Shown: positions 1 through 34,503 of the stretch, one piece after another
How positions within the stretch are numbered: the stretch's first letter is position 1
Layout: each line of letters starts with the position of its first letter
DNA from: Pseudomonadota bacterium
GTDB lineage: Bacteria > Pseudomonadota > Alphaproteobacteria > Acetobacterales > Acetobacteraceae
Assembly (NCBI GenBank): GCA_018240405.1
Contig: JAFEFW010000634.1
Location: 1-34,503 of the forward strand
Direction of reading: 5' to 3'
Length of the DNA: 34,503 nt
Translations under genes and position numbers: made by a program
The notes under the pieces: model-generated
What the model saw: only the letters and a program-made list of their open reading frames with translations
What the model was told of the DNA's origin: nothing
The model's database searches: none

Positions 1-958
1 GTGGCAGGGTCACGTTGAACAGGCTGTCCAGATGGCGCGCGACGGTGCCGTGCCGGAACACTTTTTCCGCGCCGGGCAGATGGGCGATGCGGGCCGCGAT
101 CTGGCCGCCGGTGAAGGTTTCCACCACCGTCAGCGTGGCGTTGCGCTGCGTCAGTTCCGACAGCACGACGCCTTCCAGCGTCTGGTCGTCCTCGGCAATG
201 ATGAAATTGCCCAGGCGGCGCTTCACCTCGGCGGCGATGGGACCGAGCTTGCGGTTCACGTCGTCCATGTCGGTGCCGCGGACGGTCAGCTTCGTTTCAA
301 TTTGCGGGTAGTGCGCGCGGAAGCCAAGTTTCACGCCCCCCGTGGGGTCCAGCGCTTCCACGCCCTTCAGCAGTTCGTCGATGTGGGACTCGCCCAGGCC
401 ATAGCCGTGGAAACGCTTCAGCAGGATCGACGCCGGCGCGCCGGTCCGGGCCAGCAGACGGGGGATGATCTGCTCCTCCAGCATGCGGCGGAGTTCGCGC
501 GGCACGCCGGGGGTGAAGAAGAAGCGGGCCTTGCCGATGTCCAGGGCAAAGCCACAGGCGGTGCCGATCGGGTTGTCGATCATCTCGGCGGTGGAGGGCA
601 GCATCGCCTGCTTGACGTTGTTTGGCGGCATGGTGCGGGCGCGGCGGGTGAAGAACTCTTCCATCGTCTTCAGCCAACCTTCGTGCAGTACCAGTTCCAC
701 GCCCGCGGCCTGGGCGGCGATTTCCTGCGACAGATCGTCCACGGTCGGCCCAAGGCCGCCATTGACGATGACCGCGTCGGCACGCGCGGCGGCAAGCTGG
801 AATGCGGTCAGCAGCGAGTCGCGATCGTCGCCGACGGTGGTTTCCCAGACCACGCTGAGGCCGACATCCTCCAGCTTCTGCGCCATGTAGGAGAAATTGG
901 TGTTGACGATCTTGCCGGTCAGCACCTCGTCGCCGGTGCAAATGATCTCAATGCGCAT
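1..958 (-). CDS. cinA: CinA-family protein (3' end beyond window)
   Basis: The ATG at 958-956 opens a 319-codon frame that runs off the left edge. The N-terminus (MRIEIICTGDEVLTGKI) and the NGGLGPTVDD stretch near residue 70 are those of the MoCF-like/COG1058 domain of CinA, which in studied members hydrolyses ADP-ribose or NAD-related pyrophosphates. From about residue 260 the C-terminal CinA/PncC (NMN deamidase) domain begins, but its signature ESCTGG reads ETFTGG. In an ungapped by-eye alignment with E. coli PncC, the YSNEAK segment reads RHLDSL, so the Ser and Lys thought to be catalytic are both missing. The amidase half is therefore probably inactive, although its end is not visible. 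An AAGGA ribosome site lies about 10 bases upstream of the ATG. The family call is firm; activity is inference. Confidence 0.85.
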   Translation of the reverse strand, partial: MRIEIICTGDEVLTGKIVNTNFSYMAQKLEDVGLSVVWETTVGDDRDSLLTAFQLAAARADAVIVNGGLGPTVDDLSQEIAAQAAGVELVLHEGWLKTMEEFFTRRARTMPPNNVKQAMLPSTAEMIDNPIGTACGFALDIGKARFFFTPGVPRELRRMLEEQIIPRLLARTGAPASILLKRFHGYGLGESHIDELLKGVEALDPTGGVKLGFRAHYPQIETKLTVRGTDMDDVNRKLGPIAAEVKRRLGNFIIAEDDQTLEGVVLSELTQRNATLTVVETFTGGQIAARIAHLPGAEKVFRHGTVARHLDSLFNVTLP

Positions 959-1053
959 GGGGCGGTCCTTGGGCGTTTCCTGGGTTCGGAAGAGTTTACG
1001 GGAGGGGGCGTGGGTGGGGAAGTGCGGCGCACGTGCCAGCCCGCCCGGCCGCT

Positions 1054-2148
1054 TCAGCCTTGCACGATCAGCGCCAGGTAAACCACGAACAGCACCAGAT
1101 GAACCGCGCCCTGGATGACGTTGGTCCGGCCACTGGCGAAGGTTACCACGCTCACTGACAGGGTCAGCAGGATCATGACGAGATCCGTGTTCTCGACGCC
1201 GAGGACAATATCGCGGCCGATGGCGTGACTCACCAGCACCATGGCCGGGACGGTCAGCCCGATCGTGGACAGGGCGGAGCCGAGGAATACGTTGATCGCC
1301 CGTTGCAGTTGGTTTGCCATCGCCGCGCGGATCGCGCTGATCGCCTCCGGCGAGGCCACCAGCACGGCGATCATGACGCCGCCCAGCGGGGCCGGTGCGT
1401 GCAGCGTCTCGATCAGATAGTCCACCGGATGGGCAAACTGCTCCGCCAGGAATACCACCGGCCCGATGTACAGGACCAGCAGCAGCGTGTGTGCCATCAG
1501 GGGCCAGCCCCCGGTGGCTGCGCCGCCGTGACCGGGTTCTTCAGCGGCGAGGCTAAAATACGCCCGGTGACGGCCCGTCTGCATGGCGAGGAACGTGGCG
1601 TAGAGCCCGACTCCCACCACGACAAGAAGCAGACCCTGCGCGGCGGACAGGGTCGGACCGGGTGTCGATCTGGTGTAGTCCGGCAGGATCACACTCAGCA
1701 CCACCAACGGGATGATCACGCCGAGATACGCGTTCGCACCTTGAAGATTGTAGCTCTGCTCGCGATGCTTCCAGCCGCCGAGCAGCAGTGACAGCCCGAC
1801 CATGCCGTTCAGGATGATCATCACGACGGCCAGCAGCGTGTCGCGTGTCAGCGTCGGATTGTTCTCGCCATGCATCATAATGGCGGAGATGGTCGTGACC
1901 TCCACGAAGGTCACTGCCAGCGTCAGCACCAGCGTGCCGTAGGGCTCGCCCAGACGCGTGGCGACGTGCTCTGCATGACGCACGACCGACAGCGCGGAGC
2001 CCCAGATTGTGCCGAACAGCCACAGGAAGATCACCGCCAGCCAGGCCGGCGCGGCGAGGCCACCCAGCAGCGCATCGCCCTGGAGCAGAAATGCCAGACT
2101 CGTTGCAAGGCTGACGGCCAGAAACCATTCGCTGCGAAAAAGGGTCAC
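1054..2148 (-). CDS. chaA: ChaA-type calcium/sodium:proton antiporter
   Basis: This is an inner-membrane cation exchanger of the Ca2+:cation antiporter family, expected to export Ca2+ (or Na+/K+) against protons. Two homologous halves are visible. The first carries SVVRHAEHVATRLGEPYGTL followed by an acidic helix (TFVEVTTISAIMM). The second carries a matching helix with ASPEAISAIRAA. About ten hydrophobic segments span most of the length. The frame stays open to a GTG at 2226 (390 aa), but I place the start at the GTG at 2148 (364 aa). This puts SVVRHAE near residue 53, as in E. coli ChaA, and it leaves a hydrophobic first helix directly after the start. Both starts are GTG with weak ribosome sites, so the choice is uncertain. 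It is divergent from the hydrolase at 2386. Confidence 0.85.
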   Translation of the reverse strand: MTLFRSEWFLAVSLATSLAFLLQGDALLGGLAAPAWLAVIFLWLFGTIWGSALSVVRHAEHVATRLGEPYGTLVLTLAVTFVEVTTISAIMMHGENNPTLTRDTLLAVVMIILNGMVGLSLLLGGWKHREQSYNLQGANAYLGVIIPLVVLSVILPDYTRSTPGPTLSAAQGLLLVVVGVGLYATFLAMQTGRHRAYFSLAAEEPGHGGAATGGWPLMAHTLLLVLYIGPVVFLAEQFAHPVDYLIETLHAPAPLGGVMIAVLVASPEAISAIRAAMANQLQRAINVFLGSALSTIGLTVPAMVLVSHAIGRDIVLGVENTDLVMILLTLSVSVVTFASGRTNVIQGAVHLVLFVVYLALIVQG

Positions 2149-2385
2149 CCGAAGTACCTGCCAGCCCACGATCCAACAGGGGCGCGGATGCACGCGCCCG
2201 GCCTTGACTGATAGAGCCGCGATCACACCCGCGCCACCGCGATTCTGTTACGGATGTCGATTTGTCCGCCTGTCATCCGCGCGACGGCGCAGGCTCCAGG
2301 CCAGTGCGCAGCCTCCGGTTTTCGGATAAGCGGCACTTGCTCCCTATTGTAGCCGCACTTCGGAACGTTCCGGACTCACAGGCAT

Positions 2386-3447
2386 ATGCTGGACACCAGC
2401 CGGCCGACGGAACCTGATACGGTCAGGCTCGTTCTGAAGGCACAGCCATCTGAAGTAGCCATGCCATCCCGCCATCCGCTGCGAAATCGCACGATTCAGC
2501 CAACGCAACCCCATGCGCGCAAGCGCGGATCGCCGCCGGCAAGCCTCCAGCGTTATGTCCGGATCACGGAGGCCGCTTGGGCGGAGCGCCGGCGCCGTGT
2601 CATAGCCTCACCGGCCGGTCAGCGTGATGTCACGGTGAACGGCCAGCGCTGCCGGCTGGTCGACATTGGTACGGGCCCGCCGGTCGTGGCGCTGCACGGA
2701 CTTGGCAGCCTGGCGCGCGAACTCGCGGCGCCGCTGCTGCCGCTGTCGGAGTGCTATCGCCTGATCGCCCCCGACCGTCCCGGCTATGGCGGTTCGGAGC
2801 CACTCGACGAGGATCCCTTGTCGCCGCAGGCACAAGCCGCCTGGCTGCACGAGCTGCTGCGGCAAGAGAACATCGTGCGCCCGGTAATCGTTGCACAGTC
2901 GATCGCGAGTGCGATTGCGCTGGCCTATGCCGTGCGGCATCCCGACGAGGTCGCGGGTCTGGTGCTGATCACGCCGTTCTGTCGCCCGACCCGGCCAGGA
3001 TTCGTGCCGAGCCTTCGGGTGGCGACGTTGCCCGTGGTGGGACCGATCATCAGTGGGTTGCTGTATCCCTGGCTGGCGGATCTGGTCGGCCCGGGACGGC
3101 TGCGTAGGGCGGTCGCGCCGTTCCCGCTGCCCGACTATCTGCGACACCTGCCGTTTCGCGAGCTCGTAACAGCGCAGGCGCTGCGGACGATGGCGGCGGA
3201 GCTTTATGGCTTCAACCGGGGCATGATCGCGGAGCGGACGAGCCTGCGACACCTGCGCGTGCCAGTGGCCGTGCTCGCCGGAGCCGCCGACCAGGTGGCG
3301 GATCCCGAACGCCATGCCAGATGGCTGGCGAAGCGGGTGCCGCGGTCGCGCTTCCGGAAGATCCAGGCGGCGGGACACCTGCTGCACCACGTCGCGCCGC
3401 AGGCGGTGACCGACGCCGTTAATCAGTTTCACAATAGCGTCAAGTAA
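2386..3447 (+). CDS. alpha/beta-fold hydrolase
   Basis: This is a 353-residue alpha/beta hydrolase of unknown substrate. The oxyanion-hole motif HGLGS (about residue 104), the DRPGYGGS turn (130-137), a nucleophile elbow at Ser172, Asp302 (AGAADQVAD) and His331 (AAGHLLHH) give a complete Ser-Asp-His triad. The elbow reads A-Q-S-I-A, not the usual G-x-S-x-G, with alanine at both glycine positions. The first ~60 residues are basic, proline-rich and poorly conserved in character. An in-frame ATG at 2461 (residue 26) is an equally plausible start, since neither start has a strong ribosome site. The gene lies 127 bases upstream of the carotenoid operon on the same strand. It could be co-transcribed, but the leader hairpins in between argue for partial independence. 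Confidence 0.8.
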   Translation: MLDTSRPTEPDTVRLVLKAQPSEVAMPSRHPLRNRTIQPTQPHARKRGSPPASLQRYVRITEAAWAERRRRVIASPAGQRDVTVNGQRCRLVDIGTGPPVVALHGLGSLARELAAPLLPLSECYRLIAPDRPGYGGSEPLDEDPLSPQAQAAWLHELLRQENIVRPVIVAQSIASAIALAYAVRHPDEVAGLVLITPFCRPTRPGFVPSLRVATLPVVGPIISGLLYPWLADLVGPGRLRRAVAPFPLPDYLRHLPFRELVTAQALRTMAAELYGFNRGMIAERTSLRHLRVPVAVLAGAADQVADPERHARWLAKRVPRSRFRKIQAAGHLLHHVAPQAVTDAVNQFHNSVK

Positions 3448-3480
3448 CAGGTCAATACGGCCATTTACCGGCATACAGGT

Positions 3481-3519
3481 GCAAGCCGCTCGCCGGGCGG
3501 TTCTTGCGGCTTTGCCGCA
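3481..3519 (+). promoter_or_regulatory. overlapping hairpins upstream of carotenoid operon
   Basis: The 5' arm GCAAGCCGC (3481-3489) can pair with GCGG-tt-CTTGC (3497-3507). It can also pair, with one bulge, with GCGGCtTTGC (3506-3515). A separate small hairpin TGCGGC-ttt-GCCGCA occupies 3505-3519 and overlaps the first. The pairings compete for the same bases. They sit between the hydrolase stop and the DUF2141 start, so they may act as a terminator for the hydrolase or a leader element for the operon. No U-run follows, and function is inference. Confidence 0.3.
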
Positions 3520-3574
3520 TACCCCCAAGTCGGACCGAGAGACGAAACCCGGCTGGAGGAAGCGGTTAGCACGC

Positions 3575-4006
3575 ATGTTGCAGAAATGTTTGCCGCCCCT
3601 CCTGTTCCTGATGACCGTCGCGAGTGCGCAGGCTGCCGTCCTGCAGGTGTCGATCGCCGGCATCCGTAGCGATCAGGGCACGCTTTACATCTGCGTTTTC
3701 ACGGCGCCGGGAGCGTTTCCTGCCTGCAGCGACCAACCGGCGGCACGGTCGCGCCGGCTGAAGCCGGTTGCCGGCACCATCCGCACCACTTTTGACGACG
3801 TGCCGGCCGGCCCCTGCGCGATCTCGGTCATGCACGACGAGAACGACAACGGCAAGCTGGACACCAACCTCATCGGCATTCCGCGGGAGGGTGTCGGTGT
3901 CTCGATGAACCCGCCGCCGCGCCGTGGGCCGCCTCGCTTCGAGGACGCCGCTTTCACCCTGACGCCACAAGGCGGCACGGTGACGGTGAACATGGTGTAC
4001 CCATGA
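3575..4006 (+). CDS. DUF2141 secreted protein, first gene of carotenoid operon
   Basis: This encodes a 143-residue exported protein. The N-terminus (MLQKCLPPLLFLMTVASAQA) is a Sec signal peptide with likely cleavage after AQA, leaving a beta-rich domain of about 120 residues. Residues such as MHDENDNGKLDTN and the stretch IGIPREGVGVS match DUF2141 (PF09912), whose biochemical role is unknown. I chose the ATG at 3575 over the longer GTG frame from 3479 because it starts the signal peptide directly and has GGAGGA at 3555-3560. The stop overlaps the next start (ATGA at 4003-4006), so it is translationally coupled to the first desaturase. From memory, DUF2141 genes recur beside carotenoid genes in other bacteria. 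That suggests a periplasmic role linked to pigment, but this is inference. Confidence 0.85.
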   Translation: MLQKCLPPLLFLMTVASAQAAVLQVSIAGIRSDQGTLYICVFTAPGAFPACSDQPAARSRRLKPVAGTIRTTFDDVPAGPCAISVMHDENDNGKLDTNLIGIPREGVGVSMNPPPRRGPPRFEDAAFTLTPQGGTVTVNMVYP

Positions 4007-5544
4007 GCGGCCGCCGCAAGATTGTGATCATCGGCGCCGGACCGGGCGGGCTTGCGGCGGCGATGCTGCTGGCCCGCTTCGACGTGGATGTCACCGTGCT
4101 GGAGCGGCAGGATCATGTCGGTGGCCGAACGGCTTCGATCCATGAGAACGGCTTCACGTTCGATACGGGTCCGACGTTTTTTCTTTATCCGGAGGTGCTG
4201 CGCGAGATCTTCCATGTCTGTGGCCATGATCTCGACCGGGAGGTGGACCTGATCCGGCTTGATCCGCAGTATCGTCTGGAATTTGAGGACGGCAGCCGAC
4301 TGGACGCCACCCCGGACATTGCGGAGATGGAGGCGCAGATTGCCGCCATTGCCCCGCGCGACGCCCGGAATTTCCGCGCGTATATCGACGATAACCGGCG
4401 CAAGTTCATTGCCTTCCGTCCGGCATTCCGGCGGCCCTTCAATTCGGCGGCGGATTTTCTCGCGCCAGAGATCCGGCGGGCTGTACCGCTGCTGCGACCC
4501 TGGCGTTCGGTGGATCAGGAGCTGCGCCGTTACTTTGCCGATCCACGCATCCGCATCGCCTTTTCTTTCCAGTCCAAGTATCTTGGCATGTCGCCGTTCC
4601 GCTGCCCGAGCCTGTTCACCATCCTGGGGTTTCTGGAATACGAATACGGCGTGTTCCACCCGCGCGGCGGCTGCGGCGCCATCATGACAGCGATGGCGCG
4701 GGTTGCCGACCGCATGGGCGTCAGCATCCGCCTGAATGAGCCGGTGGAGGAAATCCTGGTGCGGGGCGGCAAGGCCGTTGGCGTCCGCACGCAACGCGGC
4801 ACATATCCGTCCGACGCCGTTGTGCTGAACGCCGATTTTGCGCAAGCCATGTCAACACTGGTGCCGGAAGCGGCGCGCCGGCGGTGGACCAATCGCCGCA
4901 TCAGCCAGGCAAAATATTCCTGTTCCACATTCATGATGTATCTGGGCGTGACCCGCCGCTATCCCGAGGTGCCACATCATACTATCTATCTGGCAAACGA
5001 TTACGCGCGGAACATTGCCGAGATCGAGGCAGGCCGGGTGCTGACCGAAAATCCTTCCTTCTATGTGCAGAACGCCTGCGTTACGGACCCGTCGCTGGCG
5101 CCCGCGGGCAGCAGTGCGCTCTACGTGCTGGTTCCGGTGCCGCACCGCAGCCCGCACATCGCATGGGATGATCTCTCCGCCTACCGCTCCCGGGTTCTGC
5201 GGCAGCTTGCCCGGGTCGGGATCACTGACGTTGAACCGAACATCCGCCTGGAGAAGATCGTGACACCGCAGGACTGGGAAACCCAGCACGCGCTGTATCG
5301 CGGCGCGACGTTCAGCCTGCGGCACTCGATCGACCAGATGCTGCACCGGCGCCCGCATAACCGGTTCGAGGATCTGGGCAGTGTCTATTTGGTCGGCGGC
5401 GGCACCCACCCCGGCAGCGGCCTGCCCGTCATTTTCCAATCCGCCCGCATTTCCACAGACCTGATGGAACAGGACCTGGCGCTGCAGCCGCGCCCGTTCC
5501 AGCGGGTCAGCAAGCCGGCATTGGCGGAGGTCGCGGCGCAATGA
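4003..5544 (+). CDS. crtN: CrtN-like FAD-dependent carotenoid desaturase
   Basis: This is a 513-residue member of the CrtI/CrtN phytoene/dehydrosqualene desaturase family. The N-terminal dinucleotide-binding motif IIGAGPGG (residues 9-16) is followed by an acidic strand end (VLE) and VGGRTAS. FDTGPTFFLYP and the C-terminal VGGGTHPGSGLP (FAD-binding end) are family signatures, and the length is normal. In C30 pathways the enzyme introduces conjugated double bonds into squalene or dehydrosqualene at the membrane. It overlaps DUF2141 by four bases upstream and the second paralogue by four bases downstream. Sequence reading alone cannot decide whether this or the next gene is the desaturase and which is the terminal-methyl oxidase. 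The symbol is assigned by order and family only. Confidence 0.8.
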   Translation: MSGRRKIVIIGAGPGGLAAAMLLARFDVDVTVLERQDHVGGRTASIHENGFTFDTGPTFFLYPEVLREIFHVCGHDLDREVDLIRLDPQYRLEFEDGSRLDATPDIAEMEAQIAAIAPRDARNFRAYIDDNRRKFIAFRPAFRRPFNSAADFLAPEIRRAVPLLRPWRSVDQELRRYFADPRIRIAFSFQSKYLGMSPFRCPSLFTILGFLEYEYGVFHPRGGCGAIMTAMARVADRMGVSIRLNEPVEEILVRGGKAVGVRTQRGTYPSDAVVLNADFAQAMSTLVPEAARRRWTNRRISQAKYSCSTFMMYLGVTRRYPEVPHHTIYLANDYARNIAEIEAGRVLTENPSFYVQNACVTDPSLAPAGSSALYVLVPVPHRSPHIAWDDLSAYRSRVLRQLARVGITDVEPNIRLEKIVTPQDWETQHALYRGATFSLRHSIDQMLHRRPHNRFEDLGSVYLVGGGTHPGSGLPVIFQSARISTDLMEQDLALQPRPFQRVSKPALAEVAAQ

Positions 5545-7070
5545 GCGGTCCCGTCGCTGTCATTGGCGGAGGGCTCGGCGGCCTGGCCGCCGCGGCCGTG
5601 CTGGCCGCCCGTGGCCACCGCGTGCGCCTGTTCGACAAGAATCCCTGGCTCGGCGGCAAGGCGGCGGTCCTGCGGCAGGACGGGTTTCGCTTCGATATGG
5701 GCCCGACCATCCTGACGGTACCGGCGGTGCTTCGCCGTATCTATGCCGAGGCGGGACGTGATGTCGCCCAGGAACTCGACCTGATCCGCCTCGATCCGCA
5801 ATGGCGCTGCTTCTTCGACGACGGCAGCGTGCTTGACCTGCAGGAGGACAAGGCGCGCATGGCCGAGACGCTGCGCGCCTATACCGGCGATGCCGGGGCC
5901 GCAGAGGGCTATGAGCGGTTCCTGGCACTGGCTGGGCGGCTGCATGGTATTTCGGAGAAGTTCTTCTTCTGGCGCGCCGTGGAAGACCTGCGGGACACGC
6001 TCGATCTTCGGCAGAACTTCAATCCGGCGACGCTGGCGGACGTGCTTGCCTTGCGCATGGGCACGACCGTCGCTGGAACGATCCGCCGCAAGGTGAAGGA
6101 CGCGCGGGTTGCGCAGATGCTCGACCATTTCACGCAGTATGTCGGTTCGTCGCCCTACGGGTCGCCGGCGGTGCTCTGCTCGATCGCGCATATGCAGACC
6201 GATGGCGGCGTCTGGTACCCGCGCGGCGGCACGCGTGCCGTGGCAGAAGGCTTGCTGTCACTCGGCGAATCGCTTGGCGTGCAGTACGAACCCGGCTGCG
6301 GCATCGCGCGGATCGAGTCATCGGACCGGGTGACCGCGGTCGTCACCGAGCACGGCGAGCGCATCCCGGTCTCCGCTGTCATTTCGAATATGGACAGTGT
6401 CCGCACGTATCGCGAGCTGGTGGGTGGTGCGGCCGCGGTGTCATTCGATCGCGCGCGGCGCTATGAGCCGGCGTGCTCCGGCGTGGTGCTGTACCTCGGC
6501 CTGAACCGGCGCTACGAACACCTGGCGCACCATGATTTCGTGTTTTCGCGCGACCCGAAAGAGGAGTTCGACGCGATCTACCGCCGCGGGGAGCCCGCGC
6601 CGGACCCGACCTGCTACCTGGCGGCGCCGGCCGCGACGGAACCGGCGGTGGCGCCGCCCGGCGGCGAGGCGCTGTATGTCCTGGTCCATACGCCGTATCT
6701 TCGGCCGGGCCAGGACTGGCGGCAGATGTTTCCGGCCTATCGCAGGGTGATCCTCGATAAGCTGATCCGCACCGCTGGGCTGCATGATCTGGACCAGCGC
6801 ATCGTGTTTGAGCAGGCCTTGACCCCGCAGGATATCCACGACCGCTACCACGTGCTGAACGGCGCGATCTACGGACTGGCCAGCCACGGCCGGTTCATGG
6901 GCGCGTTCAAGCCCGGCAACCGGAGCCGCCAGGTGCGCGGCCTGTACTTGGCCGGTGGCGCGGCGCATCCGGGGCCGGGCATGCCGATGGTCATGATGTC
7001 TGGCTGGATCGCCGCCGACGCGCTGGACCAGGATGCACGGTCGAACCAGCCAGAGCGCGCGCTGGCCTGA
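5541..7070 (+). CDS. second CrtI/CrtN-family oxidoreductase, probable CrtP-like diapocarotenoid oxidase
   Basis: This 509-residue paralogue of the preceding gene is coupled to it by ATGA. It has the FAD motif VIGGGLGG (residues 6-13), the shared FDMGPTILTVP segment, YVGSSPYGSP in the middle and a C-terminal AGGAAHPGPGMPMVMMSG. In C30 clusters with two such genes (CrtN plus CrtP/CrtNb), one copy desaturates the chain. The other oxidises a terminal methyl to an aldehyde, which an aldehyde dehydrogenase then converts to the acid. The aldehyde dehydrogenase four genes on supports the oxidase role for one of this pair. The family call is firm; the CrtP assignment is contextual inference, and a second desaturase is the alternative. 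Confidence 0.8.
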   Translation: MSGPVAVIGGGLGGLAAAAVLAARGHRVRLFDKNPWLGGKAAVLRQDGFRFDMGPTILTVPAVLRRIYAEAGRDVAQELDLIRLDPQWRCFFDDGSVLDLQEDKARMAETLRAYTGDAGAAEGYERFLALAGRLHGISEKFFFWRAVEDLRDTLDLRQNFNPATLADVLALRMGTTVAGTIRRKVKDARVAQMLDHFTQYVGSSPYGSPAVLCSIAHMQTDGGVWYPRGGTRAVAEGLLSLGESLGVQYEPGCGIARIESSDRVTAVVTEHGERIPVSAVISNMDSVRTYRELVGGAAAVSFDRARRYEPACSGVVLYLGLNRRYEHLAHHDFVFSRDPKEEFDAIYRRGEPAPDPTCYLAAPAATEPAVAPPGGEALYVLVHTPYLRPGQDWRQMFPAYRRVILDKLIRTAGLHDLDQRIVFEQALTPQDIHDRYHVLNGAIYGLASHGRFMGAFKPGNRSRQVRGLYLAGGAAHPGPGMPMVMMSGWIAADALDQDARSNQPERALA

Positions 7071-7072
7071 CC

Positions 7073-7867
7073 ATGCCGCGTGACGATGACGCCGCCGCCA
7101 TCCTGGCAGCCCGTTCCGACATCGTCACAGCCCTGATGACGGCAATGATGCGGCGTCAGGCTCGCCGGCGCTTCCATGCCGTCCGCCTCGCGCTGGGCAG
7201 CCGGCCGGCGGTGGACCCGGCCGCGGGGCTGATCGTGTATTCCAACCACCCATCCTGGTGGGATCCGGCAATGTTCGTGCTGCTCCAGTCACACGTGTTT
7301 CCGGGCCGGCGTGGCTATGGGCCGATGGAGGAGGAGGCGCTCACGCGGTATGCGGTTCTGCGGCGGATCGGGGTGTTTGGCCTGAATCCCGACAGCCGGC
7401 GCGGCGCGGCGCGATTCCTGCAGGTCGGGCGCCTTGTGCTGCAGACGCCCGATACATCGCTGTGGGTGACGGCCGAGGGCGCCTTCACCGATCCGCGCCG
7501 CCGGCCGCTGCGCCTGCGGCATGGGGTCGCGCACCTGCTTCACGGCCAGGATAATGTCGTCGCGCTGCCGCTGGCGATGGAATATCCGTTCTGGAATGAG
7601 AGCGCGCCGGAGGCCCTGCTACGCTTCGGTCCGCCCGTGGCGGCTGATCCCGGCCGTAGCGTCGCGGATTGGCAGACGACGCTGACGCAGGCACTGGAAG
7701 CCACCATGGATCGACTCGCCGAGGACGCGCTCGCGCGCGATCCGGCCCGCTTCGAGACACTGGTCAGCGGGCGCGTTGGGATTGGCGGTATCTACGACCT
7801 CTGGCGCCGCCGTTCGCTGCTGCGGGGGCAGCGGCCGCATCTGGCGCATGAGGAGCCGGGACGGTGA
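7073..7867 (+). CDS. PlsC-like acyltransferase, probable carotenoid glycoside acyltransferase
   Basis: This is a 264-residue lysophospholipid-acyltransferase-type protein. The catalytic HX4D motif is present as HPSWWD (His59, Asp64). A later AEGAFTDPR matches the family's EG-containing acceptor block. The segment YSNHPSWWDPAMF is characteristic. There is no clear transmembrane segment, so it is probably membrane-associated. The start is two bases after the previous stop, and the stop overlaps the glycosyltransferase GTG. In staphyloxanthin synthesis CrtO acylates the sugar of the carotenoid glycosyl ester. The position beside a glycosyltransferase suggests the equivalent role here, although it need not be orthologous to CrtO. 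A general phospholipid acyltransferase is the alternative. Confidence 0.78.
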   Translation: MPRDDDAAAILAARSDIVTALMTAMMRRQARRRFHAVRLALGSRPAVDPAAGLIVYSNHPSWWDPAMFVLLQSHVFPGRRGYGPMEEEALTRYAVLRRIGVFGLNPDSRRGAARFLQVGRLVLQTPDTSLWVTAEGAFTDPRRRPLRLRHGVAHLLHGQDNVVALPLAMEYPFWNESAPEALLRFGPPVAADPGRSVADWQTTLTQALEATMDRLAEDALARDPARFETLVSGRVGIGGIYDLWRRRSLLRGQRPHLAHEEPGR

Positions 7868-9087
7868 CCTGGCTGGCGATCTGGTGGTGGTTCGCAACGA
7901 TCCTGGCGCTGGTGCCGGCGGTGATGACGATGGTCAATCTGCGCCTGTTCCAGCCGCCGGGGTTCAGTCGCGCCCATGCTGCTGCCTCGTCACAGCCTGA
8001 GTTCTGGCGGGCTATGACGAGTGACACAGGTGCGCGCCGCGGCGTTGATACGTCCTCCCTGCAACCCCGCCTCGCCGTGTCCGTCATCGTGCCAGCGCGC
8101 AATGAGGCGGGTGGGATCGCCGCCTGCGTGAACGCCATTCTGGCCAGCGCTGGCGCCGATGTCGAAGTCCTGATCGTCGACGACCAGTCCACCGATGGCA
8201 CGGCTGCCATTGTCCGGGAGATCGCAGCGCGCGATCCGCGCGTGCGGCTGTTGTCGGCACCGCCCCTGCCCGCAGGTTGGTCGGGCAAGCAGCACGCGTG
8301 CTGGTACGGCGCGTCGCAGGCTTCGCGCCCGGTGCTGGTGTTTCTCGACGCCGACGTGGCTCTGGCGCCCGGGGCGGTCGCAGCCGTGGTGAACTTCCAG
8401 CACTCGTCAGGGGCATCACTGGTGTCCGGCTTTCCGCACGAGCGGACCGAGTCTCTGGGAGAAGTGCTGCTGATTCCGCTGATCCACGTCCTGCTACTGG
8501 GCTACCTGCCGATCGGGCGCATGCGGCAATCCTGCGACCCCAGTCTCGGCGCCGGATGCGGACAACTTATGGTGGCGGATGCCGAGGCGTACCGGCGAAC
8601 CGGCGGCCATGCGATGATCCGCGATTCCTGGCATGACGGCGTAACCCTGCCGCGCGCCTTCCGCCGCCGGGGCGAACGCACCGACCTGTTCGATGCGACG
8701 GCGCTGGCCGCATGCCGGATGTATCGCGGCTTCGGCGAAACCTGGCGCGGCCTGTCGAAGAACGCCCATGAGGGCATGGCAACGCCGGGCGCCCTGCCGG
8801 TCTGGACCGTGCTGCTGGGCGGCGGCCTGCTGGCGCCATTCGTTCTGCTGCCGATCGGCTGGGTGCTGGCGCCCGCGACCGTCCCGGTACTGGCGCTGAC
8901 GGTTGCCGCAATCGCGCTGGTCCTGTCCCGCCTGGCCCTCGCGATACGCGTCCGGCAATCGCTGCTCTCGGTCCCGCTGCTACCGGTCGGTGTAGCCGTA
9001 CTACTGGTGCTGCAATGGACGGCGCTGGTCGGGCGCCGGCGTCGCGCCTCAACGACCTGGCGCGGCCGCATCCAGGCCTCGGCATGA
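7864..9087 (+). CDS. family 2 glycosyltransferase, CrtQ/HpnB-like
   Basis: This is a 407-residue membrane glycosyltransferase with a GTG start inside the previous stop (GTGA). One N-terminal helix (residues 2-24) precedes a GT-A domain with VIVPARNE (74-81), VDDQSTDGT (105-113) and the metal-binding LDADV (161-165). Two or more hydrophobic helices follow between about 300 and 390. RGLSKNAHEGM and a closing WRGR are typical of the CrtQ/hopanoid-HpnB group. The likely role is to add a sugar to the carotenoid carboxylate. One oddity is a stretch of about 35 residues (34-70, bases about 7963-8070) between the first helix and the GT domain. It looks longer and compositionally less GC-rich than its surroundings. 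Confidence 0.82.
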   Translation: MTWLAIWWWFATILALVPAVMTMVNLRLFQPPGFSRAHAAASSQPEFWRAMTSDTGARRGVDTSSLQPRLAVSVIVPARNEAGGIAACVNAILASAGADVEVLIVDDQSTDGTAAIVREIAARDPRVRLLSAPPLPAGWSGKQHACWYGASQASRPVLVFLDADVALAPGAVAAVVNFQHSSGASLVSGFPHERTESLGEVLLIPLIHVLLLGYLPIGRMRQSCDPSLGAGCGQLMVADAEAYRRTGGHAMIRDSWHDGVTLPRAFRRRGERTDLFDATALAACRMYRGFGETWRGLSKNAHEGMATPGALPVWTVLLGGGLLAPFVLLPIGWVLAPATVPVLALTVAAIALVLSRLALAIRVRQSLLSVPLLPVGVAVLLVLQWTALVGRRRRASTTWRGRIQASA

Positions 9088-10424
9088 ACGGGCAGATGGA
9101 GCGGATGCGCGCGCCCCAGGCCGCCTGGGCCGATCGGCCGGTGCCGGAGCGGCTGGCGGTCATCGCCCGGCTCCGCCGGCTATGCGCCAGGGATCCGCAG
9201 GCGCTGGCGGCCACTGCCATGCGGCCAAACATGAATGAGGCGGATATTCTGGTGGCGGAGGTGATGCCGCTGCTCGCCGCCTGCCGCTTCCTGGAGCGCC
9301 AAGCACCGCGCCTGCTGGCGCCACGGCGGCCGGATGGACAACGCCCGATCTGGCTGGCGGGGGCACAGCTCCAGGTGCGCCGCCTGCCGCTTGGCATCGT
9401 GCTGATCATCGCGCCGCGCAACTATCCGCTGCTGCTGGCTGGGGTACAGGCGATCCAGGCGCTGACGGCGGGGAATGGCGTCGTGGTGAAGCCGGCGCCC
9501 GGGTTCGCCGCGCCGATGCAGGCCCTGGGGGATGCGCTGCTGCGCGCCGGCCTGCCAGACGGCCTGTTCGCCGTCCTGGCGGACACGCACGAAGCGGGCG
9601 AGCAGGCGCTGGCACTGGGCGCGGACAAGGTCGTGCTGACAGGTGGGGAGGCGACCGGACGGCGCGTGCTGGCGCGCCTGGCCGAGACGCTGACGCCGGC
9701 GACGCTGGAACTGTCCGGCGACGACGCCGTAATTGTCCTGCCGGGTGCACCGATCGAGACAATGGCCCGGGTCATCGCCCACGGCCTGCGGCTCAACGGC
9801 GGTGAGACCTGCATCGCACCGCGGCGGATCATTGCCGTCGGCGAGATCGTGGGGCCACTGGCCGGCGCCCTGGCGGACATACTGCCAACACTGCCGCCCT
9901 GCCATGTGCCGGCACCGGAGGCGGAGCGTATTGCCGATGCCGTTACCGCTGCCGAGGCGGCCGGCGCGGCAGTCATCGGTGGCCGGCCCGGCGAGACCAT
10001 GCAGCCGCTGGTGCTGCGGGCCGCGTCGCCAGAGCAAGCCCTGCCGCCGCTGTTCGGGCCCGCGGCGACGCTGATCACAGCGCCGGACGCTGAGACCGCC
10101 ATCACCATCGCCAACGCCAGCCGGTTCGCGCTCGGTGCATCGGTCTTTGGTCCGCCCCGTGAGGCCATGGACATGGCGCGGCGGCTGCGCGCCGGCAGCG
10201 TGACCGTCAACGACCTGATCGTCAGCACAGCCGACCCGCGGCTGCCGTTCGGCGGAACCGGCGCCAGCGGCTTCGGCGTCACCCGCGGCGCCGAGGGGCT
10301 GCTGGACATGACCCGGCCGCAGGCGATCGTCAGCCGCCGCCGCATCCTGGCGGCGCCGTTCCGGGTCATTCCACCCGGCGCGGCACGCTGGATCGCCCGA
10401 GGGCTGCGGCTGCTGTATGGGTGA
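9084..10424 (+). CDS. aldehyde dehydrogenase, probable diapocarotenal dehydrogenase
   Basis: This 446-residue protein is of the NAD(P)-dependent aldehyde dehydrogenase family. The N-part has APRNYPLLL and VVKPAP. LTGGEATGRRV is the cofactor loop, Glu209 lies in LELSGDD and the catalytic Cys243 in NGGETCIAPRR. PFGGTGASGFG closes the domain. The ATG at 9084 overlaps the glycosyltransferase stop (ATGA), so I prefer it to the ATG at 9015, which would overlap by 73 bases. The C-terminus (RWIARGLRLLYG) may be a short membrane-associating helix. It likely converts the diapocarotenoid aldehyde to the carboxylic acid that is then glycosylated, like AldH in Staphylococcus and Ald in Methylomonas. The role rests on context. 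Confidence 0.85.
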   Translation: MNGQMERMRAPQAAWADRPVPERLAVIARLRRLCARDPQALAATAMRPNMNEADILVAEVMPLLAACRFLERQAPRLLAPRRPDGQRPIWLAGAQLQVRRLPLGIVLIIAPRNYPLLLAGVQAIQALTAGNGVVVKPAPGFAAPMQALGDALLRAGLPDGLFAVLADTHEAGEQALALGADKVVLTGGEATGRRVLARLAETLTPATLELSGDDAVIVLPGAPIETMARVIAHGLRLNGGETCIAPRRIIAVGEIVGPLAGALADILPTLPPCHVPAPEAERIADAVTAAEAAGAAVIGGRPGETMQPLVLRAASPEQALPPLFGPAATLITAPDAETAITIANASRFALGASVFGPPREAMDMARRLRAGSVTVNDLIVSTADPRLPFGGTGASGFGVTRGAEGLLDMTRPQAIVSRRRILAAPFRVIPPGAARWIARGLRLLYG

Positions 10425-10457
10425 CAGCGCGGCAGACCTCGGACGTTGCAACCAGGC

Positions 10458-13400
10458 TTAGGTGTGCGTCACGCGAACATGGCCGGTGCCGTCGTCGCTG
10501 AGCTGGAAGACCCCGGGGCCGCTGACGGTTGCATTATCGAACCGCAAGGTAGCCAGCGTGGCACCGCTGGTCAGTTGCATCAGCCCGGTCGCGGCGGTGT
10601 AGGTCTGGACCGCGCCGGCGAAATTCAGGTCCTTGAGATCGACCGCATCGCCAACGCCGAAGTTCTGCAGCAGCGGCCCGGTGTAGGACGCCTGCCCCAC
10701 ATTGGTGCCGAAACTGGCCACGGCGTCGACGATCAGCCGGCTGGTGCTGCCGATGAAGCTCATGCGGTTGGCGTTACCGGTATCCGCCGCCACCTCCAGC
10801 ACCGCGGCGTTGTTCAGGATGAAGATGCCTGAACTGGCGGCCGCGACCGACCCTGTCACGGTCAACGTGTCGCTGGCGCCGATCGAGACGGTGCCGTTGT
10901 TGATTACCGAGGCTGCCGTGTTCGTGGAGCCGTTCAGATTCAACGACGCGGCCGCGTCCGTCTGCAGGATTCCGGTGCCGGTAACAGCGCCGCTGGCTGC
11001 CAACGTGCCGCCATTGGCCTGGATCTTCCCCGCATTGGCGATGGCGTTGCTGACCGTGCCAAAGCCCAGCAGCACACCGGTGGCCGCGACGGTGCCGGCT
11101 GTCGCCTGCAGCGTACCACCGCTCAGTCGCAGTGTGCCGTTCGCCTGTGCCGAGGCCGCGGTGTTCGTCGCCCCCTTCAGGAACAGCGTGCCGCCCACAT
11201 CCGCCCGCAGTGTTCCGGCACCGGAGACGGCGCTGTTGACGTTCAGGACGCCGCCGTTTGCTGCCACCGTTCCGGCATTGGCAATCGGGCCGGTGATCGT
11301 GCCGAAGCCGGAGAGAACAGCGCCGGCTGTCGCAACCGAAAGCGAAGTTGCCTGCAAGGCGCCGCCGCCCAGCTTGACGGTTCCATTGTCGATGACAGAG
11401 CCCGCACTGTTGCTGCCGCCTGACAGCACCAGGGTGGACGCCGCGTCGGCGATCAACGAACCGGTGCCACTGATGTTGCCGTTGACGGTCAGCGTGCCTG
11501 GTTTGGCGTTGATGGTGCCAGCGTTGGTAACCGGCGTAACCACCGTGCCGAAGCCGAACAGCGATGCCCCTGCGGCGATCGTCAGTCCGGCGGCCTGCAG
11601 TGTGCCGCCACCGAGCTGGATAATGCCGTTATCGTCGATGGTGAGGCCGCTGATGTAGTTGCGACCGCCGAGCACCTGCAATTGTCCACCAACAGCAACG
11701 CTCGTCAGAGTCTGCTCGATGTCGGTGTAGGGCGTAGCCCCCAGTCCGGTCCCCGCCCGCAACACCGAGCCAGCGCCTTGCAAGACAATTGTCGCCGCGT
11801 CGACGGCCAGCGGGCCTCCTGTCAGCAACATGGTCGCGCCGTTGGCGCCGGCGATCACCCGCCAGGTGCCGCCTGACAGGACGCCCTCCGCCAGGTTGGT
11901 GTTGATGGCGTCGTAGCGGTAGGTCAACGAACTGCCGTCGCCCACGGCCATGATACCGCTGTTGGTGTAGATGCCGTTTGCCAGCAGCAGGCCACCGGTG
12001 CCGGTCGCGCTCATGGTCGCGCCGGGCCCGTTGACGCCGCTGGCGCTGGCGCCGAGGTTGAACACCAGGGCGTTGGTGCCTGTCGCGATGATGGACCCGC
12101 TGGTGTTGACGAAGCCGAATCCGCCACCGGTGCCGAAGAGCCCGGCGCCGCTGATCGTGTTACCCTGGTTGATCAGCAGGCTGCCGTAGATCCGGTTGTT
12201 GGCGTTGTCGGACAGCAGCAACCGGCCAGTACCCGTCAGCGTGGCGCCGCCTCCGGCTGCAATCAGGTCCGCATAGCTGCCGGACAGGCTGAATGCGCTC
12301 TGCAGGATTGTGCCGGCATTGGCGATGGCGCCAACCAGTTGCAGCTTGCTGGTTTCATTGATGCGGATCGTGCCGGTGTTGGTGATGGCACCAACTGTTA
12401 GTCCATCCAACGTACTGGTGCTGTTCAAGCCGGTCTGGATAATGCCGCCGGTGAGGGTCGTTACAATCCCGCCCTCGATCGTTGCACCAACGAGATCCAC
12501 GTGCGCCAGCGTCCCGACGGCTCGGATCGTGCCGCCGGTGTTGTTAATCGTCGTATTGACGAGCACCAGGCCGCCATTGGCAGCGACAGTGGATGTCGCC
12601 TCCATCCGACCGGCATTGGTCATGATGTTGGCACCGAAATTCACCACAAGGGCGGTCTTCTGATTGGCGTTGATGACGCCTGCTGCCTGGTTCGTCATGA
12701 ACATCGTCGCGCCGACGCCGAGCGCCCCGCTTCCGGCGATGGTGTTGTTAACGTTGACGAACTGGTTCTTGGCGTTGCTGCCGTAGATCTGGTTGTTGGC
12801 GTTGTTCGACATCAGGATGCTGCCGCCGCCTTGCAGAACCACGTTCTGCCCGTCGATGCGCAGGTCAGTCTTGCCCACCGAACCCACAGCCGATGCTACT
12901 ATCGTCGCCGCATTGTTGATCGTGCCGGCAAGACGCAGCATCTGGGCGTTGTTGATCTGGATCGTGCCAAGGTTGCTGATCGCGCCGACCGTCAAACCGT
13001 CGAGCGTGCTAGCACGATCGATGACGTTGATGACGCCGCCCAGGGCCGTGCTTAACACGCCGCCTTCAATGGTAGCGGTCGCGAGGTCGACATGGCTGCC
13101 GGCCCCTGTTGCGAGGATGGTACCGCCGGCGTTGTTGATTGGTGTGTTGTAGATCAGGAGACCGCCGGTGTTGGTGCTCTCCATCAGGCCAAGATTGGTC
13201 GCCAGCCGGCCGTTTGTCCCAACAGCAAGAGCGGTCGCCTGATTGGCGTTGATGAGCCCGGTCGCCTGGTTGATCAGCGTCAGCGCCAAGTTGGCGCCGA
13301 GCTGGCCAGCACCGGCAATCGTGTTGTTGACATTGACCAGCTGGATCGTGCTGTCGGTGGCGTAGATCCGGTTCAGGCTGTTATTGGACATCAACACCTG

Positions 13401-15479
13401 GCCGCCGCCCTGCAGCACCACATTTTGCGCCACCAGGCGCAAATCCGTTGCACCGCCAATACTTTGCTGATCGAGCAGGATCGAGCCGACATTGTTGATC
13501 GTCCCGGCCAGGTCGAGCCGGGTCTGGTCGTTCACCAGCACGGTGCCGAGATTCAGGATCGGCCCGTTGGTGATTCCGTCCAGCACGGCGTTGCTGACAA
13601 CCTGGATCACACCGCCGCCGGTGGTCACCAGGGTCCCGCTCAGGATCCAGGCCGTATCAAGATCAACATGCGTATCGGCGCCGAAGGCCGCGATGGTGCC
13701 GCCGGCATTGCCGATCGTGGTATTGTAAAGCCGCAGGCCACCCGTTGCGGTCGCCATCATCGTCCCGGCGTTAGTCATCAGGTTGCTGGCGGTGTTGACC
13801 ACCAGCTGGCCGGTTCCGAAATAAGTCGCGTCCTGGTCGGCCTTGATCACGCCGGCCGCCTGGTTGATGAGGGTCATCTGACCCGACCCAAGCGCACCGG
13901 CGCCGGAAATGATGTTGTTGACGTTGATCAGTGTATTGCTGGCGCTTTGTCCGTAGACTTGGTTGCTGTCGCTATTTGACATTACCAGCCGGCCGCCACC
14001 TTGCAGTGTCACGATCTGGCTCGCCAGCCGCAGCCGGGCAGCGCCGGCAAGACTGATCTGATTCAGCAGGATCGTTCCAAGGTTGTTGATGATGCCTGAG
14101 ACGAACAGGTTAGTCTGGTCGCTGATCTGCATCGTGCCGTTGTTGGTGATGGCACCGGCGGCGAGCCCATCCAGCGTGGCGTCGCCGGTTGTCCGGATGA
14201 AGCCCTTCAGCGAGCCGCCCTGGATCGCCGAAGCGGACAGATCGACATGCGCACCGGCAACAAGCGCCTGGATGGTTCCGCCAGCGTTGTTGATGGTCGT
14301 GCTTTGCACCGCAAGGCCGCCAGTCCCGGTACTCTGCAGCGTGCCGGTATTGGTCACGACGTTGCCGTTGGTATTCAGCACCAGTGCCGTTGTCTGGTTC
14401 GCGTCGACCAGGCCGGCATTACTGAATGTCATCTGGCCCGAACCCAACTGGCCGGCGCCGATGATCTTGTTGTTGACGTTGACCAACTGATAGTTGCTGC
14501 TGTTGCCGAAGATGCGGTTGTTGGCATTGTTTGACATCGCAATCGTACCGCCAGTACGGAGGGTGACGATTGCGCTGTTGAGACGCAGGTCGGTGAACCC
14601 GCCCGTGGACTTCAGGGCGATGGTGCCGTTGTTGTTGATGCCGCCGAGCAGCGTCAGGGACTGGGCGTCATTGACCTGCAGGGCGGTGCTGAGGGTGACC
14701 GGGTGAAGGCCGAGCCCGTCAAGGGCCGCGGTGTTGCCAATCGCCTGGACGACGCCACCGGTACTTGCGGTAACCGTGCCACCGATGACGCTGGCCTGCA
14801 GGTTGACCACGGAGCCGGCACCGACCGCGGTTATCACGCCGCCAATGTTGGTCATTGCGCTTTGCAGGTATAGCGTGCCGCCCAAGGTGGCCTGCATGGT
14901 GCCGGCGTTGGTGAGGGCGTTGCCACCGGTGTTCACCGTCAGCGCCTTGCCGAGGACATTCGCGTTGACGATGCCGCCGGCCTCGTTGGTCAGGGACATC
15001 AGCCCGACGCCAAGCAATCCCGTGCCGCTGATCGTGTTGCTCACGTTGTCAAGCAGGTATGAGCCGTTGTTGGCGTAGATACGGGTATAGGTATCATTGG
15101 ACAGTACGATCCGGCCGCCGCCGGTCAGGACGGTATTCTTCGACAGACGGAGGTCGGTATTGGTGTTGCCGGTCGATGTCGGTGCGATGAGCCCGGCGTT
15201 GGCGATCGTCCCACCCAGGAACAGGTTCGCGTTGCTGTAGGCGATCGTGCCGGTTGCCGCGATGCCGCCGGCGCCCGTGCCGTCGGTGATGGTAAAATTG
15301 GTGGCCGAGATGTTGAGGCTGGAACCGGCGCCCAGGTCGAGCAGCTTCACGGTGTTCACCACAGAGGCAACGACCGAGAACCCCGCGCCGATCACTGCGT
15401 AATCTGTTGCGGTCGGCACGCCGACCGGGCTCCAGTTCGAAACCGTGTTGAAGCTGTTGCCGAAGCCGCCGATCCAGGT
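10458..15479 (-). repeat. module B of giant protein: second copy of the same architecture
   Basis: The same motif falls near 15075, 14506, 13951, 13361, 12781 and 12181. Each is 4430-4452 bases from its counterpart in module A. The header TWIGGFGNSF...NWSP restarts at about 15479. Repeat 3 of both modules carries an extra GTGQL/SSGQL-type segment. Repeat 5 of both carries an extra V-x-x-NGGLV segment, so the repeats correspond in order. Confidence 0.85.
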
Positions 15480-18400
15480 CTTGTTGACCGGCGGAAAGCC
15501 GCCACCGCCGCCACCGCCAGGCGGTGTGGGGAGGGTGCCGCTGCCGGCGACGGCGGCGCCGGCCGTCAGTGTCAGCTTGGTGCCGCCGGCACCATCGGCC
15601 GCGGCGACAAACTTGTTCACCGCCGGGTTGATGCCAGGGCCGGCAACCGCGTAGACGAGGTCGGGATGGCCCGTGTAGCTGACGATCACCTTGTCGGCGG
15701 CCATCGACACGCCGGTCACCGACGCCGGCGCGATGTCGGCCAGGTCGATCACGTCGCCCAGCGCAAGTCCGGTAATGGTGCCATAGAAATTGGTTGCGAT
15801 GTCGAGCTTGAGCGTGCCCACCGCACCCGTGGTGAAGTTGACGACTTCGCTGACGATGCCACCCAGTTCCAGCGTTGAGGCATTGTCGATCAGCAGTGAT
15901 CCGGTGCCGGTGATATTGCCGGTAACAGTCAAAAGGCCGCCCTGAGCCTGGATCTTACCGTTATTGATCGGCGCCTCATCGACCACGCCTGTGCCAGCGA
16001 GCACGCCGGTGGCGCCCAATGTGAGCGTACCGACCTGGAAGGTCCCGCCGGCAAGCTGGATCAGACCCGTATCGAGCAGGTCAAGGCTGCTGGTGTAGCC
16101 GCGATTTCCCTGCACCCGAAGCTGGCCGCCGGCGACGACACTCCGCAGGCTCGACTCCAGGTTTGTGTACGGCGTACCGCCGGAGCCGGTTCCCGCTCGG
16201 ATGATGGAGTTGGCCCCTGACAAGATGAGAATTGCCTGGTTGTTGACGATCGGGCCACCGGTCATCGACAGCGTCGCACCGGCCCCGCTGGAGAATGCGC
16301 GCCAGATACCACCGATCAGGTCACCCTCGGCCAGGTTGGTGTTGATCACGCCGGCCTGGTAGGTCAGGGCGCTGCCGTTGTTCACGGTCATGACGCCATT
16401 GTTGGTGATGATGCCGGAGCTGATGATCATGCCGCCGGAGCCATTGGCGTTCATGAAGGCTCCGGCCGCGTTGACCCCGGTGCCGCCGTTGAGGCCGATC
16501 ACCAGGGCGTTCGTGCCGGTCGCCTGGATCGTGCCTGCCGCATTCACGAAGTTCATCGTGTTGGCGCCGAACTGGCCTGCGCCGCTGATGACGTTGCCCT
16601 GGTTGACCAGCGTATAGTTACTGCTGGCGCCGTAAATCCTGTTCGTTGCGTTGTCGCTGAGCTGAAGCTGGCCGGCGCCTGAGAGCGTCGTGGTCCAGCC
16701 GATCAGCCTTATATCGGTATTGCCGCTGACGCTGGTGGCATTGCTCCGGATGGTGCCGGAATTGACGATCGAGCCGACGAGGTCGAGCCTGGTATGGTCA
16801 TTGACGACGACGACCCCGGTATTGAGGAGCGGCGTGCTGGTCAAGCCGTCGAGAGCAGCGTTGCCGATCGTCGCAATGATGCCGCCGCCGCTGGTGGCCA
16901 GCGTGCCACCCTCGATATAGGCGCCGTCGAGATTGACATGTGCCTGTGCGCCGGCGGCCAGGATCGTGCCGCCGGCATTGTTCAGCGTCATGTTCTGAAT
17001 GACCAGGCCGCCATTCCCCACCACCGCCGATGTCGACTCCATCAGCCCGGAGTTGGTCGCAATGTATGCGCCGGTATTGACGATCAGCGCGTTGCTCTGG
17101 TTGGCGTTGATGACCCCGTTGGCCTGATTGATCAGCGTGAGACCGCCGACTCCGAGCTGACCAGCACCGGAAATCACGTTGTTCACGTTGATCAGATCGT
17201 AATAGCCGCTTGACCCATATATCCGGTTGTTCGCCACATCAGACAGCACGACCTGACCGCCGCCTTGCAGTACGGCGGTCTGCCCGCTGACAATCAGGTT
17301 CGCATTGGCCCCAACCGACGCGAGGGCAATCGTCCCCGTGTTGTTGATCGTGCCAACGAGCTTGAGGGACGTGGCGTTTTGGACCTGCACGACGCCCTGA
17401 TTGGTCAGCACGCCTGATGTGATACCGTCCAGCACGCTGCTGGCATCGGTCGACCGGATCACCGCCCCCACGCCGGAGGTCGTCAACGTCCCACCCTCGA
17501 CCCAGGCACTGCTGAGATCGACATGGGCGCCGGCGCCAAGGGCCTGGATAGTACCGCCGGCGTTGTCGATCACGCTGCTGGAGAGCACCAGGCCGCCGGT
17601 ACCGGTTGCCTGCATAATCCCGGCATTGCGCAGGACGTTGCCACCGGTATTGATGACGAGGGCCGTTGTTTGATCGGCAACAATCCGGCCAAGTGCCTGA
17701 TTCACGAGCGATAATGAATTGACGCCGATCTGGCCGGCGCCGGAGATGACGTTGTTGACGTTGACCAGCTGCACGTTGCTGTTGGCGCCGTAGATGCGGT
17801 TGCTGCCGTTGTTCGACATCACTACTTTGCCGAAGCCATTACCCTGCAGCACCACCTGCTGCGAGGTGATCTGCAGGTTGGTGGTCCCCGTCGCACCCAG
17901 CTGGTTCAGCAGTATCGTGCCTGCGTTATTGATCGTTCCCGCAACGTCCAGGCGTGACTGGCTGGTTACGTTGACCTGGCCGACGATCGAAAGCGCACCG
18001 TTATTGATCCCGTCCAACGCTGCATTGTTTGTGGTCGTCGCAATACCCGCTCCGGCACTGGCAACCAACTGACCGCCTTGAACGGTGCTGTTATCAAGGT
18101 AGACCGTCGAACCGGCGTTGATCGCTTTAATTCCTCCCGTGTTCTTGACGATCGTGTTTTGGATCATCAAGCCGCCGGTATTGGTTGCCTGCATGATACC
18201 AGCGTTCGTCAGGATGCTGTTGGTGGTGTTGACCAGCAACTGGCCGGAACTGCCCTGACTGGCTGCAGCATCAGCCGAAATAAGCCCGCCCGCTTGGTTG
18301 ACCAGGGTCATCTGGCCGAAGCCAAGCTGCCCGGAACCGGAAATCGTGTTGTTGAGGTTGATCAGCGTATAATAGCCGCTGTTGCCATAGATCCGGTTGT

Positions 18401-19937
18401 TGAAGTTATTCGACATCACCAGCTTACCGCCGCCAGACAGAGTAACGGTCTGGCTGGCAAGGCGAATACTTGAATATCCGGTATTACTTACCTGATTTGC
18501 ATACAATGTCCCCTGATTGGCGATCACGCCGCTGAGGTACAGGCTACGCTGGTCACTGACCACCACAGTCGCTCGGTTTAATATCGAACCGAATGTAAGC
18601 CCGTCGAGGCCGCCGTCCCCACTGGCAACATTGACCACAGCGCCGGGGCCGGAAATCAGGTTGCCGCCCATGATCGAGCCACCGCCCAAATCGACATGCG
18701 CGCCGGCGCCGATCGCCTGGACCGTGCCGCCGACGTTCTTGACGGCGCTTTGGATCAACAGCCCGCCCGTGCCTGTCGCTTGCAGTGTGCCGGTATTGAT
18801 AACTGTGTTATTGCCGGTGTTCAGAACCAGTGCATTGGCCAGATTGGCAGTCACCGTACTGTTGTTGGTGAACGACAGGCTGCCCCCGCCCAGCTGGCCG
18901 GCACCATCGATGGTGTTGGTCTTGTTGACGAGCTGGAAGCCCGCGTTGATCGTGGAAAGGATCCGGTTGTTCGGATTGTCGCCGAGATGAACGGCGCCGG
19001 TGCCCTGCAGCGTCACGATGGGACTGGCGATGCGCAGGTCTGTGCTGTTCCCCGTCGAGACGGGGTTCAGGACGCCGTTGTTGATGATGGTACCGAGCAG
19101 ACTGAGCGCCTGCGCGTTCAACACCTGAATCGTGCCGTTGATCGTGACAGTGTGCAGGGGCAGACTGTCCAATGTAGCGCTGACGCTGGTGGCCTGGACG
19201 ACGCCACCGGTATTGGTGGTGATCAGGCCGCCCGAAACGACACCCTGCAGTGCCACCACCGAGTTGGCGCCGGTGGACAGGATCGTGCCACCCACATTGT
19301 TCATGTTGCTGGCGATGACCAGTTTGCCGCCGGCGGTCGCCTCCATGGTGCCGGTATTACGGATAAGGTTGCTGCCGGTATTGACCGTCAGAGCCGCGGC
19401 TGCCTGGTTGCCATTGATAATGCCGGCGTTGGACAAGGTCATCTGGCCGGCACCGAGTGCGCCCGCACCGCTGATGGTGTTGTTGACGTTCTCCAGCGTG
19501 TAGCTCGCCTGGGAGCCGTAGATCTGGTTGCTCGCGTTGGCGGACATCTGGATCTGCCCGCCGCCCTGCAACCTGGTCAGCCCCTGGGTCAGGATGATCC
19601 TTGTGTTTGAGCCGGCGGAATTCTCCTGGATCGTGCCGCTGTTCACGATCGTGCCGCCAAGCTGCAATGTGGCGTTGTCGCTGATTTTCAACAAACCAGC
19701 GATGCCGCCGCCGTAGGTGCCGTTGGCAATGCCAAAGGTCGTCGCGGCGCCGATACTCAGGGTGGCCGTCGCAGTAATGGAGAAACTGTTGACCGTGGCG
19801 CTGGCCGTCGTGTCGACCGACGCGGCCCCGACGTTGATGACGGCATCGTCCGCCACGCCAGGAACAACTTGCGGAGACCAGTTCTGAGCGTCGTTGAAAT
19901 GCGTGCTGAATCCGCCGATCCAGTTGATCAGGGCCAT
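10458..19937 (-). CDS. giant 3159-residue beta-helix-like repeat protein
   Basis: This is a single uninterrupted frame. The composition is Gly/Ala/Asn/Thr/Val/Leu/Ile-rich, I find no cysteine, and Lys is very scarce. This is typical of surface or secreted beta-helix proteins. There is no Sec signal peptide and no C-terminal autotransporter barrel. The C-terminus (GDAVDLKDLNFAGAV, then an F-x-L-S-D-D-G-T-G-x-V pattern) resembles the terminal domains of proteins thought to leave by type I secretion. Two modules run in tandem. Each has a WIGGF...NWSP header (Trp6 and Trp1488), six ~190-residue repeats with an NNRIYG-like motif and an ISGAGQLG-like motif, a NTNLAEG cap, and a GDVIDL-type terminal domain. 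A Gly7/Pro linker joins them near residue 1475. A GGGGGA ribosome site precedes the ATG. No transporter genes are nearby; adhesin or biofilm matrix protein is inference. Confidence 0.85.
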   Translation of the reverse strand: MALINWIGGFSTHFNDAQNWSPQVVPGVADDAVINVGAASVDTTASATVNSFSITATATLSIGAATTFGIANGTYGGGIAGLLKISDNATLQLGGTIVNSGTIQENSAGSNTRIILTQGLTRLQGGGQIQMSANASNQIYGSQASYTLENVNNTISGAGALGAGQMTLSNAGIINGNQAAAALTVNTGSNLIRNTGTMEATAGGKLVIASNMNNVGGTILSTGANSVVALQGVVSGGLITTNTGGVVQATSVSATLDSLPLHTVTINGTIQVLNAQALSLLGTIINNGVLNPVSTGNSTDLRIASPIVTLQGTGAVHLGDNPNNRILSTINAGFQLVNKTNTIDGAGQLGGGSLSFTNNSTVTANLANALVLNTGNNTVINTGTLQATGTGGLLIQSAVKNVGGTVQAIGAGAHVDLGGGSIMGGNLISGPGAVVNVASGDGGLDGLTFGSILNRATVVVSDQRSLYLSGVIANQGTLYANQVSNTGYSSIRLASQTVTLSGGGKLVMSNNFNNRIYGNSGYYTLINLNNTISGSGQLGFGQMTLVNQAGGLISADAAASQGSSGQLLVNTTNSILTNAGIMQATNTGGLMIQNTIVKNTGGIKAINAGSTVYLDNSTVQGGQLVASAGAGIATTTNNAALDGINNGALSIVGQVNVTSQSRLDVAGTINNAGTILLNQLGATGTTNLQITSQQVVLQGNGFGKVVMSNNGSNRIYGANSNVQLVNVNNVISGAGQIGVNSLSLVNQALGRIVADQTTALVINTGGNVLRNAGIMQATGTGGLVLSSSVIDNAGGTIQALGAGAHVDLSSAWVEGGTLTTSGVGAVIRSTDASSVLDGITSGVLTNQGVVQVQNATSLKLVGTINNTGTIALASVGANANLIVSGQTAVLQGGGQVVLSDVANNRIYGSSGYYDLINVNNVISGAGQLGVGGLTLINQANGVINANQSNALIVNTGAYIATNSGLMESTSAVVGNGGLVIQNMTLNNAGGTILAAGAQAHVNLDGAYIEGGTLATSGGGIIATIGNAALDGLTSTPLLNTGVVVVNDHTRLDLVGSIVNSGTIRSNATSVSGNTDIRLIGWTTTLSGAGQLQLSDNATNRIYGASSNYTLVNQGNVISGAGQFGANTMNFVNAAGTIQATGTNALVIGLNGGTGVNAAGAFMNANGSGGMIISSGIITNNGVMTVNNGSALTYQAGVINTNLAEGDLIGGIWRAFSSGAGATLSMTGGPIVNNQAILILSGANSIIRAGTGSGGTPYTNLESSLRSVVAGGQLRVQGNRGYTSSLDLLDTGLIQLAGGTFQVGTLTLGATGVLAGTGVVDEAPINNGKIQAQGGLLTVTGNITGTGSLLIDNASTLELGGIVSEVVNFTTGAVGTLKLDIATNFYGTITGLALGDVIDLADIAPASVTGVSMAADKVIVSYTGHPDLVYAVAGPGINPAVNKFVAAADGAGGTKLTLTAGAAVAGSGTLPTPPGGGGGGGFPPVNKTWIGGFGNSFNTVSNWSPVGVPTATDYAVIGAGFSVVASVVNTVKLLDLGAGSSLNISATNFTITDGTGAGGIAATGTIAYSNANLFLGGTIANAGLIAPTSTGNTNTDLRLSKNTVLTGGGRIVLSNDTYTRIYANNGSYLLDNVSNTISGTGLLGVGLMSLTNEAGGIVNANVLGKALTVNTGGNALTNAGTMQATLGGTLYLQSAMTNIGGVITAVGAGSVVNLQASVIGGTVTASTGGVVQAIGNTAALDGLGLHPVTLSTALQVNDAQSLTLLGGINNNGTIALKSTGGFTDLRLNSAIVTLRTGGTIAMSNNANNRIFGNSSNYQLVNVNNKIIGAGQLGSGQMTFSNAGLVDANQTTALVLNTNGNVVTNTGTLQSTGTGGLAVQSTTINNAGGTIQALVAGAHVDLSASAIQGGSLKGFIRTTGDATLDGLAAGAITNNGTMQISDQTNLFVSGIINNLGTILLNQISLAGAARLRLASQIVTLQGGGRLVMSNSDSNQVYGQSASNTLINVNNIISGAGALGSGQMTLINQAAGVIKADQDATYFGTGQLVVNTASNLMTNAGTMMATATGGLRLYNTTIGNAGGTIAAFGADTHVDLDTAWILSGTLVTTGGGVIQVVSNAVLDGITNGPILNLGTVLVNDQTRLDLAGTINNVGSILLDQQSIGGATDLRLVAQNVVLQGGGQVLMSNNSLNRIYATDSTIQLVNVNNTIAGAGQLGANLALTLINQATGLINANQATALAVGTNGRLATNLGLMESTNTGGLLIYNTPINNAGGTILATGAGSHVDLATATIEGGVLSTALGGVINVIDRASTLDGLTVGAISNLGTIQINNAQMLRLAGTINNAATIVASAVGSVGKTDLRIDGQNVVLQGGGSILMSNNANNQIYGSNAKNQFVNVNNTIAGSGALGVGATMFMTNQAAGVINANQKTALVVNFGANIMTNAGRMEATSTVAANGGLVLVNTTINNTGGTIRAVGTLAHVDLVGATIEGGIVTTLTGGIIQTGLNSTSTLDGLTVGAITNTGTIRINETSKLQLVGAIANAGTILQSAFSLSGSYADLIAAGGGATLTGTGRLLLSDNANNRIYGSLLINQGNTISGAGLFGTGGGFGFVNTSGSIIATGTNALVFNLGASASGVNGPGATMSATGTGGLLLANGIYTNSGIMAVGDGSSLTYRYDAINTNLAEGVLSGGTWRVIAGANGATMLLTGGPLAVDAATIVLQGAGSVLRAGTGLGATPYTDIEQTLTSVAVGGQLQVLGGRNYISGLTIDDNGIIQLGGGTLQAAGLTIAAGASLFGFGTVVTPVTNAGTINAKPGTLTVNGNISGTGSLIADAASTLVLSGGSNSAGSVIDNGTVKLGGGALQATSLSVATAGAVLSGFGTITGPIANAGTVAANGGVLNVNSAVSGAGTLRADVGGTLFLKGATNTAASAQANGTLRLSGGTLQATAGTVAATGVLLGFGTVSNAIANAGKIQANGGTLAASGAVTGTGILQTDAAASLNLNGSTNTAASVINNGTVSIGASDTLTVTGSVAAASSGIFILNNAAVLEVAADTGNANRMSFIGSTSRLIVDAVASFGTNVGQASYTGPLLQNFGVGDAVDLKDLNFAGAVQTYTAATGLMQLTSGATLATLRFDNATVSGPGVFQLSDDGTGHVRVTHT
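10850..11565 (-). repeat. three 81-82-aa tail repeats in module B
   Basis: Units beginning LFGFGT, LSGFGT and LLGFGT are spaced 246 and 243 bases (marker positions about 11548, 11302 and 11059). Each contains a TNAGTI/ANAGTV/ANAGKI strand, a TLTVNG-like strand and an N-T/S-A-A/G-S segment. Module A has only one such unit. Confidence 0.75.
15480..19937 (-). repeat. module A of giant protein: header plus six ~190-aa repeats
   Basis: The NNRIYG-like motif falls near 19520, 18958, 18386, 17791, 17216 and 16631, a spacing of 562-595 bases. The module ends with a cap (NTNLAEG), one unit of the shorter tail repeat, a GDVIDLADI terminal domain and the linker at about 15490-15560 that encodes PTPPGGGGGGGFPP. 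Confidence 0.85.
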
Positions 19938-20150
19938 GGTGTAATTCCCCCAGAAGGTCGCTCAGACAAAGCCGTGTTGTCGAGGCCGGTGGTGATGAGG
20001 GATTCTTATAATCACAAAACAGATTTGAATTGAACATTATGTCGAGTCCGCCAGGACAATTGCCGAAAATTACACCTGAAGGAGGAGTATAAGCAAAGAT
20101 ATACAACTATAAATTGATGTTAAAGTTTTGATACCGCTTCTGCGCTGCGC
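19938..20150 (-). promoter_or_regulatory. AT-rich upstream region of the giant gene
   Basis: From 20001 to 20130 I count about 33% G+C, against a clearly GC-rich background, and there is no gene. A TTATAA (20011-20006) with TTCAAT 17 bases upstream (20034-20029) is one possible but weak promoter. TTAACA and TATCTT farther up are another. The region is likely the promoter and leader of the giant gene; the exact elements are uncertain. Confidence 0.45.
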
Positions 20151-20181
20151 CGGCGCTTACCTGGTATCACTTGCTACAACC

Positions 20182-20220
20182 GGATCAGGCCGCGGGCGAC
20201 TTGGTCCGGCGGCCTGATCC
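20182..20220 (-). terminator. stem-loop after the SDR gene
   Basis: A perfect 12-base inverted repeat, GGATCAGGCCGC (20182-20193) and GCGGCCTGATCC (20209-20220), encloses a 15-base loop about 43 bases beyond the SDR stop. No clear U-run follows in either direction, so it is a terminator-like or transcript-end hairpin rather than a classic intrinsic terminator. Confidence 0.55.
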
Positions 20221-20262
20221 TGCCCATCTCGGTCAGTTGATGTCAGTGTATTTCGGTGCGTA

Positions 20263-21234
20263 TCAGCGACCGGGATACCACCCGGCCGCGGCGGCAAAGC
20301 GCTCGTAAAACTCTGGTTCGTAGGCGTGGTCGGGATCCTCACGCACCATGCGGTCGATCAGCTGCGCATCCGGACCGACCAGGATCCGCAGGCGGTCGGC
20401 CTTCACTCCATCCAGGATGATCTTTGCCGCATCCGCCGCGCTGGTTGGTGCATCTGTCACGAACCGGCGTGCGCGCTCAGCGTGCATACGCTCGATGTCC
20501 CCATCGGAGTATTTTGAGGGGTCCCGGCCCATCGAGGCCAGCCGTGCACGGATCTGCGCGATCTGCGGCGCGGTAAGTCCGTCCGCGTCGGTGTTCGTTT
20601 GGACTCGCAATGAATTATCCCGAATGCCGGTGCCGATGTGGCCGGGCATGACAACCGACACCTTGATATGTGGCGCGTTCATCCGGAAATCCGCAATAAG
20701 CGCCTCGGTAAAGCCCTTTACCGCAAACTTGGCCGCGGAATAAGCGGTGTGGGGCGTATCCGGTCCTACCGACGCCCAGAACCCGTTCATGCTGCTGGTG
20801 TTGATGATGTGCGCCTCGTCAGCGGCGCGGAGCATCGGCAGGAAAGCGCGCGTGGTCAGGTAGACGCCACCCCAGCAAATGTTAAAGGTGCGCTCCCATT
20901 CCGTGCGTTCGTTGGCGATCAGGCTGCCGCCGCCGCTGATGCCGGCATTGTTGAACAACAGATGGATGCGATCGGTCGCATGCTGCTGTGCCACCTCGTC
21001 ACGGAATCGCAGGACATCCGGTTCGTGGGAGACGTCGGCACGATGGGATGTGATGCGCAGTCCCTGCGGCAGTCCGGCCGCCTCACACAGGCGCTGCGTT
21101 TCCGCCATGCCGCGGGCCGACACGTCGCACATCGCCACGGCGCAGCCCTCGGCCACCAGTTGCCGCACGAGCTCGCGGCCCATGCCGGAGCCGCCACCGG
21201 TTACGACCGCCGTCTTGCCGGAAAAATCTTTCAT
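20263..21234 (-). CDS. SDR-family NAD(P)-dependent oxidoreductase
   Basis: This is a 323-residue short-chain dehydrogenase/reductase. The cofactor motif is TGGGSGMG (residues 12-19), NNAG lies at 95-98, the catalytic Ser in NTSSMNG (147/148), and YSAAK gives Tyr165 and Lys169. A C-terminal extension of about 70 residues beyond the usual ~250 contains a DPSKYSDGDIERM segment. I chose the ATG at 21234 because it begins MKDFSGKTAVVTGG with AGGGAAGGAA just upstream; the frame extends further but without homology. It lies 120 bases downstream of the carboxymuconolactone-decarboxylase-like gene and is probably co-transcribed. The substrate is unknown. Confidence 0.88.
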   Translation of the reverse strand: MKDFSGKTAVVTGGGSGMGRELVRQLVAEGCAVAMCDVSARGMAETQRLCEAAGLPQGLRITSHRADVSHEPDVLRFRDEVAQQHATDRIHLLFNNAGISGGGSLIANERTEWERTFNICWGGVYLTTRAFLPMLRAADEAHIINTSSMNGFWASVGPDTPHTAYSAAKFAVKGFTEALIADFRMNAPHIKVSVVMPGHIGTGIRDNSLRVQTNTDADGLTAPQIAQIRARLASMGRDPSKYSDGDIERMHAERARRFVTDAPTSAADAAKIILDGVKADRLRILVGPDAQLIDRMVREDPDHAYEPEFYERFAAAAGWYPGR

Positions 21235-21354
21235 GGTTGTTCCTTCCCTGTGCATTTGCGGCAGCTGCCGGGCGTTGCCGGCGGCTGCACGCTTGATGAA
21301 CCTAGCCGCGCAGCCGGCGCTTCGCCCAGCCGCCACCGCCGTGACGCCAGCCGG

Positions 21355-21915
21355 TCAACGTTCCAGTCCGGTCGCACCGACCGGGACGTCGTAGAAGGCC
21401 AGCGTCATCGCCACGCTTGTGTAATGGCCCATCAACGTAATGACATCGGTAATGCCAACATGATCCAGCGCCTTGACTGCTCTGTCATACAGACCCTTTG
21501 GCACCCAGCGGGCGCTCGCCAGGGTCGTCGCCATCTCATAGACGATCTGCTCGCGCTCATCGTCGAACGACGTCGGCAGCCCGCAGAGAATCGCCTCCAC
21601 CTTGTCCGCCGGTAATCCAACCTCCTTGGCACGCCGTTCATGCGCAGCGGTCGGATAGGCGGCATGCCACCGGCTGGTGACGACACAGACAGCGATCTCG
21701 CGCTCGCGCTCCGTCAGCGAGTAGCGGCCGGGATTAAAGTGGGCGCCGAACGGGCCAGCGACCTTGGCAAGCTTCGGGTTGTGCACCCAGATCTTTGTCG
21801 GTCCGGGGAGACGGCCGCGCGATTCGATCATCGCGTTGTAGCCCTCTTGCTGTTCCGGCGTCATTTCGTCGTACGGCAGCTCCCGGTAGCGGCCGAATGT
21901 CGGTTGCTCTGACAT
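21355..21915 (-). CDS. carboxymuconolactone decarboxylase (AhpD-like) family protein
   Basis: This is a 186-residue all-alpha protein of the CMD family (PF02627 type). The region GPTKIWVHNPKLAKVAGPFG, followed by LTEREREIAVCVVTSRWHA, is the family core. It lacks the CxxC pair of peroxidase-type AhpD, so a redox role like AhpD is unlikely. The ATG at 21915 has GGGAGAG upstream and starts MSEQPTFGRYRELPYDEM, a typical N-terminus. The longer upstream frame has no homologous character. It heads a probable two-gene unit with the SDR and is divergent from the serine hydrolase at 22149. The three genes could form an aromatic or lactone degradation set, which is inference. Confidence 0.82.
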   Translation of the reverse strand: MSEQPTFGRYRELPYDEMTPEQQEGYNAMIESRGRLPGPTKIWVHNPKLAKVAGPFGAHFNPGRYSLTEREREIAVCVVTSRWHAAYPTAAHERRAKEVGLPADKVEAILCGLPTSFDDEREQIVYEMATTLASARWVPKGLYDRAVKALDHVGITDVITLMGHYTSVAMTLAFYDVPVGATGLER

Positions 21916-22148
21916 CGTTTCTCTCCCGTCCTGACCTGACTTTCCATCGGATAATGGCCGCCCGGTCCGGCCAGAAGTCATAGCCGAACCGGGCGAAGCG
22001 TGCCACGGCGCCACCCCGGTCACTTATTGGCGCGGATCGCCGGGACGCCCCGTTGCCGGAACGGCGGCGGCGGCGCGCCTGGGCAGCCGCGTGTCGATCT
22101 GGCACGCTGCTGCCTCGACCAGCACGATAACAAAACGGGAGTAAAACA

Positions 22149-23306
22149 ATGAATTTGGATACAGGCCGCACCCGCCCGGACCTGATAGAGCCGTTCAGCG
22201 ACGCGGTTCGCCAGGCAATCGCCGCAGGGGAAGTCGGTCTACAGGTCGCCGTTTACAGTGGCGATGAGCTTGTGGTGGACATCTCGGCCGGAACAGCCGA
22301 CAGCGCCGCCGGAACGCCAGTCACAGCCGATACGCTGTTCCCCACCTTCTCGGTCATCAAGGCCGTCACGGCGGTGGCGCTGCACATCCAGGCCGCGCGC
22401 GGCCTGGTCGACTATGACGCGCCCGTCGCCCGCTACTGGCCAGAATTCGCCGCCAACGGCAAGGCGCGGATGACGGTGCGCCACGTGCTGCATCACCGCT
22501 CCGGGCTATGGCAAATGCCCGCCGACGTGACGCCCGAGCGCATGGCCGACTATGACTGGATGTGCGACAACCTGGCGCGGATGGCGCCGATGTTCGAGCC
22601 GGGCACGCGCAATGGCTACCAGAGCTACACATTCGGCTGGCTGATCGCCGAAGTGGTTCGGCGCACCGATCCCAAGCGTCGTCACTTCCGCGACTTCGTC
22701 AGCGAGGAAATCCTTCTCCCGCTCGGCATCAACGATCTGTGGATCGGTGTTCCGGCGTCACAGCACCACCGCATCGCCACCCTCATCAATGCGCAGCCAA
22801 GGCCATTGCCGCCGGATGCGCCACGCTTCAAGGCAATCCCGCTGCATGTCGGCACCAGCGAGGAGATCTTCGGTCGCTCCGACATTCGCCAGGCCTGCAA
22901 TCCCGGCGCCGGCGGCTTCGCCACCGCCCGGGACATGGCACGGTTCTTCGCCATGCTGGCAAACGGCGGCAAGCTGGGCGACGTCCGGATCCTGCCAACC
23001 GATCTGGTGCGGAGTTTCACCACGCCGCGGCCGGGTTCCGACGCGATCGATGACGTGCAAGGCATCGTCGTACGCATCGGCGCCGGCTTCTGGCTTGCCG
23101 GCAACACGCAGCCGGAGAATCTCGGGCGGCTGATTGGCACCAATCCCAACGCCTTTGGGCATCCCGGTGCCGGCTGCTCGATTGGATGGGCCGACCCGGA
23201 CCGGCGGCTCGCCGTGGCCATCCTGCACAACCGCATGACATTGCCGCCCGCCACTTCGCAGGATCCGATACGCGCGGCGGTGACCACAGCATTTGGAGCA
23301 GATTGA
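22149..23306 (+). CDS. beta-lactamase-fold serine hydrolase (class C/EstB type)
   Basis: This 385-residue protein is of the beta-lactamase/esterase family (PF00144). The nucleophile tetrad S-V-I-K is at 68-71 (FPTFSVIK), the second-site Tyr lies in NGYQSY (157), and an HPGAG motif (about residue 339) stands in the third-box position. There is no signal peptide, so it is likely a cytoplasmic esterase, lactonase or amidase, not an antibiotic beta-lactamase. GGGAGTAAAACA just upstream of the ATG is a plausible ribosome site. The 233-base gap to the divergent CMD gene should hold both promoters. The neighbours suggest hydrolysis of a lactone or ester in the same catabolic route, but the substrate cannot be read from sequence. 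Confidence 0.85.
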   Translation: MNLDTGRTRPDLIEPFSDAVRQAIAAGEVGLQVAVYSGDELVVDISAGTADSAAGTPVTADTLFPTFSVIKAVTAVALHIQAARGLVDYDAPVARYWPEFAANGKARMTVRHVLHHRSGLWQMPADVTPERMADYDWMCDNLARMAPMFEPGTRNGYQSYTFGWLIAEVVRRTDPKRRHFRDFVSEEILLPLGINDLWIGVPASQHHRIATLINAQPRPLPPDAPRFKAIPLHVGTSEEIFGRSDIRQACNPGAGGFATARDMARFFAMLANGGKLGDVRILPTDLVRSFTTPRPGSDAIDDVQGIVVRIGAGFWLAGNTQPENLGRLIGTNPNAFGHPGAGCSIGWADPDRRLAVAILHNRMTLPPATSQDPIRAAVTTAFGAD

Positions 23307-23418
23307 CAGGCTGGCCCTGCGACGGCGTAACGCCCGGGTGTCAGGAGTGGCCGGGCTGCGCCGGCTGAGATCATTACGGAATCGGCGGCGGCTCCTGCGT
23401 CCGACGGCCGCGGCCGGG

Positions 23419-23847
23419 TCACGACAATTCCCACTCATCCGTCAGCCGCTTTCGTTCTGCCGTCAGCCGGTCGTGCCGCAGCTTCGTGCGACGGTCGTCG
23501 ATCAACTTAACGATGATCGGCAGGCCCAGTGTCAGCACGAAGCCAACGCCGCAAAACAGCACGACGATCAGGATCGTGCGAACGTCGGTCACCATGCCGA
23601 CGCATTGGCGCAGCCCGTCGCATTCGTACCAGATGGACACCAGCGGACGCATGCTCGCTGCCGCCTGGAACAGCAGCACGGTGCGCCCAACGGCCTTGCG
23701 TGGCGTCGGATCAAATAGCCAGAGCAGCACTCCGGGCAGTTGCAACACAATCACCGCAGCCGCAATGTCGGGCACAGTGGCAATCAAGACGCCCCCACCG
23801 ATGCCGGCGGTGACCAGCAACAGGGCAATGCCTAGGCGCGACAGCAC
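23419..23847 (-). CDS. small membrane protein, unknown function
   Basis: I do not recognise this 142-residue protein. It has two closely spaced hydrophobic segments (about 4-24 and 28-45), a loop with two cysteines (C76 and C82, in YECDGLRQC) and a third segment (about 91-116). It ends in a strongly charged, probably helical tail (DDRRTKLRHDRLTAERKRL). I place the start at the GTG at 23847 because it opens directly on the first helix. A longer TTG-initiated form to 23931 would add a basic, unconserved-looking extension. It lies 153 bases downstream of the kinase-like gene on the same strand and is convergent with the serine hydrolase. The cysteines could form a disulfide if the loop faces the periplasm. 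Confidence 0.6.
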   Translation of the reverse strand: MLSRLGIALLLVTAGIGGGVLIATVPDIAAAVIVLQLPGVLLWLFDPTPRKAVGRTVLLFQAAASMRPLVSIWYECDGLRQCVGMVTDVRTILIVVLFCGVGFVLTLGLPIIVKLIDDRRTKLRHDRLTAERKRLTDEWELS

Positions 23848-24000
23848 GGGATTCGTTCCATCATGTGGGGGCGCTGATAGCGGCAGACCTGAGCGCCGCG
23901 TCGTATGCAGACGGCGCCGTTGAGCATGCAATCAAGAGAACTTCGGCAGTCTGCCATGGTGTTTTGCGTCGAGCCGATGAGGCGCCATCCGGCCCGATGG

Positions 24001-25968
24001 TCACTCGATCGCGGCAAGGATGAACATAAGGATCAGTGTTGTCATTCCGACGGCTGCCGCCATTTCGCGTGCCATCCCCGCCGTCATGGCCCGCCGCGCG
24101 GCGTCTGAATGCTCCAAGACCGCGAGTTCGCGATCGATGGCCGCCACCCGTGCGATGGCCTGTTCCGCACCGGCAACATCCTTACTTCTCTGTCGCTCAT
24201 CCTCAATCAGCGCCAATAGAGGCTCAATGAAGCCGTCAGCCGCCAGCGCGTCCAGCTGGGCGATCAGCGCCTCCCGTCTCTGGCGGTTCCGATAAGTCTC
24301 CAGCCGGTGACGCAGATGGGCGGCCGCCCAGGCAGACAATCCTGGCAGCGGCGCCTTCACGTAGCGGACCTGCAGATCGCACAACAATCCCATCAGGCGC
24401 AGCAGGTAAGCGCCGGCGTCCGTCAGGCCCAGCAAGACGTTCACCGCCGACGTGATCTGGCGGTCGGCGCGTGCCGCAATGAAGGCGAGAACATGCGAAT
24501 TAAACAGCTCCGCGTCCCGATCGCCGGCGGCGAGGCGTTCCAGCCACTCCAGCAAGTCAGGCATGGTCATCATCCAGGTTCCGGTCGTGCCCGGCGCATC
24601 GCATGGCAGCAGGGGGTTCATCCCGTACAGCAGGCGGTGCATGGCGCCAACGCCATTGCGTTGGAGATACGCCCGTAGCTGCCGGCCCTCAAATGAACGC
24701 AGGAATCCGTCGTCCCGCGCGGAGTCGCTGTCGCTATTCTCCCAAAGCATGATTGCATCGCCGCGCAGCACTTCTTCTGCCAGCAGCACCAGCTTACTTT
24801 GGCCATGGAACCCTTCGGCGAGCAGCGCGCCCAGCGCGTCCGGCCAAAAGGCGGTCTCCCGCCAACAGAGCGGCATGCGCGGCTCAACCGTCGCGATGGT
24901 GTTCATCAGGAGGCGGGTGTCGGCATCCGCAACTACGGGCGCTTCTGCCAGCCGCACGCGGACAAGTTCCTCGATGGCGGCGGCCAATGTGCCGTCGCCC
25001 AGGCCGCGGCGTAGCCACTGGCTGACCACTCCAGCCCGCAAGGCCAGGATCGACTTCCGCTCATCGCGCGCAAGCGCATAAGCGAGCATGCGTGCGTCGA
25101 ATACCGCAATATCGTTGAGGATCAATGGGCGTTGGCTGCGGCGCGGTGGGCGGGCAGCCACGCGACGTGCCCTTGCGGTCGTCGGGTCCATCAGCAGGCG
25201 CGCTGGCGAGCGATGATCAGGATCGTCTGCCAGCATACCGCGCAGCAGGTCGCTCAGATACGGCGGCACCGCCGCACCCGCGGTCAGGGCGGCGTAGCTG
25301 CCCAGGTCGAGCTTGCGGCGGATGATACTGTCATCGTCCAGACCGGCCATTGGCACGCGGCCGGTTGCCAGCGTGATCAGCAGAACGCCCAGTGCGTAGA
25401 TGTCGTCGGCGATGGTGCCCTCGCCGCGGCCGGCGGGGAGGCACAGTGCGCTGAACGGGGGTTCGAACACCGCGGGTTGCAGCAACGCCGGCGGTGCTGC
25501 CCAAGCCGCGCCGAGCGTTACCGGCTGAGTATAGGACGTAACAAAGACATTATCCGGGCGGATTGCCCTATGTGTGATGCGCAGTTCCTGCAGCGCGATC
25601 AGCACCTGGGCAATCGGCCGCAGCACATGCTCCAGCAGCGCTGCCTCCGGCCAGGGGGTCAGCGCCAGAGCGGCTGGCTGGCCAAATGGCGCAGTGCAGA
25701 TGACGTAGTAGCCTTGTCCGCCCCCTGGCTGAGGTCCAACTCCATGCGCGATCGGCATCATCAGGTTGTCGATGGGTCGGTCGAGCACTTCCAGGCACCG
25801 CTGGCGCGGGCTGGCAAAGCGGCTGGCGGCAAGCGCAACGAGCTTGGCGTCGCCGCCACGGCGATCGACCGCGGCGAAGGCTGGCAACCCGGACCCCACC
25901 TCGGGCATCGGCCGCGACAATTCGATGCTGTAGCGGTCGGCGATCAGACTGTTCGGCGATTCTGCCAT
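24001..25968 (-). CDS. tail-anchored protein-kinase-like protein (predicted pseudokinase)
   Basis: This is a 655-residue protein with a Hanks-type kinase-like N-terminal domain (about 10-270). HRAIRPDN (133-140) matches the catalytic loop HRDxKPxN, but the catalytic Asp is Ala135 and the Lys is Arg137. The DFG region reads LGAAW. The VAIK lysine is absent (VALAAS), and no glycine loop is evident. ADDIYALGVLL (187-197) keeps the structural Asp of subdomain IX. After a basic linker (ARPPRRSQRP) comes a long helical region with no domain I recognise. It ends in one hydrophobic helix (about 633-653) directly before the stop, a tail anchor that would leave the bulk cytoplasmic. It lies 87 bases downstream of the TetR gene. 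Family fold is fairly sure; lack of catalysis is inferred from the residues. Confidence 0.75.
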   Translation of the reverse strand: MAESPNSLIADRYSIELSRPMPEVGSGLPAFAAVDRRGGDAKLVALAASRFASPRQRCLEVLDRPIDNLMMPIAHGVGPQPGGGQGYYVICTAPFGQPAALALTPWPEAALLEHVLRPIAQVLIALQELRITHRAIRPDNVFVTSYTQPVTLGAAWAAPPALLQPAVFEPPFSALCLPAGRGEGTIADDIYALGVLLITLATGRVPMAGLDDDSIIRRKLDLGSYAALTAGAAVPPYLSDLLRGMLADDPDHRSPARLLMDPTTARARRVAARPPRRSQRPLILNDIAVFDARMLAYALARDERKSILALRAGVVSQWLRRGLGDGTLAAAIEELVRVRLAEAPVVADADTRLLMNTIATVEPRMPLCWRETAFWPDALGALLAEGFHGQSKLVLLAEEVLRGDAIMLWENSDSDSARDDGFLRSFEGRQLRAYLQRNGVGAMHRLLYGMNPLLPCDAPGTTGTWMMTMPDLLEWLERLAAGDRDAELFNSHVLAFIAARADRQITSAVNVLLGLTDAGAYLLRLMGLLCDLQVRYVKAPLPGLSAWAAAHLRHRLETYRNRQRREALIAQLDALAADGFIEPLLALIEDERQRSKDVAGAEQAIARVAAIDRELAVLEHSDAARRAMTAGMAREMAAAVGMTTLILMFILAAIE

Positions 25969-26055
25969 CCGGACGAACCATTTTGGTCAGGCCGCGGGAG
26001 CATAGCGGCCAACGGTTGACCGAAGGTTAACGGCCGAGTCCTTGTGTCCTCCGGA

Positions 26056-26652
26056 TCAGCCGGCCGGTGGCGTGGCTCCGACCATCTGCAGGCCAAGCGC
26101 CGCCATGGCGCCGCAGACCTGGTCGACCGACAGGCGGCCGTCGTGGCGGTGCCAGGTATAGGCCCAGCTGACCATGCCGCCGATCGCCAGTGCAGCCACA
26201 CTGATATCCGGGATCGTGAACTCGCCCGAGGCGACACCTTCGTGGAGCAACTGACTGAGAACTTTGTCGAACTTCCGTCGCAATGCGTTGATTTCTTCCA
26301 ACGCGTCTTTCGACAGGTTCTTCTCCTCACGGAAATAGACAGCGATGTTGGCCTGGCGCTGCAGTACCACGCGAGTAAACGCAAGCAGCCCGTGATACAA
26401 CCGATCCGTGGCGCGACCCGCTTGCGCCGTCGCATCGAGAATTGCCTGCAGCGACATTTCGATCGTCGGCCGGCAGATCGCCTCCAGCAGTTCAACCTTG
26501 CTGCGGAAATGCGTGTAGATGAACGGCTTGGTGACGCCCAGTTCCGTGGCGATGTCATCAAGCGTGGTTCCGCTGAAGCCGCGCTCATAAAAGAGCTTTA
26601 CGGCCTCTTCCAGAATGCGCTCACGCTTGTAGGCGAGTATTTCGTTACGCAT
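26056..26652 (-). CDS. TetR-family transcriptional regulator
   Basis: This 198-residue protein has an N-terminal TetR helix-turn-helix (about residues 10-58; TLDDIATELGVTKPFIYTHF). The C-terminal ligand-binding region includes VYFREEKNLSKDALEEI, a segment seen in regulators of fatty-acid or acyl-CoA-related genes. That function is only suggested. I chose the ATG at 26652 (MRNEILAYKRERILEEA); an ATG at 26709 would add 19 residues across a palindrome that looks regulatory. The ribosome site is weak. The kinase-like gene lies 87 bases downstream and is the nearest candidate target, besides autoregulation. Confidence 0.88.
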   Translation of the reverse strand: MRNEILAYKRERILEEAVKLFYERGFSGTTLDDIATELGVTKPFIYTHFRSKVELLEAICRPTIEMSLQAILDATAQAGRATDRLYHGLLAFTRVVLQRQANIAVYFREEKNLSKDALEEINALRRKFDKVLSQLLHEGVASGEFTIPDISVAALAIGGMVSWAYTWHRHDGRLSVDQVCGAMAALGLQMVGATPPAG

Positions 26653-26664
26653 GGACGCTACCAA

Positions 26665-26684
26665 AAAATCCCCAACCGGATTTT
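26665..26684. promoter_or_regulatory. palindrome just upstream of tetR
   Basis: AAAATCC and GGATTTT are separated by six bases (20 bp in all), 12-32 bases before the TetR start. The size and place fit a TetR operator for autoregulation. On the minus strand the right arm runs into TTTTTT, so an intrinsic terminator for the upstream HU gene is the alternative. Confidence 0.4.
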
Positions 26685-26754
26685 GTAGTGCCCCCGGCGA
26701 GTCTTGCAAAGCTTCGGGGACAGAACCGGAAGGGCTGCTGCGGTGGCGTCCGGA

Positions 26755-26776
26755 AGCCCCCGCCTGCGCAGGGGCT
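26755..26776 (-). terminator. possible terminator hairpin after HU gene
   Basis: AGCCCC and GGGGCT enclose a ten-base loop 16 bases beyond the HU stop. The stem is GC-rich but lacks a U-run, so confidence is low. Confidence 0.3.
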
Positions 26777-26791
26777 GGCCAACACCGTGGT

Positions 26792-27061
26792 TCAGACGGA
26801 CTTTTTCAGGACGGGAGAGGCCTTAAAGCGCACGGTCTTGCCGGCCTTCACCTTGATGGCGGCGCCGGTACGCGGGTTCAATCCCTTGCGGGCTTTGGTC
26901 TTGCGGACGGTGAAGGTCCCGAAGCCAGGGAGCGTAAACTTCCCGGTCTTCTTCAACTCCTTGACGATAGCGTCGATCAGGTCCCCCGTCGCGCGGTTGG
27001 CCGCTGCACCGGTCAGTTCAGCCGACTGCTGAATGACCTTCGCAATGAACGCTTTAGACAT
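26792..27061 (-). CDS. HU-family nucleoid DNA-binding protein
   Basis: This 89-residue protein is of the HU/IHF family, of full normal length. MSKAFIAKVIQQSAELTG begins the dimerisation helices. LPGFGTFTVRKTKARKG carries the conserved turn, and the beta-arm NPRTGAAIKVKAGKTVRF holds the usual Arg-Asn-Pro intercalating tip (here LNPRTG). The ATG at 27061 has GAGGG eight to nine bases upstream. It is a DNA-bending, nucleoid-organising protein. TetR lies 139 bases downstream on the same strand, separated by likely terminator/operator sequences. Confidence 0.93.
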   Translation of the reverse strand: MSKAFIAKVIQQSAELTGAAANRATGDLIDAIVKELKKTGKFTLPGFGTFTVRKTKARKGLNPRTGAAIKVKAGKTVRFKASPVLKKSV

Positions 27062-27083
27062 CGAACCCTCACTATGGCCTGGA

Positions 27084-27101
27084 TACCGAGTCGATTCGGT
27101 A
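27084..27101. promoter_or_regulatory. near-palindrome in HU leader
   Basis: TACCGA and TCGGTA are separated by six bases and lie 23-40 bases upstream of the HU ATG. Sixteen of the 18 positions are symmetrical. It could be an operator or a small hairpin in the HU 5' untranslated region. Upstream, TTGACG near 27147 is a possible -35 element, but no convincing -10 follows. Confidence 0.3.
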
Positions 27102-27261
27102 ATTTGACGATACCCCCCTTCTGCTATCACTCCACGCGGGTCGTCAACTAAATTGCAGCCGGATTGCAACGAAAATGCACTGTCAGGCCATAGCAGCGTG
27201 GCAGCACCCCGGATTCTGCTTGTCCCGGCCACGCAAATCGGGAAGCGCTTGCGACCCGACG

Positions 27262-27313
27262 GATCGGACCCGGCAAAGGCGGCTGGTAAAGGGCAGAAAC
27301 CGCCGGTCCGATC
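27262..27313 (+). other. strong hairpin in non-coding region, possible small RNA or terminator
   Basis: GATCGGACC (27262-27270) pairs with GGTCCGATC (27305-27313). The stem extends inward with GGC/GCC across one bulged C, or alternatively with GGCGG (27278-27282) and CCGCC (27300-27304). TTTC follows on the plus strand. No plus-strand gene lies directly upstream that would need a terminator. Confidence 0.4.
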
Positions 27314-28048
27314 TTTCGGTCGTGCAGCCGACGCCAAATGCTGTAGCCCGCTGCCGCGCGACATCATCCGGAGTCGTCACAGCGTGCACGCGCCACACTG
27401 ACCGTCGTCGCCCGCCGCCATGGCGGACCTCATCTGCTGGTCACCCACGATTTGCGACGCCGGGTGGGCGATCCTCCGTCATTGAAGACGGCCTGCGGAT
27501 GACCCGCCTCCATCGACCATGACGAGAGAGCAACGCCATGCGTCGGCGTCAGCGTGCCGTTGGCCTCACGCCGTTGGATCGTCGATGCCAGATGATCCCG
27601 CTGAACTGCAGCGAGCCGAATGGCACGGGATCATCGGTGCAACCGGTCGAACGCCGGGTGCGTCAGCATCCACCGTACCACTGATACCAGTTCACGTTCG
27701 ACAGAAAGGGCGGCCCTCAACGCCAACGGGCCAAAAGGACGCCAAGACGCCGATTGGCCGGCTGCAGCCGCGTGGACACGCCACGGATGGTCCCAGTCGG
27801 CCCCGGAACACCCTGCCGCCCTCCGCACTTGGCGGCGAATCATCAAAGCCACCGCAAACACCGGCGTTACCGGCGCCTCAGCTCCCGTCAGTCATAGCCA
27901 ACATCCAAGCGATTGCTCTGCCCACGATCAGCACGACGACGTCACCCGTCACCTGTCGGCGTGGGTCGTTGCGGCACTGATCACACCACACATCGCGGTT
28001 GTAACCAGGCGGCCGCCCTGGCCGCTGCGAGGGACAGCGCGCCGCCGT

Positions 28049-29164
28049 TTACAGCTTGTGCCGGCCGGGCTCTCTCACCTGGTATTTCCGCAGCACCGCC
28101 AGATCCGGATCACGACCCAGCCCCGGCCCGGTCGGCACTGCCACACGTCCCTCCCCGGCCTCCAGCAGGTCTCCGTATGGGTCTTCCTGCAGATCAATGA
28201 ACAGCCGCTCGAACGGCGCTTCAGGCGCGAGTGCCGCGACCAGATGCAAGGATGCCAGATAGCCCGCGGCAAAATACGCGTTGTGCGGGACCAGGCGGAC
28301 ACCATAGGCCTTCGCCAGAGCCGCGATCTCCAGCATGGCAGACGGGCCGCCGATCTTCGTCACGCTTGGCTGCGCAACGTCCTGTGCCTCGGCTTCAAAC
28401 GCAGCCTTGAAGTCGAACAGCCCGGCGGCGTTCTCGCCGGCCGCAATGGGAATGCCGCCCTCCAGCCGCACACGGGCCAGACCCTCAAAATCGCCCGGCG
28501 GCCAGACCGGTTCCTCCAGCCAGGTGAGGTTCACATCCTCCAGCTCACGTGCCATCGCCAGGGCCTTCCAGATGGTCCAGGGGCAGTTGACGTCGGCCAT
28601 CAGCCGCGGCCCGTCACCCAGCGCCCGGCGCGCGGCGACGATTTCCGGCGTGGTGATCTCATGCAGTTTCACATCCTGATAGCCGCGGGAGGCGGCGCGC
28701 TCGCACGCCGCGCCGACTGCCGACGCTTCGCCATAGCGCAGCAGGCTGGCATAGGCGCGCAGGGATCCGGTGGGCGTGCCGCCGAGCAGGCGCCAGAGCG
28801 GCTGATTGGCGACCTTGCCGGCGATGTCCCACAGCGCAATGTCCAGGCCGGACAGCGCGAAGACATGCGGCCCGTTGCGGCCGTAAATGTGGAACGCCTG
28901 CGACAGCCGCTGCCGCAACCCGGCGATGTCGCGGGCGTCCTGGCCAAGGATCGCCGGCGCCAGTTGCGTGTCCAGCACCGTCATGGTGGCGGCGGAGCAG
29001 GCGTGGCCGAACGCTTCGCCCCATCCCTCGACCCCCTCGTCAGTGATGATGCGCAGCCAGACACCGTTCATCACCTGCCAGTTCAGGCCGCCCATCACCT
29101 TCGGCTTGCCGCCCATGTCGAAGGGAATTTGCGTCCACCAGGTCTCGACGCCGACGATCTTCAT
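28049..29164 (-). CDS. mandelate racemase/muconate lactonizing enzyme family protein
   Basis: This is a 371-residue enolase-superfamily enzyme. The N-terminal capping domain (MKIVGVETWW) is followed by a barrel. Metal ligands are Asp191 (MADVNC), Glu217 (WLEEP) and Glu244 (AAGEN). The likely base is Lys166 in VKLHE, where the usual KxK is KxH. His294 (VPHNAYF) could be the partner base, as in the mandelate racemase subgroup. It probably dehydrates or racemises a sugar acid or a related hydroxy acid; the substrate is unknown. I chose the ATG at 29164 because it matches the family N-terminus and lies 81 bases from the divergent SOUL gene. The longer frame to 29212 adds an unlikely basic extension. 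Confidence 0.88.
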   Translation of the reverse strand: MKIVGVETWWTQIPFDMGGKPKVMGGLNWQVMNGVWLRIITDEGVEGWGEAFGHACSAATMTVLDTQLAPAILGQDARDIAGLRQRLSQAFHIYGRNGPHVFALSGLDIALWDIAGKVANQPLWRLLGGTPTGSLRAYASLLRYGEASAVGAACERAASRGYQDVKLHEITTPEIVAARRALGDGPRLMADVNCPWTIWKALAMARELEDVNLTWLEEPVWPPGDFEGLARVRLEGGIPIAAGENAAGLFDFKAAFEAEAQDVAQPSVTKIGGPSAMLEIAALAKAYGVRLVPHNAYFAAGYLASLHLVAALAPEAPFERLFIDLQEDPYGDLLEAGEGRVAVPTGPGLGRDPDLAVLRKYQVREPGRHKL

Positions 29165-29245
29165 GCTGTTCCGCTCCCCTTGAGCCGCCGCCTGCGCGCG
29201 GCGCATTCGCACCTATATCAAGCGTCGTCTGCTTGGAGGCGACGC

Positions 29246-29911
29246 ATGGGTCCGATCCTGTACTATATGATGACGTTCGTCGAAGCCGGCCTGGGCGTGG
29301 TGGGCTTTCGCGGCTTATACGAGCAGCCGCCATACGCGGTGGTCGAGCGCCTGCCGGGAGGCGTCGAGGTGCGCGACTATCCCGCTCGGGTGGCGGCGGA
29401 AACTGATGATGCCGGCGGCGGGCGGGAGGCGTTTCCGCGCCTGTTCCGCTATATCACCGGCAACAACGCGGACAGCCAGCGCATTGCCATGACCGCGCCG
29501 GTGGCACAGCAGCAACGCGGCCAGATGATCGCGATGACCATCCCGGTGCAAAGCACAAAGTCCGGCGGCGTGATGCGCTTCTTCCTGCCGCAGGACGTGG
29601 TGCGGCAGGGCCCGCCGCAGCCGCTCGACCCGGCGGTTCGCATTGTCACCGTGCCGGCGGAACGGATCGCCGTGCTCCGCTTCAGCGGCATTGCGGACCC
29701 CGGCGCCGTGGCGGCGCAGGAGCGGCTGTTGCTGGAGGCACTTGGCAAGACCGGACGCACATCGCAGGGCCGGCCGTTCCTGCTGACCTATGATGCGCCC
29801 TTCACCATCCCATTTTTTCGCCGCAATGAGGTGGCAGTGGACCTGTCCGCGGCTAGCGCACCCACTGCGCCCATTCCGGCTGCTCCGCCGCCTCGGGTTC
29901 CAGCAGGCTGA
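29246..29911 (+). CDS. SOUL heme-binding family protein
   Basis: This 221-residue protein begins with a hydrophobic N-terminus (MGPILYYMMTFVEAGLGVVGF) that is a probable membrane anchor or uncleaved signal. The SOUL/HBP domain follows (about 27-200): YAVVERLPGGVEVRDYP, then IAMTAPV, IAMTIPV, RFFLP and VAVDL are family features. SOUL proteins bind heme or related tetrapyrroles in some eukaryotes; the bacterial role is unclear. TTGGAGGC is placed ideally before the ATG at 29246. The Ala/Pro-rich tail (SAPTAPIPAAPPP) lies over the 3' end of the convergent potassium channel gene (59 bases shared). Confidence 0.88.
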   Translation: MGPILYYMMTFVEAGLGVVGFRGLYEQPPYAVVERLPGGVEVRDYPARVAAETDDAGGGREAFPRLFRYITGNNADSQRIAMTAPVAQQQRGQMIAMTIPVQSTKSGGVMRFFLPQDVVRQGPPQPLDPAVRIVTVPAERIAVLRFSGIADPGAVAAQERLLLEALGKTGRTSQGRPFLLTYDAPFTIPFFRRNEVAVDLSAASAPTAPIPAAPPPRVPAG

Positions 29912-30773
29912 TACGGGAAAGATCGCCGATGACATGGCCCTGCTCATCAAGGCTCGTCGCGTCCGCATAGCACATTCCGAAACGGACCTTGTCGGCCGTG
30001 TAGACCGTGACGTCGTAAACCGTGGTTTCGATAGCCTGGTCACGCGCATCGAGCGTGACGCACAGCCGGACGTCGGCGGCAGCGAAGGTTTCAGCGGTAT
30101 AGCCAAAGAATGGGCTTGTCTCATTGATGGCGTGCATCAGCGTCCAGGGCATGACGAAAACGGGCAGGTGCGATTGCAACAGAGGCAACTCCACCAGGCG
30201 CCGGAAGCTGCGTGCCTGCGCCGTGCGCTCAACAATCAGCGCGTATAGCTTCGCGTTGGCGTTGGTCATCACTGTCATGCGGCCGTTGGCGAGGCGTATC
30301 ATCAGCGTGCGGTGGTCGTTGAAGCTGGTGACGACCGGGTTTTCCGCATAGACGAATCTGGCGCGGGGCCGTGAGAACCGGACGAACATCAGTCCGGTGA
30401 CAATGGCGGTGAATGCCATGCCGACCACGATCTCGACGGCCGAAACGACATGGGCATAGGTCGTAACAGGCGCCATCACGCCGTAGCCCACCGTGGCCAG
30501 CGTCTCGATGCTGAAGAAGAACGCATCCCAGAACGAATCGGACGCGACGTTGGCAATGCTACCGGGACTCAGCACGTACAGCGTGGCAAAGACGAGATTC
30601 AGGGTCAGCCATGCGCCGAGGAGGCAAACGGTGAAGGCCGGCCAGGAGAGGCCGACGGCGATACGATAGGGATCGCGCAGGTCAAAGCGCGTGGCGCCGA
30701 TCTTGAATAGACCCAGATCGGATTGCAGGACGGGCTGCGGCCGTGCTCTCAGGTACGGCCGGGGCCAGGGCAT
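29853..30773 (-). CDS. inward-rectifier potassium channel (KirBac type)
   Basis: This is a 306-residue Kir-family channel of the inner membrane. A first helix (about 43-67), a pore helix with the selectivity filter TVGYG (94-98) and a second helix (about 105-131) precede a cytoplasmic immunoglobulin-like domain. That domain includes FNDHRTLMIRLANGR and MPWTLMHAINETSPFFG, both typical of KirBac. I prefer the ATG at 30773, since MPWPRPYLRARP leads directly into the slide helix, with GGAAGGGA upstream; a GTG at 30833 would add 20 residues. The last 19 codons overlap, tail to tail, the SOUL gene. OmpW lies upstream on the same strand, separated by a hairpin. Confidence 0.92.
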   Translation of the reverse strand: MPWPRPYLRARPQPVLQSDLGLFKIGATRFDLRDPYRIAVGLSWPAFTVCLLGAWLTLNLVFATLYVLSPGSIANVASDSFWDAFFFSIETLATVGYGVMAPVTTYAHVVSAVEIVVGMAFTAIVTGLMFVRFSRPRARFVYAENPVVTSFNDHRTLMIRLANGRMTVMTNANAKLYALIVERTAQARSFRRLVELPLLQSHLPVFVMPWTLMHAINETSPFFGYTAETFAAADVRLCVTLDARDQAIETTVYDVTVYTADKVRFGMCYADATSLDEQGHVIGDLSRISLLEPEAAEQPEWAQWVR

Positions 30774-30916
30774 CGGCGGCAGCGTCCCTTCCGTCGCAGC
30801 GCCACGACAGCCGGTCTGCCGCGGGCGCACCACCCGATGCTGGGCGCAGCACCAGGCAGCGTCAACGCCTCAAATGGCCGGATACAGGACCGGCCGCGGC
30901 GCAGAACGCGCCGGCC

Positions 30917-30951
30917 GGTTCAGGCGCGGCGCCGGCGGCTGCGCCTGAACC
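30917..30951 (-). terminator. hairpin between ompW and the Kir channel gene
   Basis: GGTTCAGGCGC (30917-30927) and GCGCCTGAACC (30941-30951) form a perfect 11-base stem with a 13-base loop, eleven bases beyond the OmpW stop. A second inverted repeat (ACCGGCCG at 30889-30896 and CGGCCGGT at 30912-30919) shares three bases with it, so the two compete. No U-run follows. Confidence 0.55.
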
Positions 30952-30961
30952 CTATGCGCCG

Positions 30962-31642
30962 TTAGAACCGGTAGCCGATGCCGAAGCCGATCACCAGCGG
31001 GTTCAGCCAGGTGTCGGCCTTCACCGTGGTGCCAAGCGCATCGACCTTCGCCGTGGTCTTCAGGAAAATCTGCTTGATGTCGAAGTTGAGGAACCAGTGA
31101 CCCGAGAAGTTGTAGTCGATACCGGCCTGAACCGCCGCGCCGACACCATTGGACAAGGTCCAGTGGGTGACGGGCGGGTTGGACGGATGCGTGGCATAGA
31201 AGAAGCTGCCATTGATGCCGATACCCAGGTAGGGGCTCCACTGCGACTTCGGCGCGAAGTGATACTGTACGGTCAGGGTCGGCGGCAGCACCCAGGTGCT
31301 GCCGACATCGACCCGGCCGCCTAGGGCGCTGTTCGTCACGCTGACATTATGGCGCGTGCTTGCCGCGATCAGTTCGAACGCGATGTTGTCCGTGAGAAAA
31401 TAGGAAAAGTCGATTTCCGGCGCGGCCTGGGCGGTGGCGCTGACATTGCCGCCGATGATGTCGACCGTGCTGGCGGAGTTCAGCGGGACCACGCCGATGG
31501 CACGCAGGCGAACCATAAAGCTGTTCGCGGTCTTGCCAACGGGTTGCTGGTTCAGATCCCACGGCGGCGCGAACTGCGCATTGGCGGCGAAGGTGAATGC
31601 CATGGCGCCAAGGATGGTGCCGGCAAATAGCGTCTTTTTCAT
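30962..31642 (-). CDS. ompW: OmpW-family outer membrane protein
   Basis: This 226-residue protein has a Sec signal peptide (MKKTLFAGTILGAMAFTFAANA, cleavage after residue 22). A beta-barrel pattern of alternating hydrophobic residues follows and ends in the outer-membrane signature G-Y-R-F. The regions FMVRLRAIGVVPLNSAS, LPPTLTVQYHF and PYLGIGINGSFF match OmpW, an eight-stranded barrel with a hydrophobic channel. The ATG at 31642 begins the signal peptide. A perfect FNR/FixK-type box about 104 bases upstream suggests activation at low oxygen, as known for ompW in enteric bacteria. The family call is firm. Confidence 0.92.
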   Translation of the reverse strand: MKKTLFAGTILGAMAFTFAANAQFAPPWDLNQQPVGKTANSFMVRLRAIGVVPLNSASTVDIIGGNVSATAQAAPEIDFSYFLTDNIAFELIAASTRHNVSVTNSALGGRVDVGSTWVLPPTLTVQYHFAPKSQWSPYLGIGINGSFFYATHPSNPPVTHWTLSNGVGAAVQAGIDYNFSGHWFLNFDIKQIFLKTTAKVDALGTTVKADTWLNPLVIGFGIGYRF

Positions 31643-31745
31643 TCTGGCTCCTCGCGCCCCCGGCGATCCCTCACTGGTGGCGTTCTCAACAAACCTGCCT
31701 TTCGGCGAACGCCCGGCAACCAATCATCACCATCGCACAACAAGT

Positions 31746-31759
31746 TTGACGCGGATCAA
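31746..31759 (-). promoter_or_regulatory. FNR/Anr/FixK-type box upstream of ompW
   Basis: On the minus strand this reads TTGATCCGCGTCAA, an exact match to TTGAY-N4-RTCAA. It lies about 104 bases before the OmpW start. A class II arrangement would place transcription start near 31711, leaving a leader of about 70 bases; I cannot see a strong -10 there. Confidence 0.6.
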
Positions 31760-31763
31760 ATGG

Positions 31764-31780
31764 TCCGAACGGGATTCGGA
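31764..31780. promoter_or_regulatory. second palindrome next to the FNR-type box
   Basis: TCCGAA and TTCGGA are separated by five bases, starting four bases beyond the FNR-type box on the promoter-distal side. It may be an operator for a second regulator of ompW. Confidence 0.35.
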
Positions 31781-32055
31781 ATCGTTGCAGGTTGGCCACA
31801 CTTTACGTCCGACATACGGGTGTCTGCCACGCCGTTTCGGTCCTGATCCTCAACAAGCGTTTCAAGCAGCGGCTGCGACTCATGGCATCAGCACACGCAG
31901 CGGCTGCCGAAACGAAAACCGCCGGCTTGCCAGCCGCTCGATGTATACAGACACCGACACGCCGCTATCGCCGGGGCTATCGGTAATGGAGCGCCCTAAC
32001 ACGAGACGGCTGCGAACGCTCCGTGTGCGGCGCGCCGGCGGTATCTGGCCGCAGG

Positions 32056-33690
32056 TTACTCGGCGCGCCGGCTGCGAAAGGCGGTCACAACACGGCCAAG
32101 TTCCGATTCGTCAGCCAGGTCGCCATCATTCCAGCGTTCCGAGAAGGGCGCAGAGCTACTCCGCGGACGTTCATTATCTGGCAGGGTGGCGAAGCGCAGC
32201 CGCATCGGTACCGGAACACCCTCGCCGATGGCGATCGCCTCGGAATTGCTGAGATACGGCAGCGATGCAACAATTGCCCCGGAGGCGTCGGACATGGCGG
32301 CCCGCAGCACTTCCTGGTCCCGCTCATTCGTTGTGCGGAAGGCGAAAACAGTGTTGCACTGGGACAGGACGTTGGCGGCCAGCTCCGACGGCCGCTGGCT
32401 GACGATGCCAAGGCCGATGCCATATTTCCGCCCTTCGTTGGCGATCTGGGTCAGGGCGCGCCTGGCCAGGGCGAACTGGTCGGTAGCGCTTTGGGCAGCA
32501 AAACGATGCGCCTCGTCACAGACCAGCAGCACCGGAATCCGCTGCCGCGACCAGAACGCGAAGTCAAAAGCGAGGCGGGAGACGACGCCAACCACCACGT
32601 TCAGTACCTCCGACGGAATGCCACCCAGGTCGAAAATCGCCACCGGTTTGCCGTCGGACGGCACGCGGAAGAGACGGCCGAGGAGCTCTCCGAGGCTGTC
32701 TCGAACAGTCAGGCTGGTTTCAAACATGAACTCGAAGCGCCGGTCGCTGCGTAGCGTGGTCAACGCCTCCTTCAGCCGAAGGTAGGTCTGCAGATTGCGC
32801 TGTTGGTCCAGCTTGCCCATCGCCGCATCCAGCCGCCCGATCAGGTCGCTGAAGATATACGGCAGCGGGCTATCGACCGTGATCGTACGCGGGTCCGTAT
32901 TGCGGTGAGCGGAGCGCATCCGGGCGGCCACCAGAACCTCGCGCAGCACCATCGCTTCGGCAGCCATGTCCGGCTTCCGCACGCCGAACAGTACTTCAGT
33001 GAACTCATCGAAGTTGAACAGCCAGTACGGCAGGCGGAAGTTGTCGATCGTCAGGACTTCGGACTTGTCGCCAAACGCCTGAGAATATTCACCGTGCGGA
33101 TCGAGGATCAGGACATGCGCGTCCGCATTCTGCTCCAGGATTCGCTTCAGCATGACAGTGATGCCGCAGGACTTGCCGGTCCCGGTGGTACCCAGAACCG
33201 CAAAGTGCTTGCTGAGCAGGTCATTAATGGCAAGCCGAGCCGGAACATCGGGGTCCTGGTGCACGTTGCCGACGGTGACGGTCGGCCGGCCAGGCAATGC
33301 ATACACAGCCGTCGTTTCCTCCCGGCGCACTGAGCTGATGGGTGCGTCGAGTGGCGGCAGGCGCGACACGCCTCGGCGGAAGCCGGCTCCCCGCTCGGAC
33401 GCGCCGTGCGCGATCTCACCAAGAAGGCCGATTTCCGCGGTTCGCACCACGCCGCCCTCATCGCGACGCCTGGCCATCTTCGTTGCCAGGCTGTTGATGA
33501 TTCCATAAATCATGGTGTGGGGCGTACGGATACTCACGAGGCCGCCCATCTGCACGGCTTCCACATCGGCGAGTTCGTTGTCCAGCAGCGCGACGACCTG
33601 AGAGCCGGCGGTGGACAGCACGTGACCGATGATGCGTGGTTCGGCGGGCGCGTCGCCGACCGGCGGCTGGGGCTCTGTCATGATGTTCAT
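32056..33690 (-). CDS. HerA-like DUF87 ATPase (DNA translocase/helicase family)
   Basis: This is a 544-residue HerA/FtsK-superfamily ATPase. An N-terminal HAS-barrel-like region (about 18-100) is followed by the P-loop GTTGTGKS (167-174), ILDPHGEYS (195-203), Walker B VLLVCDEAHRF (387-397) and the SQRPSEL sensor region (431-437). HerA proteins form hexameric rings that translocate along DNA, usually with the nuclease NurA. No NurA, SIR2 or other partner is adjacent, so a repair role or an antiphage role cannot be chosen from context. Two starts are close together: ATG at 33690 and ATG at 33681. The longer frame to 33771 is unlikely. Confidence 0.85.
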   Translation of the reverse strand: MNIMTEPQPPVGDAPAEPRIIGHVLSTAGSQVVALLDNELADVEAVQMGGLVSIRTPHTMIYGIINSLATKMARRRDEGGVVRTAEIGLLGEIAHGASERGAGFRRGVSRLPPLDAPISSVRREETTAVYALPGRPTVTVGNVHQDPDVPARLAINDLLSKHFAVLGTTGTGKSCGITVMLKRILEQNADAHVLILDPHGEYSQAFGDKSEVLTIDNFRLPYWLFNFDEFTEVLFGVRKPDMAAEAMVLREVLVAARMRSAHRNTDPRTITVDSPLPYIFSDLIGRLDAAMGKLDQQRNLQTYLRLKEALTTLRSDRRFEFMFETSLTVRDSLGELLGRLFRVPSDGKPVAIFDLGGIPSEVLNVVVGVVSRLAFDFAFWSRQRIPVLLVCDEAHRFAAQSATDQFALARRALTQIANEGRKYGIGLGIVSQRPSELAANVLSQCNTVFAFRTTNERDQEVLRAAMSDASGAIVASLPYLSNSEAIAIGEGVPVPMRLRFATLPDNERPRSSSAPFSERWNDGDLADESELGRVVTAFRSRRAE

Positions 33691-34077
33691 TGCGCGCACT
33701 CCGCCCGCGGCGATCGGCTGAATGATCGGTCCGGCAGCCTGGATCGCCGGACGGCCGCGGCAGAGCAACAATTATGGGTTGTTAAGGTCGCATACCGATA
33801 CCAACGCCGGCGAGCAAGTCCTTTGCCTCTCGGCACAAATGGCGGACAGCCGCCCGTGGCGGCGGCCTGGCTGCATTCTCTTACATCCCGGAGCGCCCGG
33901 GCGCCCAGCATGTGTCCGCCAAACGCCTGTGCGAGGTCGTGTCCGCGACGCGCGGCCGCCGTAGCGACAGGCCGACCCTGACGACCGAGGGGTCCAGTGC
34001 CGGCCGGTGCAGCAGACGCCGTCGATACGGCGCACAGCTTCTATTTCGCGTGCCCGTGGCAGGGCCGGCCACAACCG
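33691..34077. other. 387-base stretch without a gene
   Basis: No convincing coding frame or RNA gene is seen. It contains AACAA and TTGTT arms at 33767-33783 and the perfect 12-base palindrome GCGCCCGGGCGC (33893-33904). The promoter of the HerA-like gene should lie in the right-to-left end near 33700-33800, where a CATAAT could be a -10, but no matching -35 is seen. Confidence 0.45.
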
Positions 34078-34503
34078 TCACTCATGCGGGTTGAAGGGCG
34101 TCGGGAACGTATTGCGCGGCATCATGAGCGGGTATGTGCCGCGCGGCTGGAACTGCCCAAAGCCGGGATCGACTTGCCGCGTGCCGGAGTCCATGACCAC
34201 GGTGCCACGGACCAGTGTGGTCACCGGCCAACCAGTCAGCGTCATGCCTTCGTATGGCGTATGGTCCACCGCATGGTGCAGCCCGGCATTGGTCACGGTT
34301 CGCGTCAGGTCCGGATCCCAGATGCCGATATCGGCGTCCATGCCCACGGCGATCGAGCCCTTGCGCGGGTGCAGTCCGAACAACTTCGCCGGGTTCGTGG
34401 CGGTGATGGCGACGAAGGTGTGCAGGTCGATGCGGCCCTTCCGCACGCCCTCGGACAGCAGGTAGGGCATGCGCGTCTCCAGCCCCGGCACGCCGTTCGG
34501 TAT
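34078..34503 (-). CDS. dihydropyrimidinase/D-hydantoinase family protein (C-terminal part)
   Basis: This is the last 141 codons of an amidohydrolase that enters from the right edge. The visible part has NGVPGLETRMPYLLSEGV, then ATNPAKLFGLHPRKGSIAVG and DADIGIWDPDL. These are the conserved C-terminal features of cyclic amide hydrolases (dihydropyrimidinase, hydantoinase, allantoinase). It ends with TLVRGTVVMDSG and an FGQFQPRG tail typical of hydantoinases. The metal-binding His cluster and carboxylated Lys lie outside the window. The likely role is opening of dihydropyrimidine or hydantoin rings; the exact substrate is unknown. Confidence 0.85.
   Translation of the reverse strand: MPNGVPGLETRMPYLLSEGVRKGRIDLHTFVAITATNPAKLFGLHPRKGSIAVGMDADIGIWDPDLTRTVTNAGLHHAVDHTPYEGMTLTGWPVTTLVRGTVVMDSGTRQVDPGFGQFQPRGTYPLMMPRNTFPTPFNPHE

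What the first reader, a model, noticed from the sequence alone, without database searches (positions are those of the whole stretch)
10458..19937. Giant repeat protein is a register-preserving tandem duplication of a six-repeat module
The NNRIYG-like motif recurs every 555-600 bases, six times per half. Each position in the second half lies 4430-4452 bases from its partner in the first half (for example 16631/12181, 18386/13951, 19520/15075). Repeat-specific insertions match between halves (repeat 3: GTGQL-like segment; repeat 5: NGGLV segment), as do the WIGGF headers (Trp6 and Trp1488). The simplest reading is duplication of a whole ancestral ~1480-residue protein after its six repeats had diverged.
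Basis: seen in the sequence. Interest (0 to 1): 0.7.

Follow-up and report, generated by a model that had tools for sequence, protein, structure and literature searches.

The report
Fused whole-gene duplication, giant exported protein
One very large bacterial protein is two head-to-tail copies of a complete ancestral six-repeat protein joined by a short glycine-rich linker, probably copied before this bacterium split from a relative; it is likely a surface or matrix protein, and the duplication is clear but not a new kind of event.

Summary
ORF 10458-19937 (-) encodes 3159 aa. Its halves (aa 6-1469 and 1488-2950) align end to end at 51.7% identity. In-register pairing is the best of 120 pairings of repeats 1-5 with 7-11. 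Repeats clustering by half is rejected (p-AU 5e-47). From the window alone only pairs 1-7 and 6-12 are firm. Adding the same-genus homologue G033, which has the same 12-repeat layout on two contigs, plus outgroups gives six clades, {1,7} to {6,12}; smaller samples leave {4,10} open. The duplication most likely predates the split of the two genomes, with later local exchange (for example repeats 1 and 7 in G033).

Single-unit relatives exist: three with six repeats, one with five. The junction keeps a domain homologous to the C-terminal domain of a single-unit relative, so whole proteins were fused. One MAG carries two tandem unfused copies. The second half has its own tail: three ~81-aa units instead of one, and a diverged C-terminal domain.

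Function is inferred: an extracellular solenoid adhesin or matrix protein, probably type I secreted. Block duplication of repeats is a known process.

The parts
10458..19937 (-). Giant repeat protein, 3159 aa, no cysteine; stop codon included
15510..19937 (-). Half 1 (aa 1-1476)
10461..15509 (-). Half 2 (aa 1477-3159)
19533..19937 (-). Header 1 (WIGGF, aa 1-135), includes a partial repeat
18972..19532 (-). Repeat 1
18402..18971 (-). Repeat 2
17805..18401 (-). Repeat 3, with the 5-aa insertion shared with repeat 9
17232..17804 (-). Repeat 4
16647..17231 (-). Repeat 5, with the 4-aa insertion shared with repeat 11
16104..16646 (-). Repeat 6 (part repeat plus cap)
15813..16055 (-). Single tail unit of half 1 (overlaps the start of the junction domain by a few residues)
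15540..15830 (-). Junction domain, homologous to the C-terminal domain of the L092 ORFs
15477..15539 (-). Glycine/proline-rich linker between the fused copies
15090..15476 (-). Header 2 (WIGGF, Trp1488)
14523..15089 (-). Repeat 7 (partner of 1)
13968..14522 (-). Repeat 8 (partner of 2)
13377..13967 (-). Repeat 9 (partner of 3)
12798..13376 (-). Repeat 10 (partner of 4)
   Evidence: weak
12201..12797 (-). Repeat 11 (partner of 5)
11667..12200 (-). Repeat 12 (partner of 6)
10884..11615 (-). Three tail units of about 81 aa (54-55% identical to each other; half 1 has one)
10461..10880 (-). Actual C-terminal domain, diverged from the junction domain

Best explanation
An ancestral exported protein of about 1450-1500 residues (N-terminal WxGG header, five full ~190-aa repeats, a sixth capping repeat, a short tail unit and a C-terminal export-type domain) was duplicated in tandem after its repeats had already diverged. 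The two complete copies became one reading frame joined by a glycine/proline-rich linker. Shown: the register, the pair clades, the same layout in a second genome of the genus, single-unit relatives, and an ancestral-type C-terminal domain kept at the junction. Inferred: the route was tandem gene duplication followed by loss of the stop between the copies; the doubled protein is a long beta-solenoid outside the cell, an adhesin or matrix protein; it leaves by a type I secretion system through its C-terminal region, because it has no room for a signal peptide, no cysteine, and no recognisable autotransporter barrel, Hint or PEP-CTERM domain. Fusion would double the reach or the number of binding faces per exported chain. 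I put the duplication at about 0.93 and the extracellular solenoid adhesin/matrix role with type I export at about 0.55.
For: Halves align 6-1469 / 1488-2950 at 51.7% identity. In-register pairing is best of 120. Half-clustering rejected. Six quartet clades with G033 and outgroups. Diagnostic insertions in both genomes. G033 has the same 12 repeats over two contigs, offsets 1482-1484 aa for the three pairs on one contig. A window-specific duplication is disfavoured (p-AU 0.025 and 0.021). Relatives with six repeats: G141/L094, L092 second ORF, L091; G106 has five. The junction domain matches the C-terminal domain of the L092 ORFs (hhalign probability 97.1, E 5.9e-11). L092 holds two tandem unfused ORFs, 68% identical in register over the part held. 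Function: eight open codons and then a TGA upstream of the ATG; no Cys; one place over the TIGR01842 cut-off in the genome, with 0 of 14 control genomes over it; two AlphaFold2 models are almost wholly beta (pLDDT 61.5 and 82.1), and the best Foldseek matches include beta-helix adhesins such as antigen 43, pertactin and Fap2, none significant.
Against: From the window alone, pairs 4-10 and 5-11 are not resolved. 41 of 142 windows match best out of register. Quartet {4,10} is 58/54 with 37 repeats and not recovered with 24 (p-AU 0.351), where {2,8} has only 60/16. Repeats 1 and 7 of G033 group with each other (98/81), and repeats 3, 4 and 6 do not pair across genomes there, against a plain pre-split duplication; I read the former as gene conversion. 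The two C-terminal domains of the window protein are only weakly alike (probability 2.7, E 0.017). The caps of the L092 and L091 proteins do not group with those of the window, G033, G141 and G106, so a six-repeat count may not be inherited unchanged. For function: Foldseek has 0 matches at E<=0.001 for either model, and its best list also holds PL6 lyases and others; AlphaFold2 is reported to over-predict beta-solenoids for perfect repeats (PMC11795689, abstract and outline seen); none of the 14 window neighbours scanned (ORFs right of 29911 not scanned) is an exporter, and no Pfam or NCBIfam export model hits the C-terminal 400 aa.
Confidence: 0.8

Rival explanations
1. Stepwise growth: single repeats were added one by one and the similarity between halves is convergence or chance order.
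For: Repeats 4, 5, 8, 9, 10 and 11 are almost equally alike, and other lineages show within-protein repeat expansion (G106 r1-r4, Terriglobia, Methylococcaceae).
Against: Second header and junction domain in the middle; diagnostic insertions in register; half-clustering rejected; six quartet clades.
Confidence: 0.03
2. A variant of the best explanation, not exclusive of it: fusion of two already diverged paralogous genes, old tandem neighbours with different tails, rather than a fresh in-frame duplication.
For: The tails of the halves differ: one against three tail units, and two weakly similar C-terminal domains, the latter also in G033. L092 has two separate tandem genes.
Against: Part of the tail difference may have arisen later: from the start of repeat 12, G033 has 418 aa and the window 580 aa. 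The L092 pair is its own duplication (caps pair 100/100).
Confidence: 0.4
3. Independent doubling in the window genome and in G033, or strong concerted evolution that hides the true order.
For: G033 repeats 1 and 7 pair with each other. G033 partner repeats are 55-74% identical against 54-66% between genomes.
Against: R10, R11, R5 and R12 pair across genomes (99/93, 99/94, 94/82, 94/84). Second halves pair across genomes (88/90 and 96/97), and holding the two window halves together costs 15.6 and 19.1 log-likelihood units (p-AU 0.025 and 0.021).
Confidence: 0.07

Closest known systems
Multi-domain internal duplication of repeat proteins (nebulin seven-domain blocks; PMC1553488, passages seen)
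   Same: A block of several already diverged repeats was copied as a unit.
   Different: Here the whole protein, header and C-terminal domain included, was copied and fused, in a bacterium.
Large repeat proteins of Rhodospirillales with a Hint_2 domain (L056, L058, L061)
   Same: Same ~190-aa repeat type by profile match; the tail unit weakly matches two Hint_2-bearing frames, on C40 and C30, of the own genome (E 3.7e-6 and 3.2e-5).
   Different: The window protein has no Hint_2 domain.
PEP-CTERM versions of the same repeat array (L091, L053, L060)
   Same: Same repeats; L091 has six.
   Different: They end in a PEP-CTERM motif (over the NCBIfam cut-off in 3 of 3; over Pfam's in L091 only); L091 opens with a signal-peptide-like stretch (by eye). 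The window protein has neither.
Antigen 43, pertactin, Fap2 and other autotransporter beta-helices
   Same: Beta-rich models; among the best though insignificant fold matches.
   Different: No barrel domain found, and no PDB sequence match.

Membership tests
Block (multi-repeat) tandem duplication | Repeat n pairs with repeat n+k rather than with its neighbours | tested here: met
   weakest for 4-10
Whole-protein duplication and fusion | Both ends of the ancestral protein present at the junction | tested here: met
   Junction domain like the C-terminal domain of the L092 ORFs, then header 2
Type I secreted exoproteins | No N-terminal signal peptide | tested here: met
   Eight codons then a TGA upstream of the ATG; start reads MALINWIGG; no signal predictor was run
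Type I secreted exoproteins | C-terminal export signal or RTX nonapeptides | tested here: inconclusive
   No RTX or T1SS model hit; an export signal cannot be shown from sequence here
Type I secreted exoproteins | Type I exporter in the genome | tested here: met
   1 of 116 places over the TIGR01842 cut-off, on another contig
Autotransporters / two-partner exoproteins | C-terminal barrel or N-terminal TPS domain | tested here: not met
   No such Pfam match for the whole protein, its C-terminal 400 aa or five pieces of the rest
Hint_2 exoproteins | PF13403 domain | tested here: not met
   one search lists no place on contig C593
PEP-CTERM proteins | C-terminal PEP-CTERM motif | tested here: not met
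Beta-solenoid | Solved or well-matched solenoid fold | tested here: inconclusive
   Models almost wholly beta, pLDDT 82.1 and 61.5; 0 Foldseek matches at E<=0.001

The most novel reading that the evidence does not exclude
A bacterial exoprotein that doubled its length by fusing two complete copies, keeping an internal copy of the ancestral export/terminal domain as a joint, so that one chain carries two full sets of six position-specific repeats that have since diverged under constraint and exchange sequence only locally.
Probability: 0.45. Interest if true: 0.45.

Novelty: new variant of a known kind. Interest (0 to 1): 0.33.

Why it matters
It is a clean, testable example of repeat-protein growth by whole-protein duplication and fusion in bacteria. 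Single-copy relatives, a tandem unfused pair and a second fused genome are all at hand, so the steps can be ordered. The same repeats occur with PEP-CTERM, Hint_2 or neither, which suggests the repeat array is the functional cargo and the export end is exchangeable.

Tried and rejected
Family searches of the whole protein gave nothing: Pfam at E<=1, NCBIfam at 0.01, PHROGs at 1, PDB sequences at 1. Five pieces (aa 1-500, 501-1097, 1098-1616, 1477-2187, 2188-2757) also gave nothing at 0.01 in Pfam and NCBIfam. The C-terminal 400 aa gave PF11765 Hyphal_reg_CWP (26.9 bits, cut-off 28, E 2.8e-6), which one search had not shown, so alone is not strong evidence of absence; I read the hit as a shared pattern, not kinship. 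Synteny: none of the 14 window neighbour proteins tested matched (tblastn, 1e-8) the DNA held from seven loci of relatives, including both G033 contigs, so no shared neighbourhood was found. Ten open frames beside homologues showed no exporter at Pfam 1e-5. Nei-Gojobori dS between partner repeats is 0.78-1.44 in the window, too high for dating. A first self-BLAST listed only the full diagonal. Alignment A2 of overlapping triple repeats was mis-registered and not used. Literature: 'beta strand repeat-containing protein' with 'adhesin' and 'type I secretion', 0 papers; alone, 4 papers, none of which by title or start of abstract concerns this; other listings. Two papers were opened: PMC1553488 (passages) and PMC11795689 (abstract and outline).

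Full report
Observation. The ORF at 10458-19937 on the minus strand encodes 3159 residues, with no cysteine and nine tryptophans. Anchors of the NNRIYG-like motif fall at twelve places, six per half, 185-199 aa apart, with partner offsets of 1476-1483 aa. A local alignment of the halves runs from residue 6 to 1469 against 1488 to 2950, with 1434 aligned columns, 51.7% identity and a score of 3316 against at most 456 in 20 shuffles. The pairing 1-7, 2-8, 3-9, 4-10, 5-11 scores highest of 120 permutations. Against this, 41 of 142 sliding windows of 60 residues match better out of register, many of them in repeats 4 and 5, at the header's end and in the tail.

Repeat trees. The window-only tree firmly supports 1-7 and 6-12, and less firmly 2-8 and 3-9; 4-10 and 5-11 are open or weak. 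Holding repeats 1-6 together as a clade is rejected (p-AU 5.2e-47). Three wider samples were tried. With 58 repeats (window, G033, G141, G106, G131, L091, L092, L093) there are six quartet clades: {1,7} 99/94, {2,8} 99/96, {3,9} 100/96, {4,10} 92/79, {5,11} 92/77 and {6,12} 99/83. With 37 repeats the quartets are {1,7} 94/66, {2,8} 91/88, {3,9} 99/96, {4,10} 58/54, {5,11} 89/90 and {6,12} 96/90. With only the 24 repeats of the two genomes, {4,10} is not recovered (p-AU 0.351) and {2,8} is weak (60/16). Insertions give independent support: five residues in 3/9 and four in 5/11, in all four copies of each quartet and nowhere else among the 20 full repeats of the two genomes. G141 has a similar four-residue insertion in its third repeat.

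Age. All 34 held genomes of the genus were searched with aa 1477-2579; 4 have a match: the window genome, G033, G011 and G004. The doubled layout, with a second header, was seen in the window genome and G033. G011's frames are cut by contig ends or end in PEP-CTERM, and G004's short frames were not examined, so a doubled gene there is not excluded. G033 carries repeats 1-9 and the start of 10 on one contig and 10-12 on another. In trees of whole halves the second halves pair across genomes (88/90 and 96/97), and holding the two window halves together is disfavoured (p-AU 0.025 for the R7-R9 part, 0.021 for the R10-R12 part). So the duplication most likely predates the split. At repeat level the picture is mixed: R5, R10, R11 and R12 pair across genomes with good support (94/82 to 99/94), R2, R8 and R9 with mixed support (91/47, 95/45, 100/77), and R3, R4 and R6 do not pair; G033 R1 and R7 pair with each other (98/81; 74% identical), which I read as gene conversion.

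Ancestral unit. Among relatives whose array could be read from header to cap, G141 (L052 and L094), the second ORF of L092 (Caulobacteraceae MAG) and L091 (Methylococcaceae MAG) have six repeats, and G106 has five. L093 (Terriglobia) has seven full repeats and a weak eighth in a frame open at the contig end. The others matched by the repeat profile give other counts: G035 five, G165 five, G204 (C42) four, G249 three, G262 ten to twelve, and cut frames in G011, G131 and G189; L096-L100 have two to eight weaker matches. Across lineages the inner repeats group mostly by protein, so they turn over within proteins. The cap of the window and G033 groups with G141 r6 and G106 r5 (99/93 and 100/99), but the caps of L092 and L091 do not join them. 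In the relatives sample 10 of 60 genomes have a match, in the family sample 43 of 398, in the class sample 5 of 385, the window genome counted in each.

Junction. The domain at residues 1370-1466 matches the C-terminal domain of the L092 ORFs (probability 97.1, E 5.9e-11) and is followed by a glycine/proline-rich linker and a second header. The true C-terminal domain also resembles the L092 domain (probability 86.5, E 4.6e-6), but the two domains of the window protein are only weakly alike (probability 2.7, E 0.017). The second half has three tail units of about 81 aa, 54-55% identical, where the first has one. L092 shows two tandem, unfused genes on one strand, the first cut by the contig end, 68% identical over the overlap; this is a separate duplication but shows the kind of intermediate expected.

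Function (inferred). The start codon is followed almost at once by the header, and eight codons upstream of it stands a TGA, so a signal peptide is unlikely. No barrel, TPS, Hint_2 or PEP-CTERM domain was found. The genome has one PrtD-type ABC transporter over the curated cut-off and 22 Hint_2 places. Related arrays carry PEP-CTERM (L091, L053, L060) or Hint_2 (L056, L058, L061) ends, so the array looks like an extracellular cargo with exchangeable ends. AlphaFold2 on shallow window-only alignments (three and two rows) gives almost wholly beta models (pLDDT 61.5 for aa 1098-1616; 82.1 for aa 1-711). Foldseek's best matches include beta-helix adhesins, autotransporters, PL6 lyases and, lower down, the S-layer protein RsaA, with no E-value at or below 0.001. 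AlphaFold2 is reported to over-predict such solenoids for perfect repeats (PMC11795689, abstract), although these repeats are diverged. My reading, at about 0.55, is an exported adhesin or matrix solenoid.

Known context. Expansion of repeats by several domains at a time is established (PMC1553488, passages). What is specific here is the fusion of two complete copies with both ends kept. I rate it a new variant of a known kind with modest interest.

Noticed in passing
2386-10424 (+): Run of genes on the opposite strand: alpha/beta-hydrolase-like, DUF2141, two CrtI-family desaturases (over the TIGR02734 cut-off), acyltransferase-like (just under its cut-off), HpnB/CruG-like glycosyltransferase (under cut-offs), aldehyde dehydrogenase. 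From memory this resembles a glycosylated, acylated carotenoid-acid (C30-type) pathway; not tested.
   Followed up: partly
own genome, 22 places: 22 Hint_2 (PF13403) places, 10 of them in open frames of 1000-3550 aa: the genome is rich in large Hint_2 proteins.
   Followed up: no
L092:1-6645: Two tandem unfused genes of this repeat type (the first cut by the contig end, the second with six repeats), 68% identical in register: a separate duplication.
   Followed up: partly
L048, repeats 1 and 7: In G033 repeats 1 and 7 are closer to each other than to their counterparts in the window (74% identical): probable gene conversion.
   Followed up: partly
L053, L060, L091 vs L056, L058, L061: The same repeat array is found with PEP-CTERM or with Hint_2 ends.
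   Followed up: partly
27620-29911 (+): ORF of 763 aa with a C-terminal SOUL heme-binding domain.
   Followed up: no
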